A stretch of 64,000 bases of DNA, taken from the NCBI RefSeq assembly GCF_900107195.1, contig NZ_FNPB01000001.1, positions 558,001-622,000 of the forward strand, read 5' to 3'. Below, piece after piece: positions 1 to 64,000 of the stretch. Source of the DNA: Halobellus clavatus. GTDB lineage: Archaea; Halobacteriota; Halobacteria; Halobacteriales; Haloferacaceae. Each line of letters begins with the position of its first letter. Positions within the stretch are counted from its first letter, which is position 1. Made by a program: the position numbers and the translations under genes. The notes below the pieces were generated by a model, which was not told the DNA's origin, did not search any database, and saw only the letters and a list, made by a program, of their open reading frames with translations.

Positions 1-120
1 TCCCCGTCCTCCGGTGTGACCTGGAATCGGTCAACTGTCCTACTAGTGGAATATCCGGGGAAGGTTTTAATAGTTTTGCTGATAGAGTATAGTTTGAGAA
101 AACGAGAGTGGTTTCACCTA

Positions 121-1239
121 ATGGATGACGAGCAAGACAAACTGAATCGATTCCAAGAAGCATTCGAGAGAGGTCAGGAAGGCCAGATCAGCAACTATGA
201 GGCCTGGCTACAGGACCAAGGAATCGACTCAGAGAAAGTAAATAGAGAATACTTGGAACAGTACTTCCGGGAGAACCCGGAGAATGCAGTAAACCACGAA
301 GAAGAGTTAGAGGAAGTTGCGGAGTACATCGGGTTCTTCTCCCGGAGAAGCAACGTCTACCACCTACCGGTTATCGGGATTTCGGAGGTAGGGAAGACCC
401 AGTTCATTCAAACAGTCTCCAACCTTCTCGGCCAGATCGAACCGGAGATCGAGCAGCGAACCTACCGGGCAGACGATTTCACGGAACTTGGTGAAGACGA
501 GGAGAGGATCTTCGAGGTCAGAGATGAGCTTCGAGGCCTGGACAAGGTCGTTGTATACGTTGATGACTGTGAGTGGGCAGAGGCGGAGAGTCTCCTTGAA
601 TCATTCCGCGTGATTGAGAGCGTTGTTGATGACGCGTTCCTTGTCACGTCGTGGACTCCTGAGTACTGGATGCACCACAGGGAGGATGTCGAAACAGTCC
701 TTCCCTCCTCTACTGAGATCCACCTCTCTCCGTTTTCGGAGAAGGATTCACTGGAGGCGTTGAATCAGGTAGTCAAGGTTCTGTCCGATGACGGGTTGGA
801 TCTCCCCGAGGAATTCCTTGAGGAAATCCACCGGTACAGCACCGGTATTCCAGGCGTCTTCACGGACTTGTTGCTTGCTTCGCTACGCGAGGCGTTTGTG
901 AAGGAGTTGGAGTTGGGTAGTACGGAGTCGGTGGAGGCTGCCGCCGGGAAACTGAACCTCGACGAAGTGGAGGAGACGGTGTACGAGTTGTCGGATACGA
1001 AGGTAACGATTCTGACCCATATGCTGCTGTGGAACCACAGGGATGGAATACGGCCGTCTCAGCTTGTCGACCTGCTGGACAGGGACAAGTCAACGGTGTC
1101 GTACCACCTGAAGGACTTGCAGGCAGATGGCTTGGTCGAGTCAGAGAAGCAGGGTCGTTCAGCGTACTACAGGGTCAAGAATCAGGTTAAACCATTCATC
1201 CAGACCAGAATCGCGCAAAACGGTGAGTACAATGGCTAG
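121..1239 (+). CDS. P-loop NTPase with C-terminal winged helix, first gene of the pAgo operon
   Basis: A 372-aa protein starting at the ATG at 121; the frame is open to position 16 but the upstream part is basic and hydrophobic and looks untranslated. Residues 86-93 form a Walker A loop (GISEVGKT) and 143-149 a Walker B strand (VVVYVDD). Residues about 300-365 form a winged helix of the ArsR/TrmB type, ending in a wing with SAYYRVKN. The arrangement resembles archaeal Orc1/Cdc6- or STAND-like ATPases, but I do not recognise a named family. It overlaps the next gene by 8 nt, so it is co-translated with the Argonaute operon. Plausible roles are a DNA-binding sensor or regulator of the operon; this is inference. 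An AT-rich stretch at 64-100 probably holds the operon promoter. Confidence 0.75.
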   Translation: MDDEQDKLNRFQEAFERGQEGQISNYEAWLQDQGIDSEKVNREYLEQYFRENPENAVNHEEELEEVAEYIGFFSRRSNVYHLPVIGISEVGKTQFIQTVSNLLGQIEPEIEQRTYRADDFTELGEDEERIFEVRDELRGLDKVVVYVDDCEWAEAESLLESFRVIESVVDDAFLVTSWTPEYWMHHREDVETVLPSSTEIHLSPFSEKDSLEALNQVVKVLSDDGLDLPEEFLEEIHRYSTGIPGVFTDLLLASLREAFVKELELGSTESVEAAAGKLNLDEVEETVYELSDTKVTILTHMLLWNHRDGIRPSQLVDLLDRDKSTVSYHLKDLQADGLVESEKQGRSAYYRVKNQVKPFIQTRIAQNGEYNG

Positions 1240-1954
1240 TTACAAGATACTACCATTACGGAACGAAGGTATTGATCTCGAAAAGATCGAAAATCGTGTA
1301 GAGAATATGTCGGCGCTGGAGTCCAGCGCAGACCTGAGAAGCGGCACCTTGCCTCGGAGCTTACAGACATTCCGGGGCGAGATGTGCTACGTCGAGTACG
1401 CACAGGAAGAGGAGACAGAAGTCACGACGTTGGAGGGTGAAGATGAGCCGATCAAGGTCGCGGATATGTACCCGATCATCTTCCTCGGGAACGGCTACGT
1501 GGCCTACGATGCTAACCTCCCGAACCAAGACGTCGAAACAGAAGTCGTCCAGATGGTTTCAGACCTGCTGGACACGGACATCTCCTACGAGGCGGTCGAG
1601 TTCGACAAAGACGACTTGGAAGGTGTCGTGGATCAAGCGAACAAGGTTCGGGAAGCCAATTTCAATCCGTCCAATCAGAAGCCGAACAGTGTCTCAGCAC
1701 GGTATCTTCCAGGTCTCCAGGATACTGAAATCTGGCATCAATACGAGAACGATCCAATGGAGAAGGTGAGGGTGGATTTGCCGGATCAAACGACCTATAA
1801 CGTCTCGTTCTACGAGAAGGGGAAAGTCACGGTCCACGGACGAAACATCCCGGTAGATGTCCAGGTCGAGGTTCTCAGGTACATTACTGATGAGGTAGTG
1901 TCTAACCTGGATATCGGTTCGTTCCAGAAGAAGCTGGGAGGTGAGTTCCAATGA
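1232..1954 (+). CDS. Hypothetical protein immediately upstream of Argonaute
   Basis: A 240-aa acidic protein. The ATG at 1232 is preceded by GGTG with a 6-nt spacer; the longer reading from 1127 would run through the previous gene in another frame and is less likely. I do not recognise a domain. It shows two strand-rich stretches, around residues 80-110 (IIFLGNGYVAYD) and 200-230 (VSFYEKGKVTVHG followed by a helix), a sheet-then-helix pattern loosely like the repeats of TATA-binding proteins; this is only a suggestion. The 4-nt ATGA overlap with the Argonaute start means the two are translationally coupled, so it is a strong candidate partner subunit of the Argonaute. Confidence 0.7.
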   Translation: MASYKILPLRNEGIDLEKIENRVENMSALESSADLRSGTLPRSLQTFRGEMCYVEYAQEEETEVTTLEGEDEPIKVADMYPIIFLGNGYVAYDANLPNQDVETEVVQMVSDLLDTDISYEAVEFDKDDLEGVVDQANKVREANFNPSNQKPNSVSARYLPGLQDTEIWHQYENDPMEKVRVDLPDQTTYNVSFYEKGKVTVHGRNIPVDVQVEVLRYITDEVVSNLDIGSFQKKLGGEFQ

Positions 1955-4239
1955 TGCTAACCAATATTTTCCAGATGCGGAACGCTCCGGAAGATCCGTC
2001 GATGCGGCGGGTCAAATTGAGCGGTTTACCTGTCGACGAGAAACGGGACAGGATTTCATTCATACAGGCGATTATCTCGAACTTGAACAAGATGGGTGTC
2101 GACGCGTCGTTGGCACCGCAGGACAGTGAAGGAGATATCACTCTTCTCAGTCCTGACGGTAAGGAGCTAGATCTGGTCAGGGCCACGTACGACAGCTTCA
2201 ACCCTGAGTTCTTGGCCAGTAAGAAGGCGACTCAGTACGAGGTCAAGGAGGCCTGGCAGAACCGGGTGAGGACTCACTTGTCGGAGAACGGGTTCCAGAA
2301 GGTTGGACGCAAGTACGTCAGGGTGGAGGATATCCTTGATCCGTCTTCGGATTTCAAGGAGGCCTATGAGATCCAGGCGGAGATAATCGATGGGGAGCCA
2401 GCGATTTCTATTGATCCGTGTACGCGCATAATGGAGAGTTTGTCCGGTGAGGATATTCAGCGGGCAGGTAACCCGGATGAGCGTGTTGATGTACAGGTTC
2501 TTCCGAAGTGGAAGAATGGTGAACTGGTAGGACGTGCAGGGTTCAAAGCCGGGGACAAATCGTTCGAGTACCACGGTGAAAGCCTCTCCACGCCAAAGTA
2601 CTGGAAGAAAAAGTACGATATCGAGTTCGTGGATGATGACGAGGAGATGCTGGATATCTACATCCCTGATTATGATATGGAGCTTCCTTATCCGGCGTCT
2701 GTCGTCTTCGGAAGTTTCAGCCGTGGACGCTCTCTTCCGGATGATTTGAAGAAGGATCCGAAGCAGAGGGTTTCGGAGGCTGCTACGGCAATCGACCAGT
2801 ACTTCGACTCGATGCAGTTCACCGGGAGTGAAGCGGATCTAAGCAAGCTCACGACCGCGAAGGAACTGGGATACGATACTCCGAGCTTCGGTAGTTCCTA
2901 CGACTTCGATGTCCGGCTGGGCGATGACAGGAAGACCGGGGTTAATGATATTCACAAGTCGTTGAAGAGGAACGGTCCTTACGCTGGCCCGGTCAACGGC
3001 GAGTACGTTGTCATCACTCCGGAGGATGGCCGTGAGATCAGGGATGGGTTCGACGAACTGGCGAGTATTTACAACCAGTTGAACCTGGGTAGTATCTCGC
3101 GGTGTAGCGAGGTCGGAAACGATGGGATCATCGAGGTGGGAAGTCAGAACAGCAATACCTACGCTAACCGGATTACCGAGGTTCGGGATCAGTTGGACGC
3201 TATTGATTCAGACTTGATCGCTTTCGTTGTCCTGCCTGGCCACAATCAGGACGTGTACTTCCAGGCGCGTGGAAAGCTGTTTGAGCGGTTGTTCGGAAAT
3301 AATCCGGTTCCGGCGCAGGCCATTCAGTACAAGAATGTCGTGAAACTGGCCAATGACAACGGGTACTTCATCGGGGTCAACACGGCTTCACAGGTCTATG
3401 TGAAGCTTGGGAAGGTTGGTTCTGCGGTCTGGATACTGGATGAGCCCGCAGATGCACACGTCCCCGGTGTTGAACCTGGTAGTACGTGCTACGCCTACCA
3501 CGACGTCTCCCGTAGGCCGGACAAGAAGTCCGCGGCAACAGCTTACAGCGCCACCACTGATTCCTACGGGCGTTACATCGCAACAGGAGCTCAGCCGACT
3601 GGTGGCGAGAAGCTGACTGACGAGGTCTTCCACAGTATCTTGAATGAGTTGCTGAGGAAGGTTTCCGCGTTCCACCGCCGTCAAGAGACCAGTGGTGAGA
3701 AGGATTTCCACTTCAAGCGGCTGGTGTTCGCCAAGGACGGCAAGATCGGTTGGCAGGAGCAGAAGATGATGAAGAAGGTGATCAGGGAAGGCGTCCCGAG
3801 CGAGGGGAAGCGGCCTATCTCTGAGATCCTCGACGAGTCCGGTCTTCTACCGGATGATATGATTATCGACGTGGTCAGCGTCAACAAGTCTCCGAACAAG
3901 CGCGTGGTCACCCGTGACGGAAACGGGTTTGACAACGTGGCCGGCGGGAACGCGATGATTTACGGTGATGAGAGCGGGCTCCTGGTTTCACATAAGCCTG
4001 AGAGAGGTACGGCGAAGCCCTTGGAGATCACGGCGAATGACCACGTCTCCCTGAACAGGGACGACGTCCCGGAACCGACTGCTGAGAGTCTACTGAAAGA
4101 GTACTACAACTTGAGCTACTTGAACTGGTCCTCGATCTTCAGCCAGGGCAAGTACGCCTTGCCGCAGATACTGACGCAAAATCTCGGAGAAAACCTTTCC
4201 GCCGGGATCGATGTCCCGGAAAATATGGCAATGATATAA
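1951..4239 (+). CDS. Prokaryotic Argonaute (long pAgo) with near-complete catalytic site
   Basis: A 762-aa protein; the start ATG lies 7 nt after a GGAGGTG ribosome-binding site. A MID-like segment spans about 425-490 (YFQARGKLF then VPAQAIQ), and PIWI about 505-750. By eye the PIWI aligns along its length with eukaryotic Ago2: D518 in YHDVSRRP, the glutamate finger E553 in TGGEKLTDE, D596 in FAKDGK, and the terminal LNWSS...YALPQILTQN block. The fourth catalytic position, H or D in most active enzymes, falls on Q743 (or N744). The N-terminal half should contain N and PAZ-like parts, but I cannot assign them with confidence. Known: pAgos use small nucleic-acid guides to bind or cut invading DNA/RNA. 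Neighbours are Mre11, Rad50, NurA and HerA, which suggests that target cleavage or binding feeds into end resection (inference). Confidence 0.85.
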   Translation: MMLTNIFQMRNAPEDPSMRRVKLSGLPVDEKRDRISFIQAIISNLNKMGVDASLAPQDSEGDITLLSPDGKELDLVRATYDSFNPEFLASKKATQYEVKEAWQNRVRTHLSENGFQKVGRKYVRVEDILDPSSDFKEAYEIQAEIIDGEPAISIDPCTRIMESLSGEDIQRAGNPDERVDVQVLPKWKNGELVGRAGFKAGDKSFEYHGESLSTPKYWKKKYDIEFVDDDEEMLDIYIPDYDMELPYPASVVFGSFSRGRSLPDDLKKDPKQRVSEAATAIDQYFDSMQFTGSEADLSKLTTAKELGYDTPSFGSSYDFDVRLGDDRKTGVNDIHKSLKRNGPYAGPVNGEYVVITPEDGREIRDGFDELASIYNQLNLGSISRCSEVGNDGIIEVGSQNSNTYANRITEVRDQLDAIDSDLIAFVVLPGHNQDVYFQARGKLFERLFGNNPVPAQAIQYKNVVKLANDNGYFIGVNTASQVYVKLGKVGSAVWILDEPADAHVPGVEPGSTCYAYHDVSRRPDKKSAATAYSATTDSYGRYIATGAQPTGGEKLTDEVFHSILNELLRKVSAFHRRQETSGEKDFHFKRLVFAKDGKIGWQEQKMMKKVIREGVPSEGKRPISEILDESGLLPDDMIIDVVSVNKSPNKRVVTRDGNGFDNVAGGNAMIYGDESGLLVSHKPERGTAKPLEITANDHVSLNRDDVPEPTAESLLKEYYNLSYLNWSSIFSQGKYALPQILTQNLGENLSAGIDVPENMAMI

Positions 4240-4263
4240 CAAACTAAAGGAGGATTACAAACT

Positions 4264-5637
4264 ATGACCCAATCAAATCAAGGCCCGCGCTTCGTTCACC
4301 TTTCAGACGCACATATCGGCCACCGACAGTACGGTGTAAAGAAACGGCGAGACGATATGTATATGTCCTTCAACACCTCGGTTTACGAGGCTGTTGAAGA
4401 ATCTGAAGTTGATTTCGCGGTTTTCGGCGGTGACTTGTTCCATAATAAGAATGTGAATGCCCGTGCGTTGAGTGATGCTGAGGAAGGGCTTTCACGCTTC
4501 GAGGATGCGGATGTCCCTGTTGCTGCTGTCCGAGGGAATCACGACGCTAACTTGTACAAAGAGGACTTGAACTGGCTGGAGTATCTTCACAGCCGTGGGA
4601 AACTGATTCTGTTAGAGGCTGATCTCAGTGAAGAGGAGGCAGTCTTCGAGAAACACGATTTCGATGATCCGGGTACTTCTTCCGGGTACGTTGATTTAGA
4701 TGGGGTCCGGGTTTTCGGTCTCCAGTACCTTGGACAGAGAACATCTGATAATCTATCCAAGGTGGCAGATGCGATTGAACAGGTGAATGAGAAAGAAGGC
4801 GAGCCTGAAGCTACGGTCCTGATCGGTCACTTCGGCGTTGAAGGCCACATACCAGGGATGAGTGGTGGTATCTCGTTCAATGCCTTGGAACCAGTGGAGG
4901 AAGCTGTCGACTACCTCGCACTTGGTCACCTACATAAGAAATACAGTCACGGGAACTGGGTGTTCAATCCTGGTTCTCTGGAAGCCCACGATACACGGCA
5001 GGCGAGGTGGGATCTCGGTTACTACATTGTTGACGTTGAGGACGGGGAGATTTCCCCTGAGTTCCACGAGTCGAAGCGTAGACCATTCTTTGAGATCAGT
5101 TTCGAGGTTGATGCACACGACTCGCCGGATGAACTGGAGTCAGCGTTTACTGAGGAGGTCGAAGATCATCTTTCGGATCTTGACAAAGTACAGCGGAAGC
5201 CTCATTTCCAGCGTTCCGGGGAGAAGCGTGACCCAGTAATCGATCTTCGGTTAGAGGGTTTGCTACAGTTCAGCCGCTCCAGACTCGACAGTGATATTTT
5301 GAAAGATATTGTTGAGGAGAAAACCGGTGCTCTGTATGTCAATTTGAATGATGCTACGGAGTCGAAGGAGACGGCGAGCATCATCAAAGAATTGGATGGT
5401 GGTGAAGATGCAGTGAGAGATGAACAGGGCCAGATTGACCGAAGTAAGCTGGAATCCGCTGTTTTTCAGCGGTTGGCAGGTCAGGATTCACAGTACGGTG
5501 AGAAGGAAGAGGATGTTGCGGACACGTTGAGTGTGGTGAAGAAGAGCGTATTGGCTGAGGAGAATCCGGAGTCTGTTGCTGAGACTATCAAGAAACGCCG
5601 CAGAGAACTTTTCGATAACGGAGGGGATCAAGAATGA
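4264..5637 (+). CDS. mre11: Mre11 nuclease (MR complex)
   Basis: A 457-aa calcineurin-like phosphoesterase. Metal-binding motifs are in order: D15 and H17 (LSDAHIG), D57 (FGGDLFHN), N92-H93-D94 (RGNHD), then IGHFGVEGH and ALGHLHKKY near residues 185-225. The capping and Rad50-binding C-terminal region follows, to 457. Mre11 is a Mn-dependent 3'-5' exonuclease and endonuclease that processes double-strand ends with Rad50. A strong ribosome-binding site (AAAGGAGG, 4248-4255) precedes the start, and the stop overlaps the Rad50 start by 4 nt. Its position between Argonaute and Rad50 makes this an accessory copy dedicated to the operon; the host presumably has its own chromosomal pair. Confidence 0.95.
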   Translation: MTQSNQGPRFVHLSDAHIGHRQYGVKKRRDDMYMSFNTSVYEAVEESEVDFAVFGGDLFHNKNVNARALSDAEEGLSRFEDADVPVAAVRGNHDANLYKEDLNWLEYLHSRGKLILLEADLSEEEAVFEKHDFDDPGTSSGYVDLDGVRVFGLQYLGQRTSDNLSKVADAIEQVNEKEGEPEATVLIGHFGVEGHIPGMSGGISFNALEPVEEAVDYLALGHLHKKYSHGNWVFNPGSLEAHDTRQARWDLGYYIVDVEDGEISPEFHESKRRPFFEISFEVDAHDSPDELESAFTEEVEDHLSDLDKVQRKPHFQRSGEKRDPVIDLRLEGLLQFSRSRLDSDILKDIVEEKTGALYVNLNDATESKETASIIKELDGGEDAVRDEQGQIDRSKLESAVFQRLAGQDSQYGEKEEDVADTLSVVKKSVLAEENPESVAETIKKRRRELFDNGGDQE

Positions 5638-8333
5638 GGATTACCAACGTAGAACTCTCAAGCATCAAAAGCTACGACGATACAATCAATGAGATCGATT
5701 TCCGCCCAGGAGTGAATGCGATCATCGGGCAGAACGGGTCAGGCAAGTCTACAGTTCAGGAGGCAGTCGGATTTGCCCTGTTCGATTATCTTGATAAACG
5801 CGTCAGCCAGGGTGATTTCGTCCGGAATGGTGAGAATTCTGGAAAGGTTCGTGTGACCTTCATCTCGAATAAGAACGGGAAAAAGTACACCGTCGAGAGA
5901 GATGCGAAGGGATCGATTTACCGGGTGATTGATGAGGCGGATGGTGGAAAATTACCCTTGTCAGGTAAGGACGAGATATTGAGTTGGTTGAAGGAGCATT
6001 TGGGTATTCCAGAAGAGACTGAGCTTGAGACTCTGTGGAAATCCAGTATCGGTGTTCCTCAGACCAAGTTTACTAATGACTTTGCAGAGACCCCGAGGAA
6101 TCGTGAAAGGGTGTTTAACCCGTTACTTGAGGTGAATGTCTACGACGACGTCTGGGAAGATCTCCGAGAAGCAAACAACGTAATTGAGGAAGAGATCAGT
6201 GATCTTGAGACCGAGATTGAAGGCCTGAAATCCAAGGTCGAAGACCTCGACGAAAAGAAAGAGGAATTCAACGACCTAAAGCAGGAGATTGAGGAGAAGC
6301 AGGAGAAGCTAGATGAGCTCAAAGAAGAGCAGGAAGATCTGGAGAAACGTGAAGAGGAACTCGAAGACTTAGACGACCAGATCTCTGATTTAGAGACTGA
6401 GATCGACAAGAAAGAGAGTACTATCGAAGACAAGGAAGACAGCTTAGAAGACGCTGAGGATGCGTTAGAAGAGGCTGAAAAAGCTCAGGATACTATCGAA
6501 GAGGTTGAGGAAGAGTACGAGGAGTACGAAGAGAAAGATGACGAGCTGGATGGTCTCCGTGAACAGGCGAACGAGCGAGATGATATCCAGGACAAAATAA
6601 ACGGGCTAGAGAAGAAGCAGACTGAGTTGGAGACGAAGAAGGAAGGGTTGGAGGAAGATGTCGAGGATGCTGAAGAAGCGAAGGAGGAGATGGAGGATCT
6701 TGAGGACGATGTTGATCGTCAGGAAGAACTTGAAGAGAAGCTGGACGACATCGAAGACAAGGAAGACGAGATTGAGGACAAGGAAGAGGAACTGGACGAC
6801 GCTGAAGATGAGTTAGACGGGATTGAAGATGAGATTGAAGAGTTGGAAGAGGAAATTTCTGAGATCGAGGATCTTGAAGACAAAGCCGATGAGTTGGATG
6901 AGTTAGAAGAGGAAGAGCAGGATCTTCGGGATGAGAGATCGCGGTTGGAGGGCCGTATCGATGACCTGGAAGAGGCTATTGACACGTTAGAGGATACTGA
7001 GGAAGCCGAGTGCCCTACCTGTGGTCAAGACCTTGACAAGAAACATCGTGGAGAGGTGCTGGAAGAGAAACGTGAGGAGAAGTCAGAGGCCGAAGACCGT
7101 ATTTCAGAAATAGAAGGCGAACTGGATGATCTTGAAGACGAGATCAAGGACGCAAAGGATGCTGAGAAGGAGGTTAACCGTCTTCCTGACCTCTATGATA
7201 GGCTCGAAGGCTTGGAGGAAGAGCGCGACGACAAAGAGGAAGAGATCGATGACCTGGAAGATAAAATCGAGGAGTTAGAAGAGGAAGTCGGCGAGAAAGA
7301 TGAACTCGAAGAAGAACTGGATGAACTCGACGACCCGAAGAGCGAGTATAACTCGGCGAAGGCTACGTACGAGAATAACAAGGAAGCTGAGGACGAACTT
7401 GAGGAAGTCGAAGAAGAGCTGGACGACTTAGAGGACGAGATCGACGAGAAGGAAGACGAACTTGAGGAGTTCGAAGGTCTTGATAACGAGATCGAGGAGA
7501 TAGAAGATCGACTGGACGAGTTGGAGGACGCCCACGAAACCTACATCAGCAAAAAGGAGACTGCTGAGAAAGTCGAAGAGCGCCAGGAGAAGGTCGATGA
7601 CCTCGAAGAAGAGATAGAAGGGTTGGAAGACGAGATCGAGGAGAACGAAGAGGAAGTTGAAGAACTGGAAGAGCAGTTCGACGAGGAAGAGTACGAGGAG
7701 GTTCAGGAGAGAATTGGTGATCTTCAGGGTGAAATCGGCAATCTTGAAGGAACTATTGAGACCAAGCAGGACCGTCTCGACGACTTAGAAGAAGAGATCG
7801 ATGAGATGGAGGAGCAGCAGAAAGAGCTGGAAGACAAGCAGGACGAGTACGAGAGCTTAGAGAAGGATCACGAGTTCGGAAAGTTCGTCCGGGAGAGTAT
7901 GAAGGAGGCTCGGCCTCTGATCACCGAGATCCTGGTTAAAGAGATCTCCACCGAAGCGGATCGAATCTACCGCCAGCTTCGAGGCACCGCGACAGAGCAA
8001 CTGGAGTGGAGAACTGATTACGAGATAGTCATTAGAGAGAACGGCGAGGAAAAGGAGTTCCACAAGCTAAGCGGTGGGGAACAGATGAGTGCTGCTCTCG
8101 CTGTGAGACTGGCGATCCTGAAGCTTCTGAGTGACGTAGATATCGTGTTCCTCGACGAGCCTACGGCGAACCTTGACGAGGAAAAGAGACGGAACCTGGT
8201 TGACCAGTTACAGGAGTTGGAAGGTTTCGAGCAGCTCACGGTAATCAGCCACGACGACACGTTCGAGTCGGTGACTGAACACGCGATATCCCTTGAGAAA
8301 GTGGATGGCGCGACTGAGGTGGTGAGCGACTAA
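5634..8333 (+). CDS. rad50: Rad50 SMC-like ATPase
   Basis: An 899-aa protein with the standard Rad50 plan. The N-terminal half-ATPase carries Walker A IIGQNGSGKST near residue 31-41. A very long acidic antiparallel coiled coil follows, with the zinc hook C460-P-T-C463 at its tip. The C-terminal half-ATPase has signature LSGGEQ (812-817) and Walker B IVFLDEPTANLD with D841-E842. Rad50 dimerises through the hook, binds DNA ends and gates Mre11. The coiled coil is extremely rich in Glu, Asp and Lys, which creates long spurious open frames on the opposite strand. It overlaps mre11 by ATGA and nurA by TAATG, so the three are translationally coupled. Confidence 0.97.
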   Translation: MRITNVELSSIKSYDDTINEIDFRPGVNAIIGQNGSGKSTVQEAVGFALFDYLDKRVSQGDFVRNGENSGKVRVTFISNKNGKKYTVERDAKGSIYRVIDEADGGKLPLSGKDEILSWLKEHLGIPEETELETLWKSSIGVPQTKFTNDFAETPRNRERVFNPLLEVNVYDDVWEDLREANNVIEEEISDLETEIEGLKSKVEDLDEKKEEFNDLKQEIEEKQEKLDELKEEQEDLEKREEELEDLDDQISDLETEIDKKESTIEDKEDSLEDAEDALEEAEKAQDTIEEVEEEYEEYEEKDDELDGLREQANERDDIQDKINGLEKKQTELETKKEGLEEDVEDAEEAKEEMEDLEDDVDRQEELEEKLDDIEDKEDEIEDKEEELDDAEDELDGIEDEIEELEEEISEIEDLEDKADELDELEEEEQDLRDERSRLEGRIDDLEEAIDTLEDTEEAECPTCGQDLDKKHRGEVLEEKREEKSEAEDRISEIEGELDDLEDEIKDAKDAEKEVNRLPDLYDRLEGLEEERDDKEEEIDDLEDKIEELEEEVGEKDELEEELDELDDPKSEYNSAKATYENNKEAEDELEEVEEELDDLEDEIDEKEDELEEFEGLDNEIEEIEDRLDELEDAHETYISKKETAEKVEERQEKVDDLEEEIEGLEDEIEENEEEVEELEEQFDEEEYEEVQERIGDLQGEIGNLEGTIETKQDRLDDLEEEIDEMEEQQKELEDKQDEYESLEKDHEFGKFVRESMKEARPLITEILVKEISTEADRIYRQLRGTATEQLEWRTDYEIVIRENGEEKEFHKLSGGEQMSAALAVRLAILKLLSDVDIVFLDEPTANLDEEKRRNLVDQLQELEGFEQLTVISHDDTFESVTEHAISLEKVDGATEVVSD

Positions 8334-9550
8334 TGCCGCTTTACAGAGGCCGTGTAGCCGAGGAACTGGAGGGGAAAAAGTCAGAGTTCACCGGAAAGGC
8401 GATCAACCAGAAGGCTGTTGAGGAGTTCCAGGGTGCTGCGCAGAATCTAACATCTGAGTTCTCATCTGAAGAGATCAAGCAGGCGCTTGAAGAGTATGAG
8501 CTCCCGAGTGCCTTGCCTACTGAGGAGTACAGTGAAGGCGGTGACCTCGTGATCTCATTCGAGGAAAGTTCTGGATGGGAATCTCACGAGGCAGTGAATA
8601 ACTGGGCGAAAAAGAATATCCGTGGTGTGACGACTGTTGCAGCTGATGGTTCTCAGATTGATCCGGTAACAGAGTTTGAGCAGCCTGTTGGTCTTGTTCA
8701 AGCGGTTTGGATTGCGAACAGCCACACAGATGAAGGTGATTACCAGCGAGACGTAGAAACGAAGGTTCTCTCACCGGAGGATATCCTTTTCGAGGACCCG
8801 AATACCGGTCATATTCAGGTCGATAATGAGGAAGTGCCTCTGTCCCGGTTTGAGACGGAGATGCAGGTTCTGGAAAAGCAAATCAAAAAATACAGCGATG
8901 AGAGCGAGCCGCCGGTTGTTCTGTATGATGGCCCTCTGATCCTATCGTTTGCCCAGATGTTTGATCAACCTGTAAGAGAGCGTTACGGGGAGGCGCTGGC
9001 CCGAGTGCTGGCAGCAAGTAAGCATCACGAGGTCCCTGTAGTGGGTTACACGGCGGGTTCCAAAGCCAGTGATTTTGCGAAGATGATCGAGAAGCTGGAC
9101 TTGATCGATGCGAGTAGTTCAGTGCGCGACTATCAAATCTTCGAAGAGATGACCGAGAACTGGGGTGACAGGACGATCCTGTTCAATTCAAGGCGGGACA
9201 ATTCTTTGAACCAGCTTCAGACGACTTACCACGGCGTTGAGTACGACTTCTCAGATAGAATATTATTCTCGTATATGCAGATTGGAAGTGGCCCCCAATT
9301 GGACAGGCTAGATCTCCCTGAATGGGTCTTAGAGGAGGATCTGGTCGACCACGTGATGTCCGTAATCCGTTCCGAATGCGGTGTGGGCCGTGGTTACCCG
9401 GAGATTTTGCAGGCAGCGGACGCTGACGCGGTTATCAGCCGTCAGGATCGGGAAGAGTTCCTGAGGATGTATCAGGATTTCTCGAATGAGAACGATATTG
9501 AATTGAGATGGAATAACAAGGCTCTGTCAAAGAAACGGAGGCGAAGATAA
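8333..9550 (+). CDS. nurA: NurA 5'-3' nuclease
   Basis: A 405-aa NurA-family protein. Motif I is AADGSQ with D105, the second acidic motif is LYDGPLI with D199, followed by VPVVGYTAGSKASDF (about 232-246), and a C-terminal GYPEILQAADADAV segment typical of the family. NurA is an RNase-H-fold nuclease that sits on the HerA hexamer and degrades one or both strands as HerA translocates; with Mre11-Rad50 it generates 3' single-stranded tails in archaea. Its ATG overlaps the Rad50 stop by one base. The next gene starts 4 nt downstream, which makes a nurA-HAS-herA block. Confidence 0.92.
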   Translation: MPLYRGRVAEELEGKKSEFTGKAINQKAVEEFQGAAQNLTSEFSSEEIKQALEEYELPSALPTEEYSEGGDLVISFEESSGWESHEAVNNWAKKNIRGVTTVAADGSQIDPVTEFEQPVGLVQAVWIANSHTDEGDYQRDVETKVLSPEDILFEDPNTGHIQVDNEEVPLSRFETEMQVLEKQIKKYSDESEPPVVLYDGPLILSFAQMFDQPVRERYGEALARVLAASKHHEVPVVGYTAGSKASDFAKMIEKLDLIDASSSVRDYQIFEEMTENWGDRTILFNSRRDNSLNQLQTTYHGVEYDFSDRILFSYMQIGSGPQLDRLDLPEWVLEEDLVDHVMSVIRSECGVGRGYPEILQAADADAVISRQDREEFLRMYQDFSNENDIELRWNNKALSKKRRRR

Positions 9551-9554
9551 TACT

Positions 9555-10178
9555 ATGACACTAGAAAACGACACAGAGGTCGGTTCGATCATTGGTTCAA
9601 ACTCGCATATAGACTATGTCGGAGAGATATACACGGAGACGATGCGGGAGAGCCCGCCGGAGCCGACGGACTTTGAGTTCGGCCAGTTCGTGTATGTGCT
9701 GAAGGAGGTGCAGGGTCAACAACGGGCGTTTATTGGTATTATCTACGACACTCAGCTTGTGGATCCGGATCAAGGAAGATCCGGGCCACGGCTGGCTCAA
9801 CCGGATGAGCAAAACATTTTCCAACCGAGTTACGTGGATGAAAAGCAGGTTCTCACCGGTATTGCACTTCTGGGCTATGCTGAGGTAGAAGACGGTGAGC
9901 TTGTGAATCCTGAGCACTCGATTCCGCGATGGACGTTGGAGATCGACGATGTCGTTCGGAAACTTTCTGAGGAAGACGTAATTCGGTTCCACGAGGTCGA
10001 CGAAGAGGTACGACTGGAGTACTACCAGAGGATAGTCGATGTCGCTGGCGGGTTTGCTGAGGATATTCTCAGCCAAGTCTTGACCGAGCTGAAGGAGGAG
10101 AAGCCCGGTGAAGCAGATGCGTTAGATGTGATTCAGAAGAATCTAGAGTGGCAGACTAAGATGGGAGGTGTTGAATAG
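9555..10178 (+). CDS. HAS-barrel-like HerA-associated protein
   Basis: A 207-aa acidic protein wedged between nurA and herA, abutting the herA ATG directly. Residues about 5-115 read as a small beta-barrel (GSIIGSNSHIDYVGEIY, then FGQFVYVLKE and FIGIIYDTQL), the pattern of the HAS-barrel found at the N-terminus of HerA and some ATP synthase subunits. The C-terminal third is helical. By analogy it may be a free-standing barrel that contributes to HerA-NurA assembly. The assignment is from pattern and context, not from a diagnostic motif. Confidence 0.65.
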   Translation: MTLENDTEVGSIIGSNSHIDYVGEIYTETMRESPPEPTDFEFGQFVYVLKEVQGQQRAFIGIIYDTQLVDPDQGRSGPRLAQPDEQNIFQPSYVDEKQVLTGIALLGYAEVEDGELVNPEHSIPRWTLEIDDVVRKLSEEDVIRFHEVDEEVRLEYYQRIVDVAGGFAEDILSQVLTELKEEKPGEADALDVIQKNLEWQTKMGGVE

Positions 10179-11819
10179 ATGGTTGTCGGAATTGTCTCAG
10201 AGCCGGGCGAAGGTTCCAACGAGTTTGTAATCGTCACCCCTGACGATACTGAGATTAAGACGGGAGAGTTCGTGTACTACACGAGCGATGTAGAGGTCCG
10301 AAATGACGATGGTGAAATTGAAGAGCAGGAAAAGAAGATTTTTGCCCGCGTTACCGGACGTGAGCAGCAGCGCGGGTTCCCAGATCAGTTTATGGCTGAT
10401 CCCGGGGTTTCACCGAATGCTGTAGCTCGTAAACTGGGTATCTCTACTGACGGAGTTGATCTGTACAATATTACTGCGACCGTCATTGGATACTACGACG
10501 AGCAACTCAACGATTTCACAAACCCACGTATTGTTCCGGAACCGGGCACTGAGATCAGTTTAGCGTCTGATTCTGATCTGGAAGACTATCTAACTGAAGC
10601 GGAGCCCGAAGAGGGTTCGGCGTTTATTGGTGACTTGATTCACCGGCCGCCGGAACGGACTAAGATTCATTTGCCGATTGATGCCTTTACGTCGACTCAC
10701 CTGTCGGTGCTGGCGTCGACAGGCAGCGGTAAGTCGTATACTGCTTCTGTACTGGTTGAGGAGATGATGCAGCCAGATTCAAGAGCTGCAATACTGGTTC
10801 TGGATCCTCACGGAGAATATGGCTCCTTGGATGATATGGAGGAAGAGGAGTTGAGTGATAAGTTCCGAGGAGACGACGGTTACTCTCCGGAGGTCCAGAT
10901 CAAGCGACCGGATGATATCCAGATCCGGATCAGTGAGCTTTCGTTAGGTGACCTGTTCTCGATTATCGACGATCCGTCTGATCCTCAGGAACAGGTTCTC
11001 GCAGAAGCTTGGAACCAGCTCCAGTCAGAGGAGGACGATTACATCTCCATCAACAATATCCAGGACAAGGTAGAGGAGGTCGGGGAGGAGAAAGACCTTG
11101 AGAGCAGTGCCCGCGCCTTAGATTGGCGGATTGACAAGGCTCTTGACCGGGACTTGTTCGATCATAGTAACCACCTGTCGCTTCCGGAGCTTCTGGAGCC
11201 TGGGCAGTGTACGGTGCTTCAGTTGGATACTATGGATCTCCGGGATCAGCAGATGCTGGTCAGTGTGCTGTTCCGGAAAATCAATCAAGAAAGAGTTGCC
11301 CACGAAAAGGATCGTGAGTCAGAGTTAGAGTTCCCGGTGTTTGGTCTGCTGGAAGAGGGACATCGATTCGCTCCGGCGGATGGTGATGCCCGCTCTCTAC
11401 CAGTGCTCAGCACGATTCTGAGTGAGGGACGTAAGTTCGGGGTGGGTATCGGGATTATCAGTCAGCGTCCGAGCAAGATAGATGATGACGTACTATCGCA
11501 GTGTAAGACCCAGATCATTATGCAGATCCAGAATCCGCTGGATCAAGACGCTGTGAAGAAGGGTGTTGAGGATGTTGGAGAGGATCTGCTTTCGGAGCTT
11601 CCAGGCCTCACACCAGGACAAGCCATCATAGCCGGTGACAGTGTTAACACGCCGTTCCTTACCCGGATCAGAGAGCGGCATACGGAGCACGAGGCCGAGA
11701 GCTTGGAGGCCACAAAGAGATGGCAGCAGAACTGGAAAGAACAGCAGAGAGGTCCTGAAGGGGTTGCTGAACCGGAGGATGAGGAGGGTGCCGAAAACAG
11801 GGACCAGCCCCTAGATTAG
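10179..11819 (+). CDS. herA: HerA bipolar DNA translocase/helicase
   Basis: A 546-aa HerA/FtsK-superfamily ATPase. An N-terminal HAS-barrel covers about 1-110; Walker A is ASTGSGKSYTA with K185; ILVLDPHGEYG follows about 30 residues later. Walker B and the sensor region are FGLLEEGHRFAP and ISQRPSKIDDDVLSQC, with the C-terminal block LPGLTPGQAII, all diagnostic of HerA. It forms hexamers that pump DNA into NurA. It ends in a disordered acidic tail. It is the last gene of the pAgo operon and converges with a minus-strand regulator, overlapping it by 9 nt. Confidence 0.95.
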   Translation: MVVGIVSEPGEGSNEFVIVTPDDTEIKTGEFVYYTSDVEVRNDDGEIEEQEKKIFARVTGREQQRGFPDQFMADPGVSPNAVARKLGISTDGVDLYNITATVIGYYDEQLNDFTNPRIVPEPGTEISLASDSDLEDYLTEAEPEEGSAFIGDLIHRPPERTKIHLPIDAFTSTHLSVLASTGSGKSYTASVLVEEMMQPDSRAAILVLDPHGEYGSLDDMEEEELSDKFRGDDGYSPEVQIKRPDDIQIRISELSLGDLFSIIDDPSDPQEQVLAEAWNQLQSEEDDYISINNIQDKVEEVGEEKDLESSARALDWRIDKALDRDLFDHSNHLSLPELLEPGQCTVLQLDTMDLRDQQMLVSVLFRKINQERVAHEKDRESELEFPVFGLLEEGHRFAPADGDARSLPVLSTILSEGRKFGVGIGIISQRPSKIDDDVLSQCKTQIIMQIQNPLDQDAVKKGVEDVGEDLLSELPGLTPGQAIIAGDSVNTPFLTRIRERHTEHEAESLEATKRWQQNWKEQQRGPEGVAEPEDEEGAENRDQPLD

Positions 11820-12218
11820 CTTCTGTACCTGGTCTCTGAAGACCTCGAATTTCCTCTCCAATTCTTCTACTCGGTTTTCCAGTTCGTGGGTTTTTTCGAC
11901 GAGTTCGCTGTGACTAAGATTTTCATATTCGTCTAGATCCGTCCGTTCCGAATGTTCCAGGTACTGTTGTCCTTTCTCGGTTAGCTGTGCTTGTTTGGGG
12001 TGTTGGAAGACCCGTTTCTGCCCTTCTATTACTCGTTCGACGGTGCCGTCTGGTTTTGACACCGTGAGTAGTCCGTGTTGTTCGAGTTTTTGGAATGCGT
12101 AGGTGACGTGGTGGTTTTCGAGGGTGGTTTCTGAGGTGATTTTCTGTACGTCGTCGTTGCCACTCCGGATTTGCTGGAGTATGATTTGTTCTTTGTCTCT
12201 GAGTTCTGGTTCAGTCAT
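11811..12218 (-). CDS. Winged-helix regulator with C-terminal coiled coil
   Basis: A 135-aa protein. Residues about 8-55 form a winged helix (TLENHHVTYAFQKLEQHGLL); about 95-135 form a coiled coil (ELENRVEELERKFEVFRDQV). This domain pair is common in haloarchaeal plasmid regulators. It overlaps the coupling-ATPase gene by 8 nt and is the last gene of the minus-strand conjugation operon, so it may autoregulate transfer genes (inference). Its 3' end overlaps the 3' end of herA. Confidence 0.75.
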   Translation of the reverse strand: MTEPELRDKEQIILQQIRSGNDDVQKITSETTLENHHVTYAFQKLEQHGLLTVSKPDGTVERVIEGQKRVFQHPKQAQLTEKGQQYLEHSERTDLDEYENLSHSELVEKTHELENRVEELERKFEVFRDQVQKLI

Positions 12219-14130
12219 CAGCTGCTGTTAGGACGCATTGTGTTTCGAGTGCGGAGCAGAATCCCTGGTCGTCGCGGTAGAGGCAGAAGTTTTCCAGGTC
12301 TTCCCGGTCGTTGTGCTCCAGTTCAGGGCACTCGTTTTCCACTTCTTCGTGCTCCTCTAGGGTGTCGCCGCTGAGCTCCAGTACGCGGTACTCGGCCTGC
12401 CTCAGTTCCTCGACGTCGGTGATGGGTTCGCTGTCTTCGTTGGTGTAGTAGCTGTAGCTTCCTTTCTGGTCTTCGTGTTCATTGCCGCGGCGGTTGACCG
12501 GGTCGGAGACGATGTTCTCCAGTTTCGCTGCTTTCCCTTCCTCGACGACGAAGAACACTTCCCGATCCTCCTGGACGCCTCTACGCAGGTTTTTCAAGAC
12601 TTTTCCGGGCTTTGTCAGTGTGGAGTGTTCTGCTTCGAGGTGTGCGACTTCGTTGTCGGGTAGGTGGACGTGGCCGTCGGGTTTCTCTTCTTCTTGACCT
12701 TGGTACAGCAGGTTGACGTGGAATCCCCGGTTTTCTAGATCTTGTTTGGCTGCTGCGAGGAGTTCCTGGTGCTTTTCTTGGCCGGCGTTGGCCTGGTTCC
12801 CGAGTGACTGGGTAAGCTGGACCTGTGTTTTGTTGTTGGTGCGGGCGGCAGCTTTCTCCGCTTTGATCTTGTCGACGTCGCTGTAGTCGGCTTCCCAGGG
12901 CGGGTACGTGTTGAACAGGACTGCGTTTCTCTGGTTCTTCTCCGAGGGTTTCTGGACTACGGCTCGGTACTTACCGAGGCTGGTCAACGTGTGTTTATCG
13001 ATGCCTTGCAGCATTCCTGCGATCTGCGACGTGTTTTCGCTGCCGCTGGGGTTGAAACAGATTTTGGTCCGGCAGTTGTTGGATACGGCCCGCCGCATTT
13101 CTGATGCGAGTTGTTGGAGGTACTGTGTGGCGAGCCAGCAACCTAAGCGGTATTCGCGGGCTTCGGACAGGATTTTGGTGAAGTTGCTGCCTTCGCCGGC
13201 GAAGTTCTGGAGTTCGTCGACGTACAGGAAGAACGGGGTGCGTTGTTCCTGGGGTTGTGTGATCCGGCTTTGTGCTGCTGCCCAAATCTTGGTGATGACA
13301 ATACTTCCGACGAGTTCTGAGACGGTCCCACCGACCTCTCCCTTCTGAATATCCACCAAGACGATCTTCCCGTTGTTGACAGCTTTTCTGAAGTCTAAGC
13401 CGGATTCTTCTGCGCCGATGACTCTGCGGATGGTCGGGTTCATCACGAAGTCGTTCAACCGTCGCTGCAAGGGCTCCATCTCGTAACTACTCATATCTTC
13501 TTTGACCCGAACGAGTTGTTCCCGGATGACGGAATCCCGTGTCTGGTCGATGAGCTCGGTTAGTGGTTCGTCTTGGATTACGCAGCGGAAGACGTCGACC
13601 AAGGTTTTCGAAGAGTTTTGTTTGATATTGAGGTCGAGGTGTGCCCTGAGGAGTGTTTCGAGGACTCGTCCGAACTGGTCTCCCCAGTTCTCGCTTTGGC
13701 GTTTGAACAGGTCGATGAGGTCGGAGACGATGATCTCCTTCTGGTTCTCCCTCTGCGCCTGATTCATCCCTTCCGTAACCTGGGGTTCGAGGACGTTGAT
13801 CGGGGTCACCGGTTCCCTGGCCGGGTTGATGTAGACTACGTCGTCCAGCCTGTCTTCAGGTAGTTTGGCGATGAATTCGTCTATCAGGTCTCCTTTCGGG
13901 TTGAGAATGGCGAGGCCGTGATCTTTCTCTGCGTCCTGTAGTGCGACGTGGAGCAGGAGCTGGCTTTTGCCGTAGCCGGTCGGCCCGATGTTCAGGACGT
14001 GAGTCGGTCTGTAGTCATCATTGACGCCGACGTTTTCCTCGACTCCTAACTGGCTTTCACGGAAGCCGAGGTACGTCGTGGTCAGGTTTTCTGTGCTTTC
14101 GATCAGTGTACGGGTATCTTCCGGGTTCAT
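12211..14130 (-). CDS. VirD4/TraD-like conjugation coupling ATPase
   Basis: A 639-aa ATPase. Walker A is NIGPTGYGKSQ with K55; ILNPKGDLIDEF follows; Walker B is FFLYVDELQNF near residue 300; then CWLATQYLQQL and CFNPSG. These are T4SS coupling-protein features (TraG/TraD C-terminal domain). Unlike bacterial VirD4 there is no N-terminal membrane anchor. The last 50 residues carry four cysteines (CPELEHND, NFCLYRDDQGFC, QCVL), which could bind zinc. It would bring DNA to the transfer channel. It overlaps neighbours on both sides by 4-8 nt. Confidence 0.85.
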   Translation of the reverse strand: MNPEDTRTLIESTENLTTTYLGFRESQLGVEENVGVNDDYRPTHVLNIGPTGYGKSQLLLHVALQDAEKDHGLAILNPKGDLIDEFIAKLPEDRLDDVVYINPAREPVTPINVLEPQVTEGMNQAQRENQKEIIVSDLIDLFKRQSENWGDQFGRVLETLLRAHLDLNIKQNSSKTLVDVFRCVIQDEPLTELIDQTRDSVIREQLVRVKEDMSSYEMEPLQRRLNDFVMNPTIRRVIGAEESGLDFRKAVNNGKIVLVDIQKGEVGGTVSELVGSIVITKIWAAAQSRITQPQEQRTPFFLYVDELQNFAGEGSNFTKILSEAREYRLGCWLATQYLQQLASEMRRAVSNNCRTKICFNPSGSENTSQIAGMLQGIDKHTLTSLGKYRAVVQKPSEKNQRNAVLFNTYPPWEADYSDVDKIKAEKAAARTNNKTQVQLTQSLGNQANAGQEKHQELLAAAKQDLENRGFHVNLLYQGQEEEKPDGHVHLPDNEVAHLEAEHSTLTKPGKVLKNLRRGVQEDREVFFVVEEGKAAKLENIVSDPVNRRGNEHEDQKGSYSYYTNEDSEPITDVEELRQAEYRVLELSGDTLEEHEEVENECPELEHNDREDLENFCLYRDDQGFCSALETQCVLTAADD

Positions 14131-15104
14131 TGTTCAGCTTGGGTGATGTTTTCCTGCTCAATGCTGGGCAGCGACAGCAGGGCGGCGAGTTCGGGAACCG
14201 AAGTTTGGAAACTGTGGCTCCAGGATCCGAACTGTCGGTGGGCGACCGTTTTTGCGAAGTCGAGGACCCGCTGTTCCCGAAGTGATTTGACGGTGACTGT
14301 GTCGAGGTATTGGCCGGTGTCCGGGTTTTCGAAGGTGTTGTAGCCGCCGCTGAGTTCCTTCACCCGGCTCTGCGTGTATTCGTCTGCTCCGATAACCAGG
14401 AACCGGATACTGGTGTGGAAGCGGTTGGTTCCGGCCTTGTCTTCGATGGCGTCGGCCTGCCGTTTTTCCCGTGGGGTCGGGTTACGGCTGCCCCACAGCT
14501 TTTCTTTCTCTTTACGGAGGTAGCCGATTCTCTGGTATGCTCTCTTCCTCCAGTACCACCGACGCAGGGGTTTGCCGATGACGGGTTGGAACAGGATTTG
14601 TACGATGAACTTGGTGTCTCTCATCGCGTGCCTGTGCAGGCTGGAGACGACGGAGTTCACCGGCGGTTGTTTGAATTCGTGTTTCAGCGGGTACCAGTCT
14701 TTCCTGCCTGTGGTGAGGAGTCCTCCGCCGACTGTGTCTTCTGAGGCGACTGGGATTCCGTTGGTGCCTTCTTCGAACCGGATTCCTGGTATTTCGTTGG
14801 TGAGGTGTGTCCGTAGTTTCCGCTCTAGTCGGACTGTGGGTGTGGAGAACTGGAACTTGATTTTGTCTGGGTGGGTTCGCCGGATTTCGAAGGCGGCGAC
14901 TGGTGACGTGTTTAGGAGTCCGAAGTACTTGGACTGTAGCTCGGTGACGGCTCTCACCAGGTTTTCCGGGACTGCTGGAATGTCTCCGTTCCTTGGTGTC
15001 TTGACTTCGATGGTGTGGGACTGTACCGCGGGTTTCCGCAGGTGTTCTGCTTCCTCTTCGGAGGGTGTGGTTGTGTAGTACAGGAGGGGGTCAAGGAGGC
15101 TCAC
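14127..15104 (-). CDS. Conjugation-operon protein of unknown function
   Basis: A 325-aa soluble protein between the VirB4 and coupling-ATPase genes, overlapping both by 4 nt. It has a basic central stretch (about 195-245, WYWRKRAYQRIGYLRKEKEKL) and no membrane segment or signal peptide that I can see. I recognise no catalytic motif. The fixed position between the two T4SS ATPases suggests a structural or adaptor subunit that links them; this is inferred from context only. Confidence 0.7.
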   Translation of the reverse strand: MSLLDPLLYYTTTPSEEEAEHLRKPAVQSHTIEVKTPRNGDIPAVPENLVRAVTELQSKYFGLLNTSPVAAFEIRRTHPDKIKFQFSTPTVRLERKLRTHLTNEIPGIRFEEGTNGIPVASEDTVGGGLLTTGRKDWYPLKHEFKQPPVNSVVSSLHRHAMRDTKFIVQILFQPVIGKPLRRWYWRKRAYQRIGYLRKEKEKLWGSRNPTPREKRQADAIEDKAGTNRFHTSIRFLVIGADEYTQSRVKELSGGYNTFENPDTGQYLDTVTVKSLREQRVLDFAKTVAHRQFGSWSHSFQTSVPELAALLSLPSIEQENITQAEQ

Positions 15105-17260
15105 TGGTTTTCACCCTGGTTGATGATCTGGTGTTCGATGTCTGTGGATTCGATCTTGATTCGGGTGTCGAGTTTTCCGGAGATTTTCAGGAGTGCTTCG
15201 CTGTACTCGCTTTCTGTCCCGGTTTTGAGTTCGTGGAGTTCCTGTCGTTCCCGGTCGGAGAGTTGGAAGTATTCGACGACGTCGTCGGGCACCCGGTCGT
15301 GCCTCATAAACACTTTACACGGCATATTGTCGAGGATTTCACGGCCTTCTCGGCAGTAGGTGAAGTGGGAGGCGTTCTGACTGATTAGGGTGACTGCGGT
15401 GTTGGTATCTCGTCCTTCGAGGACGAACTGGTTCAGGACTTGTCGCCCGGTTTCGTGGTTCATCAGGATCCGGGCTTCGTCGATCAGGACCAGTGTTTTT
15501 CTCTGGTTTTTGCTGGTGTAGCTGTAGATGTCTTGTACCAGATCGACGAGTTCGTCGACGTCGTCTCTTTGGCCGCGTTCCTCGACTTGGAAGCAGAGGT
15601 GCTGGTCGTCGAGTTGTTCGAGGCTTTGTTTGTGTGGGAGGGTGATGCAGGTTCCGTCGAGGCTTTGAATGATTTCGTGGTACTCTTTTTTCGGGTCTAC
15701 TGCGATGATCTGAAGATCGTCGTAAACGAGGTCAGCACGCAGTAACTCGATTTTGGCGGCGTAGCTTTTGCCGGAGCCGACCATTCCCATCCGGGCCATT
15801 GAGTGAGACGGCCACTGGAATCGATCGGCGAGGATGGGTGCTTCGTCGCTGGTGTCTACGCCGTAGATGACACCGTTTCTTTGACCGGTTTGCTGTGTTC
15901 CGAAGGGGAAGCCTGCTGCTGCGGTGGTGGATGGTACTAACTGGGTTTCGTTCAGAGGGTCGGGGTACAGTGGCTGCTGTGTTTTGTAGGCTTGATCGGT
16001 TCTGAGGAATGTGTTCCCGTACTTGATTTGCTGGGTGTCTAACCTGTTTTTGATCTGTCTAAGTGTTTGCCGGCACTTGGTTTTGGATTTGCTGTGTGCT
16101 GTGATGTAGACGGCGTGGTCGACGGGTTGTGCTTTCCTGTCTGCGAACAGGTCGAGGATCCATTCCGTGTCTTCGAGCAGTGATTCGAGTTTGTTGGTTC
16201 CGCGGTAGCCGTGGCTGAGGAAGGAATCGATCTCGGCGTTCAGTTTCTCCGAGATGCGTTGCAGTTTCCTCGTTGCTTTACCTGTGTCTCTGGGTTCGAT
16301 GACCTGTGTTACGTCGATGAGGCCGTCGGTACGCAACAACTGTAGAGGCCAGCCCAGCTCGACGCTAGACGGGTATTCGGAGATGTACAGGGTTTTCCTG
16401 TACTGGTGGCTGGAGTTGTAGTCTTCTCTGCGTGAGTTCCAGGTCGGCGAGGTCTGCGGTCCTGTGTCTCCACCGATTATGACATTTCCCTCACTGAACC
16501 GGTGTACCTTGCTTTTCAGGCTTGATTCGGTGAGGCGTTCGGCCTGTAGATCTGCTGTGTTGAGTGTGGTGATGACTTCACGGCACCGGTTGTCCAGTTC
16601 GCTTCTACGGTTTTTCTTCCGTGAGTAGTTGTTGTACTGGAGTTTGTCGAGGAGCCAGTGACCGGTGTCTTTCTCCGATTTCAAGATGATGTAGTGTTTG
16701 GTCGTGGATTGCTCTTCCTCGGAGAGTGAATTGATGTATTGCGAGTAGTGCTCTCCTAGATCTGTGCCGGGAGAGCCTCTTTGCCAGATGTTTTCCTTGT
16801 AATTCCTCAGATTGCGGCTGCGCTGCTGTGAGTGGATGTGGATCGGGTAGGTGACGGTGTCCAGCAGGTCCTGATAGATGTTGTGGAGGGCTCCTTGCTC
16901 GGTGTCCGTCTTCATATCCAGGTTGGTCGGTGAGACCTGGATTACCGCTGCTATGGTGTCTCTATCTAGTCTGACGTACTCGTCTCTATGGGGTGCTACA
17001 CTCGGTGCTTTCAGTTGCCGCTTGTTGATGAACCAGCGTGGAGCGTGGTATGCGAGCTGGTCCAGGTGGTGGCCGAGCGGGGTCCACCGGTACCAGACTG
17101 CTCCCAGCACTAATGCCGAGGCCAGTACCGGTATCGGGGCGTTGGTGAAGTATGCGAGTGCTGCCGGCGTGAGGAGCCTGGTCAGATCTTTGACTGTGAA
17201 CTGGCCGAACAGTTTCGTGTCGACGTCGAGCCTGCCAGGTGCCTTGATTCTGAGACTCAT
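15101..17260 (-). CDS. VirB4/TrbE-like T4SS ATPase with PrgI-like N-terminus
   Basis: A 719-aa protein. Residues 20-65 hold two hydrophobic segments of the PrgI/VirB3 kind; the ATPase part has Walker A MVGSGKSYAAK (about 500) followed by IIAVDPKKEYHEI. Walker B is TLVLIDEARILM and the last motif TAVTLISQNASHF. VirB4 ATPases energise pilus assembly and substrate transfer at the cytoplasmic face of the membrane. Fusion of the VirB3-like anchor to VirB4 is known from other T4SSs. It overlaps the channel-protein gene upstream by one base. Confidence 0.87.
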   Translation of the reverse strand: MSLRIKAPGRLDVDTKLFGQFTVKDLTRLLTPAALAYFTNAPIPVLASALVLGAVWYRWTPLGHHLDQLAYHAPRWFINKRQLKAPSVAPHRDEYVRLDRDTIAAVIQVSPTNLDMKTDTEQGALHNIYQDLLDTVTYPIHIHSQQRSRNLRNYKENIWQRGSPGTDLGEHYSQYINSLSEEEQSTTKHYIILKSEKDTGHWLLDKLQYNNYSRKKNRRSELDNRCREVITTLNTADLQAERLTESSLKSKVHRFSEGNVIIGGDTGPQTSPTWNSRREDYNSSHQYRKTLYISEYPSSVELGWPLQLLRTDGLIDVTQVIEPRDTGKATRKLQRISEKLNAEIDSFLSHGYRGTNKLESLLEDTEWILDLFADRKAQPVDHAVYITAHSKSKTKCRQTLRQIKNRLDTQQIKYGNTFLRTDQAYKTQQPLYPDPLNETQLVPSTTAAAGFPFGTQQTGQRNGVIYGVDTSDEAPILADRFQWPSHSMARMGMVGSGKSYAAKIELLRADLVYDDLQIIAVDPKKEYHEIIQSLDGTCITLPHKQSLEQLDDQHLCFQVEERGQRDDVDELVDLVQDIYSYTSKNQRKTLVLIDEARILMNHETGRQVLNQFVLEGRDTNTAVTLISQNASHFTYCREGREILDNMPCKVFMRHDRVPDDVVEYFQLSDRERQELHELKTGTESEYSEALLKISGKLDTRIKIESTDIEHQIINQGENQ

Positions 17261-18339
17261 CAGTCATCACCCCAGTCGTAGCTGAATGACTTGCTGGATG
17301 AGGCGCGGCGTTTCCTTCTGCGTTCGCGCAGCCGGTTCTTTTGCTCCTCGTTGAGCAGTGAGTCCTGGTTTTCAGGGCTGGAGTTGATTCGTTGTTTCAC
17401 ACTGCTGGAGGCGGCGTAGGTCAGTCCGACTGCGGCCTGTGAAGCATCCCATACCTGCTTCGGCACCAGCAGCAGTAAGACGAGGGATGCGACTCCGAGC
17501 AGCCAGTTCGAGACTCCTTGGAGTACTGTAGATCCTGCTCCACTGGTCAGGGCGAAGGAGAACTTCAGTACGAGCATATCCAAAGGTGCGATCAGTAGTG
17601 CGGCGAACCACCCGGCGATAAACGTGTCACTGTATCTTTTCACGCGTGGCAGGCTCCACCCTAATGCGAGCAGTGGGGAGATCGCGGCGACGAACAGGAT
17701 GTAGACATCGCGGATGATGAACAGTACTGCAACCGCCAGCAACAGCAGTGACTGGAAGATGTAGGCCAGTACCAGGCCGGTGGTGATACCCCAGTTCTGC
17801 TGTATAGTTGTATCCAGGAAGTCGGGTTGGAACGCAATTGTCAGTGCGCGTGTGAAGTCCACTCCGAGCTGTAGTAGTGGAAGTGAGACTGCGGAGAATA
17901 CGAGTGCGATAATGACTCGTGGCAGGATTTTTCGGACCTGTCCGTAGGAGATTCCGAGGATTGGACCGATCATATGGAGTATTCCGGCGACGATGAACGC
18001 CAGTGAGGACAGTAGGAAGGTGACGAGGAGTACGTCGGTGTGGACTTCTTCGACCGCTGGGTTGGGATGGACGTCAGGTGTCGCTGTCAACAGCCGTGCG
18101 ATCAGTGATAGGAGTGCGCCGACCAAGTTGATGAACGGTTCAAACAGGATGCTGTGGAGAAGATCCTCCAGGTTTTCTTCCCAGTTCTCTGTGAACTCGG
18201 AGATTGCTTCCGTTAGTTCGGCAAGGATACCGGTCTGCTGTTCTTCCTCTGTTTCGTGATCCGCTGCCACCGGAGCAACGAACACGGTGCTGAGGGCCAG
18301 CAACGTCAACGCCGTGAAGACGAGTTTTCCACCTTTCAT
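17260..18339 (-). CDS. TrbL/VirB6-like polytopic membrane protein
   Basis: A 359-aa protein. It opens with a Sec signal-like sequence (LVFTALTLLALSTVFVAPVAA), then an acidic extracellular stretch, then about six to seven membrane segments between residues 60 and 320, and a basic cytoplasmic tail (RLRERRRKRRASS). This is the architecture of T4SS inner-membrane channel proteins TrbL/VirB6. It lies directly upstream of VirB4 in the transfer operon. The family call rests on topology and position rather than a motif. Confidence 0.75.
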   Translation of the reverse strand: MKGGKLVFTALTLLALSTVFVAPVAADHETEEEQQTGILAELTEAISEFTENWEENLEDLLHSILFEPFINLVGALLSLIARLLTATPDVHPNPAVEEVHTDVLLVTFLLSSLAFIVAGILHMIGPILGISYGQVRKILPRVIIALVFSAVSLPLLQLGVDFTRALTIAFQPDFLDTTIQQNWGITTGLVLAYIFQSLLLLAVAVLFIIRDVYILFVAAISPLLALGWSLPRVKRYSDTFIAGWFAALLIAPLDMLVLKFSFALTSGAGSTVLQGVSNWLLGVASLVLLLLVPKQVWDASQAAVGLTYAASSSVKQRINSSPENQDSLLNEEQKNRLRERRRKRRASSSKSFSYDWGDD

Positions 18340-18345
18340 CGTCTT

Positions 18346-18696
18346 TTAGGCGCAGATGCTACCTCCAAGCTGGGAAACCAGGTACGAGGTAATCATATTC
18401 GCTGACAGGAGCAGGACTGCTCCGATGAACCCGTTCTTGGCAATGTTCTTCCCGAGGCGGTTGTAGTCCTGTCCGGGGATGATCAGGCAGGTTCCGGCGA
18501 CGACGAATGTCAACGTTGCCAGGCCGACTCCGGCCAGGAACGCTAACTCGGTAATCGAGTTCAGGAAGGTGAACAACGGCTCCAGTCCATCCGGTGGGTC
18601 GCAGGGGAGGTCGTCCGCAGCGGTTTGTAGTATGATGGTTTTCACCATCAAGAGCTGTGCTTGCGATAGCGCCGTACCGATGCTTTGCTGAAGCAT
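18346..18696 (-). CDS. VirB2/TrbC-like pilin candidate
   Basis: A 116-aa hydrophobic protein with an amphipathic N-terminus and two strong membrane helices, about 49-75 and 86-108, separated by a short basic loop (DYNRLGKNIAKN). Cysteines at both ends (CDPPDG, GSICA) could form a disulfide outside the cell. Size, hairpin topology and its place as first gene of the transfer operon fit a VirB2/TrbC-type pilus subunit. It starts about 66 nt from the divergent gene at 18763, so both promoters share that interval. Confidence 0.68.
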   Translation of the reverse strand: MLQQSIGTALSQAQLLMVKTIILQTAADDLPCDPPDGLEPLFTFLNSITELAFLAGVGLATLTFVVAGTCLIIPGQDYNRLGKNIAKNGFIGAVLLLSANMITSYLVSQLGGSICA

Positions 18697-18762
18697 CAGT
18701 CAAGGTTTGAACAGGGCTGTAAAAGGAAGTTTAGAATTTCTGATATGATAAGGGATGATTAG

Positions 18763-19176
18763 ATGCCTAAAGATTCTAAAACGAGAAAACCCAAACAGAT
18801 TTCAATGAGTACTATCGGCACGGGAGAAGTGCTGACGAAAGATGAAGTCCAGATACCTTCTCATCTAAGAGCCAAGGTCATATTCGATCATCCATTAGAT
18901 GGTAAGTGCGTTCGGTGGTATTACGATTCAGAGAGAAATATCGGGATTGTCTCATCTGAAACCCTTTCGGAGTATGTAGATCTGGGTTTTACCAAAGTGT
19001 ATTCGGATGGTTCTTCCGTCAGGCCTCCTAAAGCACTGAGAGATCAACTAGAGTATTTACCGGAGAGTATGGTGATGGTTTACTTGTCCCTAAATGAGGA
19101 CCGGCTTGGTATCAGCTTCTTCGAGGAAAAAAGGTTCTTTGAAGAAATCGACGAAGAAAACCTTTCACTTGGTTGA
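18763..19176 (+). CDS. Hypothetical protein divergent from the transfer operon
   Basis: A 137-aa protein with a basic N-terminus (KDSKTRKPKQ) and a beta-rich body (VIFDHPLDGKCVRWYYD; VMVYLSLNEDRLGISFF). No family recognised. A divergent position next to a transfer operon is typical of local regulators, but no helix-turn-helix is visible. The last 12 nt overlap the convergent gene downstream. Confidence 0.6.
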   Translation: MPKDSKTRKPKQISMSTIGTGEVLTKDEVQIPSHLRAKVIFDHPLDGKCVRWYYDSERNIGIVSSETLSEYVDLGFTKVYSDGSSVRPPKALRDQLEYLPESMVMVYLSLNEDRLGISFFEEKRFFEEIDEENLSLG

Positions 19177-19719
19177 ATTCCGCTCAGCAACGCTTTTAGA
19201 GTGATCTTCTATCACCGGCTGAAACTCTTCAGCCAACTTAGAGACAAACTCGCGCAGAATATCAACGCAGTTGTCTAAGTGGTGGTGATTGATGCCTTCC
19301 TCAATAACTACGTCAACAAGTTTGGGAGATCTATCTGGGAGATCAGGGATAGACACGTATCTTGGATTGGTGTTTTCAAAGAACATTCTCGTGAATCCGT
19401 GATATACGCCGTATCCGTTTTCGTCATCAAGCCGGAGCTTAGGGTTAATACGAACGTTTCCTTCAAGCATTATTTCGTGTTTAGATCGAAGATAGGGGGA
19501 TAATCTGAAGTTCAGATAAGCAATACGGTCGGGGAAGTGGTATGTTGGATTTAACCCGGTTTGATTGCCTTCTTGATTAAGATATTCTTGAAGGCTTGTG
19601 GCTTCATCCCACTCCTGAGTCAAAAAATCAGTCTCGTGGAACTTGGATAGGTAAGGCAACCAGTCCTCCGCAGAATAGCCCTCAGAATCGAGTGTAACCG
19701 TGGAGACCTCGTCAGCCAT
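19165..19719 (-). CDS. Hypothetical protein
   Basis: A 184-aa acidic soluble protein with no recognised domain and no membrane segment. A His-rich turn (GINHHHLDNC, about 140-150) is the only notable feature. It overlaps the convergent 137-aa gene by 12 nt. Possibly expressed with the upstream lipoprotein operon, which reads in the same direction 30 nt away. Confidence 0.55.
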   Translation of the reverse strand: MADEVSTVTLDSEGYSAEDWLPYLSKFHETDFLTQEWDEATSLQEYLNQEGNQTGLNPTYHFPDRIAYLNFRLSPYLRSKHEIMLEGNVRINPKLRLDDENGYGVYHGFTRMFFENTNPRYVSIPDLPDRSPKLVDVVIEEGINHHHLDNCVDILREFVSKLAEEFQPVIEDHSKSVAERNSTK

Positions 19720-19749
19720 TCTTGGGTACAGGTAGCTACTATAGGTGCG

Positions 19750-19863
19750 TTAAGTTTTCGACGATGTGTCTAAGAAGTAGTGTTTCGATCTTTCCCCACG
19801 AATCACATACATCAGGATGCAGAACAGCGTTAAGACACTATAACCGGAGTAAAAGAAGTTCAT
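19750..19863 (-). CDS. Mini membrane protein, paralogue of the one at 21296-21445
   Basis: A 37-aa ORF whose ATG directly follows the lipoprotein stop codon with no gap. It has one hydrophobic segment, YSVLTLFCILMYVI, then a basic and polar tail. The core LTLFCILMY is shared at protein and DNA level (about 20 identical nt) with the 49-aa ORF at the other end of the lipoprotein gene. Probably an inner-membrane partner of the lipoprotein. Confidence 0.6.
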   Translation of the reverse strand: MNFFYSGYSVLTLFCILMYVIRGERSKHYFLDTSSKT

Positions 19864-21255
19864 TTAGCTCGCAGTCACTCTTTCTTTTACTTGGTTGTAG
19901 GCTTGGTCTCTGCGGATTTGGTTGACTGTTTCTTGTGTTGTGGCTCTGATTTCTGGGTTTTCGATGGTTCCTGTGAGTGCTAGTGGTGTTTCCCAGTCTT
20001 TTGGTGTTTGTTGTCGTATTTGGTAGATGCCTCGGCCTACGTTTTCGAGTTGCTGGCGTGTATCCGGGTCTGGGTCTTCTATGTATGCTTCTATGGAGTC
20101 TCCGAACTCGTGTGAGACTACTGTGCCGCCTTCTCCCTCTCTTGCTTCGTCGATGTTTCTGTCCGGGTTTTTGTCGTATCCTGTGATTCCCGTGTCGTCA
20201 ACGAGTGATACAAGTACATCATTTAAATGGTCTCCTACTGCGGTATAGTTGTCTGAACTGTTTTCTCCGAGGCCGAGTAGGTCTTGGTTTTCTAGTTCTC
20301 TTGCTTTACGGTATTCTAACGGTGTTACGTAGTGTTCTGGGAATCTTATGTTGCTTGTGCCTGCTTCTGCTGGTGTTTCTGCTTCGGCTATTTCGAGTGG
20401 TGTTGTGGTTACCCGGTCTTGGTCTAGGCTTGAGTGGTATAGGCTGTCTTCCGGGTCTCTGATCGAGTATTTGAAGCTTGGTGATTTGAGTGCGTCTACT
20501 TGTTCTACGTATTTTATGTGTGTTTCTCCGTTTTTCTGGTATTGTAGTATTGCTGCTGGGTGTCTGAATCCAGAGTTTCCGTATTCGTCTCCTGTTTCTT
20601 CTACTGTCCGTGTTTCTTCGCTTACGAATCCTGTTTTTCCTGGTTCTGCTGGTTCTGTTGCTGGTACTGTGGAGAGTTTGTAGTTGTTGAAGTCGAGGTC
20701 TAGTTGTTGGACTGTGTGTTCTGCCAGGTTTGCTGTTATGTCGTCTGCGAGTCCTGAGCTGTCGCTTCCGGCTTCCTGTACGGCTCTTATTATTGCTCGT
20801 GTGAACAGTATTTCTTCGTGTTCTTGTTCAAGGTTTATTTGGAGTGTGTCTGTCCAGCCGGTGTCGAAGTGTTGTGTCGGGTTTCTGTAGATCTGGTTTG
20901 TGTCCTGTACCAGTTGTTCTACTGTGGTGTCTAGTCCTCCTGAGTTGGGTTGTTCTCCTTCTGTCAGGGCTGCTTCTGCGTATTGTACGTCGTTTTCCTG
21001 TTTTTCCTGCCACTCGTCTTCTTCCAGTTTGTTTTTGATGATTCTCCAGTCATCTACGTCTTCAGGACGGTTCTGTGTTCCTAGTTGGCCGAGTGTTTCG
21101 AGTTCGTCCAAGAAGATGTATTGTTCTCCGTTTTTGTCGATCTGGTCTTCCTCTTCTGTGGTGTTAGTGTTGTTTCCGTTTTCGTTGCTTGAACAACCAG
21201 CCAAAGCAGCCGCTCCTACGGCTGAAGCACTTGTCAGGAATTGTCTTCGATCCAT
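19864..21255 (-). CDS. Tat-exported lipoprotein
   Basis: A 463-aa protein starting at MDRRQFL; the frame extends five codons further to a GTG. The N-terminus has the twin-arginine motif DRRQFL, a hydrophobic stretch and the lipobox LAGC, standard for haloarchaeal Tat lipoproteins, then a Thr/Asn/Glu-rich linker. The mature part is acidic and largely helical, without a recognised domain. It sits between two related mini membrane proteins in one operon on an element with a conjugation system, so it may be a surface component such as an exclusion or mating-pair factor (inference). Confidence 0.75.
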   Translation of the reverse strand: MDRRQFLTSASAVGAAALAGCSSNENGNNTNTTEEEDQIDKNGEQYIFLDELETLGQLGTQNRPEDVDDWRIIKNKLEEDEWQEKQENDVQYAEAALTEGEQPNSGGLDTTVEQLVQDTNQIYRNPTQHFDTGWTDTLQINLEQEHEEILFTRAIIRAVQEAGSDSSGLADDITANLAEHTVQQLDLDFNNYKLSTVPATEPAEPGKTGFVSEETRTVEETGDEYGNSGFRHPAAILQYQKNGETHIKYVEQVDALKSPSFKYSIRDPEDSLYHSSLDQDRVTTTPLEIAEAETPAEAGTSNIRFPEHYVTPLEYRKARELENQDLLGLGENSSDNYTAVGDHLNDVLVSLVDDTGITGYDKNPDRNIDEAREGEGGTVVSHEFGDSIEAYIEDPDPDTRQQLENVGRGIYQIRQQTPKDWETPLALTGTIENPEIRATTQETVNQIRRDQAYNQVKERVTAS

Positions 21256-21295
21256 ACTGTGATGATTCACTTACTGGTTGTGAGTGATAGAAGCG

Positions 21296-21445
21296 TTATA
21301 TGATTTTGGTGGGGTTTTCTCGTCTTTTGAAGTACATCAGGATGCAGAACAGGGTTAGAGGTGCTGAGATCTTCCAGTATCCCTGAGCTATTCTTACTCC
21401 GCCTACTGCTGCGGTGAAGAGCCAGAGTTTCTGGTCTGTAAGCAT
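21296..21445 (-). CDS. Mini membrane protein upstream of the lipoprotein
   Basis: A 49-aa ORF with one membrane span (ISAPLTLFCILMYF) flanked by a basic tail (KRRENPTKII). The segment TLFCILMY recurs in the 37-aa ORF at 19750-19863. The lipoprotein ATG at 21255 lies 40 nt after its stop. Likely first gene of the three-gene operon. Confidence 0.6.
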   Translation of the reverse strand: MLTDQKLWLFTAAVGGVRIAQGYWKISAPLTLFCILMYFKRRENPTKII

Positions 21446-21495
21446 CGATCTTTGACCCGGTATTTGGGAACTTGCTGTCTGTTGTTCTTATTGTT

Positions 21496-21512
21496 CATCC
21501 GAAACTTGGTGT
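21496..21512 (+). promoter_or_regulatory. 17-nt repeat, copy 1, possible promoter element
   Basis: CATCCGAAACTTGGTGT here matches CATACGAAACTTGGTGT at 23115-23131 in 16 of 17 positions. CGAAA resembles the haloarchaeal BRE, but the following CTTGGTGT is not a normal TATA box. The copy lies 57 nt before the proposed ATT start at 21570. Confidence 0.5.
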
Positions 21513-21569
21513 GTGGTTTGAATAGTAGCGTTTCGGTCACCTGTTTTCTCGTACAAAGGTGATTCAACG

Positions 21570-22562
21570 ATTAAAGGCGAAACCTACGTTTTCGACGATT
21601 TAGACGAGCTTTACGAAACCGCAGAAATGCTTCCGGAGGTGGACCGGCACGACGTCTACGCCCATCACACCGGGGAGGATGACTGGGAGGATATTCCGTA
21701 CCGGGACAGTTTGTGGACTGACGATGGCAGAGCTACAGGAGTCGTTTCCAGTAGTGATGATTTCTACAACATCATTCAGTACGGGGATATCTTGGAGACG
21801 GTCGGTGATGCTGTCGACAGGCACGAGGATGTAGAACCTCGTGGTCGCGTATCTATTTCGCCCACGGCTCACAAGATGAGTGCGAACGTCGAGTTTGACG
21901 GGGCAACGGTGTACGCTTCCCAGGATGACCCTATCGACCTTGGTTTACAGGTTCAGAGCGGTCACTCAGGTTTTCACGGCTTGAAGTATGACGTGGGTGC
22001 TGAGCGCCAGGTATGTAGTAACGGGATGACCGCTTTCATCTCCGAACTTGGTTTTGATCAGACTCACGGGGAACCGTTCCAACCCGGCTTAGCGTACAAC
22101 GCTGTTGACGCTGTTATTGAGTCGCCGGCGGAGATTGAGCACCGGTTGGCGCAGGCGCAGAACCGGGAGTTGAGGAATCAGGATGAAGCCCTGCTGGTGT
22201 TGATGGATACTGGGATTGATCGGTACTTGGAGAACCCTGTTCCTGACTTGTTGAATGCGATGCACGACGAGGTGGAGGATACGGAGTCTCCGACGCTCTG
22301 GGAGACGTACAACACGGCTACACGTGCACTTACGCATTACACGCAGGATGTACCGGATTATGAACTGGCGCAAGGGTTCGAGCAGGCTTCACAGCTCTTG
22401 GAGACCGGCGGTAATGAGGTTCCGGAGCCTGATCGACTGGGTCGTTCAGCGGTCTACAGTCGGTCGCGTGACTTGATTGAGCAGGGTGATTCGGAGCCGT
22501 ACTGGCCTGATGAGGAAAACGCTCTTAGGGAGTTGATGGAGGAGCACGAGATTCAGGCATAG
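21570..22562 (+). CDS. DUF932-like protein (plasmid/phage family), apparent ATT start
   Basis: A 330-aa protein if read from ATT at 21570, 8 nt after a GGTG ribosome-binding site. The first in-frame ATG is 21627, without such a site, and would drop 19 residues. The segment SGHSGFHGLKYDVGAERQVCSNGM (in parts: NxH-like turn, then RQVCSNGM near residue 150) matches the hallmark of DUF932 proteins, found in phages and plasmids and of uncertain function. The rest is acidic and helical. It stands first in the 21.5-26.0 kb accessory cluster. A 17-nt repeat at 21496 lies upstream. Confidence 0.7.
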   Translation: MKGETYVFDDLDELYETAEMLPEVDRHDVYAHHTGEDDWEDIPYRDSLWTDDGRATGVVSSSDDFYNIIQYGDILETVGDAVDRHEDVEPRGRVSISPTAHKMSANVEFDGATVYASQDDPIDLGLQVQSGHSGFHGLKYDVGAERQVCSNGMTAFISELGFDQTHGEPFQPGLAYNAVDAVIESPAEIEHRLAQAQNRELRNQDEALLVLMDTGIDRYLENPVPDLLNAMHDEVEDTESPTLWETYNTATRALTHYTQDVPDYELAQGFEQASQLLETGGNEVPEPDRLGRSAVYSRSRDLIEQGDSEPYWPDEENALRELMEEHEIQA

Positions 22563-22641
22563 CCCTATTTTTTCTTTTTCTTCTCGCTACTGGATTACAC
22601 TAATAAAATTTTCTAGGTTTTGTTACTATAAGGTGAGTACT

Positions 22642-23058
22642 TTGGGAGATTATCTTGAAGAAATAAACACAGCCCTAGCAACCCAGGGAGAAGGCATCTA
22701 TTATGAGTCCTTGGAAGATGTGATAAGTGATCTTGAAAATGAGAGTGAAGAGTACCACGAGAAAGCTAAACAACGCGCAACCGCAGGACTTGGAATCTCA
22801 GGTGCTGGCGTAGCAGGTAAACTTGTTCCAGAGTTCTACTCACAGATCGCAGAGCAAGCCGACTCAATTACACAGAATGACCTTGCTACAATTGGTCTTG
22901 TCGGAGCTCTTGGTGTTTCTACAATTCCAGCATATGTGACCAAGAGGAGTCTTGATGAACGGGATGAGATCAACCAGATGATAGAGGACTTGGAAGAAGG
23001 CAACTACGACGAAGCCGACACCGATTTTGCCTACGAAGTAGCCGAGAAACTGGCTTGA
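22642..23058 (+). CDS. Small membrane protein of unknown function
   Basis: About 138 aa from TTG 22642, which has AAGGTGAG at the right distance; a GTG three codons earlier is the alternative. An acidic N-terminal helix is followed by two moderately hydrophobic segments, about 50-70 and 83-105, joined by a short loop, then an acidic tail. Looks like a membrane hairpin. AT-rich sequence with a possible TATA (TAATAAAATT, 22601-22610) precedes it. No family recognised. Confidence 0.6.
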   Translation: MGDYLEEINTALATQGEGIYYESLEDVISDLENESEEYHEKAKQRATAGLGISGAGVAGKLVPEFYSQIAEQADSITQNDLATIGLVGALGVSTIPAYVTKRSLDERDEINQMIEDLEEGNYDEADTDFAYEVAEKLA

Positions 23059-23114
23059 ACCAGGTTCTCTAATTAAGGGCCACAAACATTTTTGCATTAT
23101 TTTTGTATTATTCT

Positions 23115-23131
23115 CATACGAAACTTGGTGT
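23115..23131 (+). promoter_or_regulatory. 17-nt repeat, copy 2, possible promoter element
   Basis: CATACGAAACTTGGTGT, 16/17 identical to 21496-21512. It lies 46 nt before the ATG of a 32-codon leader ORF and 137 nt before the ATT-started gene at 23269. Confidence 0.5.
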
Positions 23132-23177
23132 CTCATTTTTCTACTATCTTTACGGATTCCGTGTTCTCCACAGTACG

Positions 23178-23276
23178 ATGACTACTGACACATCAGATAT
23201 GCGGGAAGGTTCCCCAGAAGCCAGTCAAAAATCCTCTAAATTGAGTACTCGGCCAGCGGTGACGTACAATTACTGA
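23178..23276 (+). CDS. 32-aa leader ORF overlapping the next gene
   Basis: ATG at 23178 opens 32 codons, rich in Ser and Thr, ending in TGA at 23274-23276. It runs across the ribosome-binding site of the following gene and stops 3 nt after that gene's proposed ATT codon. Two readings are possible: a leader whose translation couples to the next gene, or the true N-terminus of that gene separated from it by a +1 shift at TAC-TGA. I cannot decide between them from sequence. Confidence 0.35.
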   Translation: MTTDTSDMREGSPEASQKSSKLSTRPAVTYNY

Positions 23277-23604
23277 TTACGATGAGGAGGAGCCTATTGC
23301 GGAGTGGGAGGCCGCGTTTCTTCCGGACTGGGAGTGGGAGGCCTACGACAAGGTCGAGGGAGACGACGATGTCTACTTCGGCCGTGTCCGCTCCCCCAAC
23401 ACGTACGGGAAATGGGAGTATGGCTACTTCAGCCAGGAACAACTCGAAAAAGCCGGTGCCTACAGGACTGATCTAGATCCAGAGGAAGACGCACCCTTGT
23501 ATCCTGACGGTGGAGAAGTTGAGGACGTCGTTGGCTTGTTTGAAACTGAGTTAGAGGCGTTGCTTGAACCTGAGGAAGGTGATGAACGATACAAGGAAAG
23601 ATAG
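23269..23604 (+). CDS. Acidic hypothetical protein lacking any canonical start codon
   Basis: The open frame begins at 23263, just after a TGA, and no ATG, GTG or TTG occurs in it for over 80 codons, yet the product (about 111 aa, rich in Asp, Glu, Trp and Tyr) is clearly coding-like. ATT at 23269 lies 7 nt after GCGGTG, the same spacing other genes here use. So either an AUU start, or a +1 frameshift from the 32-aa leader, or a recent lesion. No family recognised. Its TAG stop overlaps the next gene's proposed ATA as ATAG. Confidence 0.6.
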   Translation: MTDYDEEEPIAEWEAAFLPDWEWEAYDKVEGDDDVYFGRVRSPNTYGKWEYGYFSQEQLEKAGAYRTDLDPEEDAPLYPDGGEVEDVVGLFETELEALLEPEEGDERYKER

Positions 23605-24047
23605 ACGAGCTGCTTGAAGAGTATACGAGGGAGAAACAGTACGTGGAAGAGGAGAAGCCGTACTGGATGAATCTTACCGGCGGCACCTCCTTCTCCGGTC
23701 CTCTACGGTTCGAGTTGGAGAATTACTTCCCCGAGGCGCACTACAAAGACGCGATTGATCAGGCTTTCCAGGACAAAGCCGAGGAAGAAGTCTTGCCGGA
23801 CGGTGGCAGCATGACACAGTACTACTGGAGTGGAGACGAAGGGGTTGTGTACCATACCGAGGCTGGAGATGAATTGGTTGATCCCTTCTTTGGCTCAGTA
23901 GAGGAGGCTGAGCAGTATCTTGAGAACCTAGCTGACCTTCACGGAAAGGAACAATACTCAGGGATGGTGCTGCGGAAATCAGGGAACAGGAAAGTCGAAG
24001 AGGCGACCGAGGTCTTGACTGAGCAGTCCGGCTTGACCGAGTGGTGA
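23601..24047 (+). CDS. Hypothetical protein, related to the one at 25620-26015
   Basis: Read from ATA 23601 it is 148 aa; from the first canonical start, GTG 23643, it is 134 aa. The body is acidic and aromatic. A motif ENYFPEAHY near residue 43-51 resembles NDYFPHFHY in the 131-aa protein at 25620, both followed by an Ala/Asp-rich helix, so the two may be distant paralogues. The frame is open across the ATAG overlap with the preceding gene, which favours coupled translation. No function assigned. Confidence 0.6.
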   Translation: MDELLEEYTREKQYVEEEKPYWMNLTGGTSFSGPLRFELENYFPEAHYKDAIDQAFQDKAEEEVLPDGGSMTQYYWSGDEGVVYHTEAGDELVDPFFGSVEEAEQYLENLADLHGKEQYSGMVLRKSGNRKVEEATEVLTEQSGLTEW

Positions 24048-24057
24048 AACATTACTT

Positions 24058-24096
24058 ATGAAACGAGAAATGCACAGAAGAGGTGATCAGTTATAG
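24058..24096 (+). CDS. 12-aa leader ORF before the GHKL protein
   Basis: ATG AAA CGA ... TTA TAG encodes a basic 12-residue peptide (MKREMHRRGDQL). It spans the AGAGGTGATC ribosome-binding site, and its TAG overlaps the proposed ATA start of the next gene as ATAG. The geometry suits termination-reinitiation, but ORFs this short arise by chance. Confidence 0.25.
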   Translation: MKREMHRRGDQL

Positions 24097-25595
24097 AAGA
24101 GGATGTCTTCGGTGTTGATGTTGAGGGATGGGTTGAGCAGAACCGGAGTCGTGACCTGTATGAGCTGGTGCGTGAGCCAATTCAGAATGCGTTGGATACC
24201 GAATCCGATCTTGACGTACAGGTTGATTACGGTGACCGAAGTATTGTCGTCGAGGATTACGACCCTGAAGGTGTAGAAGATCTTTCCCGGTTCTACGACC
24301 TGTTTTCCGGCAGCAAACAGCATGATCCTGAGAAGCGCGGTCGTTTCGGCCGTGGTGTGAAGGAGTTTATCGGTGCGACCGATGAAACTGTAATCTCGTC
24401 GACGGGAGGAGGTCTTAGATTCAGTTTTGACACTGTATACGATGAAGTCCTGGATGAGTATCAGGTCGAGTCTTCACGTGAGATGTTACCCGGTGTGGAG
24501 AGGGAGCGCGGTACGATGGTCTACGGTTCGAACTCGGACTGGACACAACAGGATCTGGAGCAGGTTGAGGATTTTATCAGCGATCTCTGGATGCCTCGTG
24601 ATCGCGAGTTACGATTGGAGACTTTCAGGCCCTACAGTGAGAAGGTGATGACGGGTGAGGAGCCGGACGCTACTTTGGAAAATCAGTACTTGCCAACGAT
24701 AGTTTTTGATGAAGGTGTTCAAAAGGAGAAGCACCGTAGTACACCGGTTGAGGTGAACAAGACCGAGCCTGGAGAGGGCGGTATCTATGAATTGGGTATT
24801 CCGGTTACGCGTGGTGAGGAGTTCCCGTTCCTGTTTAATGTGCATCAGAAGACCCCAGTTACGGAGAGGAGAAACGAACTAGATAACAGTTATAGAAGTG
24901 ATTTGATGCGGTCCTTGCTTGATAACCGTCTCGACCTCCTAGACGACGAAGAACTAGAGGAAGAGTACGTCACCCAGTATATCTCCCAGTTCAGCCACAA
25001 AACCAGTGAGGACACCCAGCAAGAGTATATCTCCCGCAGGTTCGGTACTGACCCCGATGATCTACTGGTGTACAGTGATTCGACGCCGGATATGGCGGTT
25101 ACGTGGGCCACTCAACACCAACTGCCGATGGAAAAGTTGAACGAGTACAGCCGAAACATCAGTGGAATACTTGACAGCCAGTGTCCATCGGTTCAGGAAT
25201 GGTTCAACGAGCAAAACAGCGATAGATCAATCGAGCCGGTCGAAACGCCGGAAGAGAATCAAGAAGATCTGATACAGTTCTTTGAAGAAGAGATTTTGGG
25301 ACGTACCAGTGCCGGCGACGTCGACTTTGAGTTAGCGTACATCAGTGAGGACTCTGATGAAGGCCAGACACACGCAACGTACAGCCCGGTGGAAGAGACA
25401 ATTTATTTGAATGCGTTGGCGGATGACTGGAGTTCTCCGACACCGCGTAGGATCGGCACCGCTCTACACGAAATCGGACACCACGAAACAGATCCGAACA
25501 GGGACGGGCACGGACCCCGCTGGTACCACGCAGTCGAAGAACTCAGCGGCGAAGTAATCCAAAATCTAGAACAAGAACTCGAAGACTTCGAGTAA
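24093..25595 (+). CDS. GHKL (Hsp90-like) ATPase fused to a HEXXH metallopeptidase domain
   Basis: About 500 aa from ATA 24093, 7 nt after AGAGGTG. The first canonical start (GTG 24168) would cut into the ATPase N-box helix. N-box: LVREPIQNALD with N32; G1-like: VVEDYDPEG (52-60); G2-like: GRFGRGVKEF (83-92), giving a GHKL fold of the MutL/Hsp90/MORC class. The C-terminus has HEIGHH (459-464) and DGHGPRWY about ten residues later, the zinc-ligand pattern of SprT/WLM-type proteases. The middle (about 150-400) is unassigned. An ATP-gated protease is a reasonable guess. Neighbours on both sides are the paralogous YFP-motif proteins. Confidence 0.75.
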   Translation: MEEDVFGVDVEGWVEQNRSRDLYELVREPIQNALDTESDLDVQVDYGDRSIVVEDYDPEGVEDLSRFYDLFSGSKQHDPEKRGRFGRGVKEFIGATDETVISSTGGGLRFSFDTVYDEVLDEYQVESSREMLPGVERERGTMVYGSNSDWTQQDLEQVEDFISDLWMPRDRELRLETFRPYSEKVMTGEEPDATLENQYLPTIVFDEGVQKEKHRSTPVEVNKTEPGEGGIYELGIPVTRGEEFPFLFNVHQKTPVTERRNELDNSYRSDLMRSLLDNRLDLLDDEELEEEYVTQYISQFSHKTSEDTQQEYISRRFGTDPDDLLVYSDSTPDMAVTWATQHQLPMEKLNEYSRNISGILDSQCPSVQEWFNEQNSDRSIEPVETPEENQEDLIQFFEEEILGRTSAGDVDFELAYISEDSDEGQTHATYSPVEETIYLNALADDWSSPTPRRIGTALHEIGHHETDPNRDGHGPRWYHAVEELSGEVIQNLEQELEDFE

Positions 25596-25619
25596 AGACC
25601 CTCTCTGGGTGGTGTGGTT

Positions 25620-26015
25620 ATAGAGAGTTTGGAAGATGAGTTCGGTAGGTCGCTGGGGCATCAGGTCCGAGATCAAATTGTGAGAGAATATGAATTAGAT
25701 GAAAGAGACCACGTCCTCGAAGAAGAGTACATTTCGGATGTTTCACATCAAGACGGAGACGTTCCTTACCGAATGCAGATCAGCTACGAGGACGGAGGCC
25801 CCAGCTACTTCGTCAACGATTACTTCCCGCATTTCCACTACCAGGCCTCGGCAGCCCTAGCAGACGAAGACTACGACCTACTGATTGAATACTGGGGAAC
25901 CAGAGACACCGATCTGGGAGACCTAGAAACCGAATCACAGGCCTTAGAAAAGCTGAGAGAAGATGGAGCTGCCAACAATATCTCTGAGCTTGGTTTGGAT
26001 TATGGTGGTATCTAG
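25620..26015 (+). CDS. Hypothetical protein with YFPxFHY motif
   Basis: About 131 aa from ATA 25620, or 133 aa from GTG 25614. GGTGGTG lies just upstream. The NDYFPHFHY motif near residue 66-74 and the acidic tail resemble the 148-aa protein upstream of the GHKL gene. Separated by 24 nt from the GHKL-protease stop, so probably the same transcript. Function unknown. Confidence 0.6.
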   Translation: MESLEDEFGRSLGHQVRDQIVREYELDERDHVLEEEYISDVSHQDGDVPYRMQISYEDGGPSYFVNDYFPHFHYQASAALADEDYDLLIEYWGTRDTDLGDLETESQALEKLREDGAANNISELGLDYGGI

Positions 26016-26097
26016 GGAATCGTAGCTAGATAACACACCGATATACAAGGCCTGAAGACAGAGGAAGGTCTAACAGTCAGGTAATGACCGGTACACT

Positions 26098-26637
26098 ATG
26101 TATGTAGTAAGTACGATGGGCAGCGGGGATCTCGGCCGTGAGCTAGACTTAGACGCTGTTATCGAATCCTTGGAAAACGAGTTTGATATTGAATCGAACC
26201 AGCACAGCGGTTCTATGGTTACTATCCGCTTAGAATCTGAGGGACCCGCTCTTACCCTCTACCGGACAGGAACATACCAGATCCGGGGAACTGACAGTAG
26301 AGAAGCGCTGTTCGAAGCTAATGAAGATCTTTTAGATGCTCTTCGCTCAGTTGGTGTGGAATTCTCTGAACCAGATTTTGAACAAAATAACGCAGTCTTC
26401 CTTGAGGATTTTGAGACCAATATTCAATTAGAGACACTCTCATTACATCTCGGTTTGGAGAATGTAGAGTACGAGCCAGAACAGTTCCCTGGCGTCATCT
26501 ACAGGCCACCGGAAATTGGCACCGTTAATCTGATTTTTTCCAGCGGCAAGACGATCATCAGCGGGACAGTACAGAATGAGGTCGCTGAACAATCTTCTGA
26601 ACACCTGCGAAAACAGCTTTCCACCCTTCCCACCTAA
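26098..26637 (+). CDS. tbp: Divergent TATA-binding protein (TBP), copy 1
   Basis: A 179-aa two-repeat TBP. Repeat 2 keeps the family core: EYEPEQFPGVIYR and LIFSSGKTIISG (about 120-150). Repeat 1 keeps STMGSGDLGRELDLDAVI, but the usual YEPEQFPGLVYR stretch is replaced by an unrelated-looking segment ending in TLYRTGTYQIRG. Archaeal TBPs bind TATA boxes with TFB; haloarchaea often have several with different targets. The degenerate first repeat suggests altered DNA preference (inference). It stands immediately upstream of the type I restriction operon, in the same orientation, 71 nt away. Confidence 0.9.
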   Translation: MYVVSTMGSGDLGRELDLDAVIESLENEFDIESNQHSGSMVTIRLESEGPALTLYRTGTYQIRGTDSREALFEANEDLLDALRSVGVEFSEPDFEQNNAVFLEDFETNIQLETLSLHLGLENVEYEPEQFPGVIYRPPEIGTVNLIFSSGKTIISGTVQNEVAEQSSEHLRKQLSTLPT

Positions 26638-26708
26638 ACACAGTAACTTGGTTTCGAAGCTATCTACCCAACACAAGCATTAACAGTGTTTCCTTAGCAG
26701 TACTATAC

Positions 26709-28289
26709 ATGGCGATAGCGGGAGACTCTAACGGCGAACTTGAAAAGAAACTCTGGGAAACTGCTGAAAAACTACGGGGGCCAGTTGACCCCTCCGAATA
26801 CAAAGACTTCGCACTAGGCCTACTATTCTTGAAGAGTATGTCTGACTCTTTCGAGGCCCGAAGAGAAGAACTTGAGGAGAAAACACGAGACGAAGACTCC
26901 CGATACTATACAGAAGACGAGAAAGAACGCGAATACATACTAACTGATAAAGACGAGTACAAGAGTGAAAACGTATTCTACCTCCCTGAAGATGCCCGCT
27001 GGCAGTATTTTGTCGACAACGCAACTGATCCACAAATCGGTAAGAAAATCGATGATGCGATGCGAGCCATCGAAGAGGAAAACCCGCGACTCAAAGGAAT
27101 TCTCCCGAAAGGATATTCCCGCTCATCTCTTTCAGATAATTCTTCTGACGCACTCGAAGGCCTGATCAACCTCTTCGCTGATCTGGAGATGGAAGCAGGT
27201 AACGGAGACGGCGACGAGGACATCTTCGGCCGAATCTATGAATACTTCATTAAGCAGTTCGCGATGGAAGGAGGCCAGAAAGGAGGAGAATTCTACACAC
27301 CAAAGAGCGTCGTCGAGCTTATGGTGGAAGTTCTGGAACCTTATGAAGGCCGTATCTTCGACCCATTCAGCGGCTCCGGCGGAATGTTCGTCCAGAGCCA
27401 GAAATTTATAGAAAGCCACGGCGGCGATACCGACAAAATCTCGATCTACGGTCAGGAGATCAAGGAAAGCACCCTCCAAATCTCCAAGATGAACCTCTAC
27501 CTTCGAGGCCTCGATGGCAATATCAAACAGGGTGATAGCATCCTCAACGACCAGCACAAAGGCCTCGAAGCAGACTACGTCATCACTAATCCTCCTTTCA
27601 ACATGAGCGAATGGGGGAAAGATTCGATAGCGGATGACGACCCTCGCTTTAGATATGGTCTAGCACCGTCTAATAATGCGAATTACGCCTTCATCCAGCA
27701 CATGATAAGTCATCTCGGAAATGATGGCATGGCTGCTACAGTTATGGCAAATGGCGCAATGTCAGTTCAGAGTAAAGAGGGTGAAATTAGGCAAAGCATC
27801 ATCGAAGATGACTTGCTTGACGCTGTTATCGCGCTTCCCAAGGAACTGTTCTTCACAACAAGCATCCCAGCTTGTATTTTTATTTTGAGTAAAGGGAAAG
27901 ACTCAGACAAGTACCGTGATAGAGGCGGTGAAACACTGTTTGTAGATGCCAGAGAAGAATACGAAAGTATAAATCGGACACAAAACACCCTTACCGAAGA
28001 CAATATCAATAGAATCGTTGAGAAGGTTAGAGCCTACCGAGGAGAAGATGGAGTAGACGAATACGAGGATGAGACAGGATTCTGTAAGGTAGCTGAAATC
28101 GAAGATATTGCAGACAATCGTCATATAATTACGCCTGGCAGATATGTCGGAATAAAAGAAAAAGAAGGCGACGACGAGCCATTCGAGGTCAAAATGGAGA
28201 GGCTCTCCGCTGATCTCAGAGAAAACTTTCAGAAGTCCAACGAACTACAAGATCAGATTGAGAAAAATTTGGAGGTGCTAGGATTTTGA
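26709..28289 (+). CDS. hsdM: Type I restriction-modification DNA methyltransferase HsdM
   Basis: A 526-aa N6-adenine methyltransferase. The N-terminal helical domain (LWETAEKLRGPVDPSEYKDF) is the HsdM_N type. SAM motif I is FDPFSGSGGMF (about 217-227); catalytic motif IV is NPPF (about 296-299). It modifies the recognition sequence as M2S with HsdS and is part of the HsdR2M2S endonuclease. Length is normal. The stop overlaps the HsdS start by 4 nt. An AACTTGGT sequence at 26646, like the core of the 17-nt repeat, lies upstream. Confidence 0.96.
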   Translation: MAIAGDSNGELEKKLWETAEKLRGPVDPSEYKDFALGLLFLKSMSDSFEARREELEEKTRDEDSRYYTEDEKEREYILTDKDEYKSENVFYLPEDARWQYFVDNATDPQIGKKIDDAMRAIEEENPRLKGILPKGYSRSSLSDNSSDALEGLINLFADLEMEAGNGDGDEDIFGRIYEYFIKQFAMEGGQKGGEFYTPKSVVELMVEVLEPYEGRIFDPFSGSGGMFVQSQKFIESHGGDTDKISIYGQEIKESTLQISKMNLYLRGLDGNIKQGDSILNDQHKGLEADYVITNPPFNMSEWGKDSIADDDPRFRYGLAPSNNANYAFIQHMISHLGNDGMAATVMANGAMSVQSKEGEIRQSIIEDDLLDAVIALPKELFFTTSIPACIFILSKGKDSDKYRDRGGETLFVDAREEYESINRTQNTLTEDNINRIVEKVRAYRGEDGVDEYEDETGFCKVAEIEDIADNRHIITPGRYVGIKEKEGDDEPFEVKMERLSADLRENFQKSNELQDQIEKNLEVLGF

Positions 28290-29554
28290 CCAAAAAGCAG
28301 CGCAAACTGGAAGGCTTAGAAAAAAAGAGTCAAGAGCGTAGAGAATGGCAAACGAAGAAGTTAGAGGAGGTAGCTCACATCAACTTAGGTCAGTCTCCAA
28401 AAGGTGAGTATTATAACGAGGAGGGAGACGGTCCACACTTTATACAGGGGAGTAAAAATTTTGGTGACAAATATCCAGAACTTGAGCGGTTCTGCTCAGA
28501 GCCAAAAAGGGAGGCTGACGAAGGAGATGTATTAATTAGCGTCCGTGCACCAGTGGGTCCAGTCAACATTGCTCCTGAAAAACTCTGTATAGGTAGGGGC
28601 GTGACTGCTCTCACATTAAACGGAGGTTCAAATGAATATCTGTTTTACTTTTTAAAGTATTTTGAAAATAAATGGTCGCAGTTTGCCGATGGAACAACCT
28701 TCAATTCAATCACAAAATCTGATCTACAGAACTTAGAACTTCCTTATCCTCCGACAAATGAGCGAAACAAGATTGCGTTCATATTAAGAAAATTGGATGA
28801 AAAAATAGAGAATAACAATAAAATTAATGAAATTTTGGAGGAGTTAGTTCAGACTCTATTCAAATCTAGGTTCGTTGATTATGAACCCTATGAGCAATTC
28901 AAAGATGCGGAGATCGGCGAAATTCCAGAGGATTTTGAGCTTCTTCAAATAGGGGATGTCTGCAGTACTAGGGGTGGGGGTACTCCGAGCACAGACAATG
29001 ATGAGTACTGGAATGGCGACAATCTATGGTTGACACCTAAGGAGGTTACTTCACTTGATTCGAAGATCGTGTTCGATACGGAGAGGAAGGTTAGTGATGA
29101 GGGTCTAAACAATAGTTCTACGGCAATTATGCCAGAAAAGTCAGTACTTCTTACAAGTAGAGCTACTGTTGGAGAAGTAGTTGTTAACCGGGAACCAATG
29201 GGTACTAACCAGGGATTCATTTGTATTCAGCCAAATGATAGGGTAGAACCGTATTATCTTGCTTGTCTTGTTGAAAATAAGCGGCCTGAAATAGAGAATC
29301 GAGCTAGTGGCAGCACATATGATGAAATAAGCCAGACTTCATTTAATGGAATCCAAGTTGCGATTCCTCCGAAAGAAGATATTGAAGAATTCGAAGACAA
29401 AGTAGAGGAGATCTATGAGGATATATACACTAGGGAGCTTGAAAACCGTCGTTTGGAGGAATTACGCGATACTCTGCTTCCGAAGCTGATGTCGGGTGAG
29501 ATCAGGGTTAATGATATAGAGTTGGATGAGTTAGAGGTTGATAGTGAGGTTTGA
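28286..29554 (+). CDS. hsdS: Type I restriction-modification specificity subunit HsdS
   Basis: A 422-aa protein with two target-recognition domains (about 25-190 and 215-405), each followed by a conserved helix (NKIAFILRKLDEKIENN and LENRRLEELRDTLLPKLMSGEI). It decides which bipartite DNA site is methylated or cut. Start TTG at 28286 has GGAGGTG 8 nt upstream; it has an extra charged N-terminal helix of about 25 residues. The first TRD is unusually AT-rich compared with neighbours, consistent with domain exchange. Confidence 0.94.
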   Translation: MTKKQRKLEGLEKKSQERREWQTKKLEEVAHINLGQSPKGEYYNEEGDGPHFIQGSKNFGDKYPELERFCSEPKREADEGDVLISVRAPVGPVNIAPEKLCIGRGVTALTLNGGSNEYLFYFLKYFENKWSQFADGTTFNSITKSDLQNLELPYPPTNERNKIAFILRKLDEKIENNNKINEILEELVQTLFKSRFVDYEPYEQFKDAEIGEIPEDFELLQIGDVCSTRGGGTPSTDNDEYWNGDNLWLTPKEVTSLDSKIVFDTERKVSDEGLNNSSTAIMPEKSVLLTSRATVGEVVVNREPMGTNQGFICIQPNDRVEPYYLACLVENKRPEIENRASGSTYDEISQTSFNGIQVAIPPKEDIEEFEDKVEEIYEDIYTRELENRRLEELRDTLLPKLMSGEIRVNDIELDELEVDSEV

Positions 29555-29560
29555 TCTGTT

Positions 29561-32551
29561 ATGTCTATGAATGAGATGGAGTTGTCGGAGAGGCCGGCTC
29601 TACAGGCTTTTCAGGACATTGGGTATTCTTACAAGCATGGTTCTGAGCTTGGGCCGAACAGTGAGGATCCGGAGCGTGAGTCTCTTTCTGATGTGGTTTT
29701 GCGTGGCCGTCTTGAGCAGAAGCTACGTGAATTTAATCCGTCGATGCCGGATGAGGCGATTGAGGATGCGATCTCGCAGCTTCTTGGCTATAATTCTACC
29801 CGGCTACTGAAGAATAACAAGAATTTCCATGAGAGCCTAGTTAATGGTATCCGGGTAGAATACGAAGTAAACGGAGAACCCAGAGGAGATTTTGTTGATG
29901 TGTTTAATTTTGATGAGCCGAGGCAGAATGATTTCTTAGTTGTTAATCAGTTCCGGGTGCAGATAGGCGATGGGCCTGAGAGAAGGCCTGATGTGGTTGT
30001 GTTTGTGAATGGGCTTCCGATTGGGGTCTTGGAGATGAAAGATCCGACGAATCCGCAGGCCTCGATGGGTAATGCGTATAAGCAGGTCACAGATCGGTAT
30101 GTAAACGATATTACTGAACTGTTCCACTATAATGAGTTGATCGGGATTTTGGATATGAATAATGCCCGTCTTGGCTGTCTCTCTGCGGGTTGGGAGTGGT
30201 TCTCTCCTTGGCGGTATATTGATGAGGAGAAGGATGCAACCGGTGAGTTACCGCCGTCCGAAGTCTTGATTAGAGGTGCTTTTGACAAGGAACGGGTCTT
30301 GGATTTAATCAAGAATTTTGTGGTGTACTCTGATTCGGACGGGAAGTTGAGTAAGAAGCTGGGAGCTTATCACCAGTTTTACGCGGTGAATAGCGCGGTT
30401 GACAGCAGTAAGGACGTCGTCCCGGATCCTGATCAGAGCCGTATCGGGTTGGTATGGCATACCCAGGGTTCGGGTAAGTCTCTGTCTATGGTTTTCTATG
30501 CGAAGAAGATCAAGCAAGAGAGTTCGATGAAGAATCCGACTCTTGTTTTCTTGACTGATCGGAATGATCTTGATGATCAGTTGTATACTGAGTTTAGGAA
30601 ACACGGTTTGGACGCTGAGTGGGCGGACAGCGATAACAGGGTTGAGCTCCGTGATCGGTTGGATCGTGAATCAGGAGGCATTATTTTTGCGACGATTCAG
30701 AAGTTCCAGACTACGGATGATGAGGTTCAGTATCCGGAGGTCAATGACCGCGATAACGTGATTGTGGTTGCTGATGAGGCTCATAGAACCCAGTACAGTA
30801 CTTTAGCGGAGAATGTGCGAGATGGCCTGCCGAATGCCTCGCATCTTGGGTTTACTGCTACTCCGATTCAGAAGGAGGATCGGTCGACGATCAATACCTT
30901 TGGTGGATACGTCAGCCAGTATACGATCAAAGAGTCTGAAAAGGATGGTTCTACGGTCCCGATCTACTATGAGAGCCGGTTAGCGAAGCTTCAGGTAAAC
31001 GATCCTGAGATTGAGGATCGGTTTAATGAGTTGATGGACTCAAAGTCTGATGATTTGAAGCAGGAGATGAAGAGGAAGTGGACTCAGCTTCGCCGTGTCA
31101 TTGAGAACAGTGAGGAACGGACGGAGATGATAGCAGATGATGTTGTAGAACACTTCAATAATAGAGAGATTGAGGGTAAGGGAATGGTGGTTGCGATCAG
31201 CCGCCAGGCAGCGGTGAACCTGAGCCGGAAGATTAGAGATAATCCGGATGCGCCGGAAACCCGAGTAGTGATTTCAGGTCAAGAGGACTTCATAGATGAT
31301 CCTATCTCAAACGAGAAACTGAAGAGGAGGTTCAAAGATCCCGACGATTCCTTCGATATTGCGGTTGTCTGTGATAAGTGGTTGACTGGTTTTGATGCCC
31401 CGCATCTACACACTCTGTATGTGGATAAGCCGATGAAGAATCATAATCTGCTTCAGGCTATTGGCAGGGTCAACCGGGTTTACAAGGATAAGCCGGGAGG
31501 ACTCGTTGTTGATTATATTGGTATAAGCGAGAGACTGAAGGAAGCTTTGGATAAGTATACTTCTGAGATCCGGGAAGATGCTATGCTGGATATTGAGGAA
31601 GCAGTGAAGGTGATGAAAGAGAAGCATCAGGAGGTCGCTGACTTCTTTTCTGAGGTTGATTACAGTGATTGGCCTCAGTTGGATCAGATGGATAGGCAGC
31701 GTCTGTTGTACAAGGCACAGAATGAGGTATTAATTACTGAGAAGCGGGAAGAAGACTTTAGAGAGTCAATGAAGGGCTTGAAGAAGGCACATTCGTTAGT
31801 GTCTCCGAACAGCGCTGCTAGTGAGATCAGGGCTGATTTGGCGTTTTTCGAAGCGGTACTTGGTGCGATCAACAGTATCGATAAGTCGGGTAATCCTGAT
31901 GAGGTGGAGGAGTTGGATTCTGCGATGAAAGAGTTAGTCGCAGAGGGTGTCGGTATTGAAGATCTGGTTGAGGTAACTGGTTTCGATAAGTGGGAGAAGG
32001 AGAAACCGGTGTTGAGTGATGAGTTTTTGCAGGATGTAGAGGAAGTTGAGTTTGAGAATTTGCAGGTGAAGATGCTTCGGCAGTTGCTGGAGAATGAGAT
32101 ATCGACTAGGAAGAAAGGTAATCTGGCGAAATATGAGTCGTTTGAGGAGGAGCTTGAGGAGACTATAGATCAGTATAATGAGGGGTTCTTATCGACCCAG
32201 CAGGTTATTGACGAGCTTCGTGATTATGCTGATGAGATTCAGGAGTCGGATGATCGGCAGGATGAGCTTGAATTGAGTGATGAGGAGTTAGCGTTCTTTG
32301 ATGCAATTTCTTCGAATACGGATACGGAGATTGAGGAGGAGAAATTAAAGACTATTGCTCAGGAGCTGAAGCAGAATCTGAAGGATAGAGTTGAGTTGGA
32401 CTGGACTAATCGTGATAAGATTCGTGCGGAAATTAAGACTGAGGTAAAGGCTGTTTTGCGGAATAATGGTCTCAGCTTGTACAAGCATGAGGACCTAGTA
32501 GAGCCTATAGTGGCTCAGGCAGAAGCTTTCTATGGGGGAGCTGCGGCCTAA
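29561..32551 (+). CDS. hsdR: Type I restriction endonuclease subunit HsdR
   Basis: A 996-aa protein of normal length. The N-terminal nuclease domain has RPDVVVFVNGLPIGVLEMKDP in parts: PD at about 143-144 and ExK at 157-159. Helicase motif I is TQGSGKSLSM; motif II is DEAH; motif III is GFTATP; motif VI is QAIGRVNRVY. It translocates DNA and cuts away from unmethylated sites with HsdM and HsdS. All key residues are present and the frame is intact, so the system looks functional. Confidence 0.96.
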   Translation: MSMNEMELSERPALQAFQDIGYSYKHGSELGPNSEDPERESLSDVVLRGRLEQKLREFNPSMPDEAIEDAISQLLGYNSTRLLKNNKNFHESLVNGIRVEYEVNGEPRGDFVDVFNFDEPRQNDFLVVNQFRVQIGDGPERRPDVVVFVNGLPIGVLEMKDPTNPQASMGNAYKQVTDRYVNDITELFHYNELIGILDMNNARLGCLSAGWEWFSPWRYIDEEKDATGELPPSEVLIRGAFDKERVLDLIKNFVVYSDSDGKLSKKLGAYHQFYAVNSAVDSSKDVVPDPDQSRIGLVWHTQGSGKSLSMVFYAKKIKQESSMKNPTLVFLTDRNDLDDQLYTEFRKHGLDAEWADSDNRVELRDRLDRESGGIIFATIQKFQTTDDEVQYPEVNDRDNVIVVADEAHRTQYSTLAENVRDGLPNASHLGFTATPIQKEDRSTINTFGGYVSQYTIKESEKDGSTVPIYYESRLAKLQVNDPEIEDRFNELMDSKSDDLKQEMKRKWTQLRRVIENSEERTEMIADDVVEHFNNREIEGKGMVVAISRQAAVNLSRKIRDNPDAPETRVVISGQEDFIDDPISNEKLKRRFKDPDDSFDIAVVCDKWLTGFDAPHLHTLYVDKPMKNHNLLQAIGRVNRVYKDKPGGLVVDYIGISERLKEALDKYTSEIREDAMLDIEEAVKVMKEKHQEVADFFSEVDYSDWPQLDQMDRQRLLYKAQNEVLITEKREEDFRESMKGLKKAHSLVSPNSAASEIRADLAFFEAVLGAINSIDKSGNPDEVEELDSAMKELVAEGVGIEDLVEVTGFDKWEKEKPVLSDEFLQDVEEVEFENLQVKMLRQLLENEISTRKKGNLAKYESFEEELEETIDQYNEGFLSTQQVIDELRDYADEIQESDDRQDELELSDEELAFFDAISSNTDTEIEEEKLKTIAQELKQNLKDRVELDWTNRDKIRAEIKTEVKAVLRNNGLSLYKHEDLVEPIVAQAEAFYGGAAA

Positions 32552-32559
32552 TCTAGTTA

Positions 32560-33105
32560 ATGATCGAGATTGTGAATGCTGTTGGCTCGGGTTCTTTTGA
32601 TAGGGAGTTTGATCTTTCTGTTATTGCTGAAGATCTTGGCTCTCTTGCTGATTTTGATGAAGAGAAGTACCCAGGAATGTATGTCAGGCTTTCTGAAGAT
32701 TCTCCGTTGGCAACGATTTATCGAACTGGCAAGTTCATTATCACGGGGGCAGATTCTATCGATGAGTTGTATGATGTGAAAGAGGAGCTAGTGGATATTC
32801 TAACAGAGCCTGGTATTGTTTTGGAAGGAGACTTGGAGTGGTTTCGTCTTCAAAATCTGGTTTGTACTACTGTTCTTGGGGATAAGTTGAATTTGAGTGC
32901 TTTAGCTATTGGTTTGGGTTTAGAACAGACTGAGTATGAGCCGGAGCAGTTCCCAGGCCTGATTTATCGTAATCCTGATTTTGAGTGTGTGGCCCTGATT
33001 TTTTCGACTGGTAAAGCTGTGATCACTGGTAGTAGTGACTTGGAGGAGGCGGAGGCTGTAGCTGATTTTCTGGAGGAAGAGTTATCGAGGCTTCAACTGA
33101 ATTGA
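32560..33105 (+). CDS. tbp: Divergent TATA-binding protein (TBP), copy 2
   Basis: A 181-aa two-repeat TBP that starts 8 nt after the HsdR stop. Repeat 2 is well kept (LNLSALAIGLGLEQ, EYEPEQFPGLIYR, LIFSTGKAVITG). Repeat 1 is degenerate but recognisable (YPGMYVRL, TIYRTGKFIITG). It is clearly different from copy 1 at 26098. Together the two TBPs bracket the restriction operon, and this copy is presumably on the same transcript as hsdR. Confidence 0.9.
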   Translation: MIEIVNAVGSGSFDREFDLSVIAEDLGSLADFDEEKYPGMYVRLSEDSPLATIYRTGKFIITGADSIDELYDVKEELVDILTEPGIVLEGDLEWFRLQNLVCTTVLGDKLNLSALAIGLGLEQTEYEPEQFPGLIYRNPDFECVALIFSTGKAVITGSSDLEEAEAVADFLEEELSRLQLN

Positions 33106-33152
33106 GGCCTTAAATCCGTGTTTTAGCTTCTTATGTTTCAGTCTGAGTTGTT

Positions 33153-35141
33153 GTGAATCGAGACGGGAAGGGTCTTCTAGATCTGGCGAAGCGCAGCGAT
33201 ATATTGAATAACGAGGAAGTACAGAAACTGGTCTTAGCGTCTGGCCTATCCAGTAATGAGCATCTCCAAGATACGGTTTCAAAAGCTGTTCTGGGTAAAT
33301 CAGTTGGGCAGTATCGTTACCCGTTCGAGAAGAGCACGAGGTACGGTGATATCTATCTGGGAGAGACGTTCCGGAACCAGTCTTTCTATCTCTCTCAGGA
33401 GGAATTAACGAAGCACCTCTTGACGGTTGGTCAGTCGGGTTCGGGGAAGACGACGTTGTTCTACAGTTTGATGTGGAGGGTCGATAAGCCGTTCTGGGCT
33501 TTTGATTTGAAGCAGGATTACCGGCATCTTGCCCAGGATACTGATTTGCTGGTGTTGCCGTGGACGAAGCTGAAGTTCAATCCGTTGAAGCCGCCGGAAG
33601 GAGTTCCGCCGAGGAGGTGGGCCCAGGTTTTCGCGGAGATCTACGGCCACGCTACCTCTCTGTTGAGTGGTTCGAAGAATTACTTGATGAAGAAGATTGT
33701 CGAACTCTATACGCTGTACAATTTGTTTGACAAGGTTTCGGAGCCGTATCCGAGTCTTCACGAGTTGGAGCTTTTGATCAAGAAGCAGAAGGTGAACTTT
33801 GTTCGGAAGGCGTCGGATTACCGCGATACTCTCCTAAACCGGTTGGAGGCGATGAACCTGATAGCAGGCACGGTCTTCGACTGTAGCGTTGGTTATCCGG
33901 TAGAGGAGTTGCTTGACCAGGATGTTGTCTTTGAGTTTGACGGTCTTTCTCACGACGTCCAGAACTTCTTGATGGAGATTCTTTTTGCGTACGTCTACGA
34001 GTACCGTATGGCGCAGAATCACCGGGATGAGGGTTTGAATCACTTGTTTTTCCTGGATGAGGGTAAGCGTGTTTTCAGTGTGTATAAGGAGCGGCAGGAT
34101 GCGGCTGGTATTCCCGAAGTTGATGAGTTGACGGCGAAGATGCGGGAGTTTGGTGAAGGTCTCGTCGTTGCAGATCAGGAAGCTTCCAAATTGACGGATT
34201 CGATTAAGGCGAATACTCATACCAAGCTTCTATTGCCTACGGCTGACCGGAAGCAGTTTCAAGCGGTGACGGATGCGATGAACCTGTCTGAGAGGCAGGC
34301 GAAGTTCGCACACGACCTTGTTACGGGAGAAGCAGTTGTCCAGGTCGGAAGCCGTGACCCAGTCCCGGTCAAACTCGAAAACTACGAACTAAAGAAGACG
34401 GTCACGAACAGAGAACTGGAAAAACAGCAGGCGGAGAAGTGGAGTGAGCTAAGCAGTGAGAGGCGGAAGACCACGAAGCGTTTCGACGACAGGATAGCAC
34501 CCGGACGTTCCGAAGAGGTACCGGAGACCTCGATCCCTGATGATCCAACCGAGATACAGGTCTCGAAGGACGCCGACCGATTACTGAAGGATGTCATCAA
34601 GAACCCGTTCAAGCCTCTGACTGAGCGGTACGAGCGTTTCAGTAGTACGTACAAGGGAAACAAGGCGAAGAACGAACTCGTCGACGACGGCGTCGTCATA
34701 GAACGCCACGTCAAGGGTCAGGATGGCAAGCGAAAGCTGCTCCAGTTGACTGAGAAGGGCCGTGATTACGCGGAAGGTATAGATCTGGAAGTGAAACACA
34801 GGGGGCGAGGCGGGATCATCCACAGGTACTGGCAACACCAAATCAAGGAAGCATTCGAAAGACAGGGTTGGGATGCGTTCCTCGAAAAGTTCGACGCCGA
34901 CGTCTACATTAACATGGGAAACACAGAGTTAGTAGTCGAAGTAGCGATGGGTGACAACCCAAGAGAAATCGAGCACGTCCAGCAGCACCTGGAGAAAGGA
35001 TTCGACGCAGTCTGGGTAGCAGGCCGGAACCAGGAAGTACTGGATGGATTGAAGCAGAGGATAGAGGGAGAAGGGTTAGACCTGGATCGAGTGGCGTTTA
35101 GATTGGTTCGGGAGTTTAGAGAATTAGAGAATAGTTTTTAA
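33153..35141 (+). CDS. HerA/VirB4-like ATPase with C-terminal winged helix and nuclease-like domain
   Basis: A 662-aa protein. Walker A is TVGQSGSGKTT (91-101); Walker B LFFLDEGKRVFS lies near 290; VVADQEASKL follows. This is the T4SS/HerA superfamily. A winged helix spans about 480-545 (LVDDGVVIERHVKGQDGKRKLL). The last 110 residues (HRYWQHQIKEAFERQGWD, then DVYINMGNTELVVEVAMG) look like a restriction-endonuclease fold with D...ExA in place of ExK. The GTG start overlaps the stop of a 7-codon upstream ORF (33133-33156). Could be a second mobilisation ATPase or a defence protein; I cannot choose. Confidence 0.7.
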   Translation: MNRDGKGLLDLAKRSDILNNEEVQKLVLASGLSSNEHLQDTVSKAVLGKSVGQYRYPFEKSTRYGDIYLGETFRNQSFYLSQEELTKHLLTVGQSGSGKTTLFYSLMWRVDKPFWAFDLKQDYRHLAQDTDLLVLPWTKLKFNPLKPPEGVPPRRWAQVFAEIYGHATSLLSGSKNYLMKKIVELYTLYNLFDKVSEPYPSLHELELLIKKQKVNFVRKASDYRDTLLNRLEAMNLIAGTVFDCSVGYPVEELLDQDVVFEFDGLSHDVQNFLMEILFAYVYEYRMAQNHRDEGLNHLFFLDEGKRVFSVYKERQDAAGIPEVDELTAKMREFGEGLVVADQEASKLTDSIKANTHTKLLLPTADRKQFQAVTDAMNLSERQAKFAHDLVTGEAVVQVGSRDPVPVKLENYELKKTVTNRELEKQQAEKWSELSSERRKTTKRFDDRIAPGRSEEVPETSIPDDPTEIQVSKDADRLLKDVIKNPFKPLTERYERFSSTYKGNKAKNELVDDGVVIERHVKGQDGKRKLLQLTEKGRDYAEGIDLEVKHRGRGGIIHRYWQHQIKEAFERQGWDAFLEKFDADVYINMGNTELVVEVAMGDNPREIEHVQQHLEKGFDAVWVAGRNQEVLDGLKQRIEGEGLDLDRVAFRLVREFRELENSF

Positions 35142-35172
35142 TCGGCTGTTCTGGGAGTTCGGTGTATATAAA

Positions 35173-35703
35173 TCATTCTTGTGAAGATATATTGACTGCT
35201 TCAAGCTGAAATGACTTTTTCAATTCTTTGCCACTTTCTGTTGATATTTTGAAATAGCCGGTATAGTTCCCTGGTTGAGATGGCGTATATACTATTGGAG
35301 AGTAACTATCTCGGTCTCCAATAACTCCGCTAGCATTCAATGTTCGCCTTCTTAGTTCTCTTTCCTGTTGTTCTATGTATCTATCCAGATTTTCGACCTC
35401 AAGTTCGGTATCTTTTGGCTCTTCATCCTGTTTCCGGCTGGAATTTACGTGCCACCCATATAGTTGGAGGTCATCAATGACCACCTTGTGATCCCTTTGA
35501 TTGATTGCCACAATGGGTAGCGGCCAGGAGGTATTAGCTGGGACCCGATACTGATCATTTGTTACTATATTAATGGGATTATCTTGTGACTGTTGGTATT
35601 CTGCGTAAGCAAATTGGCCTAAAAGCGTTAAAGTGACTGTAACGACTGCAATTAATAAGTCTCTCTTCGTCGCCTTATCCTCTAGCCACTCGGGAAAGAC
35701 CAT
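35173..35703 (-). CDS. Membrane-anchored extracellular protein
   Basis: A 176-aa protein with one membrane span at about 15-35 (LLIAVVTVTLTLLGQFAY) followed by an acidic extracellular part. The end (YSPIVYTPSQPGNYTGYFKIST) looks like an Ig-like or beta-sandwich strand pair. No specific family recognised. It is convergent with the 662-aa ATPase gene and divergent from the HEPN-type gene. Confidence 0.6.
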   Translation of the reverse strand: MVFPEWLEDKATKRDLLIAVVTVTLTLLGQFAYAEYQQSQDNPINIVTNDQYRVPANTSWPLPIVAINQRDHKVVIDDLQLYGWHVNSSRKQDEEPKDTELEVENLDRYIEQQERELRRRTLNASGVIGDRDSYSPIVYTPSQPGNYTGYFKISTESGKELKKSFQLEAVNISSQE

Positions 35704-35787
35704 AATAGACTTCAGATATTTATTATTTTAAGAGCACAGGGATTGATTGGCTCTCAAATAAGGAATTTAATTAACAAGGTTTAGCAG

Positions 35788-36720
35788 ATGTATGGCACAA
35801 ACGCGGTTCAACGGTTGGAAGAGAAGCTTGATTACGAGACTTGGATACTCTCGTTTCTATCGGAAGAGATAGAGCCATTCCCGTCAGGAGATGCGCGAGC
35901 GGAAATCAACGAGGATGGCTCTAAGCATATCGCTGTTGCAGCGAAGACCAGTATCTCGCAGGCCAGGGTTGACAAAATCGTTCAACGGATGTATCCATTG
36001 GTTTTCACTGCGAGTTACAAGGCGCTCGATATGCAGATGGAGTGGATTCTTGAGGAGCACGATAGCCAGGGAATTATCAACGGTGTGCCTTGGAGATTTT
36101 CAGACAAAATCGATAAACTGGAAGACTTAGAAAAGAACAACAATCTCCAGCTTCCCTCAATCTACGACCAAGAGAAGTCAATTTACGACCGAGTATTTGC
36201 GTTGTTTCGAGATTTGAACGATCACAGAAATACCATCATACACGGTGAAGATTTCGAGATATCGGACGAGTTGGAGATAACCGATAGAAATGGCACCACA
36301 TTTCAGTTTGACACTGAGGAACTCTTTGCATTCGCTAAGGTTGCTTCGATTACGGGTGATTCGCTCAAATCAGGTAGTTTGAACCCACACACCAAGAGAG
36401 AATTACAAGCGTTTCTGGACTATCTAGATTTCGCACACGGGGAGCCAACTTACGGATGTACTCCACCTTGGAGCCCCATTCTGGAGAAGGAGGTAGAAGC
36501 AGAAAGTGAAGATCCATACACGTTTGAAGTCGATATAGAGGACATCTGGGACGCATTTAAAGCGTTCCCTGACGCGAAAGGGTTTTATCTAAATGTTGTC
36601 GGTACATCGGGAGGAGAAGATGTGGCAGAGTACAGAATTCCGAGCGATGCCCTCCCAGATCAAGGCGTGATATCTTTATCTACGGATAGTAAGAGTTGGT
36701 CAGAATGGAGAGAAGTCTAG
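35788..36720 (+). CDS. HEPN-domain protein, candidate RNase effector
   Basis: A 310-aa protein whose central helical part carries R147-N-T-I-I-H152, the RX4-6H signature of HEPN ribonucleases, in the context DLNDHRNTIIHGED. Preceding helices (YDRVFALFRDL) fit the HEPN bundle. The C-terminal third, beta-rich, is unassigned. HEPN proteins are common toxins or defence effectors that cut RNA. No obvious antitoxin partner sits beside it. The domain call rests on one motif plus helical context. Confidence 0.55.
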   Translation: MYGTNAVQRLEEKLDYETWILSFLSEEIEPFPSGDARAEINEDGSKHIAVAAKTSISQARVDKIVQRMYPLVFTASYKALDMQMEWILEEHDSQGIINGVPWRFSDKIDKLEDLEKNNNLQLPSIYDQEKSIYDRVFALFRDLNDHRNTIIHGEDFEISDELEITDRNGTTFQFDTEELFAFAKVASITGDSLKSGSLNPHTKRELQAFLDYLDFAHGEPTYGCTPPWSPILEKEVEAESEDPYTFEVDIEDIWDAFKAFPDAKGFYLNVVGTSGGEDVAEYRIPSDALPDQGVISLSTDSKSWSEWREV

Positions 36721-36736
36721 GATCACAAAGAAAATA

Positions 36737-37138
36737 TTAAACATATCTGTTAGCTTGACGGACCAATGCGTCGTGCGGATCTGTCTCCGGTCTCTGTTCG
36801 ATTACTTGGTTGAAGGCTTCGTTGAGATTGTTTTGTGTAAGGTGTGTGATTGCTGCTGCGGCGACTGAAGGACTACGAGAAGAACCTGCCGAACAGTGAA
36901 TTAGGATACGTTGACCGTTTTTATGATACTTCACGACCTCCTTTACAGCTTCAGCAAATGCCTCGTAACTGTTCTGTGGTCCGTCTATCATCGGCACATC
37001 TACACGGGTGATGTCTCCTGTATCTGGTTCGCTATGGGTTAGAGAGATGACGGTGTCGATACCGTGTTTCCGTAGAAGTGATTCGTCGCTGGCGTTAGAT
37101 TCTGTCCCTACAAAAATCCCATCGCTCACTTCATTCAT
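36737..37138 (-). CDS. Dual-specificity protein phosphatase
   Basis: A 133-aa protein from ATG 37138; the frame extends to 37300, but the extension is unlike the family and likely untranslated. The active-site loop is H81-C82-SAGSS-R88-S, the HCX5R(S/T) signature, with the general-acid loop near D52 (MIDGPQ). The start, VSDGIFVGTESNA, is typical of small DSPs. It would dephosphorylate Ser/Thr/Tyr residues. Its role on the element is unknown. Confidence 0.88.
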   Translation of the reverse strand: MNEVSDGIFVGTESNASDESLLRKHGIDTVISLTHSEPDTGDITRVDVPMIDGPQNSYEAFAEAVKEVVKYHKNGQRILIHCSAGSSRSPSVAAAAITHLTQNNLNEAFNQVIEQRPETDPHDALVRQANRYV

Positions 37139-37582
37139 CCCGATACAACCTTGTTGAGAAGAATCTATGAGCAGGATCTGGTTAAATTCTACCTGTCCAT
37201 AACCCCCGAGTTCCGATGACAAACAGGACAGATTATTTAAATATTCTAGACCAATTTTCAGATGAAAACCCAAACGAAGCGAGGAGAGCAAAGGAAACAA
37301 ACGAAAGCCACGAGCAAACTAAGAACGAGACATTAAATCGTTTGTCAGATGCTCCACCCGCCCACTGTAACAACCGTATAGTGGGCTAGAACCGAAATGA
37401 GGCCTTCTAAGGCCAAGAGAAACGCTCTCAATTCAAGAGAAGTAGACACTGAACGAAAGATAACATTCTCGCTGGGAACACTATATCCGATTTCGGTTGG
37501 AGCATTGAACCCATTGGAACTGTGGTCTCTCCCCATCTCCTCCAAGGTTTGGGTCGAACCAGATTAGGTGAACCACCAAACT
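37139..37582. other. Intergenic region before the integrase, with two hairpins
   Basis: No convincing gene in 444 nt. Two inverted repeats stand out: CCCACT (37361-37366) with AGTGGG (37380-37385), and GGCCTT-CT-AAGGCC (37401-37414). AT-rich segments at 37228-37245 could be promoters. These hairpins may be regulatory or recombinase accessory sites for the integrase. Confidence 0.45.
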
Positions 37583-38824
37583 ATGAGCTCTACAAAGTAC
37601 ATCAGCGTATCTAACGCTCTTGAAAACCTGGAAGACCAAGTCAGCACGGAGAACTACAACACGATTCGCTCCTTCATCAACGATGCCGCGGCAGAAGGCA
37701 TCGGTGAAAGCCAGCAAGAGAGGCAGATCTACGCCCTCAAAACGGTCCTGAAGAAGTTCGCTCCTGAAGGCTTCACTCTAGATGGAGCTACGGAACAGGA
37801 GCTGAAGAACATCGTGGCAGATCTTAACCGGAGTGATTACGCTGAATCAACGAAGGCAAAGATCCGTGGCACGTTGAAGAAGTTCTACAAGGTTCAGAAC
37901 GGAGGGAATGAACATCCTGAGAAGGTTGAGTTCTTCTCGGTACACAAGAGTCGGAAGGAGGAGAATACGATCTCACGGGAGGATATATTCACGAAGGAAG
38001 AGCTTCGGGAATTGATGCGGAACTTCAGCAATACGCGGGACAGGGCTTTCACTATAACTCTCTACGAGACGGCAGCCAGGCCTGGTGAGCTTTTGAACTG
38101 TAGTATAGGAGATTTCACCACGAACGGGAAGGGTGACTTCGTCTACCTAGAGGGACTGAAGGGTACTCCAGATCGTACTAATCAATTGGTGCGTGCCGGT
38201 AGGACTCTGCGTGAATGGATTGCGCATCATCCTCTGGGTGGAGAGATGGGTGATATTGATGATCCGAGTGCGCCGTTGTGGGTGAAGAAGGAGCAGCAGA
38301 TGTGCAAGAAGTGCGGTGAGAGAGTGACTCAGCACGATGGCTCGTGTAGTTATGAGCCGGATTTTCGGGAGGAGATGAGTTACCAGGCTTATCGTCGACG
38401 TTTCAAATCGGCCTGTGAGAAGGCTGGTATACCGGGGAATAAGCGGAGGCCGTACAACCTGCGGCATACCCGTTTGACTGAGGTTGCGACGTTTATGGGG
38501 TACGAGCAGTTGAACAAGTTTGCTGGTTGGGTGCCGGGATCAGGACGAGCCAAGGTCTATGTCCACTTGAACAACGACGACGTCAACAAGGCGATCCGGG
38601 ACAAGTACAACGTGGAAACAGAGGTAGAGGAAGAGGATCAGAGCAATACGTGTCCTTTCTGCGGGACTTCAAACGAACCCGAGTTCAGCGAGTGTCGAGA
38701 CTGCGGCCGACCATTAAGCCTCGAAGAACAATCCAAGAAAGAAGACAAACAAGAGGTTCTTGAACGGTTAGCCGAGCTGGAGGAGAAAGGTGTCTTGGAG
38801 AAGTTGGAACAGCTTGAGGACTAG
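37583..38824 (+). CDS. int: Tyrosine recombinase/integrase with zinc-ribbon motifs
   Basis: A 413-aa protein from ATG 37583 (an upstream in-frame GTG is less likely). The N-terminal SAM-like domain spans about 1-110. The catalytic residues are visible: R166 (AARPGELL), H295-xx-R297 (RHTR) and Y326 (KVYVHL), with GWVPGS between. Two Cys4 ribbons occur: an insertion in the catalytic domain (CKKCGERV...C) and one near the C-terminus (CPFCGTSN...CRDCG), then a coiled-coil tail. It probably integrates the element at tRNA-Thr. It lies about 8 kb from the att fragment, which is unusual for simple integrases. Confidence 0.93.
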   Translation: MSSTKYISVSNALENLEDQVSTENYNTIRSFINDAAAEGIGESQQERQIYALKTVLKKFAPEGFTLDGATEQELKNIVADLNRSDYAESTKAKIRGTLKKFYKVQNGGNEHPEKVEFFSVHKSRKEENTISREDIFTKEELRELMRNFSNTRDRAFTITLYETAARPGELLNCSIGDFTTNGKGDFVYLEGLKGTPDRTNQLVRAGRTLREWIAHHPLGGEMGDIDDPSAPLWVKKEQQMCKKCGERVTQHDGSCSYEPDFREEMSYQAYRRRFKSACEKAGIPGNKRRPYNLRHTRLTEVATFMGYEQLNKFAGWVPGSGRAKVYVHLNNDDVNKAIRDKYNVETEVEEEDQSNTCPFCGTSNEPEFSECRDCGRPLSLEEQSKKEDKQEVLERLAELEEKGVLEKLEQLED

Positions 38825-38883
38825 TCCTTGGGAAATACGGTGTTTGCGTACTTTCCAATCCTTTCCTTTCTTTTTGTTCTGGT

Positions 38884-39036
38884 ATGAGTCGTGTCGCATC
38901 AAGCGAAGTGTTCGAGGCCGAGGAACTCTTGGAGGAAGTCGATTCCTGGAGTGATGAGGAGATCGAGGAGTTGCCGAAGTTCTACAGGGAGAAGGCAAGA
39001 GAATATCGGGGTCTAACGAACTCTGGAGAGGGATAA
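38884..39036 (+). CDS. Small acidic hypothetical protein
   Basis: A 50-aa ORF (MSRVASSEVFEAEEL...) with strong acidic helical character and no cysteines. It sits between the integrase and a coiled-coil protein, all on the plus strand. Composition is coding-like; function unknown. Might be an excisionase-like small partner of the integrase by position only. Confidence 0.5.
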   Translation: MSRVASSEVFEAEELLEEVDSWSDEEIEELPKFYREKAREYRGLTNSGEG

Positions 39037-39070
39037 CACCCTTCCAACTTCTTCTTTTCAACAACGGGGT

Positions 39071-39487
39071 ATGGAGTACCGTGATTACTGGGAAGACCTA
39101 GATCTGTCATCCTCCGGATTCAGCGTTGAAGAGTTTCTGCGCGAGGAACAACAGAATGAGGAAGAGAGGCTGGAGCAGGAGTTGGAGCGGCTTGAATCCT
39201 TGTTGGATGAGCGTAGAGAGATTCACTCGGAGACTGTCGAAGAATTGGAGTCGAAGCTTGACTGGTATGTTGAAAGATTGGAGGATCTGTACCACGGGTT
39301 TGGAGGCGTTGAGGAGGAAAAGAAGGAGCGGTTGAAGTCGAAGATTGACGGTTTCTATTCTGAGTTGCGGAGTGAGAAGCGTCAGCAGTGGCGTGATCGT
39401 ATTGAATTGGAGATGGAGGTTCGAGAGGTTCAGAAGGCCTTAGAAGAAGTTAGCGATGAAGATGAGCTGTGGAAGTTGCTCGAATAA
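39071..39487 (+). CDS. Coiled-coil hypothetical protein
   Basis: A 138-aa protein that is almost entirely a charged coiled coil (about 25-130, rich in Glu, Arg and Leu). No catalytic motif. It follows the 50-aa ORF by 34 nt. Function unknown. Confidence 0.6.
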   Translation: MEYRDYWEDLDLSSSGFSVEEFLREEQQNEEERLEQELERLESLLDERREIHSETVEELESKLDWYVERLEDLYHGFGGVEEEKKERLKSKIDGFYSELRSEKRQQWRDRIELEMEVREVQKALEEVSDEDELWKLLE

Positions 39488-39586
39488 CATTCGCAATTGA
39501 TTCTATGCCCGCCGAAGCCACCAGAGTATCAACCTCGTAGAGTAGTTGAGTAAAAGGTTAACTTATCGTAGGCCTTTCTTTTGGCT

Positions 39587-40210
39587 ATGACTGGTTATTC
39601 TGCGCCGGGAGACACAGAGCAGGAGTACAGTACGACGAACAGGACACGGGCTGAATTACTTGTCAACGGTGTGTACCCGGAGAAGGTGCGGGACCACGCA
39701 GCAGAAGTGTTGGAGGGTGTGGAGCCAGGTGTTGAACGGTACAGGTACGCTGCTGCCTTGACCGAGTTCGTGTATGAAAACGTGGATGGTACAGATGGTG
39801 AAAGCAACAAGGCACTGTACCGACCGGACTACGTCCTTGACCACGGCGTTGAGTCGGATTGCGAGGATCAAGCCGTGTTGTTGGCGTCGTTGTTGAAGGT
39901 TCGCAGCTTCAAAACCCGTTTACTGGGTGTAGTCGATGAGGACTGGGGGAATCATTTGATGGTGCAGGTCTGTTTCCCGGAGAACAGCGTCGAGGATCTA
40001 CAGGGAGAGGCACAGGATTTCTACAGTGCAGAGGTTCCACGGATTCGTTTCCAGTCTGACGGCAGCGGCGGTGCTTGGTTGCTTTGTGACCCGGTTTACA
40101 GTCCTGTAGTCGGGTGTGTCAACGAAGAGTTCTTCCAGGAAAACGAGGGCGGTGAACTGGTGTTCAACGAGGATACCAGGTATGATTACTTTTCCTTGGA
40201 GGATTCCTGA
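39587..40210 (+). CDS. Transglutaminase-like cysteine protease-fold protein
   Basis: A 207-aa protein from ATG 39587. The catalytic triad pattern is visible: C92 in SDCEDQAVLLASLL, H123 in GNHLMVQV, and D in LLCDPVY (about 165-169). This is the transglutaminase/BTLCP-type papain-like fold, used as proteases or amide-transfer enzymes. No signal peptide, so likely cytoplasmic. Followed after 10 nt by two zinc-ribbon paralogues, which suggests an operon. Confidence 0.72.
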   Translation: MTGYSAPGDTEQEYSTTNRTRAELLVNGVYPEKVRDHAAEVLEGVEPGVERYRYAAALTEFVYENVDGTDGESNKALYRPDYVLDHGVESDCEDQAVLLASLLKVRSFKTRLLGVVDEDWGNHLMVQVCFPENSVEDLQGEAQDFYSAEVPRIRFQSDGSGGAWLLCDPVYSPVVGCVNEEFFQENEGGELVFNEDTRYDYFSLEDS

Positions 40211-40220
40211 ATAACAGGTT

Positions 40221-40748
40221 ATGGTTCTGAAAGAATTAGGTGAGTTCTTGAAGAGGGCGAACGGTGACGACGAGGTAGCGTATTTACAGCGAGGTGACGA
40301 GGATATCTGGGTGTACGCCTTGCCGAAGTCGAAGTACACGTTCCACTTCTCAATCCATTCGAAGAGTGGAGACGTGGAGAAGATTCAGGCCCGTAATATG
40401 GACTGGATCGATAAGCACGTCGCTGTCTTCGAGTACGTAGAGCCACCTGTTTTTGTCAGTGACACAGTCAGTGAACGTGTTGAACTGGTGGAAGATCCGG
40501 ACGCACTGGCTATACTGGACGATACCTGTGTCCGGTGCCAGGAAGAGTACTTGGTGGATGTCACGCCGAAAATCGACTTGTTGATAGACGGCTTGTATGC
40601 TCAGAGAATGGTTGAGGAAGAATGTCCGGACTGCGGCCAGCCGTTAATCAGTAGACACACGTTCCAACCACCGAAACAGTACTCCGAGGATTTCCTGGAT
40701 GAAGGAGAAGGTATCAGCAACTACACTTGGAGGCACAGCCGTCGATGA
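40221..40748 (+). CDS. Zinc-ribbon hypothetical protein, paralogue A
   Basis: A 175-aa protein with an alpha/beta N-terminal part and a C-terminal treble of cysteines (CVRCQEEY ... CPDCGQPL), a Cys4 zinc ribbon separated by about 38 residues. It is related to the next gene: both share the order of an FxFxxHSKSGDV/NFVVQDQDDV-like strand, an MDWID/IQWIG helix and then the split ribbon. The stop overlaps the next start (ATGA). Confidence 0.62.
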   Translation: MVLKELGEFLKRANGDDEVAYLQRGDEDIWVYALPKSKYTFHFSIHSKSGDVEKIQARNMDWIDKHVAVFEYVEPPVFVSDTVSERVELVEDPDALAILDDTCVRCQEEYLVDVTPKIDLLIDGLYAQRMVEEECPDCGQPLISRHTFQPPKQYSEDFLDEGEGISNYTWRHSRR

Positions 40749-41224
40749 CTGAAGACGAAGTTCATCCGATGACCCGGTTTCTCCACGAGGCAGGGAACGG
40801 GACGGTTGCCTATAATACGGCAAGTGATCAGGATTCAGGGCGGCACTGGATCTTCAACTGGGAGAACGACGGTTTCAACTTCAACTTCGTCGTCCAGGAC
40901 CAGGACGATGTACTGGGGTACGAGGTCTACGCCAAGGATATCCAGTGGATCGGCAGGTTCCTTTACGAAAGAGAAATCAGGTACGTCGAGGAGCTGTGTG
41001 ACGAGGTCCGGGAACTGATTTCGGAGTACGTGGAGATCCGGGAAGAGCCGTCGAACTTTGAGGAAGTTAGGTTGTATTGTTCCAGTTGCCGTACGGATCA
41101 CGAGATGGATGTCAGGGCTAAGATGGAGTTAATGATTGAGGGTGAGCCGGGGCAGCAAGTGTTTGAAGAGTCCTGTCCTACGTGCGGCGAAAAACTGGTC
41201 GAAAAAGTCTGTGTAAACGGTTAG
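40745..41224 (+). CDS. Zinc-ribbon hypothetical protein, paralogue B
   Basis: A 159-aa protein from ATG 40745, chosen because it forms an ATGA overlap with paralogue A. The split ribbon is CSSCRTDHEMD ... CPTCGEKL. The N-terminal half parallels paralogue A, so the pair arose by tandem duplication. Function unknown. Confidence 0.62.
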   Translation: MTEDEVHPMTRFLHEAGNGTVAYNTASDQDSGRHWIFNWENDGFNFNFVVQDQDDVLGYEVYAKDIQWIGRFLYEREIRYVEELCDEVRELISEYVEIREEPSNFEEVRLYCSSCRTDHEMDVRAKMELMIEGEPGQQVFEESCPTCGEKLVEKVCVNG

Positions 41225-41393
41225 AGTTCCTGTTTCGGCAGATCTGCTACAGCTTCTTCTTCTTCACAGTTGAGGACATGGTCTCGGCGGCAGATCATAG
41301 AAAAATACTCGCTCGGGCCTTCGTGACTCTCTTGAATGAAGTAGGCTACACAGTTTTCTCAACTAGTTCGTTGACTCTGCCTCTCCTAATCAA
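41221..41393 (-). pseudogene. Small gene interrupted by a 2-bp frameshift
   Basis: TTG at 41393 opens LIRRGRVNELVEKTV, then hits TAG. Two bases away in frame, the text continues as AYFIQESHEGPSEYFS and on through MICRRDHVLNCEEEE to a TAA at 41221. Removing one GT from the GTGT run (forward strand 41344-41354) would restore one 56-57 aa protein with a Cys-containing C-terminus. So this is a small gene broken by a dinucleotide duplication, or one expressed by frameshifting. An internal ATG (41298) could still give 25 aa. Confidence 0.5.
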
Positions 41394-41601
41394 CAGTGTA
41401 TTCTCCCCAGTTACCTTTGTTCAGCTCTACCAGTCCTCTTTCCCGCATATCCTCCAAGCGGTCGTGGAACTCCCCGACATCGTATTCCTCTATCACACCT
41501 CTCCTCTTCAGCTCTAATCCGATATCGCCGGGTGTCCGGACAGGTTCGTCGCCGGTCAACGTATCCAGGATCTCATCTTCAATCTCGGCAGGATCAGTCA
41601 T
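41386..41601 (-). CDS. Small winged-helix protein
   Basis: A 71-aa protein, all of it a winged helix: an EIEDEILDTLTGDEPVRTPGDI helix pair (shown in part) and the wing ERGLVELNKGNWGEYTV. Overlaps its upstream neighbour by 4 nt. Probably a DNA-binding partner of the 150-aa regulator before it. Confidence 0.65.
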   Translation of the reverse strand: MTDPAEIEDEILDTLTGDEPVRTPGDIGLELKRRGVIEEYDVGEFHDRLEDMRERGLVELNKGNWGEYTVD

Positions 41602-42050
41602 AGTTTCTCTTCCGCGTCTTCCCAGATGTTTTGCCAGGCTTCTTGCTTCAGTTTTCGCTCGAACTCGGTGACGTCGACACCGGCTTCCTCCAGGGTTTCC
41701 CGTGTATCGCTTTGTTCCTGTTCTAACCGGTTTAGTTCTTTCTCCAGCATCTCTCTGGTCTTGAGGCTGGTTTCTTTGTCTTTCTCCAGTACGTGGACGT
41801 AGTGTTCGCCGAGCGGTGTTAGTGCGTATGTCTTTGATCCTTCTTTCTGTGGTCTGAAGGCGAGTTCCGAGTCGATCAGGCGTTCGATGTTTTTCTGGAG
41901 GCCGCTTCGTGAGATACCGAGTTCTTCTGTGAGTTCGGAGACCGGTTCGTCGTTGTAGAGTTGTAGAAGGATACGCAGACGTTTCTCGTTTGAAAGGGCT
42001 TGATAGAGATCAGCAAGGTCTTCTAGGTTTTCCCTGCTCAAATCACTCAT
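41598..42050 (-). CDS. ArsR/MarR-type winged-helix regulator
   Basis: A 150-aa protein from ATG 42050. The helix-turn-helix lies at about 16-75 (LYQALSNEKRLRILLQL, ELGISRSGLQKNIERL, TYALTPLGEHYV), followed by a long coiled coil (about 85-125) for dimerisation. It is transcribed divergently from nothing nearby and together with the 71-aa wHTH. Likely a local transcription regulator for the replication region. Confidence 0.78.
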   Translation of the reverse strand: MSDLSRENLEDLADLYQALSNEKRLRILLQLYNDEPVSELTEELGISRSGLQKNIERLIDSELAFRPQKEGSKTYALTPLGEHYVHVLEKDKETSLKTREMLEKELNRLEQEQSDTRETLEEAGVDVTEFERKLKQEAWQNIWEDAEEKL

Positions 42051-42135
42051 TAACTCGAATCTATACACTGTCGCTGATATAAAACTGCGGCAGTTGGAGG
42101 AGTCAACTATCTACTACACTTCCTATATGATGGGT

Positions 42136-43158
42136 TCAGAGTGAGACCAGTTTCACGTCTCGTGTTTTGCCGTTGCTGCCGCCATAGTGGTATTCTGCTT
42201 CGATCAGGTCGAGCAGTTCCAGGTGCTTCAGGTAGTCGCTGAGCCGGCGTTTGGACAGTGTGTTCTCGTTGTAGGTCTTGCAGAGTTCCTCGTACCGTGT
42301 GTAGATTTCTCCGGTTCGTATCGTGTTTTCTTCGACGTCGAGTTCCTGTACTGCCTGGTAGAGTAGTCGGTGGTGTTCTGTGAACCGGTTAAGCAGGTGT
42401 GCGGCGTACTTCTCATACGCTTTCTCCTGGACTTGCTGGACGTGTGATTCCGTGATGACTGATTCCGTGGTTTCGGCTGCGTGTTTCAGCCAGTGTAGGC
42501 CGACGGCGATGTTCTGGGTTGTGGATGTGATGTAGGTTAAAGCGGCTTTCTGGAGGCTCTGGTTGACCAGTGCTTTCTGAGCTCTTTCTACGAGGATTTG
42601 GTATGCGTCTTCTGCGGTGTAGGGTTCAAAACTGACCCTTCGGGGTTGTAGGCTGCTGTAGGTTCGTTCCTCGATCTGTGATTTGAGTCCGGAGTGGTTT
42701 GAGGAGGTGAGTACTAGATCTACGTCGTTGCGTGTTTCCATCCTGGTGAGGAAGTAGAGGAGGTCGTCGCCGTCGTTCAGGAGTAGGAAGTCGATGTCGT
42801 CGAGGATGATTACCGTGTTGACGGCCTTGGTTTTCTCCACGAGTTTTCTCTGTAGGTCGGAGGTGTGGTGGCCGTCGTTGACTTCTTCGTTTAGGGCTCT
42901 GAGTATCTGTTTCAAGGCCTTGTACTGGGTGTCGTGCTGGGTGCAGGGAACGTAGCATTTCCTGTCGGTTTCTTCCAGGGCAAGGTGTGTGACGTGGGTT
43001 TTACCTGTTCCGCGGGGGCCGTGGAGAAAGAGGTTCTTTGGAGCAGAGTTTTTCGATGAAAGGTTTTCCAGCAGCTTCTGCTCCTCTGTTCTATCGTGGA
43101 GTTTCTCGGGTAGGTAGTTTGGTTGCAGTGGTGTCGGGTCTTTCAGTGGTTCTGGCAT
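42136..43158 (-). CDS. Orc1/Cdc6-family replication initiator
   Basis: A 340-aa AAA+ protein. Walker A FLHGPRGTGKTH (about 44-55), Walker B VIILDDIDFLL (about 117-127), sensor 1 LVLTSSN, and a C-terminal winged helix (about 265-340, ending KTRDVKLVSL). It binds origin recognition boxes and starts replication. Intergenic DNA upstream (43159-43335) has G-runs and a palindrome also found at 43949-43960, a candidate origin for the element. Length is slightly short for the family but both domains are present. Confidence 0.85.
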   Translation of the reverse strand: MPEPLKDPTPLQPNYLPEKLHDRTEEQKLLENLSSKNSAPKNLFLHGPRGTGKTHVTHLALEETDRKCYVPCTQHDTQYKALKQILRALNEEVNDGHHTSDLQRKLVEKTKAVNTVIILDDIDFLLLNDGDDLLYFLTRMETRNDVDLVLTSSNHSGLKSQIEERTYSSLQPRRVSFEPYTAEDAYQILVERAQKALVNQSLQKAALTYITSTTQNIAVGLHWLKHAAETTESVITESHVQQVQEKAYEKYAAHLLNRFTEHHRLLYQAVQELDVEENTIRTGEIYTRYEELCKTYNENTLSKRRLSDYLKHLELLDLIEAEYHYGGSNGKTRDVKLVSL

Positions 43159-43335
43159 AGATCATTTTTCGGGGAAAGGGGTTACACGGGTTTACAGGCA
43201 CCCGGGTTCGGATGCCTTTCCGGTTGAGTACTGCGGCCTTGCTAGTTTTAATTCGAGTCCGGAGGTTTCCGCGGAATAGTTCGAGGGTCAGGGTTAGCTA
43301 CAAAAGAATCGGAGAGTCACCATTTCATAGCGCGA
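43159..43335. other. Candidate replication origin next to orc1/cdc6
   Basis: A 177-nt region between the initiator gene and a divergent gene. It contains G-runs (TTTCGGGGAAAGGGGTT, 43168-43184), an inverted repeat AGGCA/TGCCT (43196-43217), and the palindrome TTCCGCGGAA (43267-43276). Archaeal origins usually lie next to orc1/cdc6 and carry ORBs with dyads and G-strings; this fits by position and look but no ORB consensus was matched exactly. Confidence 0.4.
43265..43277 (+). repeat. GTTTCCGCGGAAT palindromic repeat, copy 1
   Basis: The 13-mer GTTTCCGCGGAAT, with core palindrome TTCCGCGGAA, occurs here and again at 43948-43960 in the same orientation, one on each side of the 192-aa gene. Resembles the TTCC-N2-GGAA dyad of archaeal mini-ORBs. 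Could equally be an operator. Confidence 0.5.
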
Positions 43336-43914
43336 ATGAGTCCTGAGGAGGAAGAAGGTAACTCGAAACCTGAAGATGTATCAGAGAATGATGATTCTGG
43401 AGAAAAGCAGAAATCTGACTCCATTATCGACTGGGAGTTGCTTGTATATGGAATCTTTGGTGTCATAATTCTATACTCTATATTTATGTCTATGTTTGTT
43501 TCGAGCGGGACAGAAGGCGCACAGCCTGTAGAAGATGGTAATGACAGAGTGTATGTGAACGATTCGCTTTCAGAGATTCAGTCTGTGTTGCTTGGTTCAG
43601 ATTCTACCTATACAGATCTTCAGAAGGATGAGATTTGGAGTTCCAAGTATAGGGGTAAGTGGATTAGGGCGAGTGCGTACGTTCACAGCGTGGATGAGAA
43701 TGCTTTCGGGAAGCTTGTTGTCTTAGCCGGTCCACAAGCTGAAAGTGAGCTAGACATCGGCTTTTCACCTTATAGAATCGGGTTCAAAGAGTCCGAGAGA
43801 GGTGATCTTCTCAGAGTTAGTCCAAATCAAAGGATCCGTTTTGAAGGAAAACTGACCGACTACGGTGGAATCACATCTTCTATCAGTATTAGTGAAGCAA
43901 GACTTATCGAGTGA
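43336..43914 (+). CDS. Single-span membrane protein with OB-like domain
   Basis: A 192-aa protein. A charged cytoplasmic N-terminus is followed by one span at about 34-54 (LLVYGIFGVIILYSIFMSMF), then an extracytoplasmic beta-rich domain (GKWIRASAYVHSVDE..., RIRFEGKLTDYGG), which reads like an OB-fold of the tRNA_anti type. Function unknown. Confidence 0.6.
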   Translation: MSPEEEEGNSKPEDVSENDDSGEKQKSDSIIDWELLVYGIFGVIILYSIFMSMFVSSGTEGAQPVEDGNDRVYVNDSLSEIQSVLLGSDSTYTDLQKDEIWSSKYRGKWIRASAYVHSVDENAFGKLVVLAGPQAESELDIGFSPYRIGFKESERGDLLRVSPNQRIRFEGKLTDYGGITSSISISEARLIE

Positions 43915-43947
43915 GACCAGATCACGGAAGAGGCCAAACAAAGAAGC

Positions 43948-43960
43948 GTTTCCGCGGAAT
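43948..43960 (+). repeat. GTTTCCGCGGAAT palindromic repeat, copy 2
   Basis: Identical 13-mer to 43265-43277, located 34 nt after the stop of the 192-aa gene and about 48 nt before a 29-aa zinc-peptide ORF. Confidence 0.5.
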
Positions 43961-44007
43961 GATCCAGATTCTTTCTTAATACCTGAGTGATCTAACACGT
44001 ATCCGTT

Positions 44008-44097
44008 ATGAAGAACTGTGTGAGAGACGACGGCCACGAGCTTGTGAAGAAAGAACAGGAAGCGGGCAGGTGTATCTACTGCGGTGAAAGGCTGTGA
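44008..44097 (+). CDS. 29-aa zinc-peptide ORF
   Basis: A 29-aa ORF with C4, H10, C22 and C25 (CIYCGERL at the end), a minimal zinc-knuckle pattern. Its TGA overlaps the GTG start of the next ORF. Small CxxCG proteins are abundant in haloarchaea. Real coding status is likely but unproven. Confidence 0.5.
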   Translation: MKNCVRDDGHELVKKEQEAGRCIYCGERL

Positions 44098-44381
44098 GCT
44101 CGGTTTCCCGGAGATTCGATCCCACGGATTTCACGAAGAACAACCCGTCTACGGATATCAAGCCGTTGCAGGGTAGAACGACATCTAAGCCGTACACGAG
44201 ATCGAATCACTGGCATAGACAGAGCGACCGGTACGAGTGCTCTGATACAGGCCTTTCCAAGTGGATCAACGGCCAGACATTCCAGTGCCTGAATTGCTGC
44301 AATAGCATCTGTTGGTATCGTTACCCGTGGGGAGACGGTTTGCCGGAGTGGTTCAAGAATCCCCGGAAACGGGAGGTATAG
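44094..44381 (+). CDS. Cys-rich small hypothetical protein
   Basis: A 95-aa basic protein from GTG 44094 (GTGA overlap with the preceding stop). Cysteines cluster in YECSDTG and QCLNCCNSICWY, suggesting a zinc site; several Trp and His residues follow. Unusually basic for a halophile, consistent with nucleic-acid binding. Family unknown. Confidence 0.55.
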   Translation: MSSVSRRFDPTDFTKNNPSTDIKPLQGRTTSKPYTRSNHWHRQSDRYECSDTGLSKWINGQTFQCLNCCNSICWYRYPWGDGLPEWFKNPRKREV

Positions 44382-44402
44382 CTATAGAATCAGCCGCTGG
44401 AT

Positions 44403-44933
44403 TCACCAGTTACCTACGTCGTTCTCCACGCGGTATTTCTGGTAGTATGCCTTCTCGACAGTCCGAAGGTCGAAGTCACCGGGATTTCGGTCTCGGAGTT
44501 CGGCGAGAATTTTGGGGTAGTCAGTCACTCGAATTGTCCGGTCTTCTCCGAAGAACTGGTCAAGGATGTAGCGGTCGCCAATTCCGTAGTTCTCGGGATC
44601 GTAGAAGGTTAGAATGACCGTTGCAGTGGCTGGTCCGATACCTGGTATAGATTTCAGGGTCTTCAACTGGGTTTTCGGGTCGTCAATCAGTAGTGCTGCT
44701 TCAGTCACCCGTTGAACGTACTCATCGGGAACAGTGTTGACTCTCTCAACGTTACCGCCCCGTCTTCCTGGCATCCCGTTCAGTTTCCACTGAACCACCT
44801 CTTGTAACTGGTCACGGGTCAGATACCCCTGTTCTCTCAGTTGCTTGTGTATACGCTCTTCTGTTTCCTGAAGGTCGTCGTCATAGGCTTCATCGTACCG
44901 TTCGCTCCATTTACGGATATCTTCCTTGTTCAT
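44403..44933 (-). CDS. HhH-GPD-type DNA glycosylase-like protein
   Basis: A 176-aa helical protein with the helix-hairpin-helix LKSIPGIGPATATVILTF (about 91-108) and a following NYGIGDRYILDQFF segment, where D is in the position of the catalytic Asp of HhH-GPD glycosylases. No Fe-S cysteine cluster. Shorter than typical base-excision glycosylases, so perhaps a minimal member or a DNA-binding relative. Confidence 0.65.
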   Translation of the reverse strand: MNKEDIRKWSERYDEAYDDDLQETEERIHKQLREQGYLTRDQLQEVVQWKLNGMPGRRGGNVERVNTVPDEYVQRVTEAALLIDDPKTQLKTLKSIPGIGPATATVILTFYDPENYGIGDRYILDQFFGEDRTIRVTDYPKILAELRDRNPGDFDLRTVEKAYYQKYRVENDVGNW

Positions 44934-45004
44934 ATCGTCTACGTACTGACAGCCGGCATAAAGTATCCCTCACATCTTTGTCTATCCACGTTCGACTGGT
45001 TCTT

Positions 45005-45121
45005 ATGATTGAGCGGCCTGATGAGGACGCGACGGCGAGTGAAATAGCGGAGTGGATGGAGGAAGACTTCTGGGAGGGAGTCGCGGAAAGTATCCGAAGC
45101 GCCGGCGAGAACGATAGTTGA
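45005..45121 (+). CDS. 38-aa acidic ORF
   Basis: ATG 45005 to TGA 45121, a strongly acidic helical peptide (ASEIAEWMEEDFWEGVAESI). Composition is halophile-like. Function unknown; could be a small antitoxin-like or regulatory peptide but nothing shows this. Confidence 0.4.
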   Translation: MIERPDEDATASEIAEWMEEDFWEGVAESIRSAGENDS

Positions 45122-45242
45122 GCGTATCGACATAGGGTTTCTTGTGCTTTTGTGGAAGGTACAGAAGCAAGTGAAACGCCTCCCCTGATCCGGTTTTTGA
45201 AACTACCTGTTACAGGTTAGATGATACGAGGCGAAGATAAAG

Positions 45243-46037
45243 TTGTTTCAAGAATCAACAAGCAGCGGCGGGATTCTACGTTCGGAAACATACCTGACAA
45301 CGAACTATGAGCCGGATGAACCGGTAGGTCGAGAGACCGAGATCAACAGGATTGCTGACGCTGTCCGGCCTTTGACGAGGAGAAAAACTCCGGAGAACCT
45401 GCTGGTGTACGGCCCGGCCGGAGTCGGGAAGACGACCTGTGTGAAGCACGTTTTCGACCGGTTAGAGACTGAAGCCGGTGCAGAATCCGTGTACATCAAT
45501 GCCTGGCAGTACAACTCCCGCTCCTCACTTCTGACCGAGTTACTGATCCAGCTCGGGTATCCTGCGCCTCGGAAAGGCAAGCCCGTAGATGAACTGCTTT
45601 CCAAGCTTCGGGAATGGCTAGACAAGAACCGTGGAGTAGCTGTGGCCATCGACGAGTTCGACCAGCTAGAGGAGAAGACGGAGATCATCTACGACCTGCA
45701 AATGCTGAATCAGGAAGCGGAGAACTCGCTTGGCCTCGTGATGGTTTCCAACCGGCCGCCCTCCAAGGTCCACCTGGATCCACGGAGCCAATCACGTTTG
45801 AACTGCCAGACACTCCAGTTCAACTCCTACAACGCACCCCAGCTCCAAGAAATACTGTCGAAACGAGTGGAGCAAGCATTCAAACCCGGAACCGTCCCCG
45901 ACGAAGTCATCGAAGAGATCGCTGAAACCGTGGCAGAGAACAGCGGAGACTGTAGAGAAGCACTAGAGAAACTATTGAGGACAGGACGGAAAGCAGATCA
46001 GAATGGTAAAAGCGAATTAGAGGTGAGTATGCTATAG
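45243..46037 (+). CDS. Orc1/Cdc6-like AAA+ ATPase lacking the winged-helix domain
   Basis: A 264-aa protein from TTG 45243. N-terminal TNYEPDEPVGRETEINRI and the Walker A VYGPAGVGKTT, Walker B VAVAIDEFDQL and sensor 1 LVMVSNRPP are those of Orc1/Cdc6. The protein ends after the lid (EIAETVAENSGDCREALEKLL, in part) and has no C-terminal winged helix, so it may not bind origin DNA on its own. Possibly a regulator of the full-length initiator at 42136. It overlaps the convergent gene by 6 nt. Confidence 0.78.
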   Translation: MFQESTSSGGILRSETYLTTNYEPDEPVGRETEINRIADAVRPLTRRKTPENLLVYGPAGVGKTTCVKHVFDRLETEAGAESVYINAWQYNSRSSLLTELLIQLGYPAPRKGKPVDELLSKLREWLDKNRGVAVAIDEFDQLEEKTEIIYDLQMLNQEAENSLGLVMVSNRPPSKVHLDPRSQSRLNCQTLQFNSYNAPQLQEILSKRVEQAFKPGTVPDEVIEEIAETVAENSGDCREALEKLLRTGRKADQNGKSELEVSML

Positions 46038-46781
46038 TCGGATTGCTTTCCTCACGTACTTATCCTCGACCTTTCGACCGAATATTTTGTCATCGCTATC
46101 GATTAGTGATTTGAAAAGTTCCTTGCCCTGGTCCGTCGGCTTGTTCATCCATAGCTCGCCGTCAGCGGGGAGAACAGTCTCACAGATGTATTCAAGTAGC
46201 ATAGTAGCAACATCCTGTCTTCTGACACCTGGGTCTGTCCAAATCTGGATTAGCTTATCGTTGTCATCGAGGGTGACGAAGCCACAGTAGCAGTTATTCA
46301 GGCTTGCCAGCCAAACCCTGTGACTGTCTGGCTGGTAGGACCAGAACCCTACTCCTTCTACTTTCGTTGACCAAGAAAACATCTCAGCGACTGTCTTTGT
46401 GCGTTCACTATTGACAGCCTGGACCTCAAATCCTGAACCTTGGCTGTTATTCAGGAACTGTTCCGGTTGTACAAACTGTCCGTTTGATTTTACTTCGAGG
46501 ATGGTCGTGCAATTTCGGCAGTAGTACCCCGGAACCTCCCACCGTTCGCCTATCTCATTATCTCTGGTATACAGTACCTCTGAACTACAATTACTGCAAA
46601 TAGCGTAGTCAACAGTGGCTTGAGTACTGTAACGCTTGTGCGCTATGTGAGAATCACATTCGTAGCAAGAACCACTGAGCTTGGCTTCATCGTGAAGAGA
46701 GCCACAGTCCGGACATTTTAGCAGATCGAGCTGCCTATCCGATTTCTTCGAGTATCCCTGGAGGAGTTCTGAAGAGATCAT
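46032..46781 (-). CDS. Zinc-ribbon protein with GNAT-like acetyltransferase domain
   Basis: A 249-aa protein. The N-terminal 90 residues hold four CxxC pairs (CPDCG, CYECD, CSNCS, CRNC), giving two zinc ribbons. Residues about 160-225 read as a GNAT core: CYCGFVTLDDNDKLIQIW, then DPGVRRQDVATMLLEYI, an acetyl-CoA-loop-like R/Q-x-x-G/A region, though the usual G is missing. Substrate unknown. Last gene of the element before the att site. Confidence 0.6.
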   Translation of the reverse strand: MISSELLQGYSKKSDRQLDLLKCPDCGSLHDEAKLSGSCYECDSHIAHKRYSTQATVDYAICSNCSSEVLYTRDNEIGERWEVPGYYCRNCTTILEVKSNGQFVQPEQFLNNSQGSGFEVQAVNSERTKTVAEMFSWSTKVEGVGFWSYQPDSHRVWLASLNNCYCGFVTLDDNDKLIQIWTDPGVRRQDVATMLLEYICETVLPADGELWMNKPTDQGKELFKSLIDSDDKIFGRKVEDKYVRKAIRL

Positions 46782-47041
46782 ATTCCCCGCTTTTGCACCT
46801 TACAACAAGAGTCTTGACTGCAAAGACTCGCTTCGGGCCTAGTATTCTTGCTCAGGCCGAAAGACTGCTTGCCCGGTGTTTCAAGGGGGTGCGCGATAAT
46901 ACTAAGTTGACGAAGAGACCGGCCAGCTACAGGAAATACAGGGAATTCCAAGACGGCGACGTGGTCTGAAATATAGACGAAATATGTGTTGTGTGAAGAC
47001 GGTCAAAATTCCGGTTTCAGGCCACGAAATGTATCAACGTC
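46782..47041. other. Gene-free end of the element
   Basis: No convincing gene. It has a perfect inverted repeat GAGTCTT/AAGACTC (46809-46829) with a 7-nt loop, and an imperfect one around 46832-46866 (TTCGGGCC ... GGCCGAA). These may be terminator, recombinase-arm or small-RNA structures. Confidence 0.45.
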
Positions 47042-47083
47042 TTGGTAAGGACGAGACCCCGGGTTCAAATCCCGGCCTAGGCT
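47042..47083 (+). other. att site: 3' fragment of tRNA-Thr(GGT)
   Basis: Reads as the tRNA 3' half: anticodon loop TTGGTAA (anticodon GGT), 3' anticodon stem GGACG, T-arm CCGGG-TTCAAAT-CCCGG, acceptor strand CCTAGGC and discriminator T at 47083. U73 is typical of archaeal tRNA-Thr. The sequence 5' of the loop (ACGTC) does not pair properly with GGACG and there is no 5' half, so it is a fragment, not a gene. It marks the right boundary of the element. Confidence 0.8.
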
Positions 47084-47407
47084 TCTTCCGCTGGTTTCAC
47101 TCCCGAGAATCGAGCGTCGAGGTCAAACGGATCAGATGCGAGCGGACGCTGGGTCGAGACGACAGCGGGACTGAATGGTGCGGCATCCGAGATCCGAAGC
47201 AGGAGCGCGCGCCGGATCGACTGGCCTAACGCAGCCTCTTTGGGGTTTCTGGCGATTTGCGGACGAGAAATCCAGCCTCGAAATCGGACTGTGCGTCGCC
47301 GAAAAGAGGTCACGGTTCAGACGCCGTCGTAGTATCTGTGAGATCCTAGTTATCAGTATTAATAACATCACCGAACGGTTAAATCCCGATTAGCGCCTTA
47401 GTACCGT
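47084..47407. other. Chromosomal intergenic region with kinase promoter
   Basis: GC-rich with no gene seen. Near the end lies an AT-rich palindrome-like GTTATCAGTATTAATAAC (47349-47366) and a TATA-like TTAAAT (47379-47384) about 25-30 nt before the kinase ATG, consistent with a nearly leaderless promoter. Confidence 0.45.
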
Positions 47408-50400
47408 ATGGTTAGCGCGCACTCGTCCTGTGGGCCCCCAGGGCGTCTCCTCGACCTATCAGCGCAACTCAGCCGGGCCGCCACGACCGAGAGTGCAGTC
47501 GCCCGGACGACGGCGTTAGCGGAGGCGGTGTTCGATCAGCCGGAGGTGAGCGTCTGTGCGTACGATGCAGGCGACGACACAGTCACGGCGATCGGAGCAG
47601 CGGCCCCGGATGCGAGCCGAGGCGGCGGCACTCCAGCCCGGATCCCGGAATCGGTCGTCGAGCACCTCGCCCACCGCGGCGGTGACCGACCGGCCGACGA
47701 GACACCTGCAGCGACAGTCGACACCGAGCCGCAGGGATCCGCTGGGACTGCGATGCTCGTTCCTGTCGGTCGCAATCGGGTGTTACGGATCGGGGTGAGG
47801 GACCCGAGCGAGATCGACGAGGCGGCGACGAGCGCCGTCGAGGGAATCGCGGCGGTCCTCGAAACGGCGCTCGCTCGGGTCGACCGCGACCGATCGAGGC
47901 CCGGAGCCGGTGACGACCCTCCGATGCTGTCTGAGGAAGCCGAAGACTGCGCCGACGCTGACACGGCGGCGCTACGACGGTTGAACGAACTCGCGGCCGA
48001 CGCTGCGGGGTGTGAAGAGACCATCGAGCAACTGCTGTCGCTCGGGTGCGACCACTTCGGTCTCGAGACGGGCATCCTCACACGCGTCGATGGAGACGAG
48101 TGCGTGGCCAGGACCGTCGTCGACGCGACGGAGACGCACGAGGCGGGCGCGGTGTCCGACCTCGGAGAGCCGATGTCCCAGGTGACGCTCGAGGTCGGGG
48201 AAACCGAGGCGGTGGCGGTCGCCGATGTCGCCGAGTCTACACGCCGAGACCACCCGGTGGCGGAGGGCGTGCGCGCCTACATCGCGGCACCCGTCGTCGT
48301 CGACGACGAGACGTACGGGACGGTGACCTTCTCGATGGGGAAACCGCGTGAGGATCCGTTCCGGCAGGCAGAACTGGAGTTTGTCAGGCTCCTGGCACAG
48401 TTGATCAGCACGGAGTTGCGCCTCCACCGCACCGAGCGGGTGGCCCGCGGGAATCGCGATCGGACGCACCAGATCATCGATATGCTTCCCCAACTGGTGT
48501 TCTCAAAGGACGAGTCCGGCGAGTTCCTGCTGGTGAACGAGGCCGTCGCCGACGCCTACGGGACGACGATCGACGACCTCGAGGGCTCGACAGACGCGGA
48601 CTTCGCCGATTCGCCCGAAGAGGCTGAGCAGTTCCGTGCGGACGACCGCGCCGTGATCGAGTCTGGCGACCCGAAGCACATCCCCGAGGAACGGCTGACG
48701 ACGGCCGACGGCGAGCGTCGAATCCTCGAGACGACGAAGATTCCGTACGAACCGATCGACGGGGACGGCTCGGCCGTGCTCGGCGTTTCGACCGACATTA
48801 CCGAGTTCAAACAGCGCGAGCGAGAACTGGAACGGCAGTCGGCCGCGATGGAGGCGTCGATGGACGGGATCTCCATCCTCGATGCCGACGGCGAGTACGT
48901 CTATATGAACCGGGCACACGCTGCCGTCTTCGACTACGAGCCCGAGGAACTCATCGGCTGCTCGTGGCGGCGAATCTACCCCGAGGACGAGATCGAGCGG
49001 ATCGAGCGGGACGTGTTCCCGGAACTCGAACGCGAGGGCGAGTGGCGCGGTGAGACAGTCGGGAAACTGAGCGACGGGCGCGCCGTCCAGCAGGAGATTA
49101 CGCTGTCGCTCTTAGACGACGGCGGGCTGATCTGTACGAACCGCGACATCACCGATCGCAGACGGCGCGAAGAGGACCTCCGCACCCTCACAGAACGTCT
49201 CGATCTGGCCATCGAGGGGGCGGATCTGGGAGTCTGGGACTGGGACCTAGAGACCGACGAGGTCGCGTTCAACGAAGAGTGGGCGACGATGCTGGGCCTC
49301 TCGCTCGACGAGATCGAACCCACCCTCGAGACGTGGGAACAGCGAGTGCACCCGGCAGATATGGGATCGGTCGAGACAGCCCTCGAAGCGCACCTCACGG
49401 GGGAGACCGAGCGCTACGACTGCGAGCATCGGATGCGGACCGCCAGTGGCGACTGGAAGTGGATCCGTGACGTCGGTGAGGTCGTCGAGCGCGACGGAGA
49501 CGGGAACCCGACGCGCGCCGTCGGCATCCACCTCGACATCTCCGAGCAGAGGGAATCCCGCCGCGCACTCGAAGAGGAGCGGGACATGTTCGCGCAGGGC
49601 CCCGCAGTGGTGTTCAAGTGGCGGAACGACGACGGGTGGCCCGTCGAGTACGTCTCCGACAACGTCACCAAAACGTTCGGCTACACGCCCGAGGACCTCC
49701 AGTCCGGGGAGGTCCCCTACGCAACCTTGATTCACGATCAGGACGCCGCTCGTGTCAGCGAGGAGGTCGCCAAGCACGGCCGCGAGGACGTCGAACGCTT
49801 CAGTCACGATCCCTACCGAATGGTGACCAAGAGCGGCGACGTGCGCTGGGTGCAGGACAACACCAAAGTCATCCGTGAGGACGGCGAGGTCACGTACTAC
49901 CTCGGCTATCTCACCGACATCACCGAACGCAAGCGGCTCGAAGATTCGCTCCGAGAGAGCAAGGAGGCACACCGCGAGATCACGGCGATCGGATCGGATA
50001 CCGACCGGGACTTCGGCGCGAAAGTCGAGGCGATTCTCGAACTCGGATGCGACCGCCTCGGGCTCCCGTACGGGTTCCTGAACCGGATCGACGACGACAC
50101 CCAGCACGTCATCGAAGCGAGCGGGACCCATCCGACCCTCCAGGCGGGTGAATCCGCACCCCTCTCGAAGGCGTACTGCCGCCGAACGATCGAGTGCGAC
50201 GAGGTGCTCAACGTCCAGGACGCGATCGACGAAGGCTGGGGCGACGATCCGGCGTACGAGGAGTTCGGACTCGGGTGCTACATCGGCGGCAAGATCATCG
50301 TCGAGGGCGAAGTGTACGGGACGCTCTGTTTCGGAGACGAGGCCAGTCGCGCGCACGCGTTCGACGAGACGGAGCGCGGGTTCGTCGAGTTGCTCGTCCA

Positions 50401-51622
50401 GTGGATCAGCTACGAACTCAGAAGTGACACCGTGAAACAGAAGCTCCGCCAACTCAACGAGACGGCGCAGCGGTTGATGACGAACACGGACGCAGCGGAG
50501 TTGGCGTCGATCGGGACCGAGAGCGCGACGTCGGTACTGGAGATGCCGATGACGTGCATCTGGCGGTACGACGAGCAGGCGGACGCGCTCGTTCCGGGAG
50601 CGATGACTGAGGAAGTTGCCCGCGTGCTCGACGAGCAGCCGACGTTCGAGCCCGGTAACTCGCTCGCGTGGCAGGCGTTCGAGGACGGATCCACCCGGGC
50701 TTACGACGACGTACAGACTGTCGAGGGACGGTACAACGAGGAGACGCCGGTGCGGTCGGAGATCATCGTGCCACTGGGCGAGCACGGAGTGCTCATCAGC
50801 GGATCGACCCAGCAACACGCGTTCACCGATACCGATCGGAGCCTCCTCGAGGTACTCGCCGCGACCGTCGAGGAGGCGCTGAACCGGGCGAAGCGCGAGC
50901 AGGACCTGCGCGAGACGCGCGAGCGCCTGGAGCAGTCGAACCAGGAACTCGAACAGTTCGCCTACGCGGCGTCACACGACCTGCAGGAACCGCTTCGGAC
51001 GGTGTCGAGTTACCTCACACTGCTCGAACGACGGTACGGCGAGTCCCTCGATGACGAGGCGATGGAGTTCGTCGAAATCGCCGTCGACGGGGCCGATCGG
51101 ATGCGCGAGATGATACAGGCACTGCTCGAGTACTCCCGGGTCGAGAGGCGCGGCGGCGCGTTCGAACCGATCGAGATGAGCGACGTTTTCCAGCAGGTGA
51201 CCCAGAACCTGGAAGTGACGATCGACGAGCGCGAGGCGACCGTGGTGTCTCCCGACTCGGCGGGAACCGTCGTTGGCGACGAGAGCCAACTGGTCCAGTT
51301 GTTTCAGAACCTCGTTGAGAACGGGATCAAGTACAGCGAGACCGACCCGCGCGTCGAGATCTCGATGCAGCACCGGGACGGCATCGTCGAGTATGCGATC
51401 GCGGACGAGGGGATCGGGATGGACCCCGAGCAGTCCGACGGGATCTTCGAGGTGTTCCAGCGGTTGCACACTCGTGCGGAGTTCGATGGCACCGGCATCG
51501 GGCTCTCGATCTGTCGGAAGATCGTTGACCGCCACGAGGGCGATATCCGTGTCGAGTCCACGCCGGGCGTCGGATCGACGTTCGTCGTCACGGTACCCGC
51601 GGACGGTGAGACCCGTGTCTGA
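47408..51622 (+). CDS. Multi-GAF/PAS sensor histidine kinase
   Basis: A 1404-aa soluble kinase. In order: an N-terminal domain of about 180 aa shared with the kinase at 53621; GAF (about 205-340, SLGCDHFGLETGIL); four PAS/PAC units (about 355-850); two GAFs (about 860-1160); HisKA with H1190 in YAASHDLQEPL; HATPase with N-box FQNLVENGIKYS and G2 GIGLSI to the end. No membrane segment, so it senses cytoplasmic signals such as redox or light through PAS/GAF ligands (general family knowledge). It overlaps the receiver gene by 8 nt, its likely partner. First chromosomal gene after the element. Confidence 0.92.
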   Translation: MVSAHSSCGPPGRLLDLSAQLSRAATTESAVARTTALAEAVFDQPEVSVCAYDAGDDTVTAIGAAAPDASRGGGTPARIPESVVEHLAHRGGDRPADETPAATVDTEPQGSAGTAMLVPVGRNRVLRIGVRDPSEIDEAATSAVEGIAAVLETALARVDRDRSRPGAGDDPPMLSEEAEDCADADTAALRRLNELAADAAGCEETIEQLLSLGCDHFGLETGILTRVDGDECVARTVVDATETHEAGAVSDLGEPMSQVTLEVGETEAVAVADVAESTRRDHPVAEGVRAYIAAPVVVDDETYGTVTFSMGKPREDPFRQAELEFVRLLAQLISTELRLHRTERVARGNRDRTHQIIDMLPQLVFSKDESGEFLLVNEAVADAYGTTIDDLEGSTDADFADSPEEAEQFRADDRAVIESGDPKHIPEERLTTADGERRILETTKIPYEPIDGDGSAVLGVSTDITEFKQRERELERQSAAMEASMDGISILDADGEYVYMNRAHAAVFDYEPEELIGCSWRRIYPEDEIERIERDVFPELEREGEWRGETVGKLSDGRAVQQEITLSLLDDGGLICTNRDITDRRRREEDLRTLTERLDLAIEGADLGVWDWDLETDEVAFNEEWATMLGLSLDEIEPTLETWEQRVHPADMGSVETALEAHLTGETERYDCEHRMRTASGDWKWIRDVGEVVERDGDGNPTRAVGIHLDISEQRESRRALEEERDMFAQGPAVVFKWRNDDGWPVEYVSDNVTKTFGYTPEDLQSGEVPYATLIHDQDAARVSEEVAKHGREDVERFSHDPYRMVTKSGDVRWVQDNTKVIREDGEVTYYLGYLTDITERKRLEDSLRESKEAHREITAIGSDTDRDFGAKVEAILELGCDRLGLPYGFLNRIDDDTQHVIEASGTHPTLQAGESAPLSKAYCRRTIECDEVLNVQDAIDEGWGDDPAYEEFGLGCYIGGKIIVEGEVYGTLCFGDEASRAHAFDETERGFVELLVQWISYELRSDTVKQKLRQLNETAQRLMTNTDAAELASIGTESATSVLEMPMTCIWRYDEQADALVPGAMTEEVARVLDEQPTFEPGNSLAWQAFEDGSTRAYDDVQTVEGRYNEETPVRSEIIVPLGEHGVLISGSTQQHAFTDTDRSLLEVLAATVEEALNRAKREQDLRETRERLEQSNQELEQFAYAASHDLQEPLRTVSSYLTLLERRYGESLDDEAMEFVEIAVDGADRMREMIQALLEYSRVERRGGAFEPIEMSDVFQQVTQNLEVTIDEREATVVSPDSAGTVVGDESQLVQLFQNLVENGIKYSETDPRVEISMQHRDGIVEYAIADEGIGMDPEQSDGIFEVFQRLHTRAEFDGTGIGLSICRKIVDRHEGDIRVESTPGVGSTFVVTVPADGETRV

Positions 51623-52064
51623 GGGCGTGCAACAGGACGCCGTCCCGACGGTCCTCGTCGTCGAGGACAATCCCGCCGACGTCCGACTCGTCGAGGAGGG
51701 GATCGCGGCGGCCGACACGGACCTGGAACTGCGCGTGTACAACAACGGCAATCGGGCAGTCGAGTGGATCACGAGCGACACGCCGCAGAGACATCAGCCG
51801 AACCTGGTACTCTTAGATCTGAACATTCCGGGGAAATCCGGCCTCGAAGTGCTACGGGCAGTGCGCGAGGAGTCCGAGTTCAGTCGCGTGCCCGTCGCGG
51901 TGGTATCAAGTTCGAAGAATCCCGACGACGCCCGGCGCGTCTACGACCAGTCGGCGGACGCGTACGTCACGAAACCCGCCGACCCCGACCAGTACATCCA
52001 GATGATCGGTACCGCCGTTCGCTTCTGGATCCCGACAGCGGACACGCAACCCAACGATGAGTGA
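51615..52064 (+). CDS. Stand-alone receiver-domain response regulator
   Basis: A 149-aa receiver. Start GTG 51615 follows GGTG by 6 nt and overlaps the kinase stop. Acidic pair in VVEDNPADVRLV, phosphoacceptor D68 in LVLLDLNIPG, conserved K in YVTKPADPDQY. It matches the Rcp1/cyanobacterial-phytochrome-type single-domain regulators that accompany multi-PAS kinases. No output domain, so it signals by protein contacts, plausibly with the receiver-kinase that follows. Confidence 0.92.
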   Translation: MSEGVQQDAVPTVLVVEDNPADVRLVEEGIAAADTDLELRVYNNGNRAVEWITSDTPQRHQPNLVLLDLNIPGKSGLEVLRAVREESEFSRVPVAVVSSSKNPDDARRVYDQSADAYVTKPADPDQYIQMIGTAVRFWIPTADTQPNDE

Positions 52065-53226
52065 GGCACACCCAGACCGAATGCTGCTCGTAGAGGACAA
52101 CCCGGCGGACGCCCGCCTGATCAGTGAATATCTGAAGGAAGGGGTGTCACCGAACGGCGGTACCGCACCCACCATTCGTCACGTCGAACGGCTCGCCGAA
52201 GCCATCGAGGTTCGAGACGCCGGTGTCGACGTGATCCTGTTGGATCTCGGGTTGCCAGACACCACTGGCTTCGAGACGCTCGAAGCGATGCTCGCGGCGT
52301 CCGGTGACGAGCCGGTCGTGGTGCTCACGGGTCTCGACGACGAACGCGCCGGCGTCGAGGCGGTCGAGCGGGGAGCGCAGGACTACCTCGTCAAAGACGA
52401 CCTCACGCCGAAGCTCCTGCGACGGACGCTCCGGTACGCGACGGAACGCGAGCGCCAGCAGCGGGAATTGGAACGGCGAAACGGAGAGCTCGCGCTGCTC
52501 AATCGGATCGTCAGACACGACATCAAAAACGACGTCGCGATCATCACCGGCTGGGGAGAGACGCTCCGGGGACACGTCGACCCGGCGGGCGAGACGCACC
52601 TCGACCGGATCCAGAGTGCGAGCGAGCACATCGTCGACATCGCGGACACGGTCGGGGACTTCCTTCGGATACGCGAGGGCGAAGCGGGTCCGAACCTTCG
52701 ACCGATCGACCTCGCAGACGTCCTCCGGACCGAACTCGAAAAGGCGCGGTCTGCACACGGTGCGGCGAGCATCACGGTGACTGAAACCCTGCCCGACAGA
52801 CTGGAGGTGTCCGCCGCGGAACTCCTCTCGTCGGTCTTCCGGAACCTCCTGAACAACGCTGTCGCACACAATGACAAGGCGACACCCAGAGTCGCCGTCG
52901 ACGTGGAGGTGCGAGCGGAGACGGTTCGCGTTCGCGTGGCCGATAACGGCCCCGGTGTCCCAGACAGCCGGAAAGACGAGATATTCGGCCGCGGCGAGCT
53001 GGGACTGCAGAGTTCCGGGTCGGGGATCGGGCTCTATCTCGTCGATACGCTCGTCGAGATTTACGGGGGCGAGGTTACAGTAGCGGACAGAGAGCGACGC
53101 GAGTTCATCGACGGCCAGCCCGAAACCCTCTGCGCTTCGGAGCAGACTGCCGAGGACAGCCAGCAGGCGGCTCGCGGTCGTGAGCCTGCAGGAAGCATCT
53201 TCACCGTCACCCTCCAACGGGCATAA
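52057..53226 (+). CDS. Receiver-histidine kinase hybrid
   Basis: A 389-aa protein: receiver about 8-125 with D63 (VILLDLGLPD) and K in YLVKDDL; coiled linker; HisKA-type H154 in IVRHDIKND; HATPase about 245-345 with FRNLLNNAVAHND and GSGIGLYLV. The C-terminal HATPase is interrupted by an acidic low-complexity insert (about 345-375). It overlaps the stand-alone receiver by 8 nt. The three genes from 47408 form a phosphorelay operon. Confidence 0.9.
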   Translation: MSEAHPDRMLLVEDNPADARLISEYLKEGVSPNGGTAPTIRHVERLAEAIEVRDAGVDVILLDLGLPDTTGFETLEAMLAASGDEPVVVLTGLDDERAGVEAVERGAQDYLVKDDLTPKLLRRTLRYATERERQQRELERRNGELALLNRIVRHDIKNDVAIITGWGETLRGHVDPAGETHLDRIQSASEHIVDIADTVGDFLRIREGEAGPNLRPIDLADVLRTELEKARSAHGAASITVTETLPDRLEVSAAELLSSVFRNLLNNAVAHNDKATPRVAVDVEVRAETVRVRVADNGPGVPDSRKDEIFGRGELGLQSSGSGIGLYLVDTLVEIYGGEVTVADRERREFIDGQPETLCASEQTAEDSQQAARGREPAGSIFTVTLQRA

Positions 53227-53620
53227 CAGATGGCCTCGAACAGCGTCACCGCGATGAATCCCGCGCGTCGCGAGGGCCACCTTCCGCTGCCCGGCGGAGG
53301 ACGGCCATACAGCACCTGTATGACTCCCAAGCGGAGCGCTGACAGATCGGCCGGACACAGGAGCCGGTCAGCCGGCCCGTGCGCGCAGCGCGTCGTGAGA
53401 GACGGATCCGTCGCGAAGCATCTCGGACCCGCTCGCGAACACGGACGAAAACCGGCGGGCGCCGAACGGCGACCGCACAGGAGCGAGTCGATACCACAGT
53501 CGCGTACGACGCCGAGAAGCAGGTCCGGTCCGGATCCCGTTGCGAAGGAAATGGCAAGAGAACATCAGGAAAAACAATCACGGCCAAACGGTTCATGTAC
53601 CCTCAGCGCAAGGATTCAGT
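53227..53620. other. Gene-free region between kinase genes
   Basis: Open frames here have no halophile-type acidity and look like GC-rich noise. I see no RNA gene. A promoter for the 1699-aa kinase is expected within the last 60 nt. Confidence 0.4.
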
Positions 53621-56600
53621 ATGACTAACGCCAACTCATCATACGGGCAGCCGGGGCAGCTGCTCACACTATCAGCCGACCTCAGCCGGGCCGAGACGGT
53701 TGAGACCGCTGTCGCCCGCGCAATCGAGTTGGTGCAGGAGGTGTTCGACCAGCCGGCGGTGAGCATCGGCGAATTCGACCCGCACACCGAGACGCTTGCG
53801 ACAGTCGATGCGGCCGCTCCGGCGTCGATGCCGAGTGAAAGGCCCGTGACTCGGCTCTCGGGATCGGTCGTCGAACGACTCCGTGAGCGTGGCGAGGAGC
53901 CGACGGCCGGAGAGATCCCTGAAGCGACGGTCGACGCCGACCCTCGAGGATCGGCGCAGGCCGAGGTTGTCGTCCCCGTCGGTCCCGACTGGATACTGTC
54001 GGTCCGCGTGGCGGATTCGAGTCGTTTCGACGACGCGGAGGTGGCCGCCGCCGAAGGGATCGCCGGGACGCTCGAAACGGCCCTTTCGCGGCTCGACCGA
54101 CGACCCTCGGCGACTGTCGAGGGCGACGTCCGTAGCGCCGCGTTCGATCGGTCGGACGAACGGGCCGAGATGCGCGAACCGTGGGGTCAGGCCGCCGATG
54201 CGGCCGCCGCGCTACGCCGTCTGAACCGACTCACGGTCGACTCGAGCGAATTCGACGGGACCATCCAGCAGTTGCTGTCGCTCGGATGTGATCACTTCGG
54301 CCTCGAGACGGGCATCCTCTCGCACGTCGACGGGACCGACTACGAGATCGAAGCCGTCGTCGATGCGACCGGGACGCACGAGACGGGCACGGTGTACGAC
54401 CTCAGAGAGACGATGTGCCAGGCGATGCTCGCGAGCGACGGCATCGAACCCATCGCGTTCGCCGACGTCGCAGACACCGAACACGAGAGCCACCCGGCGG
54501 CGGAGGGCGTGCGCGCCTACATCGCGGCACCCGTTATCGTCGACGACGAGACGTACGGGACGGTCAATTTCTCGATGGGACGTCCGCGTTCGGGTGCGTT
54601 CTGCCCGGAGGAGACGGAGTTCGTGAAACTCATCGCACAGTGGGTCGGGAGCGAGATCGAACGCCGCCGGCGGTTCGAGGAATTGGAGCGATACGAGACG
54701 ATCCTCGAAGCGATCGGTGATCCGGTGTACGCACTCGATCCCGAGGGACGGTTTACCTACGTCAACGAGGCCGCGAGGCGCGAGTTCGGATACGGGACGG
54801 AGATCATCGGAGAACGGCCGTCGATCGGTATGAGCGAGTCGGACGTCAGACGGATTCGAGCACAGATCGAGGACTTGCTTGCCACGGACCAACGATCGAT
54901 GACTGCGGAGTTCGAACTCGAAACGGCCGACGAATCACACACGGTCGTTGAGAACCGACTCGCGGTGATCGGGGACGAGGAGTTCCGCGGGACGGCCGGC
55001 GTCCTCCGGGACATCACCGCACGAAAGGAACGGCAGCGGCAACTGGAGTCGTTCCAGCAGGCGGTCGAGGAGGCCGCCGACGGGATCGCGATTCTCGAGG
55101 GTGACGAGTACACCTACGTCGATCAGTCCCACGTCGATCTGTACGGCTACGACGACAAGTCGCAGTTGCTCGGTAACACCTGGCGAATGCTGTACGACGA
55201 GAGGGAAGTCGAACGGCTGGAGGCAGAAGCGTTCCCGGCGCTCGAATCTGAGGGGCACTGGCGCGGGATGGTGACCGGCAGTCGACCGGACGGGTCGACG
55301 TTCCCCGCCGAACTCTCGTTGACGATCGTCGAGGACGGACGGCTCGTCTGTACCGTCCGCGATGAGACCGAGCGGCAGGCCCGTGAGCGCGAACTGGAGT
55401 TGAAAGAGCGGGCGATGAACGAGGCGACCGTCGGCATCCAGATCACCGATCCGAACCGCGAGGAGAATCCACTGATCTACGTCAACGACGGGTTCGAACG
55501 ACTGACTGGCTACACCCGCCAGGAGGCGGTCGGTCGCAATCCGCGGTTCCTCCAGGGTCCGGAGACCGATCCCGAGAAGATAGCGCGGCTTCGAGCGGCG
55601 ATTCGGAACGAAGAGCCCGTGTCGCTCGAACTCCAGAACTACCGGAAGGACGGCACCCCGTACTGGACGCGACTGTCTATCACACCAGTTACCGACGAAA
55701 ACGGCGTCGTACAGCACTTCATCGGCATCCAGCAGGACGTCACAGAGCGCTGGGAGCGAGAACGCGAACTCGAATTGAAAGAGCGGGCGATGGACGAGGC
55801 CAACGTTGGGATCACGATCAGCGACCCGGAACAGCCGGACAATCCGCTGGTGTACGTCAACGACGGGTTCGTCGAGCAGACTGGCTACACGCGCGAGGAG
55901 GCAGTCGGGCGGAACTGTCGGTTCCTGCAAGCCGACGACAGAGACCAGCCGCCGCTCGACGACCTGCGGGCGGCGATTGCGGTCGAAGAGGCGACGACGG
56001 TCGAGTTGCGAAACTACCGCGCGGACGGCGAGCAGTTCTGGAACCACCTCTCCGTAACCCCGGTCTACGACGAGACGGGGACGCTCACGAACTACATCGG
56101 CATTCAGCAAGACGTGACGGAAGGAAAGCGCAGAGAGCAACGCCTGCGGGCGCTCCTCGGGACGACGCGGGAACTCCTCCAGATGGATACGATCGAAGCG
56201 GCGACCGCCGAAGCGGTCGAAACGATGGTAGCGGAGTTCGGATTCGAGCAGGCGACACTGTATGTCCGCGAGGGAGACGATCTCGTGCGAACGGCCTCGG
56301 CGGGAACGAGTACCGCCCGACCGCCCGAACGGATCGAGCGGGGACGGTCGCCGCTGTGGGAGGCGTTCGAAACCGGTGACCCGCGTCACCGCGACGACTA
56401 TGCGTCGCTCGACGACGGCATCGATCGCGGAGACGTGTCCGCGAGCGCATACTTCCCTGTCGGTGAGCACGGCGCCGCGGTGGTGGGGGTCACAGATCCA
56501 GATCGGCTCGGACGCAGTGAGCGCCGACTGGTCGAGGTCCTGACTGGCAACCTCGCGGCCGTGCTCGATACCCTCGACCGCGAGGAGTTACTTCGGGAGA

Positions 56601-58720
56601 GCAAACGACGGTACCGCAGTCTCGCCGAGAACATTCCGAACGGGGCTGTCGCGACGTTCGACGCCGACCTCGAATACACGCTGGCAGCGGGTGAACTCCT
56701 CTCGACGTTCGGACTTGAACCCGAAGCGGTCGTCGGCAGAAGGGTCAGCGAGATATTCCCCGAGTTGGACGTAGCGGATGAACTCGTGGCGCAGTTCCGA
56801 GCGGCACTGGACGGCGAGCGCACGGACCGCCGGGTCGAACTCGCCGACCGGACCCTCCGAGTCCACGTCGTCCCGGTCGACCCCGAAGGCGGGGACGCAG
56901 CCGACACCTACGGACTCGTGCTGGCGCAGGACGTCACCGACGAGGCGCGCCGCGAGCGAGAACTGTTCGAAGAACGCGAGCGGTTTCGGCTGTTGACCGA
57001 GAGCGTCGACGAGTACGCCTTCCTCGTCGTCGACGAGGACGGCACGATCCAGACGTGGAACGAGAGCGCCGAGACGATGTTCGGCTACGACGCCGAGACG
57101 GCTGTCGGAATGTCGATGGCCCAACTCCACCCGGAGGCCGACCGGGACGCAGAACTCCCCAAGCGGTTACTCCAGCAGGCGCGCGTCGCCGGTGAGAGCG
57201 CCCACGAGGGGTGGCGCGTCCGGGCCGACGGCTCGCGGTTCTACGCGGATGTTCGGTACGCACCGCTCGAAGAGGCTGGCGGCGAGTTCCGCGGCTACGC
57301 GAAGATCGTCCGTGATATGACCGATCGACGACGTCAGCGGCGGCGGACTGAGCGGTTCGTCGAAGAGTCCGACGACGTGGTGGCCATCGTCGACACCGAC
57401 GGGACGATTACCTACGCCAGTGGCTCCGCAAACCGCGTTCTCGGCCACGAACCGGACGACCTCATCGGCGAGAATCTCTTCGATTACATTCACCCGGACA
57501 GTCGAGAGAACGCGATGGAGACGTTCTTCGCCGGTATCGAAGAGCCGAGAACCGATCTCCAGACCGAATGTCGAATCAAATCGGGCGACGGCGAGTGGCG
57601 AAACATCCGAGGACAGTGCCGGAATATGCTGGACGACGACGCCATCGACGGGATGCTCCTGTATCTCCGGGACGTCACCGAGCGGAAAGAGCGCGCTCGC
57701 CGGTTCGAGAGCATCTTCAATCAGACGTTCCAGTTTACGGGGCTCTTGGAACCGGACGGTACGGTCCTCGAAGTCAATCGCGCCACGACCGAGTTCACCG
57801 GGGTCGAACGAGGAGCGATCGTCGGGGAGCCGCTCTCGGACGCCTCCTGGTGGGACGTCTCGCCGGAGGTCAAAGACAACATTCGGGACGCGGTCCGTCG
57901 GGCCGCGAACGGCGAGTTCGTCCGCTACGAGACGGAAGTGCGTGGGGCCTCGGGCCTCGCGACGATCGACTTCTCGCTGAAGCCCGTGACCGACGAGGAC
58001 GGAGACATCTCGCTGATCGTGGCTGAGGGTCGCGACATCACGGCCCGCCAGCAACACAGGCGACACCTGGAGGTGATGCAGCGGGTGGTGCGTCACAATA
58101 TGCGAAACGATCTGACGAAAGTGCGCGGCTGGACAGAGGTGATGTGCGAGGAACCGGACGCCGACAAGCGGGCCGAGTACCTCGAGACCGTCATCCGGAT
58201 CCTCGACAAGTGGGAGGTGATGACCGAGAAGATGCAGGAGATCCGGCAGGTGCTTCGATCGCAGAACGAGACCTGGGATCGAACGGAGTCCAACGCACTG
58301 ATCGAAGACGCCGTGGCGACGGTCCGCGAGAACTCCCCCGACGCGACGATCGTAACCGAACTCGCAGACGGTGGGGAGATACGACTGCCAGCGACGCTCT
58401 CGATCGCGGTGCAGGAACTGATCGAAAACGCGATCGAGGCCAAAAAGGACGCCACAGTCGAAGTCGGCCTCTCTCGTCCGGAAGATGGGTGGGTCGAGAT
58501 CACCGTGAAGGACGACGGACCCGGATTGCCGGCGATGGAAGCGGACGTACTCGAGACCGGCGAGGAGACGCCGCTCAACCACGGGCAGGGGCTCGGCCTG
58601 TGGATGGTTCGAGTGATCGTCACGCAGATCGGCGGAGACGTGTCGATCGATTCGACGGCCGACGGGGCGACAGTGCGTCTCCGTCTGCCGACCGAATGGA
58701 TGGTCGAACCCCGCAGGTAA
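53621..58720 (+). CDS. Very large multi-PAS/GAF histidine kinase, paralogue of 47408-51622
   Basis: A 1699-aa kinase from ATG 53621; the frame opens 27 codons earlier with a basic, non-halophilic stretch. N-terminal domain and first GAF parallel the 1404-aa kinase (LLTLSADLSRAETVETAVAR; SLGCDHFGLETGIL). Then come about seven PAS units, two of them LOV-like in sequence (AVGRNCRFLQADDRDQPP and AVGRNPRFLQGPETDP), and another GAF near 860-1000. The kinase core is HisKA with H1492 (RVVRHNMRNDL) and an HATPase ending at 1699. The GRNCRFLQ motif carries the cysteine used for flavin adducts, so blue-light sensing is possible (inference). Confidence 0.92.
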   Translation: MTNANSSYGQPGQLLTLSADLSRAETVETAVARAIELVQEVFDQPAVSIGEFDPHTETLATVDAAAPASMPSERPVTRLSGSVVERLRERGEEPTAGEIPEATVDADPRGSAQAEVVVPVGPDWILSVRVADSSRFDDAEVAAAEGIAGTLETALSRLDRRPSATVEGDVRSAAFDRSDERAEMREPWGQAADAAAALRRLNRLTVDSSEFDGTIQQLLSLGCDHFGLETGILSHVDGTDYEIEAVVDATGTHETGTVYDLRETMCQAMLASDGIEPIAFADVADTEHESHPAAEGVRAYIAAPVIVDDETYGTVNFSMGRPRSGAFCPEETEFVKLIAQWVGSEIERRRRFEELERYETILEAIGDPVYALDPEGRFTYVNEAARREFGYGTEIIGERPSIGMSESDVRRIRAQIEDLLATDQRSMTAEFELETADESHTVVENRLAVIGDEEFRGTAGVLRDITARKERQRQLESFQQAVEEAADGIAILEGDEYTYVDQSHVDLYGYDDKSQLLGNTWRMLYDEREVERLEAEAFPALESEGHWRGMVTGSRPDGSTFPAELSLTIVEDGRLVCTVRDETERQARERELELKERAMNEATVGIQITDPNREENPLIYVNDGFERLTGYTRQEAVGRNPRFLQGPETDPEKIARLRAAIRNEEPVSLELQNYRKDGTPYWTRLSITPVTDENGVVQHFIGIQQDVTERWERERELELKERAMDEANVGITISDPEQPDNPLVYVNDGFVEQTGYTREEAVGRNCRFLQADDRDQPPLDDLRAAIAVEEATTVELRNYRADGEQFWNHLSVTPVYDETGTLTNYIGIQQDVTEGKRREQRLRALLGTTRELLQMDTIEAATAEAVETMVAEFGFEQATLYVREGDDLVRTASAGTSTARPPERIERGRSPLWEAFETGDPRHRDDYASLDDGIDRGDVSASAYFPVGEHGAAVVGVTDPDRLGRSERRLVEVLTGNLAAVLDTLDREELLRESKRRYRSLAENIPNGAVATFDADLEYTLAAGELLSTFGLEPEAVVGRRVSEIFPELDVADELVAQFRAALDGERTDRRVELADRTLRVHVVPVDPEGGDAADTYGLVLAQDVTDEARRERELFEERERFRLLTESVDEYAFLVVDEDGTIQTWNESAETMFGYDAETAVGMSMAQLHPEADRDAELPKRLLQQARVAGESAHEGWRVRADGSRFYADVRYAPLEEAGGEFRGYAKIVRDMTDRRRQRRRTERFVEESDDVVAIVDTDGTITYASGSANRVLGHEPDDLIGENLFDYIHPDSRENAMETFFAGIEEPRTDLQTECRIKSGDGEWRNIRGQCRNMLDDDAIDGMLLYLRDVTERKERARRFESIFNQTFQFTGLLEPDGTVLEVNRATTEFTGVERGAIVGEPLSDASWWDVSPEVKDNIRDAVRRAANGEFVRYETEVRGASGLATIDFSLKPVTDEDGDISLIVAEGRDITARQQHRRHLEVMQRVVRHNMRNDLTKVRGWTEVMCEEPDADKRAEYLETVIRILDKWEVMTEKMQEIRQVLRSQNETWDRTESNALIEDAVATVRENSPDATIVTELADGGEIRLPATLSIAVQELIENAIEAKKDATVEVGLSRPEDGWVEITVKDDGPGLPAMEADVLETGEETPLNHGQGLGLWMVRVIVTQIGGDVSIDSTADGATVRLRLPTEWMVEPRR

Positions 58721-58979
58721 CCGGAGCGGACTCGGACGCTCCCGGCGTCGTCGTCGCGGACGGTGGGACGCCGCCGGGTGCCGGCGAGATCCGGCTCGGA
58801 GACGGTAACGGTTGAGGGGCGTGTTCGGGCGAACCGGACGACAGAGAGGGTGACTCGTCGACGGCCCCCTCGTGGCGCGCTCTCGGGAGGAACGCCGCGT
58901 GCGGTTCCGGGCTGGCCGCTCGTCGACCCGCTCGGCGGAGGGACTGACTCGAGAGCCCTGGCTCGCGAGCGAGGCGCAG

Positions 58980-59123
58980 TCAGTCGGACTGCTGGCAGTC
59001 CACGCAGAGGGCCCCGTCGACAGCGTCAGTCGGGATCACGGCCCCGCATCGCCGACACCGAAACCGACCGTGCGTGTACTCGGTGTGCGATTGGACCGAA
59101 GAGATGGCACTTTTCTTTGCCAT
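58980..59123 (-). CDS. Small CxxC zinc-finger protein
   Basis: A 47-aa protein from ATG 59123. CRRCG and CVDC motifs 18 residues apart form one zinc finger (RFRCRRCGAVIPTD ... LCVDCQQSD). This is the common haloarchaeal small zinc-finger class, several of which regulate metabolism or biofilm formation. It is convergent with the large kinase. The 259 nt between them hold no other gene that I can see. Confidence 0.7.
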   Translation of the reverse strand: MAKKSAISSVQSHTEYTHGRFRCRRCGAVIPTDAVDGALCVDCQQSD

Positions 59124-59246
59124 AGGTATACATATGACTCTCCGTACAAAATACTTCTGGACATAGTAGAATATATTTGCGCTATCGTCGGGCAGGCGGC
59201 GACAACTCGGCGGCGGACGTGACTGAACGATCAGTTCCGATCGGGA

Positions 59247-59867
59247 TTATCGGAAGTCTTCGACGAAGCGGGCCGGGAGCCGATCGAGGTGTTCGTCCGG
59301 CAGCGCGTCGACAACGGCCTGAGTGACCTCGACCATCGGCTTGCGCAGCAGGACGTACCCGGCGGAGATACCGAGTGCACCGAGGACGACGGTCCGGGCC
59401 GTCCCGTCGAGCACGTAGAGTGCGGGCAGAGCGAAGGCTCCCGCAGCGAGCAGGTCCTCGGGCGCGCCGTCGTAGCGGATCCACCGGCGCGGGCGGATCC
59501 ACCGGCGGTGGTAGTGACTGTAGACGGCTCGATCGGACGTTCCGAGCCACGGTTTCAGCTCCAGTCCGCCGCCGAGGGCGTCCATCGCCGAGTGGAGGCC
59601 GGCAGCGACGAGGAACAGTGCGGCCGCGACTGTCGTCACAGTCGGAACGGCGACCGCGACCGCGACCGCGACGGCGGCGGCGACGCTGAAGTACACCGGG
59701 AAGTGCAGCGTGCGTCGGTGGCCGGCGTAGAGGTCGAAATCCGGGAACAGCCCGCCGAGCGCGGCGGCGGCGACCGGGAGCAGCGACGTCCCGGCCGCGC
59801 TCTCGGGGAACAGCACGCCGACGAGCACGGCGAGCGCGACTCCCGCGAGCGCGTGGGTAGTGGCCAT
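59247..59867 (-). CDS. DUF457/YdjM-like metal-dependent hydrolase, membrane protein
   Basis: A 206-aa protein from ATG 59867 (MATTHALAGVALAV). It has conserved His at H6 (THALAG), an acidic PDFDLYAGHRRTLHF segment (about 45-60) and four or so membrane helices, one a striking AV repeat (AAAVAVAVAVAVPTV). The C-terminal part is a soluble tail. This pattern is the YdjM/DUF457 family of membrane-bound predicted hydrolases. Upstream ORF extension to 60209 is GC-rich noise. Confidence 0.78.
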   Translation of the reverse strand: MATTHALAGVALAVLVGVLFPESAAGTSLLPVAAAALGGLFPDFDLYAGHRRTLHFPVYFSVAAAVAVAVAVAVPTVTTVAAALFLVAAGLHSAMDALGGGLELKPWLGTSDRAVYSHYHRRWIRPRRWIRYDGAPEDLLAAGAFALPALYVLDGTARTVVLGALGISAGYVLLRKPMVEVTQAVVDALPDEHLDRLPARFVEDFR

Positions 59868-60000
59868 CATCGGGGTACGATAGGCGAATCCGCCGTAAGA
59901 CCGTTTCGTGTGTTGCGGTAACACGTCAAGTCTCCGGCGCGAGACGGAACAGTGGCCGAGTGGGGCCGCACCTTTTTGATCGAGGTCGCGTACGGCCCGT

Positions 60001-60615
60001 ATGCGGCTCCCGTCGCGGTCGACGGCCGCGCGGCTCGCGGCGAGCGCGATGCGGATGAGCATCGCGCTCGTCCTGGGCGTCGGCGTGGCGACGCTGAACG
60101 TCAGCGTCGTCATCAACGCGGTCGTCGCGCTCGCAGTCACGTACCTCCCCGCGCTGCTCCGACGGGACTGGGATCTCCGGCTCTCACCGGGACTCACGCT
60201 CGTCATCACGACGGCCGTGCTCCTGCACAGCCTCGGAATGGTGGGGCTCTACGAGGGGCTCTGGTGGTACGATCACCTGACGCACACGCTCTCTGCGGGG
60301 ATCGTCGCCGCCGTCGGTTATGCGACGACCCGGGCGATCGATCAGCACTCGGACGCGGTCTCGTTTCCGCCCCGCTTTCTCTCGGTGTTTCTGCTCCTGA
60401 TGACGCTGGCGCTCGGGGTGTTCTGGGAGGTGCTCGAGTTCGTCGCCCGACTGGCGGCCGGCGCCGCGGGGATCGACGCCGTCCTCGTCCAGTACGGACT
60501 CGAAGACACGATTCTCGACTTAGTCTTCGACACGCTGGGCGCGCTGTTGGTTGCACTGTTCGGGACGCGACGCCTCTCAGGGCTGGTCGCAGTGATCAGC
60601 GCACGGCTGGCGTAG
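60001..60615 (+). CDS. DUF2238/YjdF-like integral membrane protein
   Basis: A 204-aa protein with five or six membrane helices. Motifs GLWWYDHLTHTLSAG (about 89-103) and FWEVLEFVA followed by GLEDTILDLVFDTLGA are typical of the DUF2238 (YjdF) family, where the His and Glu/Asp are conserved. Function of the family is unknown. A TTTTTGAT box at 59971 probably belongs to its promoter. Confidence 0.75.
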   Translation: MRLPSRSTAARLAASAMRMSIALVLGVGVATLNVSVVINAVVALAVTYLPALLRRDWDLRLSPGLTLVITTAVLLHSLGMVGLYEGLWWYDHLTHTLSAGIVAAVGYATTRAIDQHSDAVSFPPRFLSVFLLLMTLALGVFWEVLEFVARLAAGAAGIDAVLVQYGLEDTILDLVFDTLGALLVALFGTRRLSGLVAVISARLA

Positions 60616-60742
60616 GCGGGGCGAGCGTCGCTGCGTCCCGATCCCAGGACCGAACCGGGTCGGCGGATCACCGCGGCGCGTGCCTGGGGGTGTGACCCGC
60701 GGCGGTTCACGCTTTTGTAGGGGGAGCGTGTTACGTTGGCAT

Positions 60743-61399
60743 ATGACGTTCATCATCGTCGGGTACGGCCGAGTGGGCGCGCGCACGGCCCGGATCCTCC
60801 ACGAGGAGGGACGTGCGGTTGTCGTGGTCGAAAACGATCCGGACAAGGCCGAGCGCGCCCGCGAGGCGGGCTTCGAGGTCGTCGAGGGTGACGGCAGCAG
60901 CGAGTCGGTGCTGAAGCGCGCCGGCGTCGAGAACGCGGCTGCGCTCGGCGGACTGACCGGCGATCCGAACACCAACTTCGCCGCCTGTATGGTCGGCAAG
61001 CAGTTCGGCTGCCGGGTGGCGATGCGGATCAGCGAGGATTACCGGGAGGAGATCTACGAGCGCTACGAGGAGGACGTCGACGAGGTCATCTACCCCGAGC
61101 GCCTCGGCGCGGCGGGCGCGAAGACCGCGCTGCTCGGCGGGAGTTTCAACGCGCTCGGCGAACTGACCGAGGAACTCCGGCTCACGGCGGTGACGATCCC
61201 CGAAGATTCGCCGGTCGTCGGCAAGAAGGTCAACGAGATCGATCTCGGGAACTTCGGGCGGATCTACGCGCACGGTGGACGGCACGACGAACTGACTATT
61301 CCGCTCCCTGGAACCGTCGTCGAGGCGGGCGACCGGCTAGCGCTGGTAGCCGATGACGACGGCCTCGAACAGACCCGGGCAGCGCTCTTGGGCGAGTAA
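60743..61399 (+). CDS. trkA: TrkA-type K+ transport regulatory protein
   Basis: A 218-aa protein with an RCK N domain: Rossmann loop IIVGYGRVGARTA (4-16), acidic residue after strand 2 (VVVENDP), GDGSS (about 50-54), then RCK C (about 135-215, DSPVVGKKVNEIDL, LPGTVVEAGDRLALVADD). It binds NAD(H) or nucleotides and gates Trk/Ktr potassium channels at the membrane. No channel gene is adjacent. Confidence 0.88.
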   Translation: MTFIIVGYGRVGARTARILHEEGRAVVVVENDPDKAERAREAGFEVVEGDGSSESVLKRAGVENAAALGGLTGDPNTNFAACMVGKQFGCRVAMRISEDYREEIYERYEEDVDEVIYPERLGAAGAKTALLGGSFNALGELTEELRLTAVTIPEDSPVVGKKVNEIDLGNFGRIYAHGGRHDELTIPLPGTVVEAGDRLALVADDDGLEQTRAALLGE

Positions 61400-61765
61400 G
61401 AGTGCGACGTCGGCGCTGTCACTCACAGCATCGAGCGCCGACGTAGCCGCGCGCCGAGGGTCGCGTGCGTCGTCGCGGGGGGCGACGACGCCGGCGAACC
61501 GGGGTGCAACGTCCGCGTGCCGGGCGCGCGGGTGGGAGGATGGGAACGACGGCGGCGGTCGCGGTCTCGCGTCCCGCCGCTGGACCGGAGACGCCGTTCG
61601 TCCCGGTCGAGGCCGTCGGTGCGCGCCCGGACAAGTGATCGGTCCTGTCACACATAAAACCGCGTCAGACAGAGAGCATACCGTCGGCGGATGAACCCGG
61701 CTCTGTCAGGCGGTTCTGTCAACGAATCAATGTCGAACGGAGCGAAAAAAGTCGACTCGGCCGCG
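61400..61765. other. Gene-free GC-rich intergenic region
   Basis: Open frames on both strands are Arg- and Pro-rich and look like shadows of GC-rich DNA. No RNA or repeat seen. Confidence 0.4.
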
Positions 61766-62269
61766 TTACTGTCGAAGCACGCCCTGGAGGTACGCGCCGA
61801 GGAACATCCCGGCGAGCGCCCACAGGATCGTGATGTTGCCGGTACCGAGGCTGGCGTAGGCCGCGCCGGGACAGATCCCCGAGAGCCCCCAGCCGACGCC
61901 GAAGATCGCCCCGCCGATCAGGACGTTCCGGTCGAACGGCTTCAATCGACGCTCGTAGGGATCGCCGGTCAGGGGTGCGCTGTCGCGGATCCGCGGCAGC
62001 ACAGCGAAGGCGATCCCCGTGACGATCGCCGCCCCGAACATCACGAAGGGGAGTCCGAGGTCGTCGAACTGGAGGAAATCCAGCACGACCTCCGGCCGCG
62101 CCATATGGCTGAAGCCGAGGCCGAATCCGAAGATCAGGCCCCCGACGAGGATCAGCGGCAGAAACAGCGGGTGCCGGCCCCCGTCGCTCGCGAGTCGGGT
62201 GCGCTCCGGCTCGGACTCCGAGGCGCTCGCGTCGTCCGCTTCTCGGTCCGCTCCCGTCTCGCGGCTCAC
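61766..62269 (-). CDS. YeeE/YedE-type sulfur transport half, small partner (DUF6691-like)
   Basis: A 167-aa protein with an acidic N-terminal tail and four membrane helices. GIFGVGWGLSGICPGAA-like motif (about 130-146, GVGWGLSGICPG) carries the conserved Cys used for thiosulfate/sulfur-compound conduction in YeeE proteins. It overlaps the other half by 4 nt (ATGA). Likely moves sulfur compounds across the membrane. Confidence 0.82.
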   Translation of the reverse strand: MSRETGADREADDASASESEPERTRLASDGGRHPLFLPLILVGGLIFGFGLGFSHMARPEVVLDFLQFDDLGLPFVMFGAAIVTGIAFAVLPRIRDSAPLTGDPYERRLKPFDRNVLIGGAIFGVGWGLSGICPGAAYASLGTGNITILWALAGMFLGAYLQGVLRQ

Positions 62270-62823
62270 GGGTGGACCCCCAGCGCGGCGACGATCTGGG
62301 CAGTCGCGATGGCGACGACGATGAACGTCACCACGCCCACCAGCGACGTTTTCGAGGCCGATCCGACGCCGCAGACGCCGTGGCCCGACGTGCAGCCTTT
62401 CCCGACCCGGGTGCCGATGCCGACCAGGATGCCGCCCAGGAACAGCCGCCAGGGCTGTACCGACGTCGTCCAGAGCGTCACCCCCGCGACCTCGTAGAGA
62501 CTCCCGGTCGATCCGGGCTGATACAGCGACGTCGTGACGAGCCCCGATTGGACCGTTGCGGCGAAGGCGAACGCCCCGAGAATGATTCCGAGCGTGAACA
62601 CGAGTCGCCAGTCCCGCGAGCCGACGTACTGCTGGAACCGCGACTGCTCGGAAACGTACGACAGCGTCGATTCGAGGAACGTGCTCGCGCCGGCAGGGAT
62701 GCCCGTTCCGACGTAGATGACGACCGCGCCCAGGCCGACGAGGAGCCCCCCGACGGCGTAGCGGCTGATCCCGTTCGGGAACAGCTCGGCGGCGATCTGC
62801 AGCGCCACTGGATCAGCGACCAT
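62266..62823 (-). CDS. YeeE/YedE family sulfur transporter half
   Basis: A 185-aa membrane protein with five or so helices. VGKGCTSGHGVCG (about 141-153) is the YeeE signature with two cysteines. With the neighbouring 167-aa protein it would make a full YeeE channel. It is the second gene after the rhodanese/MBL protein, 8 nt away. Confidence 0.85.
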   Translation of the reverse strand: MVADPVALQIAAELFPNGISRYAVGGLLVGLGAVVIYVGTGIPAGASTFLESTLSYVSEQSRFQQYVGSRDWRLVFTLGIILGAFAFAATVQSGLVTTSLYQPGSTGSLYEVAGVTLWTTSVQPWRLFLGGILVGIGTRVGKGCTSGHGVCGVGSASKTSLVGVVTFIVVAIATAQIVAALGVHP

Positions 62824-62831
62824 ACGCCGAC

Positions 62832-64000
62832 TCAGTCACCCGCGAGCGATTCCTGGCTCGCCGCACAGTTGTTCGGGCCCAGTTCGAGCGAGAACGCTTC
62901 GTCGTCGTCGACGGCGTGCTGTCCGAGATTCGTGGCGATGATATCCTCGTAGTTTGCCGGGCGGGGCGGCATATCGGCGAGGATCAGGTCGACGAAGTCC
63001 TCTTCGTCCATCGAGAGCGCGTCCATCCGCGTCTTCAGTTCGCCGATCGTCGCCGTGTAGGTCCCGTCCTCGGCAGCCACCGCGGCGCCGCTGAAGTGCG
63101 CGCCACCGACGAGCGTGTCGTCGGGGAGTGTCAGCACGCGCTCCTGCAGCGACTCATAGAGCATCCGTGCGGCGTCGGGGGCACCCTCGTCGCCCTCCTC
63201 GAGGTCCGGCCGGGCGACGCTCTCGATGAAGAGGCCGTCGCCGGTCGCCAGCAGACTGTCGTCGAGCAGGTACGAGGTCATCCCGGTCGTGTGCCCGGGG
63301 GTGTAGACCGTTTCGACCTCGGCGTCGCCGACGGTGAAGACGTCGCCGTCCTCGGCGTTCGTCAACTCGTCGGCGTACGTGACGCCGCGATCGACGGACG
63401 CCGCGGGGATCACGCCCTCGACGCCCTCGTCGTCGAGGTCGCGGACGCCCGAGATGTGATCCGCGTGGACGTGGGTGTCGAGCGCGTAGACGAGGTCGGC
63501 TCCGAGATCGGCCGCATCGGCGAGGTAGCGATCCGTGAAGGCGCGAAGCGGATCGACGATCGCGGCCTCGCCGTCGCTGACGAGGAGGTAGCCCAGACAG
63601 CCCGACGAGGGGCGCTGGTACTGATAGAGCGTGCCCGCGCCGTCGTAGCGGGAGACCGTCTCACGTTCGTAGATGCTCGCCCAGCCGTTCATCCCGTCCT
63701 CGAGGTGGTCGACGTCGTACCCGCGTTCGACGAGGGTCCCTGCGACGTATTCGCTGGCGCCGCCCTTGGCACACAGGACCGTGACGTGTTCGTCGGCGGG
63801 GATCGAGTCAAGGACGTCGGCGTCGATGTCCTCGTCGAGGAATTCGAAGTACGGCACGTTGATCGAGGTGACGTTCTCGCCCTCGATGTGCCACTCCTCG
63901 TAGTCGGATTGCATTCTGGTGTCGAGGATCGTGACATCCTCGCCCGAGTCGATGCGGTCTTTCAGCGCTTCCGGGGTGACGGATTCGACGTCAGCGTCCG
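62832..64000 (-). CDS. Rhodanese/metallo-beta-lactamase fold sulfur protein (5' end outside window)
   Basis: Reading continues in frame past the internal ATG at 63914 to the window edge (ESVTPEALKDRIDSGEDV, then TILDTRMQSDYEEWH), so the gene is cut at its 5' end. The rhodanese domain has active-site loop LCAKGGASEY. The MBL domain follows with HVHADHISG, PGHTTGM and GDGLFIE, as in persulfide dioxygenases (ETHE1-like). It probably oxidises or transfers persulfide sulfur. Lies upstream of two YeeE halves, forming a sulfur operon. Confidence 0.88.
   Translation of the reverse strand, partial: DADVESVTPEALKDRIDSGEDVTILDTRMQSDYEEWHIEGENVTSINVPYFEFLDEDIDADVLDSIPADEHVTVLCAKGGASEYVAGTLVERGYDVDHLEDGMNGWASIYERETVSRYDGAGTLYQYQRPSSGCLGYLLVSDGEAAIVDPLRAFTDRYLADAADLGADLVYALDTHVHADHISGVRDLDDEGVEGVIPAASVDRGVTYADELTNAEDGDVFTVGDAEVETVYTPGHTTGMTSYLLDDSLLATGDGLFIESVARPDLEEGDEGAPDAARMLYESLQERVLTLPDDTLVGGAHFSGAAVAAEDGTYTATIGELKTRMDALSMDEEDFVDLILADMPPRPANYEDIIATNLGQHAVDDDEAFSLELGPNNCAASQESLAGD

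Follow-up and report, generated by a model that had tools for sequence, protein, structure and literature searches.

A divergent haloarchaeal Argonaute encoded in one operon with an accessory Mre11-Rad50-NurA-HerA set

In the 64,000-nucleotide stretch of Halobellus clavatus DNA analysed here (the window; NZ_FNPB01000001.1:558001-622000), a very divergent Argonaute (pAgo) is encoded in a single tight operon with relatives of Mre11, Rad50, NurA and HerA, and a PLD nuclease gene adjoins the operon. We read this as a composite, horizontally moving immune locus in which a guide-directed pAgo-PLD pair and its own end-degradation machine would serve one pathway, a reading that we give about an even chance of being right. 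We infer that the parts act together, in what order they act and that invading DNA is their target. The locus bears on how archaeal Argonautes obtain their guides and on why DNA-processing enzymes are so often their neighbours; here a candidate partner machine lies in the same operon.

Reading frames and family searches place eight genes on the plus strand at positions 121-11819. All seven junctions fall within -8 to +24 nt (G1/G2 -8, G2/pAgo -4, pAgo/Mre11 +24, Mre11/Rad50 -4, Rad50/NurA -1, NurA/G7 +4 and G7/HerA 0), and GGAGG-like ribosome sites precede the internal genes. The tight, one-direction operon described in an earlier sequence-only reading is thus confirmed, and family searches agree with its naming of an NTPase with a winged helix, a protein of unknown family, pAgo, Mre11, Rad50, NurA and HerA. 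Its boundary was drawn too narrowly, since a divergent PLD gene that belongs to the locus begins on the opposite strand ~125 nt before G1, just outside the window. Positions 1-120 (no strand assigned), between PLD and G1, are predicted to hold a shared divergent promoter region; a sigma-70/terminator scan, which is not apt for archaea, gave matches at chance level. Compared with the locus of a strain from another genus (G334), dN/dS was 0.025 for pAgo, 0.05 for PLD and 0.07-0.10 for G1, G2, Mre11 and G7, and because these values are low we conclude that the six genes are under purifying selection; synonymous sites were saturated in Rad50, NurA and HerA. Both the overlapping operon and the selection argue for a single pathway.

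The pAgo gene (positions 1951-4239, plus strand) encodes a 762-aa protein that matches the PADLOC pAgo profile at 4.5e-51 over residues 332-755, which gives it MID-PIWI homology; its Pfam Piwi match is below the Pfam cut-off. The protein forms a clade of its own in a tree of haloarchaeal pAgos, and the branch of this clade is 3.4 changes per column long. All enzymes of the operon had been said to keep their catalytic residues, and this stands for Mre11, Rad50, NurA and HerA, whose motifs are intact, and for the PIWI triad D518, E553 and D596, but at the fourth tetrad position the alignment places Leu, where 12 of 12 other aligned haloarchaeal pAgos carry the D of YAD. The same Leu occurs in the G334 protein and in a decayed copy (G014), and a C-terminal piece from G313 is alike. 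Aligned in this way, the protein lacks the complete DEDX tetrad (X = D, H or N) of long-A pAgos, and its slicer activity is therefore uncertain; a shift of the alignment by one residue would put Asn at the fourth position. The length leaves room for N and PAZ domains (AF2 pLDDT 30, from a shallow alignment). No solved structure matched the single sequence, and only a mixed profile (A1), built in part from other pAgos, matched CpAgo among others. Relatives of this pAgo were absent from the viral contigs and plasmids searched, a direct scan of the genome contig collection gave no confirmed match, and weak matches to the N-terminus (E ~1e-3) came from G176 and G033.

The upstream gene encodes an AgaP-type PLD nuclease (C19:555962-557995, or L008:15963-17996; minus strand; Pfam PLDc_2 6.4e-07) that is 96% identical to its G334 relative, 68% identical to that of J07HQX50 and 65% identical to those of loci L084 and L107. 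It keeps an HxK motif (HSK, within VHSKIY) and is a relative of AgaP, the partner of a haloarchaeal pAgo in the APAP system, which consists of a long-A pAgo and the AgaP PLD in Natrinema pellirubrum (Cheng et al. 2024, PMC11442185). AgaP is needed for APAP plasmid immunity, and the role of the motif's His and Lys is taken from the same study (PMC11442185); APAP is characterised by immunity to plasmids and viruses and by a pAgo that restrains the toxicity of its PLD. Archaeal (Thermococcus) HerA-NurA, for its part, degrades both strands from any type of end, and an antiviral role was suggested by the authors (PMC12977600). The need for AgaP and this breadth of end degradation are further grounds for the one-pathway reading. 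The locus resembles APAP in that a haloarchaeal pAgo has as its neighbour a PLD nuclease carrying an HxK motif. However, the PLD gene here is divergent from the operon rather than co-directional, and its product is just 33-39% identical to the APAP-type PLDs that we met; the pAgo is very divergent and by alignment incomplete in its tetrad, whereas APAP has a catalytically complete pAgo; and further genes have been added, namely G1, G2 and a five-gene module.

That module, Mre11-Rad50-NurA-G7-HerA (MRNH), occupies the remainder of the operon, all on the plus strand. It begins with a Mre11-like nuclease (4264-5637; metallophosphoesterase 1.3e-12; motifs D.H, GD..H, GNHD and GHLH) and a Rad50-like ATPase with a CPTC zinc hook (5634-8333; AAA_23 1e-18; Walker A, CPTC and LSGGE). 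These are followed by a NurA-like nuclease (8333-9550; PF09376 2.2e-31) with intact DGS and DG motifs, whose D105 and D199 are invariant in seven relatives; by the conserved module protein G7 (9555-10178), present in 40 of 391 genomes; and by a HerA-like hexameric ATPase (10179-11819; DUF87 4.5e-38) with a readable Walker A, STGSGKS. The best solved relative of HerA is 9x1l (1.5e-42), and the Sulfolobus-type HerA 4d2i matches at 1.6e-35. NurA had no relatives among the phages searched. G7 had been called HAS-like, a label that we reject as unsupported, since an hhalign comparison of G7 with the HerA profile detected no similarity (probability 0.4%). Against NCBIfam equivalog cut-offs, Mre11 scored 71 bits where 600 are required and 70 where 550 are required (Mre11_Halo), Rad50 at best 322 against 700, NurA 17 against 400 and HerA 183 against 970. 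Elsewhere the genome encodes another Mre11-Rad50 pair and another NurA. Because the four enzymes fall far below the cut-offs for repair orthologues and a separate Mre11-Rad50 pair exists, the operon set is, on sequence criteria, accessory and paralogous and not the cell's repair machinery. What had been taken for the complete Mre11-Rad50-NurA-HerA resection machinery is thus right as to the four families and their intact motifs, and has to be amended in that they are accessory paralogues with a distribution of their own. Compared with the archaeal Mre11-Rad50-HerA-NurA repair set, the window set shares the enzyme families and differs in being accessory, mobile, additional to a separate Mre11-Rad50 and extended by G7.

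A conserved neighbourhood in other genomes had been set beforehand as the test of the proposal, and such a neighbourhood was found among 391 haloarchaeal genomes. With G7 as the marker of MRNH, the module was present in 40 genomes and pAgo in 62; thirteen had both, and in nine of these the two lay no more than 11 kb apart (G000, G014, G095, G373, G151, G224, G334, G068 and G141), with G313 as a gapped tenth case. Co-occurrence at the level of genomes was modest (odds ratio 3.0, p 0.005). The proximity speaks for one pathway and lies far beyond what uniform placement would give (naive chance ~1e-17), a model that takes no account of defence islands or common ancestry. Linkage with MRNH must have changed state three times or more on the pAgo tree, which by the phylogeny puts it in at least three pAgo lineages, and this recurrence also favours one pathway. 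Mre11 and/or Rad50 occurred at 23 of 60 pAgo loci (both at 16), a set that includes close relatives and is hence not independent; UvrD, AddB-like or PD-(D/E)XK proteins occurred at 24, PLD at 32 and some DNA end-processing enzyme at 47. These annotations came from BLAST over a range of ~9 kb with seeds found in some of the same loci, and the helicase class is loose. Mre11, Rad50, UvrD and PD-(D/E)XK were each absent from 20 random loci, a weak control for defence-island clustering, two of which had an MrfA-like helicase match. The excess of Mre11/Rad50 (23 of 60 against 0 of 20) likewise supports a joint pathway, and the recurrent haloarchaeal pairings suggest that these Argonautes work with DNA-end processing.

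The first two genes accompany this linkage. G1 (121-1239, plus strand; MarR_2 6.4e-07) is an NTPase (GISEVGKT) with a C-terminal ArsR/MarR-like winged helix; homologues 42% identical to it adjoin pAgo and MRNH, and further homologues lie in CBASS loci. G2 (1232-1954, plus strand, with its ATG at 1232) is a conserved protein of about 240 aa that matched no family in Pfam, PADLOC or NCBIfam; its AF2 model has a mean pLDDT of 52 from a shallow alignment, its relatives are 30-44% identical, and none was found in viral contigs. The best seven G2 matches in the 391 genomes all adjoin pAgo and MRNH, and in the loci that we read it is the Mre11 side of the module that bears the pAgo cassette; both observations add to the case for one pathway. 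The idea that the G1-G2 pair uniquely links pAgo with MRNH was considered and ruled out, since the pair also occurs in CBASS-type operons ordered G1-G2-TGT-like-CD-NTase-SLATT (L137, L138, L139 and L140). The window operon has no CD-NTase, and G1-G2 alone is common to it and these four loci. That this pair also travels with a CBASS operon makes a regulator or damage sensor the most likely role for G1-G2. L137 and L138 both come from a single contig of G128 and seem to be identical copies. Separately, the 3' two thirds of G2 (window 1501-1950) are just 68-79% identical to G334 between flanks of ~93%, which may represent local replacement or fast divergence.

The main rival explanation is that one island carries two independent defence modules, a pAgo-PLD pair and a stand-alone MRNH that degrades DNA, which recombination has repeatedly brought together and which have a promoter but no pathway in common; we consider this possible, though less likely than the joint pathway. 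The data on modularity and mosaicism fit it well. The whole locus is present in G334, with an identity to the window of ~93% up to about nt 4350 and ~70% beyond, and this drop, at the pAgo/Mre11 boundary, shows that the two sides, pAgo and MRNH, have been exchanged independently of each other. In G014 the pAgo has decayed to a C-terminal remnant and the Mre11-Rad50-NurA-G7-HerA frames are open, and G347, which has no pAgo, still carries MRNH and G1 together with MrfAB-like genes and a G2 that is broken. The set is not dedicated to the Argonaute, since 31 of the 40 genomes carrying MRNH have no linked pAgo; the module stands mostly beside Shango, restriction-modification-type or other defence genes. 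On two plasmids (Natrinema zhouii and DL31; L094:6401-14273 and L095:6587-14318) MRNH lies directly behind complete Shango genes SngABC, at a distance of ~200 nt; SngABC were identified by PADLOC in L095, and L094 has the same layout. A type I restriction system on the integrative element that carries the window operon also suits two modules. The absence of linked pAgo, the Shango plasmids, the G014 decay and the identity break all count against one pathway. On the other side, two independent modules do not readily account for linkage recurring in at least three pAgo lineages, for translational overlap or tight spacing of the genes, or for the convergent use of unrelated end-processing enzymes beside other pAgos. 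Overall, the survey suggests that the accessory module forms a unit of its own that is associated with defence, for which we found no description in the open-access literature searched.

Other relatives show how the locus varies. The five MRNH genes occur in the same order, at 35-52% identity, in the accessory NurA loci long enough to show them. Pieces of pAgo 51% identical to ours occur in G313 and G392; in G313, Mre11-Rad50 lies on the pAgo scaffold, whose gene order we leave out because N runs break it. Halopiger djelfimassiliensis, Halobellus inordinatus and Natrinema hispanicum DSM 18328 carry a 12-gene locus in which HerA-G7-NurA-Rad50-Mre11 is divergent from G1-G2-DUF2797-pAgo-MrfB-like-MrfA-like. 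PLD lies beyond HerA in the first two, and in N. hispanicum it was not within the stretch read. HerA of H. djelfimassiliensis (L131:976-2651) and the pAgo of G068 (L073:9157-11679) are each split in two frames, by decay or sequencing error.

Under the one-pathway reading, a guide-loaded pAgo would, as in its family, recognise invader nucleic acid, and the divergent PLD nuclease would cut it, perhaps together with pAgo although the fourth metal ligand is replaced. Accessory Mre11-Rad50 would then open or clean the resulting DNA ends, from which HerA-NurA, with G7, would degrade the DNA. More speculatively, the degradation products could be loaded as new pAgo guides. By analogy, such feedback would be compatible with work on bacterial pAgos, in which ends processed by RecBCD supply part of the guides and RecBCD is reported not to be required for guide biogenesis (PMC10269773). 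Both cases combine a pAgo with a machine that degrades DNA ends, a relationship that is functional there and inferred here; however, the bacterial machine is host-encoded and unlinked, whereas ours is unrelated to it and encoded in the operon. A broader proposal is that MRNH is a portable haloarchaeal defence add-on for different recognition systems (several pAgo lineages and Shango), its pAgo version loading degraded invader ends as guides and so forming an archaeal parallel, encoded in one operon, to the bacterial pAgos fed by RecBCD; in this full form we think it unlikely. Since the partner is in the same operon, guide supply and target destruction should be separable by single-gene deletion.

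The operon lies on a 56,090-bp integrative element in tRNA-Thr(GGT), with a GC content of ~50% against 65% for the contig. Its right attachment site, a 45-bp repeat of the tRNA 3' end, is at 47041-47085 (plus strand), the left copy is at C19:548951, and a tyrosine integrase (L008:9149-10315; Pfam 4.7e-22) stands beside the left end. TraD/TrwB-like and VirB4/HerA-like conjugation-type ATPases (12211-17260, minus strand) are conserved beside the operon in G334. These genes, and a Thermus mobile element whose HerA-like ATPase and NurA serve DNA donation (PMC5365140), could mean that pAgo and the end-processing enzymes work for the element and not for cell defence, by acting in conjugative transfer, in recombination or in excluding rival elements, which we judge improbable, as elsewhere MRNH and pAgo lie in chromosomal or plasmid islands and transfer genes were not seen in the stretches read.

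A search across 5.39 million open-access papers gave no description of a pAgo with Mre11, Rad50, HerA or NurA, and the main texts of Ryazansky et al. 2018 (PMC6299218) and Makarova 2009 do not name the four as pAgo partners. Ryazansky et al. describe pAgo loci with UvrD, PD-(D/E)XK or Cas4-type enzymes (PMC6299218), which are like ours in placing pAgo beside DNA-processing enzymes and differ in the enzymes involved.

Other haloarchaeal pAgos adjoin different Mre11/Rad50/HerA sets, which also favours the one-pathway reading. At seven loci (L083, L084, L085, L086, L096, L098 and L107) a second divergent set comprises a HerA-like protein, a protein of 441-457 aa and a Rad50-like protein, with a Mre11-like protein where the stretch reaches; the 441-457 aa protein, which matches nothing in Pfam, may be an analogue of NurA. 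In Methanocaldococcus jannaschii, Ago presumably adjoins Rad50 and Mre11 (MJ1321, MJ1322 and MJ1323), and if so this neighbourhood would be an older archaeal precedent. In G052, a pAgo that we take from its sequence to be NgAgo (L087/L088) has a DUF2797 neighbour, and its contig also carries an accessory MRNH operon at a distance of ~20 kb.

What the first reader, a model, noticed from the sequence alone, without database searches (positions are those of the whole stretch)
1951..4239. Argonaute with D-E-D and an apparent glutamine at the fourth catalytic position
Aligning by eye to Ago2, D518, E553 and D596 fall on the catalytic Asp, glutamate finger and second Asp. The fourth, normally H or D before the C-terminal helix, lands on Q743 (or N744) in YALPQILTQN. 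Three of four are intact, so the enzyme may cut weakly, depend on another metal ligand, or act as a guided binder that leaves cutting to Mre11/NurA.
Basis: partly seen in the sequence, partly recalled or inferred. Interest (0 to 1): 0.7.

Follow-up and report, generated by a model that had tools for sequence, protein, structure and literature searches.

The report
Argonaute with glutamine in active site
A salt-loving archaeon carries an intact, well-conserved Argonaute whose active site keeps three of the four usual residues but has glutamine in the fourth place, encoded in one operon with a second set of DNA-end-cutting enzymes (Mre11, Rad50, NurA, HerA), a pairing that recurs in related species and looks like an unreported anti-invader system.

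Summary
The 762-aa ORF at 1951-4239 is a real Argonaute: its AlphaFold model matches solved Agos over its whole length (Z about 30). D518, E553 and D596 are the first three catalytic positions. The fourth is Q743: MAFFT and a gapless register test agree, and Q743 sits at the same place in the last helix (start +6) as catalytic D854 in an AlphaFold control of a DEDD relative. No Asp, Glu or His lies at 739-746; only N744 would give a recognised form. All 19 haloarchaeal DED-intact relatives have D there. The gene is not decaying: against a 97.5%-identical copy in another genus, dN/dS is about 0.025, and Q is kept.

The neighbourhood is the larger finding. Ago is the third gene of an operon ATPase-wHTH / 240-aa protein / Ago / Mre11 / Rad50 / NurA / 207-aa protein / HerA, beside PLD-nuclease and methyltransferase genes, on a low-GC island with conjugation genes. 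The five-gene nuclease module occurs in about 40 of 391 haloarchaeal genomes. About nine have an Ago or its remnant beside it, several with an intact DEDD tetrad, so this partnership does not require a dead Ago. Residual cutting and guided binding both remain open.

The parts
121..1239 (+). wH: ATPase with P-loop (GISEVGKTQ) and C-terminal winged helix; first gene of the operon
   Evidence: Pfam MarR/ArsR-type HTH, PADLOC Csa3-type HTH; about 41% homologue next to the DEDD-Ago/Mre11 loci and, elsewhere, next to CBASS cyclase genes
1232..1954 (+). duf240: 240-aa protein without any library match, downstream of wH
   Evidence: No Pfam/NCBIfam/PADLOC/PHROG match; in 13 of 391 haloarchaeal genomes
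1951..4239 (+). Argonaute, 762 aa, N-PAZ-MID-PIWI; catalytic residues D518, E553, D596 and Q743
   Evidence: dN 0.0127, dS 0.504 against the copy in G334
3502..3504 (+). codon of D518, first catalytic Asp
3607..3609 (+). codon of E553, glutamate finger
3736..3738 (+). codon of D596, second catalytic Asp
4177..4179 (+). codon CAA of Q743, fourth catalytic position
4264..5637 (+). Mre11-like nuclease, phosphoesterase motifs intact (DAH, GGD, GNHD, GH, GHLH)
   Evidence: Pfam Metallophos 1.3e-12; motifs
5634..8333 (+). Rad50-like ATPase with Walker A, zinc hook CPTC and SbcC Walker B
   Evidence: Pfam AAA_23, Rad50_zn_hook, SbcC_Walker_B; NCBIfam PRK03918 5.5e-96
8333..9550 (+). NurA nuclease
   Evidence: Pfam NurA 2.2e-31
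9555..10178 (+). X207: 207-aa protein, constant member of the Mre11-Rad50-NurA-X-HerA module
   Evidence: no library match; 40 of 391 genomes, with the nuclease module in almost all loci
10179..11819 (+). HerA-type hexameric ATPase
   Evidence: Pfam DUF87/HerA 4.5e-38

Best explanation
This is a functional Argonaute of a mobile haloarchaeal defence island. It keeps the fold, a guide 5'-end pocket (Y436, R440 in place of the usual K, Q456, K485) and three metal-site residues, but the fourth ligand is glutamine. Most likely it still binds guides and invader DNA and retains a metal site with reduced or conditional nicking, and hands the marked or nicked DNA to Mre11-Rad50 and HerA-NurA (and possibly the neighbouring PLD nuclease), which open and degrade it. 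Shown here: the gene, its four positions, purifying selection, the operon, its recurrence and the intact motifs of the partners. Inferred: guide loading, residual cutting, hand-over to the partner nucleases and the anti-invader role.
For: Full-length Ago fold. Q743 at helix start +6, as D854 in the control. D, E and D retained although the protein is only about 14-19% identical to the other Ago groups, while the long Agos that lack the fourth residue have also lost others of the tetrad (S/x/N or D/x/G); retention of all three by chance at that identity would be under 1% (inference). dN/dS about 0.025 over dS 0.5. Q743 also in the C-terminal piece of Haloquadratum walsbyi J07HQW1, whose last 31 residues are 84% identical against about 52% elsewhere. 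One operon with gene overlaps or short gaps. About nine loci with an Ago or Ago remnant beside the nuclease module. The genome has separate housekeeping Mre11 and NurA/HerA genes elsewhere, so this set is an accessory copy. Precedent: in the haloarchaeal APAP system the Ago works with a PLD nuclease, and Ago catalysis is needed against a virus but not against plasmids (PMC11442185).
Against: No precedent for Gln at this position was found; published active tetrads have D, H, K or N. The same nuclease module is found without any Ago in most genomes, so it does not depend on Ago. No experiment shows that these genes act together. Only two intact copies of this Ago are known, and the other relatives are broken or incomplete.
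Confidence: 0.45

Rival explanations
1. Catalytically dead guided binder: loss of the fourth ligand abolishes cutting, and the Ago only marks invader DNA so that Mre11-Rad50, NurA-HerA or the PLD nuclease cut it.
For: Fourth residue outside D/H/K/N. Intact partner nucleases in the same operon. In APAP the Ago catalytic residue is dispensable for plasmid restriction. Pfam Piwi score is below the cut-off (24.6 against 28.9).
Against: D518, E553 and D596 are all kept; inactive relatives lost the residues together. Agos at related nuclease-module loci keep DEDD, so the partners do not need a dead Ago.
Confidence: 0.33
2. Ordinary active slicer: N744, not Q743, is the fourth ligand (DEDN), or Q743 coordinates the metal as well as Asn does, so nothing unusual happens.
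For: N is listed as an allowed fourth residue (PMC11442185); sequence register alone is weak; N744 is invariant in the four C-termini including the C23 remnant, where 743 is H.
Against: Helix anatomy and the profile register favour 743 over 744.
Confidence: 0.17
3. Decaying gene: the Ago is on its way out, like the truncated or frameshifted copies in Haloquadratum.
For: The C23-type genome keeps only the last 164 codons while Mre11 to HerA stay open; frameshift near codon 42 in two metagenome assemblies.
Against: dN/dS about 0.025 between the two intact copies, with full-length frames in both.
Confidence: 0.05

Closest known systems
Haloarchaeal APAP system (long-A Ago plus PLD nuclease AgaP, PMC11442185)
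   Same: Haloarchaeal Ago beside a PLD-family gene; the PLD protein next to this operon is 39% identical over most of its length to the PLD protein between Ago and Mre11 in L132
   Different: This Ago has DED-Q, is only about 17% identical to haloarchaeal long-A Agos, and sits in an operon with Mre11-Rad50-NurA-X-HerA; the PLD motif HSK/GSPN is 15 residues apart, not about 50. The paper's main text names none of Mre11, NurA and HerA
Catalytically inactive haloarchaeal long Agos of about 735 aa (L041-L048, L051, L052), long-B-like by tetrad
   Same: Nearest group in a FastTree of MID-PIWI (branch support not inspected); similar length; LNW motif before the last helix
   Different: They lost most of the tetrad (S-x-N-x or D-x-G-T) and have other, conserved neighbours of about 360 and 150 aa
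Archaeal mre11-rad50-herA-nurA DNA-end resection operon (known from thermophilic archaea; from general knowledge)
   Same: Same four enzyme types in one operon
   Different: Accessory second copy on an island, with X207 inserted and with Ago, wH and duf240 added

Membership tests
Argonaute (long, N-PAZ-MID-PIWI) | Full-length Ago fold | tested here: met
   AlphaFold pLDDT 76.8; best solved matches are Agos over model 1-762, e.g. 6qzk_A Z 30.4, rmsd 5.2, 649 aligned
Argonaute (long, N-PAZ-MID-PIWI) | Guide 5'-end pocket in MID | tested here: inconclusive
   Y436, Q456, N477 and K485 match; the first Lys is R440 (alignments); binding not tested
Catalytic long-A Ago | DEDX tetrad with X = D, H, K or N | tested here: not met
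   DED met, fourth is Q743; 79% of long-A Agos have the tetrad, so this alone does not exclude long-A origin (PMC6299218)
Long-B Ago | Tetrad lost | tested here: inconclusive
   The complete tetrad is absent (fourth is Q), but D518, E553 and D596 are intact, unlike the inactive groups compared
APAP system | Ago with complete DEDX tetrad | tested here: not met
   DED-Q
APAP system | Adjacent PLD nuclease with HxK and GSxN about 50 residues apart | tested here: not met
   PLD gene adjacent (G000:C19:555962-558163), but HSK174 and GSPN192 are 15 residues apart
Mre11-Rad50 | Phosphoesterase motifs; ABC ATPase with zinc hook | tested here: met
NurA-HerA | NurA domain; HerA/DUF87 ATPase domain | tested here: met

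The most novel reading that the evidence does not exclude
A guide-directed DNA-end-resection defence system: Argonaute, with an unusual DED-Q site, nicks or marks invading DNA and loads an accessory Mre11-Rad50 and HerA-NurA machine onto it, under control of an ATPase-wHTH/240-aa pair that is also used by haloarchaeal CBASS-like loci.
Probability: 0.35. Interest if true: 0.8.

Novelty: new variant of a known kind. Interest (0 to 1): 0.58.

Why it matters
It offers a natural test of whether the fourth ligand of the Argonaute active site is essential. It also shows a recurrent link between Argonaute and the Mre11-Rad50-NurA-HerA machinery, which was not found in the papers searched. Guided targeting joined to end resection would connect defence with DNA repair enzymes in archaea.

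Tried and rejected
A viral-contig search (two scans) and a plasmid search found no relative, so a virus- or plasmid-record source is not shown. An alignment that mixed fragments gave no usable search pattern. X207 as a relative of the HerA N-terminal domain was tested by profile comparison and found no support. phmmer against solved structures found nothing at E up to 10, so only fold comparison places it. The idea that the His at position 743 in the C23 remnant proves a canonical ancestor was set aside: the remnant has lost the rest of the site, and Q to H is one base (CAA to CAC); Q is shared by the two intact copies and J07HQW1. A search for papers on Gln in the RNase H fourth position gave nothing useful. 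No paper was found that joins Argonaute with Mre11, NurA and HerA as a system, but subscription papers and preprints are not in the library.

Full report
Observation. The ORF at 1951-4239 encodes 762 aa. Sequence libraries recognise it unevenly (Pfam Piwi 1.9e-5, below cut-off; PADLOC pAgo 4.5e-51), and no solved protein matches by sequence. The AlphaFold model (pLDDT 76.8) matches Argonautes over its full length, with Z about 30. D518, E553 and D596 are confirmed by HMM, MAFFT and model anatomy.

Fourth position. MAFFT gives Q743. To calibrate the model, a DEDD relative (L108) was folded: its last helix is 848-861 and its catalytic D854 is at start +6. Here the last helix is 737-750 and start +6 is Q743, with the same 26-residue step from the previous helix start. 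A gapless profile test prefers 743 within the helix but is not significant against shuffles, and local HMM alignments do not reach the helix. Among 19 haloarchaeal DED-intact long Agos other than this one the fourth residue is always D; in Agos that lost other catalytic residues it varies.

Is the gene alive? A copy in another genus of the family (G334) is 97.5% identical, with dN 0.0127 and dS 0.504, so it is under strong purifying selection. Neighbouring genes have very different divergence (dS 0.23 for wH, 1.0 for duf240, 1.8 or more, or saturated, for Mre11 to HerA), which points to a mosaic history. Haloquadratum relatives are broken or incomplete: a C-terminal remnant with H743 (G014, a contig of 3,148,033 bases, which from memory is the size of the H. 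walsbyi C23 chromosome) and frameshifted, gapped copies in J07HQW1 and J07HQX50; the frameshift could be an assembly error. The Ago is rare: a match was found in 5 of 170 genomes of the family, two of them intact.

Surroundings. The operon is wH, duf240, Ago, Mre11, Rad50, NurA, X207, HerA. Upstream, outside the window, are a PLD protein (97% in G334), an N6-methyltransferase (88% in G334) and a gene read by eye as a tyrosine recombinase (52% in G334). Downstream are TraD- and VirB4-like genes on the other strand. GC is 45-55% over the first 48 kb and 65-68% after it, so this looks like an integrated island. The genome has its own housekeeping Mre11 and NurA/HerA genes elsewhere.

Recurrence. 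X207 marks 40 of 391 haloarchaeal genomes, and in nearly all fetched loci it lies in Mre11-Rad50-NurA-X-HerA order. An Ago lies within about 15 kb in G000, G334, G224, G151, G095, G373, G068 (split by a stop) and G141, with a remnant in G014; G052 has one about 28 kb away. In a 3-4 Mb genome, chance co-location within this distance would be about 1% per genome (inference). Four of these have the order wH, duf240, DUF2797, Ago, an RNase_H_2/HHH protein and a DEAD helicase, divergent from the nuclease module. L104 has kept wH, duf240 (broken), the RNase_H_2/HHH protein, the helicase and the nuclease module but no Ago or DUF2797 was detected. PLD relatives lie beside many module loci, with or without Ago. 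The wH-duf240 pair also occurs without Ago beside an oligonucleotide cyclase and TGT genes matching PADLOC CBASS models, which fits a shared defence regulator.

Mechanism. Retained DED in a very diverged protein favours an altered but working metal site over a dead one, but only modestly. Partnership with nucleases does not explain Q743, because DEDD Agos share the same partners. I place residual or conditional cutting plus hand-over to the nucleases first (0.45), a dead guided binder second (0.33), and an ordinary slicer third (0.17).

Known and new. Ago with PLD in haloarchaea is published as APAP (PMC11442185); that paper's main text names none of Mre11, NurA and HerA, and its section on haloarchaeal Agos states a consistent DEDX tetrad. 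The Ago-Mre11-Rad50-NurA-X-HerA association and the DED-Q site were not found in the papers searched. I rate it a new variant of a known kind.

Noticed in passing
L136:15962-18163 (just outside window, contig G000:C19:555962-558163, - strand): PLD-family protein with a C-terminal P-loop, divergent from the operon, 97% identical in G334; HSK174 and GSPN192.
   Followed up: partly
L136:12283-14826 (outside window): N6-adenine methyltransferase-like gene conserved (88%) at the same place in G334; could protect self DNA.
   Followed up: no
window 12211-18339, - strand: Conjugation-type genes (TraD/TrwB-like, VirB4/HerA-like ATPase) convergent with the operon; genes of similar size stand in the same place in G334 (L038).
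   Followed up: partly
L166, L167, L168: wH-duf240 pair; in L166 and L168 the next genes match CBASS oligonucleotide cyclase and TGT models, so the pair may be a general defence regulator or sensor.
   Followed up: partly
L050 / L031 (G000:C24:11890-13239): A second, short Argonaute (about 473 aa, catalytic residues lost) in the same genome.
   Followed up: no
L038 against window 121-11819: Ago and wH are far more similar between the two genomes than the genes around them, suggesting recombination within the operon.
   Followed up: partly

Follow-up and report, generated by a model that had tools for sequence, protein, structure and literature searches.

The ATPases GyrB, TopoVI-B and MutL are dimers that are closed by ATP and act on DNA. 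With Hsp90, they have in common an N-box, the G1 and G2 motifs of GHKL ATPases and a transducer domain carrying a Q-K pair. Wss1 and SPRTN, of the WLM and SprT families, are eukaryotic DNA-protein crosslink proteases with a minigluzincin fold and an HExxH...H site, which bear targeting modules. GHKL domains are also found joined to other effectors: in the defence protein VcSduA (Shedu), the N-terminal GHKL domain has been put forward as the controlling part of a C-terminal nuclease (PMC12137116), which is of the PD-(D/E)xK type (DUF4263). Phages carry GHKL ATPases of their own in the form of the T4 rIIA-type proteins, which have another C-terminal part, and the C-terminal region of rIIA has been described as highly variable (PMC7824862).

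Here, a stretch of 64,000 nucleotides from the haloarchaeon Halobellus clavatus (the window) was analysed, in which one gene encodes a GHKL ATPase-transducer followed by a Wss1-like zinc protease (Table 1). Relative to Wss1 and SPRTN, the targeting modules are replaced by the ATPase-transducer. Relative to GyrB, TopoVI-B, MutL and Hsp90, there is no Toprim, endonuclease or Hsp90 C-terminal domain, and the zinc protease stands instead. The C-terminal domain is a predicted zincin where VcSduA has its nuclease and, compared to the rIIA-type proteins, which are among the viral fold matches, the protein is shorter and ends in a conserved HExxH protease. Both halves are well known; their combination is new. 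The ATPase-protease itself matches no Pfam family, none of Pfam, NCBIfam, PHROGs and PADLOC has a model of the fusion, and a sequence search of the PDB with the single protein as query returned no match. A literature search found no paper describing the fusion; its coverage was incomplete, so that an earlier description may exist.

Table 1. Features of the window, in nucleotides counted from its first position.
Feature	Position	Strand	Details
Conjugation-type backbone: coupling protein, VirB4-like ATPase, membrane protein	12211..18339	-	Pfam TraG-D_C, TrwB_AAD_bind, AAA_10; synteny
DUF932 protein, backbone	21570..22562	+	start ATT; Pfam DUF932 E 5e-6 on shorter frame; synteny
Gene A, 111 aa, backbone	23269..23604	+	start codon ATT
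Gene B, 152 aa, YFPEAHY, backbone	23589..24047	+	start codon ATA
Shine-Dalgarno GAGGTGA	24080..24086	+	6 nt before ATA; conserved in G187 and G375
GHKL ATPase-Wss1-like protease gene	24093..25595	+	500 aa, start codon ATA; open frame
GHKL ATP-binding domain, residues 1-150	24093..24542	+	structure comparison; N-box, G1, G2
Transducer (S5-like) domain, residues 151-291	24543..24965	+	GyrB/TopoVI-B/MutL matches over 1-291; conservation
Helical linker, residues 292-376	24966..25220	+	DSSP of AlphaFold2 model
Wss1-like zinc protease domain, residues 377-500	25221..25592	+	separate model; abylysin and Wss1 profile matches
HEIGH motif (H459, E460, H463)	25467..25481	+	invariant in 69 members
Predicted third zinc ligand, H473	25509..25511	+	invariant in 69 members
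Gene D, YFPHFHY	25620..26015	+	start ATA; in-frame GTG at 25614
TATA-binding protein (TBP), first of two	26098..26637	+	Pfam TBP E 2.5e-28
Type I restriction-modification HsdM, HsdS, HsdR	26709..32551	+	PADLOC
HerA/FtsK-like ATPase bounding cargo slot	33153..35141	+	PADLOC mad8/HerA matches; synteny
Tyrosine integrase of element	37568..38824	+	Pfam Phage_integrase E 7e-12; synteny in three sister elements

The original prediction placed a GHKL ATPase and an HExxH protease in one protein of 500 residues, and this is borne out, including the numbering of N32 and H459. The frame is continuous from stop to stop (24087-25595), with 500 residues counted from 24093; the motifs are conserved; and both folds are predicted at high confidence by AlphaFold2 (mean pLDDT 90.6 and pTM 0.78 for the full protein; pLDDT 86.2 for the protease domain modelled separately).

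Structure comparison of the model shows a Bergerat fold and transducer in residues 1-291, which match GyrB (Z 16.6), TRAP1 (16.4), TopoVI-B (15.5) and MutL (15.2), as well as TopoIV. The N-box is formed by the catalytic E28, present in 67 of 69 aligned members, and by N32 and D35, present in all. G1 (D55..G60) and G2 (R82-G83-R84-F85-x-x-G88-x-K90) are conserved in the same set, and the transducer contributes an invariant Q252 and a near-invariant K253. The three motifs are as first proposed. As the scores of the GyrB, TopoVI-B, MutL and Hsp90 folds are nearly tied, the accompanying label of an Hsp90/MORC-type ATPase is too specific. Profile comparison matched sacsin-like and MutL models and none specific to MORC; a sacsin-type domain (NCBIfam) is matched by 55 of 56 members and HATPase_c_3 by 43 of 56. 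Outside the haloarchaea, conserved basic charge is weak, with +1.5 per 100 residues for the GHKL domain and -4.3 for the transducer, and speaks neither for nor against DNA binding.

The closest structural match of the C-terminal domain is Wss1 (5xbv; Z 9.4, 2.6 Å over 105 residues), followed by S. pombe Wss1 (8.4), selecase (8.0), abylysin (7.9) and SPRTN (7.0). Consequently, of the SprT/WLM-like assignment made originally, the WLM side fits best and SPRTN ranks lower. Foldseek gives this domain weak E-values (0.03 at best), but abylysin, Wss1p and S. pombe Wss1 are recovered independently by a sequence profile. In the model, HEIGHH and H473 are consistent with the zinc site of Wss1 and the minigluzincins by fold and by sequence. 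Most non-haloarchaeal members have the spacing of Wss1 itself, HExxH-x5-H, and the haloarchaeal copies have a short insertion ahead of H473. As the domain encoded in the window falls below the Pfam cut-offs of both WLM (PF08325) and SprT-like (PF10263), it is called Wss1-like and is not filed as a member of either; the WLM model is matched by 17 of the 69 family members (best E 0.0011).

Conservation of these motifs lies far above chance. Eighteen residues are invariant in the 69 aligned members: N32, D35, D55, G60, R82, G83, G88, K90, F110 and G140 in the ATP-binding domain and E233, G235, Q252, R260, H459, E460, H463 and H473 thereafter. A C-terminal HExxH with the third histidine is present in 108 of 112 intact relatives, whose mean length is 502 residues, and a random tail of 90 residues would be expected to hold about 0.003 HExxH motifs. 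The zinc site is degenerate, with HExxH lost, in two intact viral members (L008 and L025). Between the four haloarchaeal copies dN/dS is 0.05-0.13; the gene is therefore under purifying selection. That both sets of catalytic residues are kept argues that both activities matter.

The fusion is widespread, as a search outside this genome showed. A scan of viral contigs with the first alignment recovered 166 relatives (the single protein as query found none there), and 36 were recovered from genomes taken at one per species, with cellular hosts among the Planctomycetota, Verrucomicrobiota, Pseudomonadota, Chloroflexota, Acidobacteriota, Actinomycetota, DPANN archaea and others. In annotated collections, the closest non-haloarchaeal matches are on Rhodovastum, Bosea and Picosynechococcus plasmids and in a 485-kb uncultured phage record; these proteins have 483-518 residues and all have the HExxH region at the end. 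Viral contigs with a family member reach 416 kb. Terminase_6C or Portal_T4 was matched in 9 of 31 viral contigs tested and so at least these nine are tailed phages. A further candidate hallmark, phrog_2, was dropped because it was also matched in 11 of 14 control genomes. The tree does not separate viral from cellular members: its well-supported branches force at least 8 to 9 changes of label, a pattern that a gene passing between mobile elements would be expected to produce. A very long branch leads to the haloarchaeal clade, whose pairing with one member, L007, may be an artefact. In sum, the fusion proteins make up a conserved family without a name, most of whose members come from viruses and from the mobile DNA of bacteria and archaea.

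Clustering of neighbours and tallies of Pfam and PHROG families revealed no general partner of the family; in 14 of 116 loci, DUF932 is present at a distance of several kb or less. Among the viral neighbours are several replication or nucleotide genes, none of them seen more than once, and since neighbour families recur only once or twice, the context names no pathway. On the Picosynechococcus plasmids, a gene for a DisA-type diadenylate cyclase directly precedes the homologue (L003:5384-5893 and L006:5385-5894), which is followed by a CHAT-domain gene. On a Phycisphaerae contig, a second, different protein, GHKL-type as judged by eye, is encoded about 1.6 kb from the family member (L123:5017-6357).

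The ATPase-protease of the window is carried as cargo by a conjugation-type integrative element of haloarchaea, the architecture of which was derived by comparing 13 haloarchaeal loci. On one strand, the common element encodes a coupling protein, a VirB4-like ATPase and membrane proteins; on the other, it encodes DUF932 and genes A and B. Gene B is followed by a variable slot, after which some elements continue with a HerA/FtsK-like gene and an integrase. In three loci, the ATPase-protease directly follows gene B, each time with gene D; in two of these (the window and G187), the TBP gene and Type I restriction-modification are also present. The fourth copy (G363) lies elsewhere on the same contig as the element and is followed after 67 nt by a gene for a GIY-YIG and AlbA_2/Schlafen-type protein, identified by eye (L119:7344-8705). 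Sister slots hold Type I restriction-modification, DNA methyltransferases, PIN/AbrB-like toxin-antitoxin-like genes or Druantia/DISARM-like large helicases, the methyltransferase and PIN/AbrB calls having been read by eye from the sequence. One such slot encodes large proteins, of which one matches the Druantia DruE, DpdJ and DISARM DrmA models (L193:9622-17927). Two TBP-like genes (26098-26637 and 32560-33105) flank the Type I operon of the window, and several sister elements have a TBP gene beside restriction-modification. A gene for 141 residues between DUF932 and gene A (22633-23058) is present only in the window element among those compared and looks like an insertion.

The two neighbours of the ATPase-protease were said to share a YFPxxHY motif and were proposed as its possible regulators or substrates. 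The motif is present in both, and genes B and D are weakly similar (BLASTP E = 2e-4). The proposed role is weakened for gene B, which belongs to the backbone, is also found where the ATPase-protease is absent and is the commoner gene, being present in 21 of 391 genomes of the class compared to 4 for the full-length ATPase-protease; it is therefore no dedicated partner. Gene D accompanies the ATPase-protease in three of four loci.

What could such a protein do? The tentatively preferred answer, put at somewhat under an even chance and favoured over a defence effector, is an ATP-gated protease that acts on DNA-associated proteins and benefits the mobile element, either by clearance or by counter-defence. 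Here, the GHKL-transducer module most likely dimerises on ATP binding, closing in the manner of GyrB, TopoVI-B, MutL or Hsp90, with the Wss1-like protease hung on the transducer by the helical linker. Closure of this putative clamp round DNA or nucleoprotein would bring the protease onto a protein held there, and ATP hydrolysis would reset the clamp. The likely task would be to clear the DNA of the carrier virus or mobile element of proteins that are attached to it or block it. In one variant, these are DNA-protein crosslinks or roadblocks; in the other, a DNA-bound host defence or silencing protein is destroyed. DNA as the docking site is suggested by analogy, because of the company the folds keep: GyrB, TopoVI-B and MutL for one half, Wss1 and SPRTN for the other. 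Against this reading stand the haloarchaeal slot, which otherwise holds defence genes, the weak basic charge and the loss of HExxH in the two viral members.

If the clamp does gate the protease, ATP-driven topological clamps would be tied to proteolysis on DNA, and the family would offer a tractable prokaryotic system in which crosslinked or immune proteins are taken off DNA under the control of ATP. A broader and more doubtful extension is that the family constitutes a class of clamp-loaded, ATP-driven proteases, borne by mobile elements, that take proteins off DNA and are thus the ATP-gated equivalent of Wss1 and SPRTN. As part of the same reading, and with the same rather low expectation, phages and conjugation-type elements would use these proteases against roadblocks or DNA-bound immune proteins.

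The defence effector of the original prediction is the alternative that survives best, and is nevertheless rather unlikely. In this scheme, the GHKL clamp serves as the sensor of a phage protein or of invading nucleic acid and frees the protease to cut a phage or an essential host protein. The haloarchaeal context fits it, as the cargo slot is the one in which the sister elements have their restriction-modification, methyltransferase, PIN/AbrB-like and Druantia/DISARM-like genes. Outside the haloarchaea, a SIR2-HerA defence pair lies near the homologue on the Rhodovastum plasmid, the DisA-type cyclase gene precedes those of Picosynechococcus, and VcSduA sets a precedent for a GHKL ATPase acting against phage with a different effector, a nuclease (PMC12137116). 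However, the majority of relatives found sit on viral contigs, several with tailed-phage hallmark genes, no partner is conserved, and PADLOC returned no meaningful match, only 72 residues aligned to TmtA (E 0.003). Presence in phages fits defence less well, yet phages also bear genes against competitors.

Less probable again, and quite unlikely overall, is an Hsp90-like chaperone-protease that matures or quality-controls proteins of the virus or element. Hsp90s lead the PDB matches of Foldseek, TRAP1 reaching its Z of 16.4 via the N-middle part, and the other proteases and chaperones of large phages are thought to serve maturation (PMC7824862). Nevertheless, the protease stands where Hsp90 has its C-terminal dimer domain, full-length Hsp90 alignments have an rmsd of about 12 Å, the gene is also present on plasmids and a conjugation-type element, and the neighbour scans show no bias to virion genes. 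A regulatory protease, either repressor-cleaving or an IrrE-type stress switch with the GHKL domain as sensor, is very improbable, for while IrrE is a weak Foldseek match of the C-terminal domain and gene D of the haloarchaeal operon could be a substrate or partner, the fold match to Wss1 is much better and no linked regulator is conserved across the family.

A separate feature of the element is the use of isoleucine codons (AUH) as apparent starts. The frame of the ATPase-protease contains no ATG, GTG or TTG until 24168, which is already within the N-box, so that, reading from the sequence, the ATA at 24093 is almost certainly the true start. Three haloarchaeal copies have no standard start ahead of the N-box and share an arrangement of GAGGTGA or GGAGGTGA, six bases and ATA; the fourth copy (G363) starts with GTG. 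The same TGA-NNN-NNN-ATA occurs in two further genomes, and a sequencing error or frameshift at the 5' end was rejected on these grounds. The apparent starts of the five genes from DUF932 to gene D are, in order, ATT, ATT, ATA, ATA and ATA (21570, 23269, 23589, 24093 and 25620), each 6-8 nt after GGTGA or a similar Shine-Dalgarno sequence. A frameshift from the GTG overlapping the Shine-Dalgarno sequence was also rejected, because the homologues of gene A, and likewise those of DUF932, differ in the frame of the GTG-to-ATH distance.

Homologues were compared at L117, L118 and L192-L201. DUF932 starts with ATT (8) or ATC (4) in all 12 loci, gene A with ATT in 9 of 12 and gene B with ATA, ATC or ATT in 13 of 13, two of the last having standard starts farther upstream in frame. 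As the start-calling script takes AUH codons as candidates, single assignments lean to AUH. Independent of this is the absence of standard starts in the DUF932 loci: none is present from the upstream stop to the AUH codon, and the next lies 10-57 codons inside. By comparison, 400 kb of contig counted as host chromosome contained one comparable arrangement. The GGTGA-N6-ATA motif alone occurs twice in the window against 0.95 expected, which is not significant, and the case therefore rests on conservation and not on the motif count. Selection seems to keep AUH over AUG, perhaps because translation would thereby be held low or coupled to initiation fidelity. If confirmed, AUH starts would be an unusual instance of selected non-AUG initiation across an archaeal mobile-element family.

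Two further observations concern the rest of the window. At 1951-11819, a gene with a Piwi domain (Argonaute-like) heads a row of Mre11-like, Rad50-like, NurA and HerA genes. At the other end (46000-64000), there is a rise in G+C near 47 kb, from about 50% to about 65%, a sign that the low-GC element region may have its edge here.
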